Origin: Primulina eburnea
Lineage: Eukaryota > Streptophyta > Magnoliopsida > Lamiales > Gesneriaceae
Reading direction: 5' to 3'
Assembly: GCF_022965805.1 (NCBI RefSeq)
Contig: NW_027331510.1
Location: 806,001 to 870,000 of the forward strand
Length of the DNA: 64,000 bases
This document shows positions 1-64,000 of the stretch, piece by piece. The notes under the pieces are model-generated. The model was not told the origin of the DNA and searched no databases. It saw nothing but the letters and a program-made list of their open reading frames with translations. The stretch's first letter is position 1. Each line of letters starts with the position of its first letter. The position numbers were made by a program, and so were the translations under genes.

Positions 1-1814
1 TGAAAATTAATATCACCAATAATGCAAGGTATAGAGAAACTCCCTGGATCTTTTTGCTTTGGAGGCATCTTGTTTTGAACTAAAGCGGAGCAATTTTCAG
101 TCAAGTTCACAGTCATATGATCTTCTAGCTTCCGCTTATTCGCCAAAATATCTTTCAAGAATTTTGCATAACTTGGCATATTCAATAAAGCATCAGCAAA
201 AGGAATGTTAATATGCAGTTTTTTGAATATCTCAAGAAATTTATCAAATTGTGCATCTATCTTAGCTTTTTTCATTGCTGCAGGAAAAGGTGGGGGGATA
301 ACAATTTTATTCGGTGCAATAGGTGTAAATGTAGAGTTAGAAGACTTACCTCCTTGATGTTCCACATCATCCTCACCTTGCTTGTTTTTTTTCTCATTAG
401 ACTCAAGTGCTTTTCCACTGCGCAATTCCACAGCTTTCACCTGCTCTCTCGGGTTAGTCTCCGTGTTGCTTGGCAAAGTTCCTTGCTCCCTATTAGCAAT
501 TAACTTAGCCAACTGCCCAATTTGATTCTCTAACCCCTTTATGGATGCATCCTGATTCTGAAATCTCGTCTCGGTTGCTGAAATAAATTTAGTCATCATT
601 TGCTCTAAATTTGACTTCTCCTCCCTAGGCGGTTCTGGCTTGAATCCTTGGTGCATCCCATGTGGTGGACCTCTTTGTTGGCGGTTTTGGTTGTTTTGAC
701 CTCCCCACGAAAAGTTTGGGTGATTCCTCCATCCCGGATTATATGTGTTTGAATACGGGTCATTTCTTGGACGGTTCTGGAATACCACTTGTTTTACCGG
801 TGCTCCTTCAGGCACATAGAATGGATTTCCGTCTTGGCAATCCTGCACGTCATGCTCACCTCCACACTTATCACAGAATATCTCTTGCAGACGCATAGCC
901 GATCCACTCGCACTCATCCCATCAATCTTTCTGTTCAAAGCCTCTAACTGTGCTGATACCGCAGACAAATCAGTAACTTGATTAACTCCAGCACCTCGTC
1001 TCTGCCTATCAGACTGAGGCTGATAGCTACTAGCAGCCATCTCCTCTAATAACTCATATCCTTCCTCAGCCGTCTTTCTCAGTAAGTTACCACAGGCAGC
1101 AGCATCTATCATAGTACGGTTAGAAGTAAGCAGACCGTAGTAGAAAGTTTGAACAACTAACCCAAGAGGTAGCTCGTGGTGGGGACATCTCCTCAACAAG
1201 TCCTTATAGCGCTCCCATGCCTCGTAAAGTGACTCGTTCTCATATTGAGCAAACGTAGTAATGTCGGCTCTAAGCTTCATGGTCTTCGACGGAGGAAAGT
1301 ACTTGATCAAGAATGTCTTTGCCATATCCTCCCATGTAGTGATAGACCCTACAGGCAAACAATTTAACCACGACCTAGCTTTATCTCTCAGTGAAAAAGG
1401 AAATAGACGTAAACGTACAGCATCATCAGAAACGCCATTAAACTTAAAAGTATCACAAATTTCAAGAAAGTCAGCTATATGAGAATTAGGGTCGTCAAGT
1501 GCACTTCCCCCAAATTGGACAGTGTTCTGAATCATCTGAATGATAGCTGGCTTGATCTCAAACTAATTTACTCGGATGGCTGGTCTTACGATGCTTGGAC
1601 GCGCTCCCTCAAGAGACGGCTGTGCATAATCCAGCATCGGTATTCGCCTTGGCTCCTCTCTTTGTTGCTCACCTTCTATTCTTTCCATTGCTCTTTGCTG
1701 CTGTAGTCGACGTCTAGCTGTGCGTTCAATCTCGGGATCAAAAGGCTCAAGCTTAAACTCGAGTGATCTTCGCATGCACCACAAGAAAGATCTGGAACAC
1801 AATGAGAGTATCAA
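1..1814 (-). pseudogene. Athila-type gag, interrupted by a stop, open at left edge
   Basis: Gag capsid-like protein that would package element RNA. Reading begins near 1814 with the typical opening (FDPEIERTARR), then meets an in-frame TAG at 1563-1565. It continues in the same frame through the Retrotrans_gag core (FPFSLRDKARSWL, AQYENESLYEAWERYKDL, HHELPLGLVVQTFYYGL). A C-X2-C-X3-H-X4-C zinc knuckle (CDKCGGEHDVQDC) lies near 843-880, followed by a long low-complexity linker, and the frame stays open to base 1. A single stop in an otherwise open frame suggests modest age. Plus-strand open frames here are shadows. Confidence 0.85.
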
Positions 1815-1876
1815 ATAACAATAAAATAAATAATACTAAAGAATTTAAATGAGAAATAAAAATTGTGAATCAACAG

Positions 1877-1894
1877 TCCCCGGCAGCGGCGCCA
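1877..1894 (-). other. Primer binding site (tRNA-Asp type)
   Basis: On the minus strand the 18 bases read TGGCGCCGCTGCCGGGGA, which fits the 3' end of plant tRNA-Asp with one difference from the usual Athila site (GCCGTTGCC becomes GCCGCTGCC). It lies 6 nt inside the LTR end at 1901, which fixes the transcription direction. Confidence 0.85.
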
Positions 1895-1900
1895 AAAACT

Positions 1901-3375
1901 TGATCGAGCAAAACTTGCACAGTGAATAGTCCCAAAATTTGTTTTATAATCAAAAGCTCGATTTAGATATCGCAAGTGCACGATAGTCAAGTTATAATAA
2001 ATGTAAGTGAATACGAGTATCGTTCCACAAGGACTGCGTTACAATATCTTTATTTTCAAGTAAATTTCTTTAGCAACGATAGATTGAGTTGATGATTAAA
2101 CTAAAGTGAATTTAATAACTAAAATAATTAAAATGCAAGAACAAATAATCAAGAAATCAATGATTAAATTGGATGAAAATCAAATGAGAAACGAATTTGT
2201 TGGGAATTATCAGTTCACCTACCGCTCGTGTTCAAATAATTATACTCGACTTTTACTCGTGCATTCGACGGAATTCCCTAGACTAATTAATATACTCTGT
2301 CGAGCTATATTAATACTAATCATAAACATGCAGTAATCAAATATCCTCAATTATTTAACAGTTCACGATTGCATTACGTTCTATGGAATCCACTAGCTTT
2401 CATCCGGGTGAATTATCACTATCGACACGTATCCAATTCCGTATATCTACTAAAATTGTAAATCTGTGGTCTATACGATTCGATCCTATTGTCAATTATT
2501 CTATCGAAATCATCAACAACATGAAATAGTCAAGGGAAGTTAGCTAGACTCCAATTGAAATAAGAAAGCACAAAAGCATAAACAAATCACTCATAAAAAC
2601 GTCGCTAAATAATGTTCAACAACGAGTACGGGGTAGGATCCCCTCAAATCCCAACAAATCTAAAGTTTAGCCACTAAAATTCATAATAACAAAGCAACAA
2701 TCTAAGAATTAAAAACTGAATAATGAAAATACTAAAGATGACGACGGATGACGGCCACGACGCGTGAAAATCTCGAAGTCTTCGAAATCTCCATTGCTCC
2801 TAGCCTTTTCTCCAAGAAATCTGATGAAAGTGATGAAAAATCGCCCAAAACGACGCCTCCCTCGTGTATTAGGTCTATGGTGTAGAATAGAGTCCTCAAA
2901 ACTTGGAAACAAATCTTCTTTGATCTCGTCGCTCGCTAGGGCGACCACTTTTTACCGCTGGGGCGAGTGGTTCTCGAATTAAAATCATCGGCCATGTCCA
3001 TGGTCTCGCTGGGGCGGTCACTTTTGACCGCCCTAGCGAGAGGTTCGCGCAAATACTCCTCGGCTGGATTAAAATTCTCGCTGGGCGGTCACTTTTGACC
3101 GCCCTAGCGAGACACTCGCGCATCAACTACTCGATCAACTTAAAATGCTCGCTGGGGCGGACACTTTCGACCGCCCTAGCGAGATCTCTTCGCTGCTGTG
3201 CCAAATAAAATCCCACTTTTCGGTCCAATTCCTACAAAACAACCACAAAATACACGAGATCAGCCATATGCTAAATAATGATAGAAAAATGCTAAATTAA
3301 ACTAAAACAAACTAATATGATGCATGAATGCGACTCGAAAACAACACTAAAAACACGTAAAAACGAGTCCTATCA
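1901..3375 (-). repeat. 5' LTR of the Athila-like element
   Basis: About 1,475 bp. On the minus strand it starts TGATAGGACTCG and ends GCTCGATCA, so it has TG..CA termini. The right boundary is fixed exactly by comparison with the uninterrupted GLE1 introns at 21111 and 46200. It contains the hairpin array at 2932-3184. Confidence 0.85.
2932..3184. repeat. Four tandem hairpin repeats inside the Athila LTR
   Basis: Four units spaced about 72 bp apart (starting near 2932, 3004, 3076 and 3147). Each holds an inverted repeat with arms CTCGCTGGGGCGGTC and GACCGCCCTAGCGAG around a short ACTTTT-like loop. Units 2 to 4 are nearly perfect and unit 1 is degenerate. The arms are GC-rich within an AT-rich LTR. 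Confidence 0.9.
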
Positions 3376-3441
3376 ATGTTGTTCATGAGCACAATTTCAA
3401 TGATATGACATTTATGAACCACAATTGTCTGTCCAATCCAG

Positions 3442-5141
3442 GGTAAGCGAAGAACTTGACAGAATTTCAATAGGCTGATTAAAACCATCTCTGCTATTGT
3501 AGAAAATGTCAGGTCAGTAAACCAATAAGTCTTTCAGTTAGTTGTTCAATAGCTTTTATTTTCTTCACATAAAATATCTTATGTTATGTGTGAATTACAC
3601 ATTTTTGTTTTTTTTTTCAACAGAACAAAAGCAGATGAGTTGGTCAATATAATCAGCAGTCCGGAATATCCTCAGTCCCTCAGTATCCTGTCCTTCGCAG
3701 AAAAGGTACTGTTATTATCACTTGAAGGAGTTATGTGTTTCATTTATTTGTTTGAATATATAAGAGATTTGATATTTAGTATATTTAGGAGGAAGAAAAT
3801 TACATCGTCATGCTCAGAGAATGTCTGATAAATGTGTGTTTACTGAAGGAGTCGTGATGTTTACAGGTGGTCTTCAACTGTGAAAATTCTCAAAAGAGCG
3901 ACGGATTTATTTTTTCCTGTAGTCGTGTCATTGTTCTCGTCACCTCCAAGGTAAACTCTGCTGTGAAGAATTCCATTGCCACTTGTTATCTAATGATTCT
4001 AGTTAGTTATTATGAAATCAATTGTTCGCTACAAAGTCCTTTTATGTTCTCTTCTTTTGTGTAAGACAATTCATCTTTATGCCTGGATTTGTATGCTCGT
4101 GTCCATTGAAGCAGCAATTCAACATGTTGATCCTTGAAAATATGTTGTTTGTTAACTTTTTTCATTGAATACAGATTCCATTAGCTTTGGACATTCTCTT
4201 GGCGGAGTTGAACAGAGTCTGCATGTACATTGTGCCCAAATTTGTAGAATACTCTCCGGTAATAAATCTAATTTGGTGTTTTAAGCATTTGTTTTTTGTA
4301 AGTTTTCTATTTTTCTTTCTTATGGTTTTCTGATGTAAAAGTATGTGCAGTTTCATTTAATTTTAAAGTTCTCTTCAAGAGTCATATGAAATTATTGGAC
4401 TTGTTCAGAAACATTCTTGTTCTCTTTTGGTTTTTTGACAGAACTGCTGTAAATTGTTACCATATTTATGTTATATGTAACATGTATATTTTCAAACCAG
4501 AGAAGCTTATTTCAAAGCTATTGGCTACAAAGAAATTTATGGAAAGATCGAGAGCACTGATAGTTATGTAGAGAGGTTGAGTTCAATCATGAGACTCTAT
4601 GGAGCTTTAGTGCAGGTTTGGTGCTCCATCTCTACTTGAGTTTTTAACCAAAATCTTCCAATACATTTTACTGGTATGATACAAGCCTGAGTTCTGATAG
4701 TCTTGTTTTGACAGACTGAAATTGGTGGCTTTCAGAATCTCCATGGACTTAACGAAGGTTGGGCATGGCTTGCAAGTTTTCTAAATTCTCTTCCGGCTAA
4801 TCTTTATACCGCAGTTGCACTTCAACATTTTCTTGAAGTAAGCTGGCATTTGCCTTTTCACATTTTTTTATATTTGATGCATAAGTAAGAAGTCATTTAC
4901 GAATGTCCAGATGTCTGGATATGCCCTTTACCGAAGATACAGAAATCAATATGACAAGTTGCTGAGGATTATTGCCCGAGACTTCCTCAAAGCACTAAAA
5001 GAAGGCAATTCGGATTCAGTAAATGCCAAGCTGATCAAGGTGAAAACGTCTATAATTAATTACATAGAATCAAGCCAGTTCAAGAAAGAACCAGAAGGAT
5101 TGCAACTGAGAGACCATTTGGATTCGAATGATTTTTTTTGA
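3442..5141 (+). pseudogene. GLE1: GLE1 homologue copy 1, 3' exons 8-14 only in window
   Basis: C-terminal GLE1 domain, which in the family binds the DEAD-box helicase DBP5/LOS4 with IP6 at the nuclear pore. Exons by comparison with the complete copies: 3442-3512, 3624-3705, 3867-3950, 4175-4258, 4484-4615, 4715-4837 and 4911-5141, the last coding MSGYALYRRYRNQYDKLLRI and ending at a TGA. Exon 9 keeps a normal acceptor (CAACAG at 3618-3623). The exon 12 acceptor is lost: the sequence reads AACAT, where the other copies have AACAG, just before 4484. Residue changes in exon 12 are also unique to this copy (for example EIYG for EMDE). Exons 1-7 are either left of the Athila insertion, outside the window, or gone. 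Probably a non-functional remnant. Confidence 0.85.
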
Positions 5142-5727
5142 TGTTCCATTTTTTGACATCTATTGATGTGCGGTTCATCTGATCAATCATGTGCCAATTA
5201 GTGTTGCTGGACTACTAGAACACGAAAGCCAAACGTCGGGAAATGTTACCTAATTTGACTACATCCTCTTGAATAATGGAGATCCTCCCAAATTTGAAGT
5301 GCTCCCAAAATTATACTCCATGACCAAAGAACACACAAAAGGGCGGTTGAGAAGATTTTTTTTTCTTCGCAAATTCGTTGTTCTGAATTGCATTTTTGTT
5401 TTTGCAGCGGAGAGCATACGGATACTACTAGCAATTTTTTTAGGAATTATCGAGCAATACCTGTGGATTGTCAAACAAAATATGGAACTTTTCCGTTGTA
5501 CTACAGCATTATGTAAAACAAGGTAGATCGAATCCCAATTTAGTTATTGTCGTACATCAATCAAATCCAACTGATATTTTGAGCTTCTCTATTTATTTCA
5601 AATATTTCTTTTGGAACATATAAATTTCAAGAAAAAGTAACAAAAATGAGATACATTTGACTCGCTGCTACTGTCTGGATTGAGGGCTCTGTAGCTTGAT
5701 TTGATGCTTCAATGTAATTATTCTTAT
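5142..5727. other. GLE1/RGLG convergent intergenic region, copy 1
   Basis: Holds the 3' untranslated regions of two convergent genes. I see no further gene. The same interval recurs at 22878-23466 and 47967-48555. Confidence 0.7.
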
Positions 5728-8310
5728 CTATGGATACAATTTTATTCTTGTCGTGATCGTGCTTCGGCATATCGGACAATAAACAAGGCCTATTCCACAG
5801 TCACAACAGGTCTGGCCAAGAACGACAAAACCAAAATGATTCAAGATTGCGTCATTCTTCGTGAAATAACCTCGTTATGTAGAGAGAAGTTGGCAATCTT
5901 TACCTGATGTCCACAGCCAAAAGCCATGTCTTTTGAGTGTCTCTTACAAATTGGACAACCCTGACAAAGAAACGAGTAAGATTAGAAATTCAAGAAACAA
6001 AACACTCAAATGTTGAAAACTCGACACCAAACAAGCATTCTACTCAGCTAGCTGTCCGTGTGCTCGACAAGTGATAACAATTGCCCTGCTAGGATTATGG
6101 TGAATCCATTACCTTGTTGTCATACATATTGCTCGATGGTGATTCATGGACAGAATAAAACAGAGTACTGTGCGGAAAACTGCTTGAACCATACGGCTTA
6201 AGTGAACTGCCGCTGGAAGAAACTCTGCCATGAGAAGGTGGCGGAAGAACAGCTCTGCTTGGAGGATTCCCAGTCTGATGGCTGATACAGAAAATAAAAA
6301 TACATCCAGTATTTTATCTCTATACTAGAGTTTCACACACACACACCTACATAAATGCATACATGTGTGTGTGAATGTGTGTGTGCGCGTGAGTGAGAGA
6401 GAGAGCTACTACAATGTTTGATAAAGAATATCCAATCATTACCCGAGTATGTCGAGTTCTATGGTTGCAAGGTACTGAGAAGGTATTTCCATCAGGGCTG
6501 AGAGGGCAAATTCCGCCTCTTTTCTTGAATAATCAATGCTCTTTGACATGATATTTGTGAAATTGACGAACTAGGAAAAACGTAGGAATACGGAATAGTT
6601 TATCATTCCAGCAGAGTTTGCACTAAACATTTGATTTTTTATTACTATGAGGTTTGCTACCTGAAAATTGTCGAATGCTCTTGCTGGAATGTTATCATCG
6701 AATTCCTGCATGATGTCCCATGGGCCATCTCCAACTCCGACAAGGATAATCGGTAAGGGGTATTCACTGCTTTTGAACGTAAATTTAAGTATTATACTAA
6801 CAGGAAAATGGTCTCATTTTGGTTTAATATTACCTAGCTTTTACTATAGCTTCAACGGTTTTCTTCTCCTGTGAGCTCAATTGACCATTTGGTGTATCAC
6901 TGCTTCTTGTCACCTACACGCACATTCATTCGTTATTACATGATCATGAATATTAATACCAACTAAGGATATTTCCCATAAGTCCTAGGCTTTTAATGCG
7001 CTTACTCCGAACATGAAATGCTAGTCGAGCACCTTGTAAATAGGATATGCATTTTTCAGGCATTCTGAGAATATCTGAACTTAACATTACATTCGAGGAG
7101 TTGAGAGGCAATTCATTCCAACAGTCTCTCACTGTGACATCTTTCATAACAAGAACTTAAAGTGAATATAGTCAGTGTACCTGGCCATCTGCGATGATGA
7201 GTAAAACATGGTACTGGCCTCTTTACTTTCCTCAACAATGCTCATAGCCATTTCAATAACCGGTGCAAATGATGTTGGACCTGAAATCAATGTAGAATTT
7301 GTGACTACTCATCATGGAAGACTCAATACAACGAAATTGGTCCCTTTGAACTTAAGGTTTTCATAATTCATGCACGGTTTCGGTTATGCTCACTGGCTCT
7401 ACTCTACCAAAAAAGGTGTGGATGCGAGCACCAGAAAGACGAACCTGAGGAACTAACTGGCGGTATCTGGTTAGCACCTCTTCGAATCCCTCACAAAACC
7501 TTGCGTCTGGATAAAAACTAAAGACATGTTGGTCGTGTGTCGATGCTGCAAGAAAAATTTGGACCGTCATTACAACTAAATGATCGTTTTCTTGTTGATT
7601 AGATATATCCCTCTTGAAACTTTACCATCTCCAAATCCAAAACATGGAATTAGGTTATCTTCATCAAAAGATGACAGGGTTTTCCCAATGATGGTTATGG
7701 CTTGTTCGTAGGGATTTTGGACATTCCCGAGATGATGCAAGCCATTCCGGTTAAAAGACTTGGCTCCTGGTTTTCATCAAAAGTTAGCATAATCCTATAA
7801 ATTTTTCTGAAGGATTTGTCGAAAAATTTATATATATGTTTGAAGTTTTCAACCTGTCCACTCATTACTCTTTGTGAAATCAATACCAACAATTAGATTG
7901 GAAGACCCTAATCCCGACCGGGAGAGGGCAGCCGTTACCTGAGAAAAAGTAAATAATTATTTGGTACTCCATTTATCGAGATGATGTGGATAGTTATTCG
8001 GAATAGAATGCTGAATTAAATTTTTTTGAGCAGAAGTTGCCATTTTTTTTATAAATTATATATGCAATTTCATAATTTTTATAGATGTGACATGGATTAA
8101 GACAACCTAGCATAACCATTCAGTTGTCCTTGCACCGCTAAACCAATCAAATGGAACAAGAATTCCGCATGCAATTCAACACGATGGCCTAATTACCTGA
8201 TCCAAAGTTTGGTAATTGTCATCAGTTCTTGAGAATTTCTTGTCCAGCCGGCGTTGTGGTGCAAGGGTCGACGGAGCATGGTGGTGCAGTGGGGTACAAC
8301 ACTGATGGTG
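5728..8310 (-). pseudogene. RGLG-type copine/RING E3 ligase, copy 1, frameshifted
   Basis: RGLG proteins are RING ubiquitin ligases with a copine/vWA domain. Exons in transcription order: about 8310-8197, 7938-7854, 7766-7626, 7545-7432, 7280-7181, 6913-6834, 6766-6661, 6570-6443, 6281-6113, 5960-5904 and 5811-5728. Copine signatures are SSNLIVGIDFTKSNEWTG, PCFGFGD and [11 protein letters not shown]. The RING is CPICKRHSKDMAFGCGHQ followed by TCCDCG and CPICR, ending KLYP then TAG. Exon 7280-7181 is 100 nt where the flanking phases require 98: an extra GA-like dinucleotide (AGTAAAGAGGCC) breaks the frame after IVEES. Upstream of the first clear exon an in-frame stop occurs, and no MGxxxS myristoylation start is visible. 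Likely a pseudogene. Confidence 0.82.
6332..6407. repeat. CA/TG/GA microsatellite in RGLG intron
   Basis: A (CA)n tract followed by TG-rich and GA tracts, in the RGLG intron between 6282 and 6442. The CA tract has about 6 repeats here, about 8 at 24073 and about 9 at 49164 in the other units. Confidence 0.85.
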
Positions 8311-9881
8311 GTGCAGAGCATGTTAGCCACTATCATCAAATGAAGATGAAAATGTTCTTGGAACTGAGCTTGTATTTCCCATTGATTATTACAGAAAATT
8401 TAGCTCCAAATTCAAAAACGAATCACAATTTGTTTGTAGCACAAACCGTAAAATTTGAGATGACATGTTATTAAATAACATGTAAAATTTGATTTTCCTT
8501 GCAAGATTGGCGAAAGCTTATTGTTATCCAAGACTTTCCAAAAAATTTCTGATGATGAAATTTCGATAAAAAGGAATGTACGTGGATTTTACTTGCATTC
8601 AATTAATTTTTGAAAAATAGAAAACAAAAATCATAACTAACTTTTTTTTACAAGATAATTATGTGCATCATATATGTACATGGACGAGTTGACCGTAATT
8701 TTGGTCAACTACCATTATATTTATTTTGTTAAAAAAAAAGAAATTTGGAGGTGATACAGCCATATCGGATTATAGAAATATCGGAAAAAAATTAATTTGT
8801 TGTGCCAAAACTTTAAGTTAAATATAAATTAGTAGATTAATTTAAATTCAAATCAAATAAATTTGTATTAATTCATAGTTTATTCATTTTATCGAAATCG
8901 AAGAATTGAAATTGTAGGTTTCCCATATAAAATATTAATGTCTGTCGCGTTTGGGATATTGTTATAATGATTTGTTTTAGCTATAATGAGACTAGATTTG
9001 CACCAAATGAGAAACAATTGGAAGGTGAGCGATCAACTCCTGCATTTGTTAGACAACGAATGATATCATGGTTTCTAGTTGGATATGAGAATGAGATGGG
9101 AAGCAAGGATTGTTGATGTCTCATTCTGGGTGCAGCTGCTCTTATCAGATGCATTGGCATCCCGAAGCAGGATGAGTTCGTCGTTCTGCTTGTGAGATGT
9201 AAGGGAGGAATCCCTCTTTTTTTTTTTGTGCAAGACTTTGTACAGAGAGAAAATATTCCATAATTTGAAAGTAGCTATTACAAGCAAAAAAATTGTGCTA
9301 GTGTATTTTATATATGTTTTTAAAAAACATATGACCATAATCTTTTAATTCCAGGATGATTTCAATCCTATTAGGTACATTCTTAATTTGTGCAATCGTC
9401 CTCTAGTCTTGTGCGGTAAACTTTGTCCACTTTCTGTACCCAACTATGTCCCTTTCAGCTCGCGTGTTTTTCAAATTGTCCATTTATTGAATCGAATTTG
9501 ACGCCAAATAATTTTGTTAATATGAGAGTTATCTAATGCTTTCAAAAATATAATAAATTATAATCACAAACCGAATATTAGTTTAACGAAATTTAAACAA
9601 ACACTAATACTTTTTTTAGCTTATGAGTGGAATCGAAATCCTTGTAAAAAATACGCGTAAATTTCCCCATGAAATAGAAAGATACCATCCAACGAGTGGC
9701 CACCATGGTTATTCTTCAGGTGTTTAAGCAGATGGAGAATGATATAGAAGTGTTCGGTCATTTATCGCAGATGGACCACAAAAGTCGAGACCCGCCGATG
9801 CTTAAATTAAAAACAGTACTCATCCTCATATCTCCTCTCGTGATCTTAGGATATCCACTGTTGGGCCAAGCGCACTTCCTC
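8311..9881. other. RGLG/coilin intergenic region, copy 1
   Basis: AT-rich, with no gene I can support. It contains a 21-bp palindrome at 8463-8483 (arms ACATGTTATT and AATAACATGT), repeated at 26207 and 51298, and a GTTGACC/GGTCAAC stem near 8689-8711. The out-of-frame coilin C-terminal motif lies at 9826-9950. Confidence 0.6.
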
Positions 9882-12800
9882 TCAGAGCTTTATAGGACCA
9901 TGATTTACGAGCTGAACTCTGTTTCTGAGGACTATTTCCCCCAATTGTTGTACCCTCGAGGCATTCTTCCTCCATCTATTTCCTTGTGATGGTTGTACCA
10001 TTTTAGCATTCTTTACAAAACTTGTTCTGTCAACTACTTGAAGCTTCTTGTTAGTTTTGCCCCAACCACTTTCTTGTGATACTTTTTCCTTTTTGGCATC
10101 TAGGGCCTCACTGATTTGGTCCCAAACGTTCAAATCCCCAGTTTCTAAAGGAAAAGACCCAGCCAGTGTCAAATCATCGAAGCACACAAGTCAGCAACTA
10201 AATTTATAATGCCGGAAAAGAAAAATACCTGCAGAAGGGGGTACTGTTTCTTCACTCTGGTTTAGTTCTCCAGTCTCTACAAACATGACAGTGTGGCTAA
10301 GTAGACCTCTTCAACCCTAGTTAACTGGATCTTCAACCTTAAAAATGAACCGTAGTATATACCTGTGCCGGATATCTCTGTTTGTGTATTGATGCGGCTA
10401 GATGACCCTGGTTTTGAAGCTTTTTTGTTGTCCAGAGGACCCTCACTCACCAAACTAGCATCTACATTAACTGAACCTAAACTTCCATCCTTGATAATAC
10501 GGACATCAACAAGTGATGAAAAATCAATCTGCGTGAAGGATGATCCAAGAAAGAATTATTGAGAGTTGTAAAAAATGTAGGCTGGAGGGAAAAAATAATA
10601 ATCCAGATCCAAAAGGCTTACCTCCAACGAACCATCTTCTTTACAAAGAGAGTTATCTAGTGGTTCAGCTCCACCCTCATCCGCCTTCTTGGAAACAATT
10701 GGATAATCTGACGCTGGTGCCAATATTGCCTGATTGGATTCAGTATTGTAAAAAGTTACTTTTCCAACCTAGATAAAAGTAAAAGAACAGTTAGAAGAAT
10801 TGTGGTTATATGATATTTTGGAATATTTACTAAATGCACAAAAAAAATTGAGCATTACTCGATATGCTGAAATCTCTGGGGTCCAGGTTGTCGATAACTC
10901 CAGGATACGATATGCAAGGAGATCACCTTCCTGCAAAATGGGAAAAAATGCTTTTAGATTCTTCACATGTGAGATGTTATCAGCTAAAAGATCAGGCAAC
11001 ATATTCCATCTAGCCTCTATAATAATTAATACAGAGGAACTCAATACACGAGACAAGGAATCATAATCATTCTCGAAAGAATGAGAAATGAGAATCAACC
11101 TTAGGCATGCCAGGAAGAGTAGGAAGCTTCTCAAAGTCGATTTCTCCTATCGGTTGTTCCCTTGTTTCATTTGCAAATACTTTGGAATTGTCATTGTCTG
11201 GATTTTTATAGCCATTCCGTGAAGTAAATGGAGGATCGGCTAATCCCCATTTTTGGCCCTTCTTCTTGGTAGTAATCCCATTCCACTGGGTGGTTTCCTG
11301 AGAGAAAATCCCAACTTAATTAAAAAGGGAACGTGCAAAACTCTGAATGGTAAGCATCAACATAATTGTAAAGCAGGAAACCAAGAGTACGTGGCTCAGA
11401 AAAGAGTGTCACAATCTCTAGGAAAAAAATGGAATACAAATGATTAAGGTATTTAATGAAACTTGTTGAAACAGCATAAATTTATAAAGATCAAGCCATT
11501 TTCATTCTAAAGGAGGGGAGACAAGGTGGCTGCTACACCAATGTTATAACTTACAAGCAATTTCTGGATACTATGTATACGTGATCTCCCTTATTTATCT
11601 CAACCAAGCCTTGTACCATCCTCACAAGAGGTTGAGACAAGAATGGATCTCACATTTCCTAGCTTTACAACGGATCATTTCCAATAAGTAAACCACAAAT
11701 GTTTTAAGTGTCTAAAAGAACGATTTTTTGGTAAAATATTTGTTTCCATTTACATTAATGGGACAATGTGATCCTCAAATATTCGATATTTAATTTCACT
11801 GTATTTGAGAGCTTATAAGGCCAATTTTAGATTGTAGCAAAATGTTATTCCTTGTTGGCATTATCCAATAACCTGAATAGGTGTTTGAGATAGCTGAAGT
11901 TTGAATATTGCCGAGCTTGAGCTTTTCCCTGATCATTTGAAGCTCGTGAGCCAACTCCTGGGCCCTTTATTAATATTGACTTTTATTAATATTGAATATT
12001 ATTGTAATATAATAATGTGAAGCCTTATTTGAACTAAATTCAAAGCAGATCAAGCTTGAGTTCAAGTTTGAAAATTCATGAGCTCTGATAAAGGCCCAAA
12101 AATTTAGAATAGCTCATTCACAACCCCCAATCCCCCCACCCCCTCCCCAAAAAAAAAAAGCTTGAGTACACCTGCTAGAACCAGAGGAGCACCTAGGGCA
12201 CCAAATTGCGGAATGGTGGTCGCAAGGAGTTGTTAATGAAACCAATACACTATAGAAATCTTTTCACAATACGTGACTGCAAATCAAGAAGGGATGCGAA
12301 AAATCTAGAAGACATACCAAAGTTGGCTGGACATCTTGTTCTGCTGAAAAATAAAATTCAGGCATCATATATTCAGAGAAATATGGCATGGTGAAAATAG
12401 AAATAGAATGACCTTAAAGAATATTATAAATTTGTCCTCAGGAGCAGTCACATAACAGTGTTCTACAATTTCTTCCACTGGCAAATCAGTAGATTAGGTG
12501 CACGAAAATGGAATAGGAAGGAAAATCAACTTATTCATTGCGTTAAGCTATAATAAAAACCATAACATCACTATGCGCCAAATACCTTACAAGGTCAGCG
12601 ACCATGATGTTTCAGTCAGCCATGATTAATTTCAGTAAACCAAGATTCTGTTAATTTCTTATTGTTGGAATCAAAGATTTAGAATTTATTAAAATCAACA
12701 ACTCACCACACATATAGACAGTAAATATTCACAGACAGAGATTGCGACCTTTTTGAAAAGGTTCAAAGCGGATATGTCCTGGCCTTATTACAATGGGAAC

Positions 12801-15800
12801 AACTTCATGCTCCTCATCACTTTCCAGAATCGACTGCTTAGCTGTGTCTCCATTTTGATTTGGCATTTCATGAGCATCCTCATCATTATGTGTTGGCTGT
12901 TCACATGCATCATCATTATTTTGAGTCGGCTGCTCGTGCATATCACCATTGATCCGAGTGATGTGCTCATGTACATCACTATCATTATTTTGATTTGGAT
13001 GTTCATGAAGCCAACTAGATTGATTCTGTTGCCATTTTTTGCCACTAAGAGGATTATTTTGAGGGATTGCTTCCAACATAGCTGCACATTTAAGACTTCA
13101 CTTTAATACCAATGACATGCAAGGTTGTCAAAGTCAGTATTAAGTAAATAAGACTACTCACCAATCCCTTTGGTAGGCCATCCACCATATTACATTCAGA
13201 AAGCGCTTGGTGTTTTTTCCACTTTTGCTGTAAGATCGAGGCACTCAGTTTTTAACACCAAAAAAGTGGTGGGGGCCGAGAAAAGTGTGATCACTTACAA
13301 GTCCTTTTGATTGGCCATCGACCTTTTTCCTTTCAGCGTTAGCTTGGTCCTCTTTCCAATTTCGCTGCAAAATTAAGCCAGTCATATCCAACATACTTTG
13401 AATTACTGGTACAAGTGAACTCTTAAGTTATGTATTTGACAGCTTACAAGACCCTCTGATTCGCAGACTGCATTTTTCTTTTGTATATTTGCCATTTCCC
13501 TCATCCATCCCCTTTTCGCATATTTCCGCCTGGCACTTCTACTTGGAACCTGCACATGCACATAGTAAATACATTCAGATTCTGGCTTATCGTGGAAAAT
13601 AGAACACAATCAAGCAGTATAGTCGATGGTGAACCGATTCAAAATCGCAGTTGGGTCACAAAAAAATAAAATTTTAATCACATGCATCATGCATCCTAAG
13701 AGATAAATCACAAGGATGAAAATTGAAAGTGCAGAACAGTTCACATCGAAACAATTAGGAAATGAATCAAGGAAAGCTAAAAGTACATGCTGGGTTCAGT
13801 GAAAGGGGTTTTCAAGAGAGAAGCAGATTTTTTATTCACACAAAACTCCTAAATTATATGATTCTTGGAAGGAATCATCATGCTGTGCTCTTGGAATCAT
13901 CATAAGTCATAACAACTGGTACCAACCAGATAGAAGAACTACACCATTCAACACTTTGTTCTCTAAAAGCTACAACATAACGAAATAAAGATCACTTTAC
14001 AGCTAATAGGAGATAACCTTTTTAGTTTCCTTTGAGGCAATTTTGGTATCCTCAATTGCCTTGTCATTCTTTTGAACTTCACCATTTCTAGAAATGTTAT
14101 AGCAGAACAAAGATATGAGAAATTCTATAAAAAAGAGATGGTATAAACAATAAGGCTACGGATAGAGATGGATTGTGTACATCGAAGTTAATGGAAAAGA
14201 AAAGAGGATGAGACTATTCTGAACTTGGGATTTAAAATTAGTCTGATATAATAACTTTAATAAAAAAACTCTAGGAATTTAAAAGGCTATGGATTAACTG
14301 ACCGCTTCATGCCATCCACAGGCAAATCACTCTTGTCAAGTGGGGCAGGACTTTCCTCATTGTTTTCCATGTTATCTTTGGCATCATAATCAGTTTTTTC
14401 CTCCTTTTGAGAAAGGCTTTTCTGTATTGTAAGGACTCCCTGATGAGAGTTTTCGATTTTTTCTATGTGAACATTGTCAGCAACAATCTGAGAGGCCTTA
14501 GCCCGCTGTTTCTTCCTCCTATGTTGAAAAGAAAAGGAAGGTGTATGAATTTCAACAGAACCATGCAGAGTAAAGAGTGTGATCAGAACTAAAGCCATGC
14601 CTGTTTGTGTAAAATTAATGCAAGGGAAAGAGCAGGTACTTAGAGCCTTGGAGTTTCACTGATGCTTTCCTTTTTCGATTTCTTGGATCAGCATTTCCAC
14701 CAGAAGGACCTTCCATATCTTCCAAAACATTTTCATCTTCCTCGTCATATTCAACTTCAGGGTCATCATCACTCTCAGAACCTCCTTTTTCTTTCTCAAA
14801 TTCCTCACTTGCCAAAAGCAAGACACCATTTGGCACATAATGATTCTCCATGGCTCTCAGTTCCTCAAAAGCATCAGCGTTATCATTTCCCTTGATAGAT
14901 AAAATTTCTCTCCTCTTCCTGACTCTAATTCCACACATGCAACAGTAAAAATCATAATCATATCTTCTGCATTTCTGATTGCAAAACACCTTTTGAACTA
15001 ACCTGATAATTTCATTAACATTCAAAAGGAAAGTTGATTCAAATGATGGCAACCCAAAGCCAGACATCTGAAAGAAATATTAAGAAACAACGAGACCAAA
15101 AAGTATCGTAAAAAATATCCTCTGCATATAAAATGTGAGCGTCATTTCAAACTCATAATTGAAATACTAAAAAACCAAATATAAAACGAAGTATTTTGTT
15201 TCTTTAAGCTTAATTATAATCACCATTTTCAGTAAGGAAGGTCAATTCTTGTGAAGAAAACGGCTGGATGTAAGCTGTTTCCTTACCACGTCACATCCAG
15301 AATCCAAATAATTAACTCTTTTCCAAGATAAAAAGTACTTAAACTAAAAAATATAGGCAACGAATCAACAAAACGACCAGGATAACCTGAAGGACATAGA
15401 AAGAATTTTGGAAAGAATAGGGAAAAACAAAAGCATATATGAATCGCAACAAAATTATCATAAACCAAAGCCGGAGCTATTAAATTATTTGGCAAACCAA
15501 AAAAACATGCATGTAAAAGAATTTTACATGTATGAATTAACTCTATAGCAGGAAGTGGAATATACACATCTACACACTACGCTAAACAATAAAATCAAGA
15601 GAGAGACAGCACATTCTTGCTCGGTTTGCGCAAAATCTTTCAAACCAAAAGATTATTCAGTAGACATCCACACCAATTAAGAGCAAAAGTAAATCATAAG
15701 ATCACGTTCCTGGTGTCAAATCAAAAGCAGAAACTTGTGAGCTGCCGATCCCATAAATCCTGAGCGTGAATTGCATACATGGATTAAACAAATATATAAA

Positions 15801-16050
15801 CAAAGCGTGGGGATTTTTTTAAAAAACAATTTACCGAAAGGAGAAGGCCATGAGGGCAAGATTGGTGGAGCCGGAAAGCCTGGAGCAGATGCGAGGCAAC
15901 ATCGGAAACGGTGACGTGTTGGCGCGGTTTCAACAGTACCCAGCTCCGATTCAAGCCCTCTAACTTCTGGGGTTCGCTCAGTATGTCATCATCTTCAAAA
16001 CCAGTCGGATTCTCTTGGTGTCCTCCATAGCCCAGAGCTAATTCTTCCAA
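9882..16050 (-). CDS. Coilin homologue, copy 1
   Basis: Coilin scaffolds Cajal bodies, where snRNPs and snoRNPs mature. The ATG is at 16048-16050. Exon 1 (16050-15835) codes the N-terminal self-association domain (KLEGLNRSWVLLKPRQHVTV, CPHGLLLS). Exon 2 (15067-15003) continues it (FGLPSFESTFLL). Exons 14924-14640 and 14518-14303 are acidic then basic. Exons 14087-14018, 13549-13448, 13364-13299 and 13227-13162 follow. Exon 9 (13081 to about 12735) is His/Asn/Gln-rich and ends VPIVIRPGHIRFEP. The Tudor-like part is in 11297-11100 (QWNGITTKKKGQKWG), 10930-10859 (AYRILELSTTWTPEISAYR), 10768-10622 and 10528-10363. Exons 10276-10229 and 10144-9882 finish the gene. Exons between 12735 and 11300 are unresolved. 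Phase mismatches at exons 8/9 and near the C terminus leave functionality open. Confidence 0.82.
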
Positions 16051-17835
16051 TGCTCACTCAATTCTAGGAATTTGATTTCTCTTTTTATGGTTCGCTCTAC
16101 ACCATTCAGATTATATAGTAATTGATACTAATTAGCCATATTTTAAGGTTCTGTGCTTTTAAGTTTTTAACTTCTCTCTTGTTTCTTTTCTTTCGTTATA
16201 ATATTTATTGTGGCTGCTATTTTAATAGCAATATACAGTTTTGTGACAAACTTATTATTAAGCTAAATGAAGTATTGCAGCGTAAAAATTTATCATTGCC
16301 AATGTGAAACGATTTGGGCATCTCGATTGAATCCTACAAGATCGAGCTGACAATAAACTTTGCTAGCATCTTCCAGCCCCATGCAAAACGTAACTGATTT
16401 GGCTTCTTTTTTTTTTGTTCCATGATGGTGGTAGTCAAACAACCAAGAAACTTCATAATTGTGATACATTAATGTTAATGGAAACGACACTTTTTGCATC
16501 ATTATTTGTGTTGACATTCATATTTTTCCAATAAACAAAATTACTAAGTTATGGCAATTGGCAACGTCGTAGGGAGTGTAAAAAATGAGAAAATTATCGC
16601 TTCATTCCCTTGCAGTCTTGAAACCGGTCTCATAGACCCCTGCAAGCGACAAATGAGTATATGTCAGCCACAATGAATTACAGCAGGAAGAGCCCACAAT
16701 TGAAGAATAGAATGATATAATACTAGAAACTGAAGTAGAAGTGTAAAACAGTAAGTATGGATTCTGTCTCCCTACTTTATTTTACCAGGAACTTTGAACA
16801 GCTTGAACTAGGGACAAAATTATACATTTGTCGATCCATGAGAAGATTTGTGATTAACTGTGGAGAGCGGCCGAGACACCGTGAAAACACTGGTGATCAA
16901 TGAGAAGATTAATAGTAGAGGAGCAAGAAAATATAAGTGGAAATTGGATCTCAACCTTCCCATGTTGGTATGTTTTTGGATCAAGAGTACTGAGGGTGGA
17001 TTACATGCGCATGCATGTTATGTATGATATTTATATTGCTAATGGTCCCATAAAAAGAACTACTTAACTTTGTTAATCATCATCGTATATGTCTAAGAAT
17101 TAAATTAATTAATGAAACGACTCCAATTAATTATTTGTATAATTCTCTAGCACATTTTCTACGTTTTTAATAAAGTAGAAGACATGCATGATTGATGTTT
17201 GGTAACACGTCAAGAAATATAACGTGGAAAGATTGTGAAAGCTCATTTCATGCTTAAAAATTAAAATTAGAAAAATGAAATATACCACGCATCACTTTTG
17301 TGATAATACTTACAAGCAATGTATCTATATAAATCATAAAAAGCATTATTAACCAACCTTGAAAAATATAATAATTTAAAAAAATTCAAATATATATATA
17401 TACATCTACTATTTTATATCTGTATTAGCGAGACGAATCATTCATATTCATATTTATAATTTTGATATAAAAACTGATTTAAGATTAGTTTGATGAACCA
17501 TGATAAAAATAAAAATAAAAATTTTACGTAAGTTTGAAATTGTTTATTCCCGATGATATTTGTGATTGAAATTTAAAAATAAAAGGTCCCCTACATGTGC
17601 GTGTTTGAGAAATAAATTAGATTAATGTCAGGGAAACAATTTAGCCTCCTCCTCCTCCTCCTAGCTCTGGTATCCCCGACTGTCTCACCTGTGCAGACAT
17701 TTGTCTTCTCCAGCGACCTTTTTGTTTGCAAAAGTAAATCTTTTCTTGTGGGAAAATGTAGCTTCTCTTTCCTTTCTCGTAGATTTTTTTTCTTTTTATT
17801 ATTGGAAAGAAGAAGAGAGACGCGCACTCTGGATG
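16051..17835. promoter_or_regulatory. Divergent coilin/GLE1 intergenic region
   Basis: About 1.8 kb between the start of coilin (leftward) and GLE1 (rightward), so it should hold both promoters and 5' leaders. It is AT-rich (17100-17580), with a CTC-repeat and pyrimidine-rich stretch at 17643-17800 close to the GLE1 start. The same region in unit 2 is split by the Tekay-type element at the position equivalent to 16751. No individual promoter element can be fixed with confidence. Confidence 0.55.
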
Positions 17836-20800
17836 ATGGTGTTGTCAAAATTCAGGGGAGCCGTTAATTTGGAACTTCGATGTCCACCACATATTAATGG
17901 AATGACGGAGGATCCACAACCTGATTGGAACTTTGACAACTTACTATCAGAGCTTGATACGATTGAAAAGAAGCTCATCGCGAATTTAGATCTTCCTGTA
18001 CCTTTTGACAAGAAACAGCCTAGGTAAATTTTTTATTTTGCTTCATTATATGAAGTTTATTGGTGATAACTTTGTTTTACTCATTCAGAAACTTGAGAGC
18101 TTCAAAGAAGAATTATTGCAGCACAGGAGGATTTGTGATGCATGTGTCAGATCATGGATTGGGTTTTTCTGATAGTGACACTGAAGAAGAGGTTGTTAAC
18201 ACATCCATGTTTTCAGGCAGAAGATTTGGTTTCGATGAATTCTATATGAGGTTTGTACTTGACTACTTATCAAATAAGAAATAAGTGAAATACTTGAAGT
18301 GCAAATCACTCATTACGAAGTATTATCTCCATATTCCGTCTTATTGTTTTCGTAGTTTTTGTTATGAGGCCATCTTCCTCTCCTTGTAAGTGAAAAATTG
18401 AATCATTTGTCTTTCTCATATCTATCACTATGTGAATGAGATGGAAATATTATCATAGAGTGAATTTCGGAATGATTTATTAAACAATAAACATTACCAT
18501 GTTGATTACTCCATTGTATGAAATACAATTTTTTTCTGGTAAAATTCTTGTTGTTTCTGCAAGGACTTATTTTTTCGATTAATAGGCTTGTTGGATTAAA
18601 TACTCATTATTTTCCCTTCATGATTAACAAGTTGACATGTTCTTTAATTCTTAGTGTACACCAGGTTGTTGATCACCCTTTTTTTTGCTTGCAGTGATGA
18701 TTCTGATTATGAGTTGTCTGTTGATGCTCAATGTCATTTGATGGATAAAGTGGGATTAGCAGAAGGTGCACTCCATGAGCTAAATCATGAATTTCAGCTT
18801 TATGTTTCGGTGAGTAGACATACTTGATGTGTGTGTGATGATTTGAGAAAAGGATATCAACGAGGTTAACAACTCTGAACTCTCTTTTTCCATCAACTCT
18901 AATTTTCATGATGGATTAGTGCGTGTTTGATCTTAATTTTTTCATTTATTCTTTTAACATCATGGGACTAATAGTTGTTGACCTTTCTTCTCATTTTTCT
19001 GACAACAGGAGGAAGTGAGAAATAAAATATCAATCTTAGAGACAAATTTGGTTACGGAGAATGAGAAGTTTGCTTGTGAAATTGCTAATATCGATAAGCA
19101 TAAAAGAACACAGCAAGAGAGGGGGCGAAAATTTGATTTGCAGTATCAACGTACAATGTACGACCTTTTAAATTGCATACCTCGACTCTTAATTTTCGTT
19201 ATGTTTCCTATATTTAAATGTTGAAATGGGTTTGAGACCCGACATATTTTATGTATGCTATGAAGATGTTCTTTCTTTTAGCAACTTCCTTTGGAGTTTC
19301 TCCTATAATAAGTGGCTGCTTGAAAGCCAATGTGGAAACTCTTCCTTTTGAAAAATCTTGTATCTGTAGTTGTACTACCTGATAACTCATAGTATCTATT
19401 GGTAATGGGAAGTAACACTTATCTTGTAATTGACTACCTGACAAAACTCATCAGATTTGTTACTGTTTTGAGATTATAAAGTTCCATGACACTTGTGACA
19501 ATTGGAAGGTCATTAAGGTGTACATATATGATTGGCATATGAATTCAATTTATCTGAAAATTGTTTAAACTATCTATGATCTACATCTCAATTATGATGA
19601 ACTTGATATGATTTTTCACGGCTCAGAAATTCTTTCAAGTGTTTAGCGAGGCTTTCAAGGTTGAGTTCCTATTATGTCTACTCCGATAATTTGAATAGAA
19701 TGAGAATACTGTGGTTAAGACTTTATTGAATTATGGCAGTGCAGAAGCACTTGATAATCACCTTACAGCTGTACAAAGAGATCATGAGCACATATCACAA
19801 CTAGAAGAGAAAAGAATAAGAGACGACGCAGCTCGTGAAGAGGCTAAATGGAAAGAGAAGGCTCTCATAGAAGAAAAAATACGTCAAGAAATGATCAAAG
19901 TTGAAGAAGAGGTTCTTTCCGCACCTATATCATTTAAATATTTTTTGTATCTAAACATGATGTATGCTTATTGGCGTTCATCGTCTATATAATTCTTTTA
20001 TTTCTTTTTCTGTTACGGCAACTAGACAATCTTATCTCAAATTAAGACAGCCCTTACTGTAATAGAAAAATGATTCTATTGAATTCATAAATATTTTCAT
20101 GAGCCTTTGGGAATTTGTTTTTCCCCCGTGGAAATGAGGCAGATGTGACAGACATTCATATATGTATGGTTTTTCTGTCCATTACTTCTTATGTACAAAC
20201 ATAAAAACGAGAACAAACTTTTAATTGATGAAAAATCTTCAGATATCCCAGCATGGTATTGTCTTCCGTATCTTACTGTCATGTTGTGTATGCATCTATC
20301 TGAAAGTTTCCAACCATTGGAAAATTGCTCAGAAAGAAATTGTTTCTAAATTATACACCAAATGATGGATGATCCATTTCATGCATTCGATTTGCCAAGA
20401 AAAACAGTTGTAGCTATGTGAATATGCATCCATCGTCCACGATTTGTTTTGTATCTTAATAACTGTTTTTTTGTCTGGTATTTTTGGATCAATGTAGGCT
20501 AGGTTACAAGCTGAGACAGCTGAAATGGCTGAAGTGGCTGCCGAAGCTGAGAAGCAGTATGTTGAAGAAAAGAAGCAAGCTGATGAAGCAGCTGCAACCA
20601 AAAATGCTGTTGAAACTTTAAGAAATGGTGTTCTCATGGTACTGGATTATTCGAAGAAAACTCTTGGGCAGGTTGCGGCTACAGTGTCTAACGATAAGAA
20701 ACGGGTTCCATTATCAGGTATTTGGGGACTTTGTTATGTTGATAAATAAGAATTTTCATTTTGTCCCCCATTCTAATATGAAGTTTGACTGAGTCTATTT

Positions 20801-22877
20801 GACAGAAAGACATATGACCAGAACTTCAAAAAATGCTTTAGAATTGGAGGATAAAAGACTACAGATTTATGAAAAGTTGACGTCTGAAAATGAGGCTATT
20901 AAAGGAAGTTCTAATCAGGTAAATCATTATGGATTATTCGAATTTCAAATTCTTAGATTACTGTATTGTACATTTAAATATCTTAACAGGTTTATAGAAT
21001 CATTTGTCCAAAATAAGTAAGGCACATAAGGTGGTCGCAACTCTGAAAAGATCACTGCATGCTAGAGTAAATTGTGTTTGGTGGTTCTTAGGATTCATTA
21101 TATGTCTGTGATGTTGTTCATGAGCACAATTTCAATGATATGACATTTATGAACCACAATTGTCTGTCCAATCCAGGGTAAGCGAAGAACTGGACAGAAT
21201 TTCAATAGGCTGATTAAAACCATCTCTGCTACTGTAGAAAATGTCAGGTCAGTAAACCAATAAGTCTTTCAGTTAGTTGTTCAATAGCTTTTATTTTCTT
21301 CTGATAAAATATCTTATGTTATGTGTGAATTACACATTTTTGTTTTTTTTTTCAACAAAACAAAAGCAGATGAGTTGGTCAATATAATCAGCAGTCCGGA
21401 ATATCCTCAGTCCCTCAGTATCCTGTCCTTCGCAGAAAAGGTACTGTTATTATCACTTGAAGGAGTTATGTGTTTTCATTTATTTGTTTGAATATATAAG
21501 AGATTTGATATTTAGTATATTTAGGAGGAAGAAAATTACATCGTCATGCTCAGAGAATGTCTGATAAATGTGTGTTTACTGAGGGAGTCGTGATGTTTAC
21601 AGGTGGTCTTCAACTGTGAAAGTTCTCAAAAGAGCGACGGATTTATTTTTTCCTGTAGTCGTGTCATTGTTCTCGTCACCTCCAAGGTAAACTCTGCTGT
21701 GAAGAATTCCATTGCCACTTATTATCTAATGATTCTAGTTAGTTATTATGAAATCAATTGTTCGCTACAAAGTCCTTTTATGTTCTCTTCTTTTTTGTAA
21801 GACAATTCATCTTTGTGTCTGGATTTGTATGCTCGTGTCCATTGAAGCAGCAATTCAACATGTTGATCCTTGAAAATATGTTGTTTGTTAACTTTTTTCA
21901 TTGAATACAGATTCCATTAGCTTTGGACATTCTCTTGGCGGAGTTGAACAGAGTCTGCATGTACACTGTGCCCAAATTTGTAGAATACTCTCCGGTAATA
22001 AATCTAATTCGGTGTTTTAAGCATTTGTTTTTTGTGTGTTTTCTATTTTTCTTTCTTATGGTTTTCTGATGTAAAAGTATGGGCAGTTTCATTTAATTTT
22101 AAAGTTCTCTTCAAGAGTCATATGAAATTATTGGACTCGTTCAGAAACATTCTTGTTCTCTTTTGGCTTTTTGACAGAACTGCTGTAAATTGTTACCATA
22201 TTTATGTTATATGTAACAGGTATATTTTCAAACCAGAGAAGCTTATTTCAAAGTTATTGGCTACAAGGAAATGGATGAAAAGATCGAGAGCACTGATAGT
22301 TATGTAGAGAGGATGAGTTCAATCATGAGACTCTATGGAGCTTTAGTGCAGGTTTGGTGCTCCATCTCTACTTGAGTTTTTAACCAAAATCTTCCAATGC
22401 ATTTTACTGGTATGATACAAGCCTGAGTTCTGATAGTCTTGTTTTGACAGACTGAAATTGGTGGCTTTCAGAATCTCCATGGACTTAACGAAGGTTGGGC
22501 ATGGCTTGCAAGTTTTCTAAATTCTCTTCCGGCTAATCTTTATACCGCAGTTGCACTTCAACATTTTCTTGAAGTAAGCTGGCATTTGCCTTTTCACATT
22601 TTTTTATATTTGATGCATAAGTAAGAAGTCATTTACGAATGTCCAGATGTCTGGATATGCCCTTTACCGAAGATACAGAAATCAATTTGACAAGTTGCTG
22701 AGGATTATTGCCCGAGACTTCCTCAAAGCACTAAAAGAAGGCAATTCGGATTCAGTAAATGCCAAGCTGATCAAGGTGAAAACGTCTATCATTAATTACA
22801 TAGAATCAAGCCAGTTCAAGAAGGAACCAGAAGGATTGCAACTGAGAGACCATTTGGATTCGAATGATTTTTTTTGA
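17836..22877 (+). CDS. GLE1: GLE1 homologue copy 2, all 14 exons, damaged exon 9 acceptor
   Basis: mRNA-export factor that activates DBP5/LOS4 on the cytoplasmic face of the nuclear pore. Exons: 17836-18023, 18089-18250, 18695-18809, 19009-19157, 19740-19911, 20498-20717, 20806-20918, 21177-21247, 21359-21440, 21603-21686, 21911-21994, 22220-22351, 22451-22573 and 22647-22877. All phases agree and give 641 residues. The N terminus has the plant motif DPQPDWNFDNLLSEL, residues about 155-340 form a charged coiled coil (HLTAVQRDHEHISQLEEKRI), and the GLE1 domain follows (IMRLYGALVQ, GLNEGWAWLASFLNSLPANL). The start could equally be the adjacent ATG at 17833. The acceptor before exon 9 reads CAACAA rather than CAACAG; the first downstream AG gives a stop near residue 398, while a TCAG at 21388-21391 would delete 11 residues in frame. 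Confidence 0.85.
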
Positions 22878-23466
22878 TGTTCCATTTTTTGACATCTATT
22901 GATGTGCGGTTCATCTGATCAATCATGTGCCAATTAGTGTTGCTGGACTACTAGAACACGAAAGCCAAACGTCGGGAAATGTTACCTAATTTGACTACAT
23001 CCTCTTGAATAATGGAGATCCTCCCAAATTTGAAGTGCTCCCAAAATTATACTCCATGACCAAAGAACACACAAAAGGGCGGTTGAGAAGATTTTTTTTT
23101 TCTTTCGCAAATTCGTTGTTCTGAATTGAATTTTTGTTTTTGCAGCGGAGAGCATACGTATACTACTAGCAATTTTTTTTAGGAATTATCGAGCAATACA
23201 TGTGGATTGTCAAACAAAATATGGAACTTTTCCGTTGTACTACAGCATTATGTAAAACAAGGTAGATCGAATCCCAATTTAGTTATTGTCGTACATCAAT
23301 CAAATCCAACTGATATTTTGAGCTTCTCTATTTATTTCAAATATTTCTTTTGGAACATATAAATTTCAAGAAAAAGTAACAAAAATGAGATACATTTGAC
23401 TCGCTGCTACTGTCTGGATTGAGGGCTCTGTAGCTTGATTTGATGCTTCAATGTAATTATTCTTAT
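22878..23466. other. GLE1/RGLG convergent intergenic region, copy 2
   Basis: 3' flanks of the convergent genes. No additional gene is seen. Confidence 0.7.
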
Positions 23467-26054
23467 CTATGGATACAATTTTATTCTTGTCGTGATCGTG
23501 CTTCGGCATAACGGACAATAAACAAGGCCTATTCCACAGTCACAACAGGTCTGGCCAAGAACGACAAAACCAAAACGATTCAAGATTGCATCATTCTTCG
23601 TGAAATAACCTCGTTATGTAGAGAGAAGTTGGCAATCTTTACCTGATGTCCACAGCCAAAAGCCATGTCTTTTGAGTGTCTCTTACAAATTGGACAACCC
23701 TGACAAAGAAACGAGTAAGATTAGAAATTCAAGAAACAAAACACTCAAATGTTGAAAACTCGACACCAAACAAGCATTCTACTCAGCTAGCTGTCCGTGT
23801 GCTCGACAAGTGATAACAATTGCCCTGCTAGGATTATGGTGAATCCATTACCTTGTTGTCATACATATTGCTCGATGGTGATTCATGGACAGAATAAAAC
23901 AGAGTACTGTGCGGAAAACTGCTTGAACCATACGGCTTAAGTGAACTGCCACTGGAAGAAACTCTTCCATGAGAAGGTGGCGGAAGAACAGCTCTGCTTG
24001 GAGGATTCCCAGTCTGATGGCTGATACAGAAAATAAAAATACTTCCAATATTTTATCTCTATACTAGAGTTTCACACACACACACACACACCTACATAAA
24101 TGCATACATGTGTGTGTGAGTGTGTGTGTGCGCGTGAGTGAGAGAGAGAGCTACTACAATGTTTGATAAAGAATATCCAATCATTACCCGAGTATGTCGA
24201 GTTCTATGGTTGCAAGGTACTGAGAAGGTATTTCCATCAGGGCTGAGAGGGCAAATTCCGCCTCTTTTCTTGAATAATCAATGCTCTTTGACATGATATT
24301 TGTGAAATTGACGAACTAGGAAAAACGTAGGAATACGGAATAGTTTATCATTCCAGCAGAGTTTGCACTAAACATTTGATTTTTTATTACTATGAGGTTT
24401 GCTACCTGAAAATTGTCGAATGCTCTTGCTGGAATGTTTCATCGAATTCCTGCATGATGTCCCATGGGCCATCTCCAACTCCGACAAGGATAATCGGTAA
24501 GGGGTATTCACTGCTTTTGAACGTAAATTTAAGTATTATACTAACAGGAAAATGGTCTCATTTTGGTTTAATATTACCTAGCTTTTACTATAGCTTCAAC
24601 GGTTTTCTTCTCCTGTGAGCTCAATTGACCTTTTGGTGTATCACTGCTTCTTGTCACCTACACGCACATTCATTCGTTATTACATGATCATGAATATTAA
24701 TAACAACTAAGGATATTTCCCATAAGTCCTAGGCTTTTAATGCGCTTACTCCGAACATGAAATGCTAGTCGAGCACCTTGTAAATAGGATATGCATTTTT
24801 CAGGCATTCTGAGAATATCTGAACTTAACATTACATTCGAGGAGTTGAGAGGCAATTCATTCCAACAGTCTCTTACTGTGGCATCTTTCATAACAAGAAC
24901 TTAAAGTGAATATAGTCAGTGTACCTGGCCATCTGCGATGATGAGTAAAACATGGTACTGGCCTCTCTACTTTCCTCAACAATGCTCATAGCCATTTCAA
25001 TAACCGGTGCAAATGATGTTGGACCTGAAATCAATGTAGAATTTGTGACTACTCATCATGGAAGACTCAATACAACGAAATTAGTCCCTTTGAACTTAAG
25101 GTTTTCATAATTCATGCACGGTTTCGGTTATGCTCACTGGCTCTACTCTACCAAAAAAGGTGTGGATGCGAGCACCAGAAAGACGAACCTGAGGAACTAA
25201 CTGGCGGTATCTGGTTAGCACCTCTTCGAATCCCTCACAAAACCTTGCGTCTGGATAAAAACTAAAGACATGTTGGTCGTGTGTCGATGCTGCAAGAAAA
25301 ATTTGGACCGTCATTACAACTAAATGATCGTTTTCTTGTTGATTAGATATATCCCTCTTGAAACTTTACCATCTCCAAATCCAAAACATGGAATTAGGTT
25401 ATCTTCATCAAAAGATGACAGGGTTTTCCCAATGATGGTTATGGCTTGTTCGTAGGGATTTTGGACATTCCCGAGATGATGCAAGCCATTCCGGTTAAAA
25501 GACTTGGCTCCTGGTTTTCATCAAAAGTTAGCATAATCCTATAAATTTTTCTGAAGGATTTGTCGAAAAATTTATATATATGTTTGAAGTTTTCAACCTG
25601 TCCACTCATTACTCTTTGTGAAATCAATACCAACAATTAGATTGGAAGACCCTAATCCCGACCGGGAGAGGGCAGCCGTTACCTGAGAAAAAGTAAATAA
25701 TTATTTGGTACTCCATTTATCGAGATGATGTGGATAGTTATTCGGAATAGAATGCTGAATTAAATTTTTTTGAGCAGAAGTTGCCATTTTTTTTATAAAT
25801 TATATATGCAATTTCATAATTTTTATAGATGTGACATGGATTAAGACAACCTAGCATAACCATTCAGTTGTCCTTGCACCGCTAAACCAATCAAATGGAA
25901 CAAGAATTCCGCATGCAATTCAACACGATGGCCTAATTACCTGATCCAAAGTTTGGTAATTGTCATCAGTTCTTGAGAATTTCTTGTCCAGCCGGCGTTG
26001 TGGTGCAAGGGTCGACGGAGCATGGTGGTGCAGTGGGGTACAACACTGATGGTG
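23467..26054 (-). pseudogene. RGLG-type copine/RING E3 ligase, copy 2, two frameshifts
   Basis: Same exon structure as copy 1, shifted by about 17.74 kb; the stop codon is at 23467-23469. It shares the 2-nt insertion after IVEES, here AGTAGAGAGGCC. It also has a 1-nt deletion in the exon coding [19 protein letters not shown]: the plus strand reads GTTTCATCG near 24436 where copy 1 has GTTATCATCG, so the frame is lost after EFD. In the RING the second CPIC is CPLC. The first exon is not recognisable. Very likely a pseudogene. Confidence 0.85.
24073..24151. repeat. CA/TG/GA microsatellite, unit 2
   Basis: The equivalent of the repeat at 6332 with a longer CA tract, about 8 repeats. Confidence 0.8.
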
Positions 26055-27624
26055 GTGCAGAGCATGTTAGCCACTATCATCAAATGAAGATGAAAATGTT
26101 CTTGGAACTGAGCTTGTATTTCCCATTGATTATTACAGAAAATTTAGCTCCAAATTCAAAAACGAATCACAATTTGTTTGTAGCACAAACCGTAAAATTT
26201 GAGATGACATGTTATTAAATAACATGTAAAATTTGATTTTCCTTGCAAGATTGGCGAAAGCTTATTGTTATCCAAGACTTTCCAAAAAATTTCTGATGAT
26301 GAAATTTCGATAAAAAGAAATGTACGTGGATTTTACTTGCATTCAATTAATTTTTGAAAAATAGAAAACAAAAATCATAACTAACTTTTTTTTACAAGAT
26401 AATTATGTGCATCATATATGTACATGGACGAGTTGACCGTAATTTTGGTCAACTACCATTATATTTATTTTGTTAAAAAAAAGAAATTTGGAGGTGATAC
26501 AGCCATATCGGATTATAGAAATATCGGAAAAAAATTAATTTGTTGTGCCAAAACTTTAAGTTAAATATAAATTAGTAGATTAATTTAAATTCAAATCAAA
26601 TAAATTTGTATTAATTCATAGTTTATTCATTTTATCGAAATCGAAGAATTGAAATTGTAGGTTTCCCATATAAAATATTAATGTCTGTCGCGTTTGGGAT
26701 ATTGTTATAATGATTTGTTTTAGCTATAATGAGACTAGATTTGCACCAAATGAGAAACAATTGGAAGGTGAGCGATCAACTCCTGCATTTGTTAGACAAC
26801 GAATGATATCATGGTTTCTAGTTGGATATGAGAATGAGATGGGAAGCAAGGATTGTTGATGTCTCATTCTGGGTGCAGCTGCTCTTATCAGATGCATTGG
26901 CATCCCGAAGCAGGATGAGTTCGTCGTTCTGCTTGTGAGATGTAAGGGGGGAATCCCTCTTTTTTTTTTTGTGCAAGACTTTGTACAGAGAGAAAATATT
27001 CCATAATTTGAAAGTAGCTATTACAAGCAAAAAAATTGTGCTAGTGTATTTTATATATGTTTTTAAAAAACATATGACCATAATCTTTTAATTCCAGGAT
27101 GATTTCAATCCTATTAGGTACATTCTTAATTTGTGCAATCGTCCTCTAGTCTTGTGCGGTAAACTTTGTCCACTTTCTGTACCCAACTATGTCCCTTTCA
27201 GCTCGCGTGTTTTTCAAATTGTCCATTTATTGAATCGAATTTGACGCCAAATAATTTTGTTAATATGAGAGTTATCTAATGCTTTCAAAAATATAATAAA
27301 TTATAATCACAAACCGAATATTAGTTTAACGAAATTTAAACAAACACTAATACTTTTTTTAGCTTATGAGTGGAATCGAAATCCTTGTAAAAAATACGCG
27401 TAAATTTCCCCATGAAATAGAAAGATACCATCCAACGAGTGGCCACCATGGTTATTCTTCAGGTGTTTAAGCAGATGGAGAATGATATAGAAGTGTTCGG
27501 TCATTTATCGCAGATGGACCACAAAAGTCGAGACCCGCCGATGCTTAAATTAAAAACAGTACTCATCCTCATATCTCCTCTCGTGATCTTAGGATATCCA
27601 CTGTTGGGCCAAGCGCACTTCCTC
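26055..27624. other. RGLG/coilin intergenic region, copy 2
   Basis: Colinear with 8311-9881, with the palindrome at 26207-26227. No gene seen. Confidence 0.6.
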
Positions 27625-30600
27625 TCAGAGCTTTATAGGACCATGATTTACGAGCTGAACTCTGTTTCTGAGGACTATTTCCCCCAATTGTTGTACCCTC
27701 GAGGCATTCTTCCTCCATCTATTTCCTTGTGATGGTTGTACCATTTTAGCATTCTTTACAAAACTTGTTCTGTCAACTACTTGAAGCTTCTTGTTAGTTT
27801 TGCCCCAACCACTTTCTTGTGATACTTTTTCCTTTTTGGCATCTAGGGCCTCACTGATTTGGTCCCAAACGTTCAAATCCCCAGTTTCTAAAGGAAAAGA
27901 CCCAGCCAGTGTCAAATCATCGAAGCACACAAGTCAGCAACTAAATTTATAATGCCGGAAAAGAAAAATACCTGCAGAAGGGGGTACTGTTTCTTCACTC
28001 TGGTTTAGTTCTCCAGTCTCTACAAACATGACAGTGTGGCTAAGTAGACCTCTTCAACCCTAGTTAACTGGATCTTCAACCTTAAAAATGAACCGTAGTA
28101 TATACCTGTGCCGGATATCTCTGTTTGTGTATTGATGCGGCTAGATGACCCTGGTTTTGAAGCTTTTTTGTTGTCCAGAGGACCCTCACTCACCAAACTA
28201 GCATCTACATTAACTGAACCTAAACTTCCATCCTTGATAATACGGACATCAACAAGTGATGAAAAATCAATCTGCGTGAAGGATGATCCAAGAAAGAATT
28301 ATTGAGAGTTGTAAAAAATGTAGGCTGGAGGGAAAAAATAATAATCCAGATCCAAAAGGCTTACCTCCAACGAACCATCTTCTTTACAAAGAGAGTTATC
28401 TAGTGGTTCAGCTCCACCCTCATCCGCCTTCTTGGAAACAATTGGATAATCTGACGCTGGTGCCAATATTGCCTGATTGGATTCAGTATTGTAAAAAGTT
28501 ACTTTTCCAACCTAGATAAAAGTAAAAGAACAGTTAGAAGAATTGTGGTTATATGATATTTTGGAATATTTACTAAATGCACAAAAAAAATTGAGCATTA
28601 CTCGATATGCTGAAATCTCTGGGGTCCAGGTTGTCGATAACTCCAGGATACGATATGCAAGGAGATCACCTTCCTGCAAAATGGGAAAAAATGCTTTTAG
28701 ATTCTTCACATGTGAGATGTTATCAGCTAAAAGATCAGGCAACATATTCCATCTAGCCTCTATAATAATTAATACAGAGGAACTCAATACACGAGACAAG
28801 GAATCATAATCATTCTCGAAAGAATGAGAAATGAGAATCAACCTTAGGCATGCCAGGAAGAGTAGGAAGCTTCTCAAAGTCGATTTCTCCTATCGGTTGT
28901 TCCCTTGTTTCATTTGCAAATACTTTGGAATTGTCATTGTCTGGATTTTTATAGCCATTCCGTGAAGTAAATGGAGGATCGGCTAATCCCCATTTTTGGC
29001 CCTTCTTCTTGGTAGTAATCCCATTCCACTGGGTGGTTTCCTGAGAGAAAATCCCAACTTAATTAAAAAGGGAACGTGCAAAACTCTGAATGGTAAGCAT
29101 CAACATAATTGTAAAGCAGGAAACCAAGAGTACGTGGCTCAGAAAAGAGTGTCACAATCTCTAGGAAAAAAATGGAATACAAATGATTAAGGTATTTAAT
29201 GAAACTTGTTGAAACAGCATAAATTTATAAAGATCAAGCCATTTTCATTCTAAAGGAGGGGAGACAAGGTGGCTGCTACACCAATGTTATAACTTACAAG
29301 CAATTTCTGGATACTATGTATACGTGATCTCCCTTATTTATCTCAACCAAGCCTTGTACCATCCTCACAAGAGGTTGAGACAAGAATGGATCTCACATTT
29401 CCTAGCTTTACAACGGATCATTTCCAATAAGTAAACCACAAATGTTTTAAGTGTCTAAAAGAACGATTTTTTGGTAAAATATTTGTTTCCATTTACATTA
29501 ATGGGACAATGTGATCCTCAAATATTCGATATTTAATTTCACTGTATTTGAGAGCTTATAAGGCCAATTTTAGATTGTAGCAAAATGTTATTCCTTGTTG
29601 GCATTATCCAATAACCTGAATAGGTGTTTGAGATAGCTGAAGTTTGAATATTGCCGAGCTTGAGCTTTTCCCTGATCATTTGAAGCTCGTGAGCCAACTC
29701 CTGGGCCCTTTATTAATATTGACTTTTATTAATATTGAATATTATTGTAATATAATAATGTGAAGCCTTATTTGAACTAAATTCAAAGCAGATCAAGCTT
29801 GAGTTCAAGTTTGAAAATTCATGAGCTCTGATAAAGGCCCAAAAATTTAGAATAGCTCATTCACAACCCCCAATCCCCCCACCCCCTCCCCAAAAAAAAA
29901 AAGCTTGAGTACACCTGCTAGAACCAGAGGAGCACCTAGGGCACCAAATTGCGGAATGGTGGTCGCAAGGAGTTGTTAATGAAACCAATACACTATAGAA
30001 ATCTTTTCACAATACGTGACTGCAAATCAAGAAGGGATGCGAAAAATCTAGAAGACATACCAAAGTTGGCTGGACATCTTGTTCTGCTGAAAAATAAAAT
30101 TCAGGCATCATATATTCAGAGAAATATGGCATGGTGAAAATAGAAATAGAATGACCTTAAAGAATATTATAAATTTGTCCTCAGGAGCAGTCACATAACA
30201 GCGTTCTACAATTTCTTCCACTGGCAAATCAGTAGATTAGGTGCACGAAAATGGAATAGGAAGGAAAATCAACTTATTCATTGCGTTAAGCTATAATAAA
30301 AACCATAACATCACTATGCGCCAAATACCTTACAAGGTCAGCGACCATGATGTTTCAGTCAGCCATGATTAATTTCAGTAAACCAAGATTCTGTTAATTT
30401 CTTATTGTTGGAATCAAAGATTTAGAATTTATTAAAATCAACAACTCACCACACATATAGACAGTAAATATTCACAGACAGAGATTGCGACCTTTTTGAA
30501 AAGGTTCAAAGCGGATATGTCCTGGCCTTATTACAATGGGAACAACTTCATGCTCCTCATCACTTTCCAGAATCGACTGCTTAGCTGTGTCTCCATTTTG

Positions 30601-33600
30601 ATTTGGCATTTCATGAGCATCCTCATCATTATGTGTTGGCTGTTCACATGCATCATCATTATTTTGAGTCGGCTGCTCGTGCATATCACCATTGATCCGA
30701 GTGATGTGCTCATGTACATCACTATCATTATTTTGATTTGGATGTTCATGAAGCCAACTAGATTGATTCTGTTGCCATTTTTTGCCACTAAGAGGATTAT
30801 TTTGAGGGATTGCTTCCAACATAGCTGCACATTTAAGACTTCACTTTAATACCAATGACATGCAAGGTTGTCAAAGTCAGTATTAAGTAAATAAGACTAC
30901 TCACCAATCCCTTTGGTAGGCCATCCACCATATTACATTCAGAAAGCGCTTGGTGTTTTTTCCACTTTTGCTGTAAGATCGAGGCACTCAGTTTTTAACA
31001 CCAAAAAAGTGGTGGGGGCCGAGAAAAGTGTGATCACTTACAAGTCCTTTTGATTGGCCATCGACCTTTTTCCTTTCAGCGTTAGCTTGGTCCTCTTTCC
31101 AATTTCGCTGCAAAATTAAGCCAGTCATATCCAACATACTTTGAATTACTGGTACAAGTGAACTCTTAAGTTATGTATTTGACAGCTTACAAGACCCTCT
31201 GATTCGCAGACTGCATTTTTCTTTTGTATATTTGCCATTTCCCTCATCCATCCCCTTTTCGCATATTTCCGCCTGGCACTTCTACTTGGAACCTGCACAT
31301 GCACATAGTAAATACATTCAGATTCTGGCTTATCGTGGAAAATAGAACACAATCAAGCAGTATAGTCGATGGTGAACCGATTCAAAATCGCAGTTGGGTC
31401 ACAAAAAAATAAAATTTTAATCACATGCATCATGCATCCTAAGAGATAAATCACAAGGATGAAAATTGAAAGTGCAGAACAGTTCACATCGAAACAATTA
31501 GGAAATGAATCAAGGAAAGCTAAAAGTACATGCTGGGTTCAGTGAAAGGGGTTTTCAAGAGAGAAGCAGATTTTTTATTCACACAAAACTCCTAAATTAT
31601 ATGATTCTTGGAAGGAATCATCATGCTGTGCTCTTGGAATCATCATAAGTCATAACAACTGGTACCAACCAGATAGAAGAACTACACCATTCAACACTTT
31701 GTTCTCTAAAAGCTACAACATAACGAAATAAAGATCACTTTACAGCTAATAGGAGATAACCTTTTTAGTTTCCTTTGAGGCAATTTTGGTATCCTCAATT
31801 GCCTTGTCATTCTTTTGAACTTCACCATTTCTAGAAATGTTATAGCAGAACAAAGATATGAGAAATTCTATAAAAAAGAGATGGTATAAACAATAAGGCT
31901 ACGGATAGAGATGGATTGTGTACATCGAAGTTAATGGAAAAGAAAAGAGGATGAGACTATTCTGAACTTGGGATTTAAAATTAGTCTGATATAATAACTT
32001 TAATAAAAAAACTCTAGGAATTTAAAAGGCTATGGATTAACTGACCGCTTCATGCCATCCACAGGCAAATCACTCTTGTCAAGTGGGGCAGGACTTTCCT
32101 CATTGTTTTCCATGTTATCTTTGGCATCATAATCAGTTTTTTCCTCCTTTTGAGAAAGGCTTTTCTGTATTGTAAGGACTCCCTGATGAGAGTTTTCGAT
32201 TTTTTCTATGTGAACATTGTCAGCAACAATCTGAGAGGCCTTAGCCCGCTGTTTCTTCCTCCTATGTTGAAAAGAAAAGGAAGGTGTATGAATTTCAACA
32301 GAACCATGCAGAGTAAAGAGTGTGATCAGAACTAAAGCCATGCCTGTTTGTGTAAAATTAATGCAAGGGAAAGAGCAGGTACTTAGAGCCTTGGAGTTTC
32401 ACTGATGCTTTCCTTTTTCGATTTCTTGGATCAGCATTTCCACCAGAAGGACCTTCCATATCTTCCAAAACATTTTCATCTTCCTCGTCATATTCAACTT
32501 CAGGGTCATCATCACTCTCAGAACCTCCTTTTTCTTTCTCAAATTCCTCACTTGCCAAAAGCAAGACACCATTTGGCACATAATGATTCTCCATGGCTCT
32601 CAGTTCCTCAAAAGCATCAGCGTTATCATTTCCCTTGATAGATAAAATTTCTCTCCTCTTCCTGACTCTAATTCCACACATGCAACAGTAAAAATCATAA
32701 TCATATCTTCTGCATTTCTGATTGCAAAACACCTTTTGAACTAACCTGATAATTTCATTAACATTCAAAAGGAAAGTTGATTCAAATGATGGCAACCCAA
32801 AGCCAGACATCTGAAAGAAATATTAAGAAACAACGAGACCAAAAAGTATCGTAAAAAATATCCTCTGCATATAAAATGTGAGCGTCATTTCAAACTCATA
32901 ATTGAAATACTAAAAAACCAAATATAAAACGAAGTATTTTGTTTCTTTAAGCTTAATTATAATCACCATTTTCAGTAAGGAAGGTCAATTCTTGTGAAGA
33001 AAACGGCTGGATGTAAGCTGTTTCCTTACCACGTCACATCCAGAATCCAAATAATTAACTCTTTTCCAAGATAAAAAGTACTTAAACTAAAAAATATAGG
33101 CAACGAATCAACAAAACGACCAGGATAACCTGAAGGACATAGAAAGAATTTTGGAAAGAATAGGGAAAAACAAAAGCATATATGAATCGCAACAAAATTA
33201 TCATAAACCAAAGCCGGAGCTATTAAATTATTTGGCAAACCAAAAAAACATGCATGTAAAAGAATTTTACATGTATGAATTAACTCTATAGCAGGAAGTG
33301 GAATATACACATCTACACACTACGCTAAACAATAAAATCAAGAGAGAGACAGCACATTCTTGCTCGGTTTGCGCAAAATCTTTCAAACCAAAAGATTATT
33401 CAGTAGACATCCACACCAATTAAGAGCAAAAGTAAATCATAAGATCACGTTCCTGGTGTCAAATCAAAAGCAGAAACTTGTGAGCTGCCGATCCCATAAA
33501 TCCTGAGCGTGAATTGCATACATGGATTAAACAAATATATAAACAAAGCGTGGGGATTTTTTTAAAAAACAATTTACCGAAAGGAGAAGGCCATGAGGGC

Positions 33601-33793
33601 AAGATTGGTGGAGCCGGAAAGCCTGGAGCAGATGCGAGGCAACATCGGAAACGGTGACGTGTTGGCGCGGTTTCAACAGTACCCAGCTCCGATTCAAGCC
33701 CTCTAACTTCTGGGGTTCGCTCAGTATGTCATCATCTTCAAAACCAGTCGGATTCTCTTGGTGTCCTCCATAGCCCAGAGCTAATTCTTCCAA
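27625..33793 (-). CDS. Coilin homologue, copy 2
   Basis: Colinear with copy 1 at a constant offset of 17,743 bp and nearly identical over more than 6 kb (I spotted about one difference inside the gene, at 30201). It has the same exon set: N-terminal domain at 33793-33578, acidic and basic middle exons, two related 22-codon exons at 31107-31042 and 30970-30905, the RPGHIRFEP exon ending near 30478, and Tudor-like exons at 29040-28843, 28673-28602, 28511-28365 and 28271-28106. It shares the exon 8/9 phase mismatch and the C-terminal frame change. The Tekay-type element lies about 700 bp upstream of its ATG, so its promoter is separated from the GLE1 promoter it faced before. Confidence 0.82.
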
Positions 33794-34498
33794 TGCTCAC
33801 TCAATTCTAGGAATTTGATTTCTCTTTTTATGGTTCGCTCTACACCATTCAGATTATATAGTAATTGATACTAATTAGCCATATTTTAAGGTTCTGTGCT
33901 TTAAAGTTTTTAACTTCTCTCTTGTTTCTTTTCTTTCGTTATAATATTTATTGTGGCTGCTATTTTAATAGCAATATACAGTTTTGTGACAAACTTATTA
34001 TTAAGCTAAATGAAGTATTGCAGCGTAAAAATTTATCATTGCCAATGTGAAACGATTTGGGCATCTCGATTGAATCCTACAAGATCGAGCTGACAATAAA
34101 CTTTGCTAGCATCTTCCAGCCCCATGCAAAACGTAACTGATTTGGCTTCTTTTTTTTTTGTTCCATGATGGTGGTAGTCAAACAACCAAGAAACTTCAGA
34201 ATTGTGATACATTAATGTTAATGGAAACGACACTTTTTGCATCATTATTTGTGTTGACATTCATATTTTTCCAATAAACAAAATTACTAAGTTATGGCAA
34301 TTGGTAACGTCGTAGGGAGTGTAAAAAATGAGAAAATTATCGCTTCATTCCCTTGCAGTCTTGAAACCGGTCTCATAGACCCCTGCAAGCGACAAATGAG
34401 TATATGTCAGCCACAATGAATTACAGCAGGAAGAGCCCACAATTGAAGAATAGAATGATATAATACTAGAAACTGAAGTAGAAGTGTAAAACAGTAAG
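33794..34498. promoter_or_regulatory. Coilin copy 2 proximal upstream region
   Basis: Left part of the divergent intergenic region, ending in the left target duplication GTAAG (34494-34498). Equivalent to 16051-16755. No single promoter element is identified. Confidence 0.5.
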
Positions 34499-35504
34499 TG
34501 TAGTGACCCGTTCCAGAATCACCTACTAATCAGAACTTAAGCATGCAATTAACTTAATAAAACTGAATCAGATAAACAGCGGAAAAACAACATATACAGC
34601 CCGATCGAATCAGTAAGTACGAATACTAAAACAACCAAATCAAACTAAATCCCAAGAATAAAATACCAGCAACTACAGGTCAACCCCTGCTAGCTCCCTG
34701 TCCTCTCCCTCCTGGACCGTCCAACCTGAGACCTGCCCCATCGAATAGGGTGTCCAAAACAGAGATAAACCGAGGACGTGAGCATAAAACGCTCAGTACC
34801 GAAAGAATGAGTATACAAGACTATGACATGCATGTATGCAAAATGTACTGGATACCAGGGTCTGGGTATAACGAAAAACTGCTCAGGCAAATGACGTCAA
34901 GGTATGTAGCACTCTGCGCCGTCGCACCAGGAGGTGGCTCCCATACCATAAACCTGTGGATATACCGGTATCCTGACCACCGTCGGCCAACGGGGTCCAA
35001 CCATCCACAACAACCGAGGGCTGAGCACCCTCTGAACAGGCTATCTCAAAAGATAAACAGGCCCAACATGATTATGCAAATGCCGCATAATAAACCATGC
35101 ATCATATGTCAGATAATAATGCAACACATAAACATGCAACACATAGTAAAGCATACTCAACCAGGATATCTCGGATAGTACTTCCGTACCTCAAACCAGT
35201 AGATCCTAGTAATCAGCCCTAGAATCAAGCCTACAATCCAAGTGATACCATATCACTAAACCACATCTAAAAGCCTTAACTAGACTAATAGATACTTCCA
35301 AATCTCAAGGGAACCTAGAACCATACCTGCGTCCGTAGTCAGCCCACTGATGCCGCTAGCTCCCAACTAGAGCACAGCTCCGCTACAAAGCCAGTAGCTC
35401 CCTGCTAGTGCCCGAACCTCGGGAAAAGCTAGAAACCCATCAGAAACGACTAAAACGCTCTGGAACTCTCGGAATTGGTAATTGAAAAGTGAAGCCTCGC
35501 GCCT

Positions 35505-35514
35505 CTATTTATAG
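35505..35514 (-). promoter_or_regulatory. LTR TATA box
   Basis: CTATAAATAG on the minus strand, with its partner in the 5' LTR at 41499-41508. The 5' LTR copy would drive the element. This placement is inferred from sequence and from the motif array just upstream. Confidence 0.6.
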
Positions 35515-35517
35515 ACG

Positions 35518-35770
35518 ACGATCGGACGATCCGATCCACTTCGGAAGATCCGATCCTGTGCACTTCGGACGATCCGATCCACTTCGGACGTTCCGAACTC
35601 TGCATGTCTTCCACGTGTCCAGCCACCTGTCTTCGGACGATCCGAACCTCTTCGGACGATCCGAACCCTGACACGGTCTACTGTTGACAAGACTCGGTCT
35701 GACACCGAACCGAACGGTCCATCCGAACCCACTTCGGACGATCCGAACCTCTTCGGACGGTCCGATCCTG
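35518..35770. repeat. Array of TTCGGA-N3-TCCGAA motifs in LTR U3
   Basis: About eight copies or close variants of TTCGGACGATCCGAA (near 35520, 35542, 35562, 35583, 35632, 35650, 35733 and 35752). Each is an inverted repeat with 6-nt arms and a 3-nt spacer. They sit directly upstream of the TATA box on the transcribed minus strand, which suggests a transcription-factor-binding or enhancer role. The same array is at 41512-41764 in the other LTR. Confidence 0.85.
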
Positions 35771-35841
35771 GTTCGTTCCTTCCGAACTCGCAGAATATAA
35801 TTAATCCAATAATTACTCAATTTAGGCATCGGGATACTACA

Positions 35842-35853
35842 TTCTCCCCCTCT
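35842..35853 (-). other. Polypurine tract
   Basis: On the minus strand AGAGGGGGAGAA directly abuts the 3' LTR, as expected for the plus-strand primer of reverse transcription. Confidence 0.85.
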
Positions 35854-35982
35854 AAAAAGGATTTCGTCCGCGAAATCGAGTCTGAAGAATAACAATTCTG
35901 AACAATCAATACATTCATCTCAAGAATGAATTACAAATTGAAAGCCCAACTGAAATTACAATCATAACTGAAAATGCTACAA

Positions 35983-38900
35983 CTAGAACAACTCAGGATG
36001 CTCTGACCGCATGCGACTCTCTAGTTCCCAAGTAGCTTCTTCAGTACCTCGGCGCTGCCACTGCACTAAGACAAGAGGAATAGTCTTATTCCGCAGTACC
36101 TTATCCTTCCGGTCTAAGATCGAAACCGGTCTTTCTACAAAAGACAAATCCGGATTCAACTGAACTTCTGTCGGATGCAAAACATGGGACTCATCCGCTA
36201 CGTATCGTCTCAACAAGGACACATGAAACACATTGTGAACACTAGACAGATACGGTGGCAAGGCTAATCTGTAGGCCAAATCTCCCACACATTCCAAGAT
36301 CTCAAAAGGACCAATGAATCTCGGAGATAGCTTACCCTTGAGTCCAAATCTCAGAATCCTCCGAAAAGGTGATACCTTGAGAAACACTTTCTCGCCTGCA
36401 TCAAAATGAAGAGGCCTGCGCTTGGTGTTCGCATAACTCGCTTGTCGATCCTGAGCAGTCTTAATCCGCTGCTTGATCACAAGAACTTTATCCTTGGCCT
36501 GCTGAATCAATTCTGGACCCTCGACCTGTCGTTCTCCGACTTCCTCCCAGAACAGAGGAGTACGACAACGTCGACCATACAACGCTTCAAACGGAGACAT
36601 ACCAATACTCCTATGAAAGCTGTTGTTGTATGCAAACTCTATCAGTGGCAAATGATCCTGCCAAGCTGGCCCGAAATCCATCACACAAGACCTCAACATA
36701 TCCTCAAGCGTACGAATAGTCCTCTCTGACTGTCCGTCAGTCTCTGGGTGATACGCAGTACTCAAACTCAAAGTAGTGCCCAAAGCTTGCTGAAAGCTAC
36801 CCCAAAATCTAGACGTAAATCGAGGATCTCTGTCACTAACGATACTCACAGGCACACCATGAAACCGTACAATCTCCTGAATGTACAACCGTGCCATCCG
36901 ATCGAAAGTGAAATCTCTGTTATACGGAAGAAAATGGGCAGACTTGGTAAGCCGATCTACTACAACCCAGATAGCATCTCTATTCCCCACAGACATAGGC
37001 AAGTGAGTCACGAAGTCCATCGTGATATGCTCCCACTTCCACTCCGGAATAGGAAGATTCTGCAACAAACCTCCAGGTCGTCGATACTCTGCCTTTACCT
37101 GCTGACAGACCAGGCACTTGGAGACATACTGATAAACATTGCGTTTCATACCTTTCCACCAAAATCGAGTCCTTAAATCTTTATACATCTTGTTGCTCCC
37201 CGGATGAACACTCAACTTGCTACGATGAGCCTGGGACAAAATCTCCTCCCTCAAAGTGTCATCCTCCGGTACAACAACACGACCAGATAAGCACAAAAGA
37301 CCCTGAGACTGATAGTGGAAACCAGAAGTATTATCTCCATCAGCCAACCGAGCTAATTTCTGAACCTTAGAATCAGACATCTGAGCATCTCTAATCCGAG
37401 AGTACAACACTGGTTCAGACAAAATAGTAGCCACACGGATACTCTCTGATCCCTTCCGATGCTTATAATTGAATCCCATCGAACAGAAATCCTGAATAAT
37501 CCCAGATACAGCACAAGTCTGAAGAGCAGACAATCTCACCTTGCGACTAAGAGCATCAGCCGTGAGATTCGCAGATCCTGGATGATACTTGATCTCACAA
37601 TCATAATCCTTGAGTAGATCCATCCAGCGACGCTGACGCATGTTCAACTCTGCCTGAGTGAACAGATACTTCAAACTCTTATGATCGGTGAAAATCTCAA
37701 ATCGCTCACCATACAGATAATGGCGCCAGATTTTCAAAGCAAAAACGATCGCTGCTAATTCCAGATCATGAACAGGATAGTTCTCCTCATGAGGCTTCAA
37801 CTGCCTCGACGCATAAGCAATCACATGCTCATTCTGCATCAAAACACACCCTAGACCCTGCAAAGAGGCGTCGGTGTAAACACTAAAACCACCAGATCCA
37901 GCCGGTAAGGCCAAAACAGGCGCAGATGTCAACCGTCTGCGAAGCTCCAAGAAACTCTCTTCGCACTCTGATGTCCACTCAAATGAAACATCTTTCCGAG
38001 TGAGCTGAGTAAGTGGCTTAGCAATCTGAGAGAAGTTGACAATGAAGCGGCGATAATACCCAGCCAATCCCAGAAAACTGCGGATCTCGGCTACTGTCGT
38101 CGGACGCGACCAGTTCAATACCGCCTCCACCTTGCTCGGGTCAACTGAAACTCCCTCGCTAGAAATAACATGACCAAGGAATACAACCCTGTCAATCCAA
38201 AACTCGCATTTACTCAACTTCGCATAAAGCTGATTCTCGCGAAGTATCTGTAAAATAATTCTCAAGTGTTGTACGTGTTCTCGCTGATCACGCGAATAGA
38301 TTAAGATATCATCTATGAACACCACAACAAATTTATCCAAGAAGTCTCGAAATACCCGATTCATCAGATCCATAAAAACTGCTGGTGCATTCGTCACCCC
38401 AAAAGGCATAACCAGAAACTCATAATGCCCATACCGGGTCCTGAATGCAGTCTTTGATATATCTCCCTGATGAACTCGAAGTTGATGATAACCAGACCTT
38501 AAATCGATCTTGGAATACACAGAGGTACCTTGCAGTTGATCAAATAAATCATCAATCCGTGGCAACGGATACTTATTCTTTATCGTAGCACGATTCAACT
38601 GCCGATAATCTATGCAGAGCCGCATAGAACCATCCTTCTTTTTGACAAAAAGAACTGGTGCTCCCCACGGGGACACACTGGGTCGAATATACCCCTTGTC
38701 AAGAAGATCCTGCAACTGCTGTTTCAATTCTTGCATCTCTGATGGAGCTAAACGATAAGGAGCTCTGGAGATTGGTGCCGTGCCTGGCACTAAATCAATG
38801 CTGAAATCCACTTCCCGAACTGGAGGAAAACCAGGAATCTCCTCGGGAAAAACATCCGGAAAATCGCAAACCACTGGAATGTCACTGACCCCGACACTGT

Positions 38901-40410
38901 CTGCGGACGAATCAATAGCATAGATAAGGTAGCCTTCCCCGCCCGACTCTAAGGCACGACAGGCTTTCAGAGCAGAAACCACAGGCATCGGGGGTCGCGC
39001 TCCCTCTCCATAGAAAAACCAACTGTCGCCCTCCACTGGACGAAACTGCACGAACTTCTGGTAACAGTCCACAGTAGCTCTATACACAGTCAGCACATCT
39101 ATTCCCAGAATGCAATCAAAATCCTCCATCGCAAGAATCATCAAATTAGCAGTTAAGATATTACCCTCAAACTCTAGAGGACAACCCATCACTAGACGTT
39201 TAGCTAACACCGAATGACCCATCGGTGTGGAAACAGATACCACAATGTCCAAAGAAGTGAAAGGTAAAGCATGACGCTTAGCAAACCTCGCAGATATAAA
39301 TGAATGCGATGCACCAGTATCAATGAGAACGTAAGTAGGTAATCCACATAAATTACAAATACCTGCAATAACTCTCTCGTTCTCCTCAGCAGCCTGATCC
39401 TGGTTAAGAGCAAAGACCTGCCCTTGAGTACGCGGTCGGAGGTTAGAGCCCTGAGTAGACTGTCCCTGCTGTGGCCTCTGATGAACTGAAGCCTGAGAAC
39501 CAGATCCTGATCCTCCACCCATCTGTGGACAATCTCTCTTCATGTGGCCCATCTCACCGCACCTGAAACAAGCACCCGCAACTCTGCGACAACGCTCTGT
39601 CGGATGGTCCTTCCCGCAATGCTGACACGGGCCCTTCTTCTTCCCAAAATGGTGAACTCCTCCAGATCCAGAGGAAGAAGAAGTAGATCCAGCCTTCTTA
39701 AATGATTGGGCACGGGGACCCAAAGAACTAGTAGGACGAGCAGACTGCATGGCTCGACCCCTCAGCAAACTGCCCTCTGCCTGGCGACAACGGTTCACAA
39801 GGCCCTCATACGACGTCGGATCATCACAGACCACGACCCGATCATAAATCTCCTGATTGAGGCCCTGAAGAAAATGATTATACTTGGCCACCGCATTGTC
39901 ACTGACGTGCGGAACATATGGGAGCAACTCAAAGAACTTCTGCTGATACTCATCAACAGACAAACTCCCCTGCTTCAGATTGATCAACTCAATCGCCTTG
40001 GTCTGCAGAAGAGCTGGCGGAAAGTAAAGCAGCATGAAAGCAGCTCGGAAATCGGCCCAAAGAACTCGGCCCTGACGCTGAACTATCGGTGCAGAGGTAG
40101 ACCTCCACCACTTACGTGCACCGCCCTCCAGCAAGAAATCAAGGGTATCCATCTGCTGCTCCGCCGAGCACTGGAAAGACTTGAAACAGCTCTCCATCCT
40201 CTCAAGCCAGTTCTCCGCAACATCCGGAGTCTCGCCGCCCGAAAGAGGTTTCGGCCCCATCTGCAAGAACCTATGCATACTGAAACTCCGAGGCTCATCT
40301 CGTCGGTGTGGACGACGTTCCCGATGCTCTCGACGACGCTCCCGATCGTCGCGGTCTCCCCAGCGTCCCACGCTGCCATGACTACTAGCATCGTCGTCAA
40401 AACCAGACAT
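35983..40410 (-). CDS. Tekay-type gag-pol polyprotein, intact
   Basis: One open frame of 1,475 residues. Order: gag core (about 40-230); zinc knuckles C262-C265-H269-C274 and C281-C284-H289-C294; aspartic protease with LIDTGAS (D364); reverse transcriptase with [20 protein letters not shown] and FIDD (698-701, a variant of YVDD/YIDD); RNase H (D847, D909); integrase with H1062, H1069, C1099, C1102 zinc ligands and catalytic D1132, D1193, E1229 (35 residues between the last two); and a C-terminal chromodomain-like segment (about 1419-1475, ending EATWE...HPELF). All expected catalytic residues are visible and there is no stop or frameshift, so this copy may still be autonomous. The chromodomain-like end supports chromovirus (Tekay/Del) placement. 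Confidence 0.95.
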
Positions 40411-40476
40411 CTCTACAAAAAGTCACCAGAGATTAGACCCAAAAGAACAGTTCTAAATCCCAAAATCTTAATGCAT

Positions 40477-40488
40477 GCTCTGATACCA
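40477..40488 (-). other. Primer binding site (initiator tRNA-Met type)
   Basis: On the minus strand TGGTATCAGAGC, 4 nt from the 5' LTR end at 40493. This is the standard initiator-Met site of plant Ty3 chromoviruses. Confidence 0.85.
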
Positions 40489-40492
40489 TAAA

Positions 40493-41835
40493 TGTAGTGA
40501 CCCGTTCCAGAATCACCTACTAATCAGAACTTAAGCATGCAATTAACTTAATAAAACTGAATCAGATAAACAGCGGAAAAACAACATATACAGCCCGATC
40601 GAATCAGTAAGTACGAATACTAAAACAACCAAATCAAACTAAATCCCAAGAATAAAATACCAGCAACTACAGGTCAACCCCTGCTAGCTCCCTGTCCTCT
40701 CCCTCCTGGACCGTCCAACCTGAGACCTGCCCCATCGAATAGGGTGTCCAAAACAGAGATAAACCGAGGACGTGAGCATAAAACGCTCAGTACCGAAAGA
40801 ATGAGTATACAAGACTATGACATGCATGTATGCAAAATGTACTGGATACCAGGGTCTGGGTATAACGAAAAACTGCTCAGGCAAATGACGTCAAGGTATG
40901 TAGCACTCTGCGCCGTCGCACCAGGAGGTGGCTCCCATACCATAAACCTGTGGATATACCGGTATCCTGACCACCGTCGGCCAACGGGGTCCAACCATCC
41001 ACAACAACCGAGGGCTGAGCACCCTCTGAACAGGCTATCTCAAAAGATAAACAGGCCCAACATGATTATGCAAATGCCGCATAATAAACCATGCATCATA
41101 TGTCAGATAATAATGCAACACATAAACATGCAACACATAGTAAAGCATACTCAACCAGGATATCTCGGATAGTACTTCCGTACCTCAAACCAGTAGATCC
41201 TAGTAATCAGCCCTAGAATCAAGCCTACAATCCAAGTGATACCATATCACTAAACCACATCTAAAAGCCTTAACTAGACTAATAGATACTTCCAAATCTC
41301 AAGGGAACCTAGAACCATACCTGCGTCCGTAGTCAGCCCACTGATGCCGCTAGCTCCCAACTAGAGCACAGCTCCGCTACAAAGCCAGTAGCTCCCTGCT
41401 AGTGCCCGAACCTCGGGAAAAGCTAGAAACCCATCACAAACGACTAAAACGCTCTGGAACTCTCGGAATTGGTAATTGAAAAGTGAAGCCTCGCGCCTCT
41501 ATTTATAGACGACGATCGGACGATCCGATCCACTTCGGAAGATCCGATCCTGTGCACTTCGGACGATCCGATCCACTTCGGACGTTCCGAACTCTGCATG
41601 TCTTCCACGTGTCCAGCCACCTGTCTTCGGACGATCCGAACCTCTTCGGACGATCCGAACCCTGACACGGTCTACTGTTGACAAGACTCGGTCTGACACC
41701 GAACCGAACGGTCCATCCGAACCCACTTCGGACGATCCGAACCTCTTCGGACGGTCCGATCCTGGTTCGTTCCTTCCGAACTCGCAGAATATAATTAATC
41801 CAATAATTACTCAATTTAGGCATCGGGATACTACA
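40493..41835 (-). repeat. 5' LTR of the Tekay-type element
   Basis: 1,343 bp, the same length as the 3' LTR and nearly identical to it. It carries the same TATA box (41499-41508) and motif array (41512-41764). Confidence 0.92.
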
Positions 41836-41840
41836 GTAAG

Positions 41841-42923
41841 TATGGATTCTGTCTCCCTACTTTATTTTACCAGGAACTTTGAACAGCTTGAACTAGGGAC
41901 AAAATTATACATTTGTCGATCCATGAGAAGATTTGTGATTAACTGTGGAGAGCGGCCGAGACACCGTGAAAACACTGGTGATCAATGAGAAGATTAATAG
42001 TAGAGGAGCAAGAAAATATAAGTGGAAATTGGATCTCAACCTTCCCATGTTGGTATGTTTTTGGATCAAGAGTACTGAGGGTGGATTACATGCGCATGCA
42101 TGTTATGTATGATATTTATATTGCTAATGGTCCCATAAAAAGAACTACTTAACTTTGTTAATCATCATCGTATATGTCTAAGAATTAAATTAATTAATGA
42201 AACGACTCCAATTAATTATTTGTATAATTCTCTAGCACATTTTCTACGTTTTTAATAAAGTAGAAGACATGCATGATTGATGTTTGGTAACACGTCAAGA
42301 AATATAACGTGGAAAGATTGTAAAAGCTCATTTCATGCTTAAAAATTAAAATTAGAAAAATGAAATATACCACGCATCACTTTTGTGATAATACTTACAA
42401 GCAATGTATCTATATAAATCATAAAAAGCATTATTAACCAACCTTGAAAAATATAATAATTTAAAAAAATTCAAATATATATATATACATCTACTATTTT
42501 ATATCTGTATTAGCGAGACGAATCATTCATATTCATATTTATAATTTTGATATAAAAACTGATTTAAGATTAGTTTGATGAACCATGATAAAAATAAAAA
42601 TAAAAATTTTACGTAAGTTTGAAATTGTTTATTCCCGATGATATTTGTGATTGAAATTTAAAAATAAAAGGTCCCCTACATGTGCGTGTTTGAGAAATAA
42701 ATTAGATTAATGTCAGGGAAACAATTTAGCCTCCTCCTCCTCCTCCTCCTAGCTCTGGTATCCCCGACTGTCTCACCTGTGCAGACATTTGTCTTCTCCA
42801 GCGACCTTTTTGTTTGCAAAAGTAAATCTTTTCTTGTGGGAAAATGTAGCTTCTCTTTCCTTTCTCGTAGATTTTTTTTCTTTTTATTATTGGAAAGAAG
42901 AAGAGAGACGCGTACTCTGGATG
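41841..42923. promoter_or_regulatory. GLE1 copy 3 proximal upstream region
   Basis: Right part of the split intergenic region, equivalent to 16756-17835. The CTC repeat at 42731-42750 is one unit longer than in unit 1. Presumably holds the GLE1 promoter and 5' leader. Confidence 0.5.
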
Positions 42924-45900
42924 ATGGTGTTGTCAAAATTCAGGGGAGCCGTTAATTTGGAACTTCGATGTCCACCACATATTAATGGAATGACGGAGGA
43001 TCCACAACCTGATTGGAACTTTGACAACTTACTATCAGAGCTTGATACGATTGAAAAGAAGCTCATCGCGAATTTAGATCTTCCTGTACCTTTTGACAAG
43101 AAACAGCCTAGGTAAATTTTTTATTTTGCTTCATTATATGAAGTTTATTGGTGATAACTTTGTTTTACTCATTCAGAAACTTGAGAGCTTCAAAGAAGAA
43201 TTATTGCAGCACAGGAGGATTTGTGATGCATGTGTCAGATCATGGATTGGGTTTTTCTGATAGTGACACTGAAGAAGAGGTTGTTAACACATCCATGTTT
43301 TCAGGCAGAAGATTTGGTTTCGATGAATTCTATATGAGGTTTGTACTTGACTACTTATCAAATAAGAAATAAGTGAAATACTTGAAGTGCAAATCACTCA
43401 TTACGAAGTATTATCTCCATATTCCGTCTTATTGTTTTCGTAGTTTTTGTTATGAGGCCATCTTCCTCTCCTTGTAAGTGAAAAATTGAATCATTTGTCT
43501 TTCTCATATCTATCACTATGTGAATGAGATGGAAATATTATCATAGAGTGAATTTCGGAAAGATTTATTAAACAATAAACATTACCATGTTGATTACTCC
43601 ATTGTATGAAATACAATTTTTTTCTGGTAAAATTCTTGTTGTTTCTGCAAGGACTTATTTTTTCGATTAATAGGCTTGTTGGATTAAATACTCATTATTT
43701 TCCCTTCATGATTAACAAGTTGACATGTTCTTTAATTCTTAGTGTACACCAGGTTGTTGATCACCCTTTTTTTTGCTTGCAGTGATGATTCTGATTATGA
43801 GTTGTCTGTTGATGCTCAATGTCATTTGATGGATAAAGTGGGATTAGCAGAAGGTGCACTCCATGAGCTAAATCATGAATTTCAGCTTTATGTTTCGGTG
43901 AGTAGACATACTTGATGTGTGTGTGATGATTTGAGAAAAGGATATCAACGAGGTTAACAACTCTGAACTCTCTTTTTCCATCAACTCTAATTTTCATGAT
44001 GGATTAGTGCGTGTTTGATCTTAATTTTTTCATTTATTCTTTTAACATCATGGGACTAATAGTTGTTGACCTTTCTTCTCATTTTTCTGACAACAGGAGG
44101 AAGTGAGAAATAAAATATCAATCTTAGAGACAAATTTGGTTACGGAGAATGAGAAGTTTGCTTGTGAAATTGCTAATATCGATAAGCATAAAAGAACACA
44201 GCAAGAGAGGGGGCGAAAATTTGGTTTGCAGTATCAACGTACAATGTACGACCTTTTAAATTGCATACCTCGACTCTTAATTTTCGTTATGTTTCCTATA
44301 TTTAAATGTTGAAATGGGTTTGAGACCCGGCATATTTTATGTATGCTATGAAGATGTTCTTTCTTTTAGCAACTTCCTTTGGAGTTTCTCCTATAATAAG
44401 TGGCTGCTTGAAAGCCAATGTGGAAACTCTTCCTTTTGAAAAATCTTGTATCTGTAGTTGTACTACCTGATAACTCATAGTATCTATTGGTAATGGGAAG
44501 TAACACTTATCTTGTAATTGACTACCTGACAAAACTCATCAGATTTGTTACTGTTTTGAGATTATAAAGTTCCATGACACTTGTGACAATTGGAAGGTCA
44601 TTAAGGTGTACATATATGATTGGCATATGAATTCAATTTATCTGAAAATTGTTTAAACTATCTATGATCTACATCTCAATTATGATGAACTTGATATGAT
44701 TTTTCACGGCTCAGAAATTCTTTCAAGTGTTTAGCGAGGCTTTCAAGGTTGAGTTCCTATTATGTCTACTCCGATAATTTGAATAGAATGAGAATACTGT
44801 GGTTAAGACTTTATTGAATTATGGCAGTGCAGAAGCACTTGATAATCACCTTACAGCTGTACAAAGAGATCATGAGCACATATCACAACTAGAAGAGAAA
44901 AGAATAAGAGACGACGCAGCTCGTGAAGAGGCTAAATGGAAAGAGAAGGCTCTCATAGAAGAAAAAATACGTCAAGAAATGATCAAAGTTGAAGAAGAGG
45001 TTCTTTCCGCACCTATATCATTTAAATATTTTTTGTATCTAAACATGATGTATGCTTATTGGCGTTCATCGTCTATATAATTCTTTTATTTCTTTTTCTG
45101 TTACGGCAACTAGACAATCTTATCTCAAATTAAGACAGCCCTTACTGTAATAGAAAAATGATTCTATTGAATTCATAAATATTTTCATGAGCCTTTGGGA
45201 ATTTGTTTTTCCCCCGTGGAAATGAGGCAGATGTGACAGACATTCATATATGTATGGTTTTTCTGTCCATTACTTCTTATGTACAAACATAAAAACGAGA
45301 ACAAACTTTTAATTGATGAAAAATCTTCAGATATCCCAGCATGGTATTGTCTTCCGTATCTTACTGTCATGTTGTGTATGCATCTATCTGAAAGTTTCCA
45401 ACCATTGGAAAATTGCTCAGAAAGAAATTGTTTCTAAATTATACACCAAATGATGGATGATCCATTTCATGCATTCGATTTGCCAAGAAAAACAGTTGTA
45501 GCTATGTGAATATGCATACATCGTCCACGATTTGTTTTGTATCTTAAATAACTGTTTTTTTGTCTGGTATTTTTGGATCAATGTAGGCTAGGTTACAAGC
45601 TGAGACAGCTGAAATGGCTGAAGTGGCTGCCGAAGCTGAGAAGCAGTATGTTGAAGAAAAGAAGCAAGCTGATGAAGCAGCTGCAACCAAAAATGCTGTT
45701 GAAACTTTAAGAAATGGTGTTCTCATGGTACTGGATTATTCGAAGAAAACTCTTGGGCAGGTTGCGGCTACAGTGTCTAACGATAAGAAACGGGTTCCAT
45801 TATCAGGTATTTGGGGACTTTGTTATGTTGATAAATAAGAATTTTCATTTTGTCCCCCATTCTAATATGAAGTTTGACTGAGTCTATTTGACAGAAAGAC

Positions 45901-47966
45901 ATATGACCAGAACTTCAAAAAATGCTTTAGAATTGGAGGATAAAAGACTACAGATTTATGAAAAGTTGACGTCTGAAAATGAGGCTATTAAAGGAAGTTC
46001 TAATCAGGTAAATCATTATGGATTATTCGAATTTCAAATTCTTAGATTACTGTATTGTACATTTAAATATCTTAACAGGTTTATAGAATCATTTGTCCAA
46101 AATAAGTAAGGCACATAAGGTGGTCGCAACTCTGAAAAGATCACTGCATGCTAGAGTAAATTGTGTTTGGTGGTTCTTAGGATTCATTATATGTCTGTGA
46201 TGTTGTTCATGAGCACAATTTCAATGATATGACATTTATGAACCACAATTGTCTGTCCAATCCAGGGTAAGCGAAGAACTGGACAGAATTTCAATAGGCT
46301 GATTAAAACCATCTCTGCTACTGTAGAAAATGTCAGGTTAGTAAACCAATAAGTCTTTCAGTTAGTTGTTCAATAGCTTTTATTTTCTTCTGATAAAATA
46401 TCTTATGTTATGTGTGAATTACACATTTTTGTTTTTTTTTTCAACAAAACAAAAGCAGATGAGTTGGTCAATATAATCAGCAGTCCGGAATATCCTCAGT
46501 CCCTCAGTATCCTGTCCTTCGCAGAAAAGGTACTGTTATTATCACTTGAAGGAGTTATGTGTTTTCATTTATTTGTTTGAATATATAAGAGATTTGATAT
46601 TTAGTATATTTAGGAGGAAGAAAATTACATCGTCATGCTCAGAGAATGTCTGATAAATGTGTGTTTACTGAGGGAGTCGTGATGTTTACAGGTGGTCTTC
46701 AACTGTGAAAGTTCTCAAAAGAGCGACGGATTTATTTTTTCCTGTAGTCGTGTCATTGTTCTCGTCACCTCCAAGGTAAACTCTGCTGTGAAGAATTCCA
46801 TTGCCACTTATTATCTAATGATTCTAGTTAGTTATTATGAAATCAATTGTTCGCTACAAAGTCCTTTTATGTTCTCTTCTTTTTTGTAAGACAATTCATC
46901 TTTGTGTCTGGATTTGTATGCTCGTGTCCATTGAAGCAGCAATTCAACATGTTGATCCTTGAAAATATGTTGTTTGTTAACTTTTTTCATTGAATACAGA
47001 TTCCATTAGCTTTGGACATTCTCTTGGCGGAGTTGAACAGAGTCTGCATGTACACTGTGCCCAAATTTGTAGAATACTCTCCGGTAATAAATCTAATTCG
47101 GTGTTTTAAGCATTTGTTTTTTGTGTGTTTTCTATTTTTCTTTCTTATGGTTTTCTGATGTAAAAGTATGGGCAGTTTCATTTAATTTTAAAGTTCTCTT
47201 CAAGAGTCATATGAAATTATTGGACTCGTTCAGAAACATTCTTGTTCTCTTTTGGCTTTTTGACAGAACTGCTGTAAATTGTTACCATATTTATGTTATA
47301 TGTAACAGGTATATTTTCAAACCAGAGAAGCTTATTTCAAAGTTATTGGCTACAAGGAAATGGATGAAAAGATCGAGAGCACTGATAGTTATGTAGAGAG
47401 GATGAGTTCAATCATGAGACTCTATGGAGCTTTAGTGCAGGTTTGGTGCTCCATCTCTACTTGAGTTTTTAACCAAAATCTTCCAATGCATTTTACTGGT
47501 ATGATACAAGCCTGAGTTCTGATAGTCTTGTTTTGACAGACTGAAATTGGTGGCTTTCAGAATCTCCATGGACTTAACGAAGGTTGGGCATGGCTTGCAA
47601 GTTTTCTAAATTCTCTTCCGGCTAATCTTTATACCGCAGTTGCACTTCAACATTTTCTTGAAGTAAGCTGGCATTTGCCTTTTCACATTTTTTTATATTT
47701 GATGCATAAGTAAGAAGTCATTTACGAATGTCCAGATGTCTGGATATGCCCTTTACCGAAGATACAGAAATCAATTTGACAAGTTGCTGAGGATTATTGC
47801 CCAAGACTTCCTCAAAGCACTAAAAGAAGGCAATTCGGATTCAGTAAATGCCAAGCTGATCAAGGTGAAAACGTCTATCATTAATTACATAGAATCAAGC
47901 CAGTTCAAGAAGGAACCAGAAGGATTGCAACTGAGAGACCATTTGGATTCGAATGATTTTTTTTGA
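42924..47966 (+). CDS. GLE1: GLE1 homologue copy 3, all 14 exons, damaged exon 9 acceptor
   Basis: Same structure as copy 2 at an offset of 25,088-25,089 bp. Exons 9-14 are 46448-46529, 46692-46775, 47000-47083, 47309-47440, 47540-47662 and 47736-47966. The model gives 641 residues if exon 9 is joined normally. It shares the CAACAA acceptor before exon 9 with copy 2, so the same truncation or 11-residue deletion is predicted. Differences from copy 2 are small: KFGLQYQ for KFDLQYQ in exon 4, IAQDF for IARDF in exon 14, and an exon 8 donor GTTAGT instead of GTCAGT. The retrotransposon end lies about 1.09 kb upstream of the start. Confidence 0.85.
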
Positions 47967-48555
47967 TGTTCCATTTTTTGACATCTATTGATGTGCGGTT
48001 CATCTGATCAATCATGTGCCAATTAGTGTTGCTGGACTACTAGAACACGAAAGCCAAACGTCGGGAAATGTTACCTAATTTGACTACATCCTCTTGAATA
48101 ATGGAGATCCTCCCAAATTTGAAGTGCTCCCAAAATTATACTCCATGACCAAAGAACACACAAAAGGGCGGTTGAGAAGATTTTTTTTTTCTTTCGCAAA
48201 TTCGTTGTTCTGAATTGAATTTTTGTTTTTGCAGCGGAGAGCATACGTATACTACTAGCAATTTTTTTTAGGAATTATCGAGCAATACATGTGGATTGTC
48301 AAACAAAATATGGAACTTTTCCGTTGTACTACAGCATTATGTAAAACAAGGTAGATCGAATCCCAATTTAGTTATTGTCGTACATCAATCAAATCCAACT
48401 GATATTTTGAGCTTCTCTATTTATTTCAAATATTTCTTTTGGAACATATAAATTTCAAGAAAAAGTAACAAAAATGAGATACATTTGACTCGCTGCTACT
48501 GTCTGGATTGAGGGCTCTGTAGCTTGATTTGATGCTTCAATGTAATTATTCTTAT
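47967..48555. other. GLE1/RGLG convergent intergenic region, copy 3
   Basis: 3' flanks of the convergent genes. No additional gene is seen. Confidence 0.7.
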
Positions 48556-51145
48556 CTATGGATACAATTTTATTCTTGTCGTGATCGTGCTTCGGCATAT
48601 CGGACAATAAACAAGGCCTATTCCACAGTCACAACAGGTCTGGCCAAGAACGACAAAACCAAAACGATTCAAGATTGCATCATTCTTCGTGAAATAACCT
48701 CGTTATGTAGAGAGAAGTTGGCAATCTTTACCTGATGTCCACAGCCAAAAGCCATGTCTTTTGAGTGTCTCTTACAAATTGGACAACCCTGACAAAGAAA
48801 CGAGTAAGATTAGAAATTCAAGAAACAAAACACTCAAATGTTGAAAACTCGACACCAAACAAGCATTCTACTCAGCTAGCTGTCCGTGTGCTCGACAAGT
48901 GATAACAATTGCCCTGCTAGGATTATGGTGAATCCATTACCTTGTTGTCATACATATTGCTCGATGGTGATTCATGGACAGAATAAAACAGAGTACTGTG
49001 CGGAAAACTGCTTGAACCATACGGCTTAAGTGAACTGCCGCTGGAAGAAACTCTGCCATGAGAAGGTGGCGGAAGAACAGCTCTGCTTGGAGGATTCCCA
49101 GTCTGATGGCTGATACAGAAAATAAAAATACTTCCAGTATTTTATCTCTATACTAGAGTTTCACACACACACACACACACACCTACATAAATGCATACAT
49201 GTGTGTGTGAGTGTGTGTGTGCGCGTGAGTGAGAGAGAGAGCTACTACAATGTTTGATAAAGAATATCCAATCATTACCCGAGTATGTCGAGTTCTATGG
49301 TTGCAAGGTACTGAGAAGGTATTTCCATCAGGGCTGAGAGGGAAAATTCCGCCTCTTTTCTTGAATAATCAATGCTCTTTGACATGATATTTGTGAAATT
49401 GACTAACTAGGAAAAACGTAGGAATACGGAATAGTTTATCATTCCAGCAGAGTTTGCACTAAACATTTGATTTTTTATTACTATGAGGTTTGCTACCTGA
49501 AAATTGTCGAATGCTCTTGCTGGAATGTTTCATCGAATTCCTGCATGATGTCCCATGGGCCATCTCCAACTCCGACAAGGATAATCGGTAAGGGGTATTC
49601 ACTGCTTTTGAACGTAAATTTAAGTATTATACTAACAGGAAAATGGTCTCATTTTGGTTTAATATTACCTAGCTTTTACTATAGCTTCAACGGTTTTCTT
49701 CTCCTGTGAGCTCAATTGACCTTTTGGTGTATCACTGCTTCTTGTCACCTACACGCACATTCATTCGTTATTACATGATCATGAATATTAATAACAACTA
49801 AGGATATTTCCCATAAGTCCTAGGCTTTTAATGCGCTTACTCCGAACATGAAATGCTAGTCGAGCACCTTGTAAATAGGATATGCATTTTTCAGGCATTC
49901 TGAGAATATCTGAACTTAACATTACATTCGAGGAGTTGAGAGGCAATTCATTCCAACAGTCTCTTACTGTGGCATCTTTCATAACAAGAACTTAAAGTGA
50001 ATATAGTCAGTGTACCTGGCCATCTGCGATGATGAGTAAAACATGGTACTGGCCTCTCTACTTTCCTCAACAATGCTCATAGCCATTTCAATAACCGGTG
50101 CAAATGATGTTGGACCTGAAATCAATGTAGAATTTGTGACTACTCATCATGGAAGACTCAATACAACGAAATTAGTCCCTTTGAACTTAAGGTTTTCATA
50201 ATTCATGCACGGTTTCGGTTATGCTCACTGGCTCTACTCTACCAAAAAAGGTGTGGATGCGAGCACCAGAAAGACGAACCTGAGGAACTAACTGGCGGTA
50301 TCTGGTTAGCACCTCTTCGAATCCCTCACAAAACCTTGCGTCTGGATAAAAACTAAAGACATGTTGGTCGTGTGTCGATGCTGCAAGAAAAATTTGGACC
50401 GTCATTACAACTAAATGATCGTTTTCTTGTTGATTAGATATATCCCTCTTGAAACTTTACCATCTCCAAATCCAAAACATGGAATTAGGTTATCTTCATC
50501 AAAAGATGACAGGGTTTTCCCAATGATGGTTATGGCTTGTTCGTAGGGATTTTGGACATTCCCGAGATGATGCAAGCCATTCCGGTTAAAAGACTTGGCT
50601 CCTGGTTTTCATCAAAAGTTAGCATAATCCTATAAATTTTTCTGAAGGATTTGTCGAAAAATTTATATATATGTTTGAAGTTTTCAACCTGTCCACTCAT
50701 TACTCTTTGTGAAATCAATACCAACAATTAGATTGGAAGACCCTAATCCCGACCGGGAGAGGGCAGCCGTTACCTGAGAAAAAGTAAATAATTATTTGGT
50801 ACTCCATTTATCGAGATGATGTGGATAGTTATTCGGAATAGAATGCTGAATTAAATTTTTTTGAGCAGAAGTTGCCATTTTTTTTATAAATTATATATGC
50901 AATTTCATAATTTTTATAGATGTGACATGGATTAAGACAACCTAGCATAACCATTCAGTTGTCCTTGCACCGCTAAACCAATCAAATGGAACAAGAATTC
51001 CGCATGCAATTCAACACGATGGCCTAATTACCTGATCCAAAGTTTGGTAATTGTCATCAGTTCTTGAGAATTTCTTGTCCAGCCGGCGTTGTGGTGCAAG
51101 GGTCGACGGAGCATGGTGGTGCAGTGGGGTACAACACTGATGGTG
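48556..51145 (-). pseudogene. RGLG-type copine/RING E3 ligase, copy 3, two frameshifts
   Basis: Colinear with copy 2; the stop codon is at 48556-48558. It shares both the 2-nt insertion after IVEES and the 1-nt deletion after EFD (plus strand GTTTCATCG near 49527). It keeps CPICR in the RING, unlike copy 2. An extra substitution turns FAL into FSL in the EAEFALSALMEI segment, and FVNF into LVNF at the start of that exon. No first exon is recognisable. Confidence 0.85.
49164..49241. repeat. CA/TG/GA microsatellite, unit 3
   Basis: Longest of the three CA tracts, about 9 repeats. Confidence 0.8.
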
Positions 51146-52718
51146 GTGCAGAGCATGTTAGCCACTATCATCAAATGAAGATGAAAATGTTCTTGGAACT
51201 GAGCTTGTATTTCCCATTGATTATTACAGAAAATTTAGCTCCAAATTCAAAAACGAATCACAATTTGTTTGTAGCACAAACCGTAAAATTTGAGATGACA
51301 TGTTATTAAATAACATGTAAAATTTGATTTTCCTTGCAAGATTGGCGAAAGCTTATTGTTATCCAAGACTTTCCAAAAAATTTCTGATGATGAAATTTCG
51401 ATAAAAAGGAATGTACGTGGATTTTACTTGCATTCAATTAATTTTTGAAAAATAGAAAACAAAAATCATAACTAACTTTTTTTTACAAGATAATTATGTG
51501 CATCATATATGTACATGGACGAGTTGACCGTAATTTTGGTCAACTACCATTATATTTATTTTGTTAAAAAAAAAAAGAAATTTGGAGGTGATACAGCCAT
51601 ATCGGATTATAGAAATATCGGAAAAAAATTAATTTGTTGTGCCAAAACTTTAAGTTAAATATAAATTAGTAGATTAATTTAAATTCAAATCAAATAAATT
51701 TGTATTAATTCATAGTTTATTCATTTTATCGAAATCGAAGAATTGAAATTGTAGGTTTCCCATATAAAATATTAATGTCTGTCGCGTTTGGGATATTGTT
51801 ATAATGATTTGTTTTAGCTATAATGAGACTAGATTTGCACCAAATGAGAAACAATTGGAAGGTGAGCGATCAACTCCTGCATTTGTTAGACAACGAATGA
51901 TATCATGGTTTCTAGTTGGATATGAGAATGAGATGGGAAGCAAGGATTGTTGATGTCTCATTCTGGGTGCAGCTGCTCTTATCAGATGCATTGGCATCCC
52001 GAAGCAGGATGAGTTCGTCGTTCTGCTTGTGAGATGTAAGGGGGGAATCCCTCTTTTTTTTTTTGTGCAAGACTTTGTACAGAGAGAAAATATTCCATAA
52101 TTTGAAAGTAGCTATTACAAGCAAAAAAATTGTGCTAGTGTATTTTATATATGTTTTTAAAAAACATATGACCATAATCTTTTAATTCCAGGATGATTTC
52201 AATCCTATTAGGTACATTCTTAATTTGTGCAATCGTCCTCTAGTCTTGTGCGGTAAACTTTGTCCACTTTCTGTACCCAACTATGTCCCTTTCAGCTCGC
52301 GTGTTTTTCAAATTGTCCATTTATTGAATCGAATTTGACGCCAAATAATTTTGTTAATATGAGAGTTATCTAATGCTTTCAAAAATATAATAAATTATAA
52401 TCACAAACCGAATATTAGTTTAACGAAATTTAAACAAACACTAATACTTTTTTTAGCTTATGAGTGGAATCGAAATCCTTGTAAAAAATACGCGTAAATT
52501 TCCCCATGAAATAGAAAGATACCATCCAACGAGTGGCCACCATGGTTATTCTTCAGGTGTTTAAGCAGATGGAGAATGATATAGAAGTGTTCGGTCATTT
52601 ATCGCAGATGGACCACAAAAGTCGAGACCCGCCGATGCTTAAATTAAAAACAGTACTCATCCTCATATCTCCTCTCGTGATCTTAGGATATCCACTGTTG
52701 GGCCAAGCGCACTTCCTC
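51146..52718. other. RGLG/coilin intergenic region, copy 3
   Basis: Colinear with the other copies, with the palindrome at 51298-51318. No gene seen. Confidence 0.6.
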
Positions 52719-53318
52719 TCAGAGCTTTATAGGACCATGATTTACGAGCTGAACTCTGTTTCTGAGGACTATTTCCCCCAATTGTTGTACCCTCGAGGCA
52801 TTCTTCCTCCATCTATTTCCTTGTGATGGTTGTACCATTTTAGCATTCTTTACAAAACTTGTTCTGTCAACTACTTGAAGCTTCTTGTTAGTTTTGCCCC
52901 AACCACTTTCTTGTGATACTTTTTCCTTTTTGGCATCTAGGGCCTCACTGATTTGGTCCCAAACGTTCAAATCCCCAGTTTCTAAAGGAAAAGACCCAGC
53001 CAGTGTCAAATCATCGAAGCACACAAGTCAGCAACTAAATTTATAATGCCGGAAAAGAAAAATACCTGCAGAAGGGGGTACTGTTTCTTCACTCTGGTTT
53101 AGTTCTCCAGTCTCTACAAACATGACAGTGTGGCTAAGTAGACCTCTTCAACCCTAGTTAACTGGATCTTCAACCTTAAAAATGAACCGTAGTATATACC
53201 TGTGCCGGATATCTCTGTTTGTGTATTGATGCGGCTAGATGACCCTGGTTTTGAAGCTTTTTTGTTGTCCAGAGGACCCTCACTCACCAAACTAGCATCT
53301 ACATTAACTGAACCTAAA
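52719..53318 (-). pseudogene. Coilin copy 3, last exons only
   Basis: Contains the final two coilin exons (53113-53066 and 52981-52719) and the 3' part of exon 13 (53318-53200, from LGSVNVDASLVSEGPL onward). The exon is cut at 53318, where the repeat array ends. No N-terminal or Tudor-core exons follow, so it cannot encode coilin. An ATG at 53333-53335 in the adjoining DNA would open a 73-codon frame into the remnant, but nothing suggests it is a gene. Confidence 0.88.
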
Positions 53319-53649
53319 TGTATTACTGAAAACAATTATAGAATTTAAACCACCCACCACACCCAGTCAACCCCAGACAAACCCATCAAGTTGACTGAAG
53401 AAATGCTTCATAAAGCTAAATACAAGTATCATACTGAAGGTTTATACTAGAGACAAATACTTGTGTGAGACGGTCTCACGGGTCGTATTTGTGAGACGGA
53501 TCTCTTATTTGGGTCATCCATGAAAAAGTATTATTTTTTATGCTAAGAGTACTACTTTTTATTGTGAATATGGGTAGGGTTGACCCGTCTCACAGATTAA
53601 GATCCGTGAGACGGTCTCACATGAGACTCGCTCTATACTAGAATATAAC
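53319..53649. other. Sequence next to the array breakpoint
   Basis: Not part of the repeat unit. It contains a MITE-like repeat (53464-53621) and otherwise looks like intron DNA of the minus-strand AGD gene. The next AGD exon expected in the family (AREKFLSLRKG-like) is not found here. Confidence 0.6.
53464..53621. repeat. MITE-like repeat, complete
   Basis: About 158 bp with terminal inverted repeats TGTGAGACGGTCTCAC and GTGAGACGGTCTCACA. The interior contains TTTGGGTCATCCATGAAAAA and GGTTGACCCGTCTCACAGAT. It recurs in part or whole at 54432, 54592, 55841, 56660 and 57919. It has no coding capacity. Confidence 0.8.
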
Positions 53650-53694
53650 CTGGTCATAAAGAAGACTGGCCTTGTCGAAGCGCTTTCGTGCCTC
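53650..53694 (-). pseudogene. AGD (ARF-GAP, BAR-PH-ankyrin) exon
   Basis: A 45-nt exon between a good acceptor (TTATGCAG) and a donor (GTTATA) on the minus strand. It codes EARKRFDKASLLYDQ, which matches the BAR-domain region of plant ACAP-type ARF GTPase-activating proteins (AGD1-4, SFC/VAN3) that act in vesicle traffic. The upstream exon is at 63885-63946. The following exons should lie to the left, but that space is occupied by the coilin remnant, so the gene is broken here. Confidence 0.65.
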
Positions 53695-55203
53695 CTGCAT
53701 AATAAACTTCATCAGCGAATAAATCTAACATATACATGTAAATATATGACTTCTAATTGTGAATTTTCTAATATAATCTTATTCATTTAACTTAGCAAAT
53801 TAAATTGATAGGTTATATTAAGGGTTTTTTTTGTAATTCATTGTCCATCTTAAATGAATTTGGACATTAATACGTCTCCCTCTTTCTTTCCTAAATTTTA
53901 TGCCAAAAAAATTATTTATTTACATTTTCTTGTTAATTTAAGTTAGCAAATTAAATTAATAGGTTTTAAGGGTTTTTTGTAATTCATATCCATCTTAAAT
54001 GAATTTGGACATTAATACACATTCCTCTTTATTTTCTAAATTATATGCCCAAAAAATATTTATTTACATTTCTTACTCAATTTTTTAACAAGTTGATTTG
54101 TAAATATAAACTAATAATTAATAGTAATTAACCAAATGTTTAACACTTAAACAATATTGATCATTTTATATATGTCACAGGTAGCATGGAACCAAAAACA
54201 AAAATAATCCAAACCAAAGTTTATACTAGCCGTGAATAAGTGTTATGTTTTCTTAGATATCTGAAAGTAAAACAATGGGTAAATTACAATATTCTATTAT
54301 ATCTTTAATAATTTAAAGTGTGATAAACCCCGTAATATTAACAAAAATTTAATTAATATGGGATAATAAAACAATAAAATTATTGTGAGTTGTGAATAAA
54401 TATAATTACTCAAATCATCGACATAAACTTATGTGAGACAGTCTCACGGATCGTATTTTTTGAGACGGATCTTTAATTTGGGTCATTTATGAAAAAATAT
54501 TATTTTTTATGCTAAGAGTATTACATTTTATTGTGAATATCGGTGGGGTTGACCCGTCTCACAGATAAAGATTCTCACAACGAGTAGGTTTCTTTTGAGA
54601 CGGATCTTTAATTTGGGTCATTTATGAAAAAAAATATTACTTTTTATGCTAAGAGTATTACATTTTATTGCGAATATCGGTGGTGTTGACCCATCTCACA
54701 GATAAAGATTCGTGAGACCGTCTCATAAGAAACCTACTGGTTGTAATATCGTTATATCCATGAATGAGCTTATTTTTCCCACACATATTACTAATAAAAC
54801 ATAGATATTCAAACAGCCTGAGTATTATTTATTCTATCCATTAATTACTACGTGGCAATATCCGGAATGAAACCCAATATTTTGTTTAACGTATACATAT
54901 GCATAACACAATCCATGCCTCACTACTCAACAATAATATATACGTTATTATTGTATACCCTCACACATTAAAATCATGGTAATGCTAACTACCACACTTT
55001 GGATCAACTTAATTATAGTCCATATGAACCATTTTCGGTTATCAAAAGGTAATAAAGCCATATCTATTATCTATTATTATTATTATTACTTATTACTATT
55101 ATAAATATATGAGTTTGAATTGTGAATTTACATTTATATCCTTATCTTCATTAAATAATATTCTTTAATACATATCACTTTGTTTGTTTTGTTTTCATTT
55201 ATT
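53695..55203. other. Repeat-rich AGD intron, left part
   Basis: AT-rich DNA holding two further MITE-like copies (54432-54579 and 54592-54727), which abut through a shared ATTCTCACAACGAGTAGG segment. A direct repeat of a TTAGCAAATTAAATT-type block occurs near 53790 and 53945. No exon recognised. Confidence 0.6.
54432..54727. repeat. Two abutting MITE-like copies
   Basis: The first copy (54432-54579) has a degenerate right end and the second (54592-54727) has a truncated left end, giving a tandem or nested pair of the family described at 53464. Confidence 0.75.
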
Positions 55204-56842
55204 AATTAATTGAATTTAAACTAAATTGAAGAAAAATGAAATTTAGCATCTATTTTTTGTGATGAAATTTGCAATCCATTTTTTAAAAAAACTTATATCT
55301 ATAATGAAATTCAAAATGATAACAATATTAAATATATGTTTTTGTTTGTTTTTCCAAGCTATTAATGACTTCTAAAATCTATTATTTATTATTACTATTA
55401 TAAATATATGAGTTTGAATTGTTAATTTACATTTATGTCCTTATCTTCATTAAATAATATTCATTAATACATATCACTTTGTGTGTTTTGTTTTCATTTA
55501 TTAATTAATTGAATTTAAACTAATTACTATTATTATTGCTATTATAAATATATGAGTTTGAATTGTTAATTTACATTTATGTCCTTATCTTCATTAAATA
55601 ATATTCATTAATACATATCCCTTTGTGTGTTTTGTTTTCGTTTATTAATTAATTGAATTTAAACTAAATTGAAGAAAAATAAAATTTAGCATCCATTTTT
55701 TGTGATAAAATTTGCAGTTCATTTTTTGAAAAAACCTATGTCTATAATGAAATTCAAAATGATAACAATATTAAATATATGTTTTTGTTTATTTTTTCTA
55801 GCTATTAATGACTTCAAAATGATAACAATATTAAATATATCTTTTTATGCTAAAAGTATTACTTTTTACTGTGAATATTGGTAGGGTTGACCCGTCTCAC
55901 AGATTAAGATCCGTGAGACCGTCTCACAAGAGACCTACTCTAATAAATATATGTTTTTTGTAGTTATTATTATTACGACTATAATATATTATTTTTCCTA
56001 TCTATTAATGAATTATAAAATAAATTAATTGAATTTAAACTAAATTGAAGAAAAATGAAATTTAGCATCTATTTTTTGTGATGAAATTTGCAATCCATTT
56101 TTTAAAAAAACTTATATCTATAATGAAATTCAAAATGATAACAATATTAAATATATGTTTTTGTTTGTTTTTCCAAGCTATTAATGACTTCTAAAATCTA
56201 TTATTTATTATTACTATTATAAATATATGAGTTTGAATTGTTAATTTACATTTATGTCCTTATCTTCATTAAATAATATTCATTAATACATATCACTTTG
56301 TGTGTTTTGTTTTCATTTATTAATTAATTGAATTTAAACTAATTACTATTATTATTGCTATTATAAATATATGAGTTTGAATTGTTAATTTACATTTATG
56401 TCCTTATCTTCATTAAATAATATTCATTAATACATATCCCTTTGTGTGTTTTGTTTTCGTTTATTAATTAATTGAATTTAAACTAAATTGAAGAAAAATA
56501 AAATTTAGCATCCATTTTTTGTGATAAAATTTGCAGTTCATTTTTTGAAAAAACCTATGTCTATAATGAAATTCAAAATGATAACAATATTAAATATATG
56601 TTTTTGTTTATTTTTTCTAGCTATTAATGACTTCAAAATGATAACAATATTAAATATATCTTTTTATGCTAAAAGTATTACTTTTTACTGTGAATATTGG
56701 TAGGGTTGACCCGTCTCACAGATTAAGATCCGTGAGACCGTCTCACAAGAGACCTACTCTAATAAATATATGTTTTTTGTAGTTATTATTATTACGACTA
56801 TAATATATTATTTTTCCTATCTATTAATGAATTATAAAATAA
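55204..56842. repeat. Two tandem copies of an 819-bp AT-rich repeat
   Basis: Every landmark in the first copy recurs exactly 819 bp later (GAATTTAAAC at 55212 and 56031; CTATTAATGA at 56002 and 56821). The first copy spans about 55204-56022 and the second about 56023-56842. Each contains a shorter block of about 140-160 bp (ATATGAGTTTGAATTG...CATTAATACATATC), also repeated internally, and a half MITE at 55841-55929 or 56660-56748. Two identical 60-codon open frames at 55702 and 56521 are by-products. Confidence 0.9.
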
Positions 56843-57918
56843 ATTGAAGAAAAATGAAATTTAGTTACCATATTTTAGAATGAAATTTGAATTTATCTTC
56901 CATTTTTTGGAATGAAATGTTCACTCAAATTTTTTAAATATATTAATAGAATTTAAAATAAATAGAAGAATAATAAAATTTACGCTTCATTTTTTAAAAA
57001 TGAATTATATCCTAATTTAAAAAATAATTATTTTTGTTTCATTTCTCTCCTTTTTCTTTTTGTTTGATTTATGAACTCCATCTTAATTTTTTTCGATGTC
57101 ATCTTTGTTTGATTTATTTTTTCCATTAATTAATGAATTTAAAATAAATCGAATGAAAATAAAATATACATTTTTGTTTAAAATTTTATAATTCTCTAAT
57201 TTTTGAGTAGATCTTCTGTGAACTGGTATCATGGATATATATCCCGGAGATACGTTGATCCGGTCCATTTTATGAGTGAAAAACAATTTTTTTCATGATT
57301 TGAGTCGGATAGGAAACATGTTTCACAAATTTGACCCGTGAAACAGCCTCACATGAGTTTTTGTGCAAATTTTTATTTTTAACTTGAGTAAATTAATATC
57401 CATGAATAACATAAATTGTGTGAATTTACATGAATGTCCTTATTTTAGTTAGATAGTATTAATAAATACATTTTATTTTGTTTTTCAAGTATTAATGAAT
57501 TTTAAAATAAAATTAAAGAAAAAAATTTATTTTGGAATAAAATTTACAGTCCATTTTTTTAAAAAAATTATATCTTTAATGAAATTTAAAATAAGCGACA
57601 CAATGTCAGAAGTACGCAAAAGAACTTTCTACGAGTTCATCCATCTCAGTACTACTCTCACTCATGCACGCTTAACCTAACAAAACTGAATGACAATGAA
57701 AGATTAATATTTTAGTTCAAACGTTTCTTGATTTTTAGGTCAAATGTTATATTTGTTACCAAATATTGTACTTTTATTTTTTATAATTGTGATTTACCGT
57801 GCAAAGCCATATACAAAGCTAATTGTGAACATAATGAGAATTGCACTGACGTGAGTGTAAATGGGTCAAACCCTAAAACTTTATGCATGACAAACCCAAA
57901 TAATTATGGCAAAAGCTT
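56843..57918. other. AT-rich intron DNA
   Basis: No gene recognised. Degenerate relatives of the 819-bp repeat continue here (ATTAATGAATTTTAAAATAA-like blocks near 57120 and 57490). Confidence 0.6.
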
Positions 57919-58078
57919 GTGTGAGACGGTTTTACGATTCGTATTTTGTGAGACGGATCTCTTATTTGGGTCATCCATGAAAAATTATTACTTTTTATGC
58001 TAAGAGTATTACTTTTTATTTTGAATATCGGTAGAGTTGACCCGTCTCACAGATAAAGATTCGTGAGACCGTCTCACA
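57919..58078. repeat. MITE-like repeat, nearly complete
   Basis: Same family as 53464-53621, with left end TGTGAGACGGTTTTAC and right end GTGAGACCGTCTCAC. Confidence 0.78.
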
Positions 58079-58849
58079 AGAGACCTACTCAATAATTATT
58101 CGGTGCCATGAGAGAACACTTCAAAAGAATGAAAATGAGCTTAAATTGATTTTATGTGTAATGATTACACTTATATACATCAAAGTGATAGAAAATGAGG
58201 AATAAGACTGAATTCAAATCTTTTTTATGTGAAAGAAATTAGTCTTGCATCTATATTTACTTAAAATGATTTATAAAATTTTAAAATTTTACTTATATTT
58301 TTTAAATAATTTTTTTGCTCGAAAAATAAAAGTTTTTAAAAATATTACAATTATATTCATGTTTTATGCCATGTCAAATTTCCTTCAATGAATACTTATA
58401 GAACTTGTAACTACTTTTTCAATAACGTGATTTATGTATAGAACTTTAGAATTTCAAAATATATCATGAGAAATTCAGAAATTACGGTTATTGTATGTTC
58501 CATACGTGCAACGCACGTGCATGTCTTCTAGTTAAAAGAAATATCTTAGTTATAAAAAAATAGGTAAAAAAATCGCAAAGTGGGCATGTATAATGCAGAT
58601 GAAATATCATTAAACCGGTTCTTGGCGAAAAACCATATCATATTTTAAACTTTATATACCATGGAGAATGAGTTCCCCAGAAGCAGCTAAAAACTTGTGA
58701 ATGGCCAAAATATAATAATGGACAAGGAAAAGAAAACAACATCACAGTCATGTATAGAAGTAAACCAAAGCCATCGCATTGAGGAAATAGCATGTTTTCC
58801 CATGAGGATTTATTGCTTTCAAATTATAAAAAAGTGGCAGGTGAAATTA
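58079..58849. other. AT-rich intron DNA
   Basis: No gene supported. The 70-codon open frame at 58697-58909 has no recognisable homology and runs into the copia LTR. Confidence 0.55.
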
Positions 58850-60410
58850 AAAAAGAGAGATGGAGAATCGGTGAAAAAGCACCGTATTTCTTATTCATCA
58901 AATGATTAGGTTACGAGGATTAAATAAAGAAATAAAGTGATAAGATAATCTAATCCTATGAATTAAAATACAAAGATATAAGAACTAATTAAAGATAAGA
59001 TAATAGATAAGATAAGATAAACAGTTTCAACACTCCCTCTCAAGGTGGGTCGTATCAACACTCCCCCTAAAGGTGGGTCGTATACATTTATCATTCCCAA
59101 CTTGGAACACAATTCAGCAAATGTTGGGAGGAACATAGCCTTTGTAAATATGTCAGCCAGCTGAAGTTGAGAAAGAACGTAGGTGACAGTAATAACCCCA
59201 TCTTCCATCTTCTCACTAATGAAGTGACGGTCTACCTCAACATGTTTCGTCCTATCATGGTGTACATGATTCTTTGATATGATGATGGCTGCTTGATTGT
59301 CACACAACACTTCAACTAGGGAATTTTCTTCCACTTTTAACTCTGTTAACAATCTTCTGAGCCACATCCCCTCACATATCCCATGGGCCAATGCTCAAAA
59401 TTCAGTTTCAGTACTATTGCGGGCAACGAGAGGTTGCTTCTTACTTCTCCACGTCACTAGGTTCTCCCATACAAATGTACAATACCCTGATGTCGAACAT
59501 CGGTCTGTAGGGGATCCAGCCCAATCAACATCACTATATACCCTAGTTCTTCGGTCTGTAGTCTTCCTAAATAGGATTCCTTTACCAGTAGACCCTTTTA
59601 GGTACCTCAACACTCGATGTGTATCAGCCATATGTTCCTCGGTCAGGTTGTTCTGAATTGACTGAGAACACTTACCACAAATCCAATATCTGGTCGTGTA
59701 TGTGCCAGATATATTAATTTTCTCACTAGTCTTTGATATATTCCCTTGTCTAATAAGAGATAGTCCCATTTTTCACCAATTTTGATATTCGGATCCATCG
59801 GAGTGTCAGTAGGTTTACACCCTAACATTCTTGTTTCTTTCAGAAGATCAGTAACATATTTATGTTGAGAAATAAATATGCCACCAGAAGATCTTGCTAC
59901 TTCCATTCCCAGAAAGTATTTTAGATGTCCGAGGTCTTTCATCTCAAATTCCCTACTGAGGAGGAGTTTCACATGATTGATTTCTTCTTTATGATTCTCT
60001 ATGAGTACAATATCATCCACATAAACAATAAGAATTGCACTTTTACCTTCTCCGGAGTGTTTCACAAATAAGGTGTGGTCGGTCTGACGTTGAGTAGCCA
60101 TCGTTCTTTAACACTTTCATGAATCGATAAAACCAAGCTCTAGGAGATTGTTTAAATCCATACAGGGACTTCCAAAACCTGCACACCTTGTTTATTTGTA
60201 TTTGAGATTCAAAGCCAGGAGGGATTTTCATGAAGACTTTTTCTTCAAGATCACCATTAAGAAATACATTTTTGACATCAAGTTGGTACACTGGCCAGTC
60301 GAGGTTAACAGCGAGTGATAAGAGAACTCAGACAGTGTTGAGTCTAGCAACAGGAGCAAAAGTTTCTTGGTAGTCAATGTCGTATGACTTAGTGTATCCT
60401 TTGGCTACAA

Positions 60411-60986
60411 GTCTTGCTTTTTGTCTTCTTCCCTTTCACATCTTTCTCTTATTTTCCTCATTTCGCATCTATCTGGAAAGTGCTGATCCCTCATAAGGTT
60501 CAAGTTTTCGCGTGGATTGTGGCTCTGGAGAAACTTCCCACTTGTGATTCTATTCAAAGAAGATGGCCTCTTTGTTTGTTATGCCCACATTGTTGCACTT
60601 TATGTAAGATGCAAGAAGAAAATCAGGATCATCTTCTGGTGCATTGCTCTTTCTCAAAAGAGATTTGGTTAAAAGTTTTTCGTGAATTGGGAGTACAGTG
60701 GGTACTACCGAGGAAGGCGGCTGATGTGATCGTGATGGAACCAGGAGGAGTACAGAGCAGAAATTTCTTGAACTTCGGGCACATTGTAGTTCACTGTACT
60801 CTTTGGTCTATTTGGTTGGAGAGGAATAACAGAATTTTCCAACATAAATCACAGACGACAGAGGAGATTTGGGAGACGATTAAGTTCAGGGTTGCGAGTT
60901 GGACTGTTAATATTATCCGCTTGTACTGTAAAACTTTTAATTATTAAAATAATCTAGTTTTTTCTCAAAAAAAAAGTCTTGCTTTT
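60411..60986 (+). mobile_element. 5'-truncated LINE insertion with poly-A and target duplication
   Basis: A short plus-strand fragment inside the copia pol. It is flanked by GTCTTGCTTTT direct repeats (60411-60421 and 60976-60986) and ends in a run of A at 60967-60975. This is the hallmark of target-primed reverse transcription. It contains only the 3' end of a LINE second reading frame. Confidence 0.88.
60414..60947 (+). pseudogene. LINE ORF2 C-terminal zinc-binding (zf-RVT) fragment
   Basis: The open frame codes the zf-RVT domain found after LINE reverse transcriptase: VLIPHKVQVFAW, then CPHC and CKMQEENQDHLLVHC zinc-ligand spacing, then ILWLERN-like text (LWSIWLERNNRIF). The upstream endonuclease and reverse transcriptase are absent. 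The first few codons come from the target duplication and copia sequence, so the ATG at 60414 is not a genuine start. Confidence 0.82.
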
Positions 60987-61336
60987 AGTCGTTCTATACC
61001 CCCATCAGACTTATGTTTGACTGTGAAAATCCACTTGCACCCGACCAGTTTCTTAGCTGATGGAAGATCAGCTATGTCCCATGTGTTATTATTTTCCAAT
61101 GTCTTTATTTTATCAAAGAAAGCAATTTTTCATTTTGGATCATTTAAGGCATCTTCTACGGTGGGGGGAGTCTGGAACTGATTTAGATCGGAAAGAAAGG
61201 CAAAATACATAGGTGAAAACCGTTTAAATGAGGTGAAGTTGCCTATATGGTGTTGTGTGCATGATCGAGTTCCTTTTCGTAGTGAAATAGGTCTTTCATC
61301 AAGGTCATCAATAAGCTCACTGTTGTTAATCACATG

Positions 61337-61560
61337 TGTTGGAACATTTCATGTTCGCAATCTTGATTATGATGATAACAAAACTTGTTATTTTGTTTCC
61401 AATGATTTACTTTAGTGCACAAGTAGCTGGAACTGATCAAGCTTCGAACTGATCAATTAAGCGAGGTAAAACTGAAGCTATCGAGACGTAAAACTGAAAA
61501 CACCAACTGATCGACCAAACTGAATCAGTTCAACTGACATATCAAAGACACAAAACCAAA
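61337..61560. repeat. Possible copia LTR fragment
   Basis: Begins TGTTGGAACATTTCATGTTC directly where the copia pol remnant stops, and continues GATTATGATGATAACAAA. This resembles starts of plant LTRs, but no matching end or partner is seen. It may be what truncated the copia element. Confidence 0.4.
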
Positions 61561-62050
61561 CCTTTCCCTTATCCCTCGAGCCAACTTCGATTTTCACCGA
61601 GCCACGCCCGAGCCACCCTGAGCCGATCCCTGACAAGCCCCTCTAGGAACCTTCCTGGACCCTTAGAACCCATAGGACCTGACCTTAACTCCAAAACCGA
61701 AGCACTACATAAGCTGCAAGAAACTGCCGAGAAACCCACCTAGACTACCCTTGAGCCATGTTCATTTTTTCTCGAGCCAAGCCCGAACCCTCTTGAGCCA
61801 ACCTCGAACCAGACCCCCTATGGACCCTACTGGACCCTTAGAACCTCTAGGACCTGACCCTAGCCCCAAAACCGAAGCCCCAACTGCAGCTGCAAGCCAC
61901 AGCCGAGGAACCCACATAGACTAGGACCTTTGTTTTCTTGCTTAGCCACTTAACCAACGAGTCAGCCCTTGAACCAGTCCCTCAGGCACCCTCCTAGGAC
62001 CCTAAGGACCTAACCTAGCCCAGCCCAAAGTCCCCTGGCCGAGCAATCTC
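61561..62050. repeat. C-rich tandem repeats, about 180 bp
   Basis: Two clear units (about 61561-61746 and 61747-61923) share CTGGACCCTTAGAACC, AGGACCTGACC, CCAAAACCGAAGC and a GAGCC-rich start. A third, degenerate unit follows (61924-62047). The strand composition is strongly C-rich, unlike the AT-rich surroundings. No coding frame is conserved between the units. Confidence 0.75.
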
Positions 62051-63600
62051 TCCCTGCACAAGTTGCTATACTTGCGCGACTTCTATGAGGCTTCACGGGT
62101 TGGAGTCCCCCTGGTGACTCCTTCCCTGACTCAAGCGCGGCCCTAGCCCAGCCCTGGTTGCAACCGAGCCATGCGATGCAACCAAACTTCCCCTTAGCCA
62201 CAAAAACGTGCAGTTGGGTCCAGCTTCTATCATGTCTTGTGTGCAGCATGTTCATGTGTTCTAGGACCCTTTAAAAACGTGTAAAAACATCACATAACAA
62301 TTCCTTAAATAATTATTTGAGATGGTCTAGAGTCGAATGAATTAAGAAAATGTCAAAAACGCGAAATTTTACGTCTAAGAGTAAAACGGTAATTTTACAC
62401 CCGAAAATTAGTAAACGTCATTGCAGTATCCTGAATGTTGTTTTATATGCTAATATGATTATTTTACATGTTTATGGAATTTTTATGGATATGTTAAAAC
62501 GTTTATTTTAGATGTTTATGGATTTTTATATGTTAATATGATTATTTTAAATGTTTATGGATTGTTATGATTTAATATGCTAATATGTTTATTTTAAATG
62601 TTTATGGAATTTTATGATGAAACGATAACGTTAAAAATATGTTGTATGCTTGGTTTAAAAGAGAAAAAAAACGTTATATGTATGTTTAATTTTTATTAAG
62701 TGATGAAAATACGAAAAGTTGAAGGAAGTGAAGTAATTGTGACTAATACGATGATACGAACGGAGATATCGTGAGGGAAAAAGCCCCAGAGGGAGCCCGT
62801 TTACGTAAGGCCAACGCTCAGTTAATATGTTAATACGTAAGGCCAACGCTCAGTTGACGGGTGAGAGTGTCGCTGATGTCCCCGTCGCCCAGTACTATGG
62901 TCACATGTAGATGGATCCATCGCCCAATACGAATACGAAAGCCACAATTAATGATCTGAATTCAACGAAAATGAATATGAATATGAATAAAGATATGGAT
63001 ATGGATATGGATATGAATACGAATACGAATACGAATATGCTGATGTGAATATGGATACAAATATGAATATATTTATGATGAATAAGAATATGTTTACGTG
63101 ATACGAAAATGTTTATGAAAATGTTTATGTTTAAAGTTTATGTATCATTATAAAAATGTTTATGTTTAAGTTTATGCATCTTCATGAAAATGTTATTTTA
63201 AGTAGAAGTATTTTTACGTTGCATGTGATTTGTATACGTATTATGTTGTTATCAAGATTATGGAGTGTTGAGTCTTTAAACTCACTAGATATGATCGATG
63301 CAGGTGGATATGATAATAATGATAATGGAGGCCTTGATGGTTGATCTGACTGGACTGAAGGTGCACATAACCCGATGACCAGCACTTCTAGTCTTCCGCA
63401 TTTACGATTGTGATTTATGTTAAAGATTTTACGACTATTTATTTATGTTTATGAGTGGTTTTTGAAAGAGTGTTAGTTTTAGCAATTTTGCTAATTTAGG
63501 ATATGCAAACGTTTAAACGATTTTATGATTCAAACTATTTTCCTTTGAAATTTTTAAATGTTAGTTGGTTGAGTTACTTTTAAAATGATGTCAAAAATAT
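62051..63600. other. Retroelement LTR-like DNA, uncertain
   Basis: Contains short direct repeats (ATGTTTATGGATT-type near 62470-62600; TACGTAAGGCCAACGCTCAGTT twice near 62804 and 62834) and runs of ATGAATACG/ATGGATATG near 62965-63080. The composition and the segment GTTGATCTGACTGGACTGAA suggest a decayed Ty3 LTR, but I cannot set boundaries. No gene is supported. Confidence 0.4.
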
Positions 63601-63884
63601 TTTATGCATGTGTATGTAAGCCGATCGAAATAGTGGAGTGTTTTAAAAAAAATCTAGTACTTTTTAAGAAAACGATTAGTGGATGTTTCAATTATTGCTT
63701 AACTAACAATAATTTCAATCTTTTACGTACAACAACTGAGATTTCCTTATTAACGACATTACATAAATAATAAACTGCAAAACAGAATTAATTAACTTGC
63801 GTGAAATATTGAGGAACTTATATAGCCACAAATATAATCTATGAGCTATTTTTCACATCAAACAGCATGAATTAAAAATTGTAC

Positions 63885-63946
63885 CTTTACATCTTGTAAA
63901 TCTAAGTTCACAAACTGCAGCAATCTTTCATTCAGATGTGCTCAAC
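63885..63946 (-). pseudogene. AGD (ARF-GAP, BAR-PH-ankyrin) exon with 1-nt deletion
   Basis: Bounded by an acceptor (CCTTTCAG) and a donor (GTACAA) on the minus strand. It codes VEHI, then LNERLLQFVNLDLQDVK in another frame, which matches the segment just before EARKRFDKASLLYDQ in ACAP-type AGD proteins. The exon is 62 nt where 63 would be needed: CACATCTGAAT lacks one base of an expected CACATCCTGAAT. Either this gene is disrupted or the base is a sequence error. The downstream exon is 10.2 kb away at 53650-53694. Confidence 0.65.
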
Positions 63947-64000
63947 CTGAAAGGATCAAAACGCAACCAGACAAATGGGAATGCATGATATCTTAGTTAC

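Follow-up and report, generated by a model that had tools for sequence, protein, structure and literature searches.

Can a plant carry a splicing lesion in every copy of a gene on which it depends? The question is raised by a window of 64,000 nucleotides, positions 806001-870000 of the unplaced contig C980 in the assembly of Primulina eburnea, a member of the Gesneriaceae (812 Mb in 1224 contigs; PMC10778706 gives 18 assembled chromosomes), which holds three copies of the gene for the plant mRNA export factor GLE1. A sequence-only reading of the window had proposed that all three were damaged, that their losses were complementary and that no copy in the window was clean for an essential gene. 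The features concerned, in window coordinates, are:

1..3375, strand unassigned: right end of the LTR retrotransposon inserted into intron 7 of GLE1 copy 1, an element most of which lies to the left of the window
3376..5141, + strand: 3′ part of GLE1 copy 1 (exons 8-14), with exons 1-7 outside the window
3624..3705, + strand: exon 9 of copy 1, acceptor CAACAG kept
4484..4615, + strand: exon 12 of copy 1, acceptor lost (AT at 4482-4483)
16748..34498, + strand: tandem duplication unit 2, GLE1 copy 2 and its downstream region, borders set by self-comparison
17833..22877, + strand: GLE1 copy 2, 14 exons, which give an open frame of 642 codons when spliced at the model exon borders
21359..21440, + strand: exon 9 of copy 2, 82 nt, acceptor AG lost (AA at 21357-21358)
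34499..41835, strand unassigned: LTR retrotransposon between units 2 and 3, its LTRs 99.85% alike
41836..53318, + strand: tandem duplication unit 3, with GLE1 copy 3
42921..47966, + strand: GLE1 copy 3, 14 exons, with the same single lesion at the exon 9 acceptor
46448..46529, + strand: exon 9 of copy 3, identical acceptor loss (AA at 46446-46447)

The 14-exon gene model was borne out. The exon-joined reading of copy 2 runs through its 642 codons with no stop, and its protein matches the Pfam GLE1 domain (PF07817) over residues 355-587 with an E-value of 2.5e-42 (145.4 bits, against a curated cut-off of 24). In copies 2 and 3 the frame and every other splice site are clean, the exon 9 acceptor being the only lesion seen in copy 2. 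The acceptor readings proved exact: CAACAA precedes exon 9 at 21353-21358 (copy 2) and 46442-46447 (copy 3), as against CAACAG at 3618-3623 in copy 1; and AACAT precedes exon 12 of copy 1 at 4479-4483, as against AACAG at 22215-22219 and 47304-47308 in copies 2 and 3 respectively. The changes at both exons are substitutions, without gaps. Within the window, then, all GLE1 copies are damaged and none is clean.

Two parts of the original description do not stand. Copy 1 had been called truncated; its exons 1-7 are present at 794.5-797.7 kb of C980, outside the window on its left side. What separates them from exon 8 is an LTR retrotransposon of about 11.6 kb (C980:797,810-809,375), which has an LTR pair 99.3% alike and the target duplication ATGTT on both sides. 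Nor is the idea of meaningfully complementary losses supported, as copy 1 has further lesions: CG stands in front of exon 3 and AA in front of exon 5, and exon 4 contains two additional bases (a +2 shift).

That both 14-exon copies have lost the exon 9 acceptor is correct for each, but this represents one event. Units 2 and 3 are 99.8% alike over 11.5 kb, and self-comparison and a tree of 14 GLE1 copies both derive copies 2 and 3 from a single duplication, which excludes two independent losses. In the tree copies 2 and 3 are joined with support of 100/98, copy 1 comes next (99/96), and the three window copies fall with two more from C980 in a single split (100/99). The element between the two units has the target duplication GTAAG (34494-34498 and 41836-41840), and its undisturbed target is seen at the junction of units 1 and 2 (16751-16755). 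A further partial unit lies to the left of copy 1. Over exons 8-14 the divergence between copies 1 and 2 is 1.7%, and they differ several times more at 3376-5461, the 3′ part of GLE1, than downstream at 5461-16756; this unevenness suggests that either gene conversion or stepwise duplication may have taken place. Elsewhere in the window, at 55201-56845, a stretch of about 820 bases occurs twice in tandem; the two are 99.9% alike and have inner 144-base repeats.

Searching the rest of the genome for an undamaged GLE1 answers the question posed above. An exon 8-9 query against the whole assembly found 16 places, all of which were read: the three window copies; C980 at 62, 65, 118, 172, 424, 618 and 649 kb; and, off C980, C6, C4, C1100, two places on C723, and C375. 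The acceptor is AG at 14 of the 16 and AA at the other two, which are copies 2 and 3. This tally covers the places found with exons 8-9; a query from the 3′ part of the gene turned up a few others (C723:93 kb; C980:360 and 609 kb). The copy on scaffold C6, at 39.04 Mb, has 14 of 14 exons, GT-AG borders throughout and an open frame of 642 residues, so the proposal that the species has no clean GLE1 is rejected. In Arabidopsis, null mutations of GLE1 cause embryo lethality (as stated in the part of PMC8357054 that cites Braud et al. 2012); hence an intact copy would be expected, and the C6 copy fits this expectation.

A second GLE1 gene is probable on C4, where protein-guided reading finds the exons in frame; its intactness is less firm than that of C6, and joining its exons gave a reading out of frame, an effect of the incomplete alignment of exons 1-2. 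The last GLE1 exon is doubled behind this gene (C4:45.1369-45.1374 Mb). Hits on C5 and C12 were considered as possible additional GLE1 genes; within the 6 kb covered at each place the matches are N-terminal pieces and one middle piece only, at 47-82% identity. The C6 and C4 genes differ with a dS of 0.245 and an omega of 0.23 (exons 3-14). The same two lineages are found in Primulina tabacum, which has, among the homologues listed, at least one protein of each kind (C6-like P0001, 96% alike to the C6 copy, and C4-like P0002). From the dS value we infer that the pair may fit the duplication (allopolyploidy) which PMC10627561 describes as common to core Didymocarpinae. The C980 copies, in contrast, are later duplicates inside each lineage.

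The window copies share with the intact C6 copy both the 14-exon gene and the domain, and they differ from it by about 3% (2.9-3.5% over exons 8-14). We placed the changes on branches with three C4-lineage copies as outgroup, excluding 12 differing sites that were left unplaced; this test was chosen after the frames had been seen, and its counts are small. Since the C6 split the copy 2 branch has gathered 6 silent and 27 replacing changes, compared with 8 silent and 5 replacing on the C6 branch (Fisher p 0.010; omega 1.19 versus 0.17). The copy 2 ratio is not different from neutral (p 0.83), while that of C6 is (p 0.0017); the copy 3 branch has 6 silent and 29 replacing changes. As far as such counts can tell, copy 2 is thus shown to have evolved under no measurable constraint on its protein after it parted from the C6 lineage. 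Such a branch would be expected to lose about one splice dinucleotide and to gain 1.4 stops among 33 changes, so that the finding of zero stops is unsurprising (P 0.23). Copy 2 was thus free of constraint over most of its branch, and the loss of the acceptor need not be the cause.

Other C980 copies look relaxed too, judging by their silent/replacing counts: 9/41 for the copy at 65 kb, 7/22 at 649 kb (not different from neutral, p 0.65) and 6/22 at 172 kb. This pattern is not shared by every C980 copy, as those of the C4 lineage, compared with C4, have omega values of 0.29-0.33, which are pairwise counts over the whole comparison and not per branch.

It is very probable that the window represents three tandem segmental duplicates of GLE1 on an unplaced contig which are unprocessed pseudogenes, or are becoming so, by ordinary decay. 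One G-to-A change, common to copies 2 and 3, removed the exon 9 acceptor; copy 1 has separately lost its frame and the acceptors of exons 3, 5 and 12, and has gained an LTR element in intron 7. As the exon 9 acceptor is lost, a normal GLE1 product is not expected from copies 2 and 3. Their transcripts, if any, would mostly skip exon 9 (with a stop after 428 residues), retain intron 8 (after 402 residues, which disposes of retention as an in-frame rescue) or use the AG 11 bases into exon 9 (after 398), and so would stop after 398-428 residues, losing most of the GLE1 domain. With products as short as this, the plant presumably relies on the C6 gene and probably on the C4 gene too.

The assignment agrees with the features of unprocessed (duplicated) pseudogenes: copies 2 and 3 retain 14 exons with their introns, an apparently intact relative exists on C6, disabling lesions are present (AA before exon 9 in copies 2 and 3; exons 3, 5, 12 and the +2 shift in copy 1), and no protein constraint is measurable along the branch of copy 2 (6 silent changes against 27 replacing, small counts as these are). 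Copies 2 and 3 differ from the usual case in being young and in having a single disabling lesion; the probable loss of function in them is read from one base and a neutral ratio obtained from small counts. Two points speak against decay: the frame and the other splice sites of copies 2 and 3 are clean, and public annotation predicts a protein of 504 residues (P0008) from copy 3, albeit one without exons 7-11.

Could copies 2 and 3 nevertheless function through an in-frame cryptic acceptor? The sequence-only reading had suggested a site 33 bases downstream (+33), and its frame arithmetic was right: joining there removes 11 residues (398-408) and gives a product of 631 residues, whereas the nearer AGs lead to early stops, after 399 residues for +8 and 398 for +11. 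Joins at +36 and +60 also hold the frame (630 and 622 residues), that at +77 stops after 404, and elsewhere the copies have no stop or frameshift. The nearest upstream AG in intron 8 lies about 70 bases from the acceptor. We scored these sites with a home-made acceptor matrix, small and without a branch-point term, built from 37 acceptors of four gene copies (the functionality of two of which is not proved). The undamaged site scores 9.0 and the weakest of the 37 reference acceptors 4.0; the +33 site scores -0.9, +36 scores -6.4, and +11 and +60 both score 1.1, with 8.0 for +77, a join which leaves only 5 nt of exon 9. The matrix is coarse, as the mutated AA site itself (2.9) outscores both +11 and +33. 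The +33 site is therefore possible and in frame, but weak, with higher-scoring AGs at +11, +60 and +77. It is also not used in the public model of copy 3, which omits exons 7-11 instead; and among the 120 homologues listed of 335, a gap over the 11 residues is seen only in this model, which is copy 3 itself. Considering in addition the unconstrained copy 2 branch, rescue of copies 2 and 3 by +33, +36 or +60 seems very unlikely.

That these copies make a new, shortened protein resembling P0008 is a proposal we consider extremely doubtful. The P0008 model has the residues by which copy 3 is distinguished from copy 2. It continues uninterrupted across a join, worked out by hand from protein against DNA, in which exon 6 is 20 bases longer, with a donor at 45827, and is followed by exon 12. 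A match to the C-terminal part of Pfam GLE1 remains (E 8.2e-28), but it covers no more than profile positions 140-249 of 250, under half of the domain; moreover P0008 is a public model, a prediction, and the branch is unconstrained.

Equally hard to credit is an assembly or sequencing artefact, in which the A would be an error or the duplication false: near-identical copies are hard to assemble and C980 is unplaced and exactly 4,200,000 bases long (a round figure which we take to resemble a scaffolding cut), but the substitution is shared by two copies between which stands an LTR element that has a target duplication of its own, the divergence of the window copies from C6 over exons 8-14 is far beyond read error, and the public copy 3 model likewise lacks an exon 8-9 join, although the same assembly underlies it. 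A telomere-repeat search of the assembly gave 668 matches, those listed being on C1-C3.

Beyond the window, C980 carries other GLE1-derived DNA. A satellite with a unit of about 650 bases combines GLE1 sequence (32 bases of leader, exon 1, intron 1 and the opening 35 bases of exon 2) with about 325 bases of other DNA; its unit junctions number 91 (at 3 mismatches or fewer), all 91 of them on C980 at 15-784 kb, with 0 in the control. A shorter variant of about 550-575 bases has a piece of intron 5 added. The tandem repeat finder, run with periods up to 500, missed this satellite.

At C980:646,006-651,172, a DSPc phosphatase exon, MKP1-like by its name in relatives, runs in frame into GLE1 exon 2 via a 4-base GATC overlap. 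A second copy of this fusion, at 168.5-173.7 kb, is 99.7% alike over exons 8-14 and has lost one base in exon 4. Public annotation gives the models of the fusion, 821 and 763 residues long, the names GLE1-like isoforms X2 and X4. The likely donor of the phosphatase exon is an MKP1-like gene about 5 kb from GLE1 on C6. PF07817 and PF00782 occur together only in P0006 and P0009 among the 120 proteins listed of 1103 matching P0006, which has both domains above the cut-offs.

A more far-reaching proposal is that the first 0.87 Mb of C980 might be an amplification block seeded by GLE1, with a locus-specific satellite, a transcribed and translated MKP1-like::GLE1 chimera, expression of copies 2 and 3, and shortened or regulatory RNAs acting on the C6 gene; taken as a whole, we regard this as unlikely.

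Under the reading that we prefer, of duplicates in ordinary decay, this work shows that when all the visible copies of an essential gene carry a splice lesion, the cause may be the choice of window. For Primulina eburnea it charts a group of GLE1 duplicates in decay, some of which are publicly named ‘mRNA export factor GLE1-like’, and has brought to light an exon-derived satellite and a gene fusion. It also counsels caution, in that the GLE1 copy number of this plant should not be taken as gene dosage.
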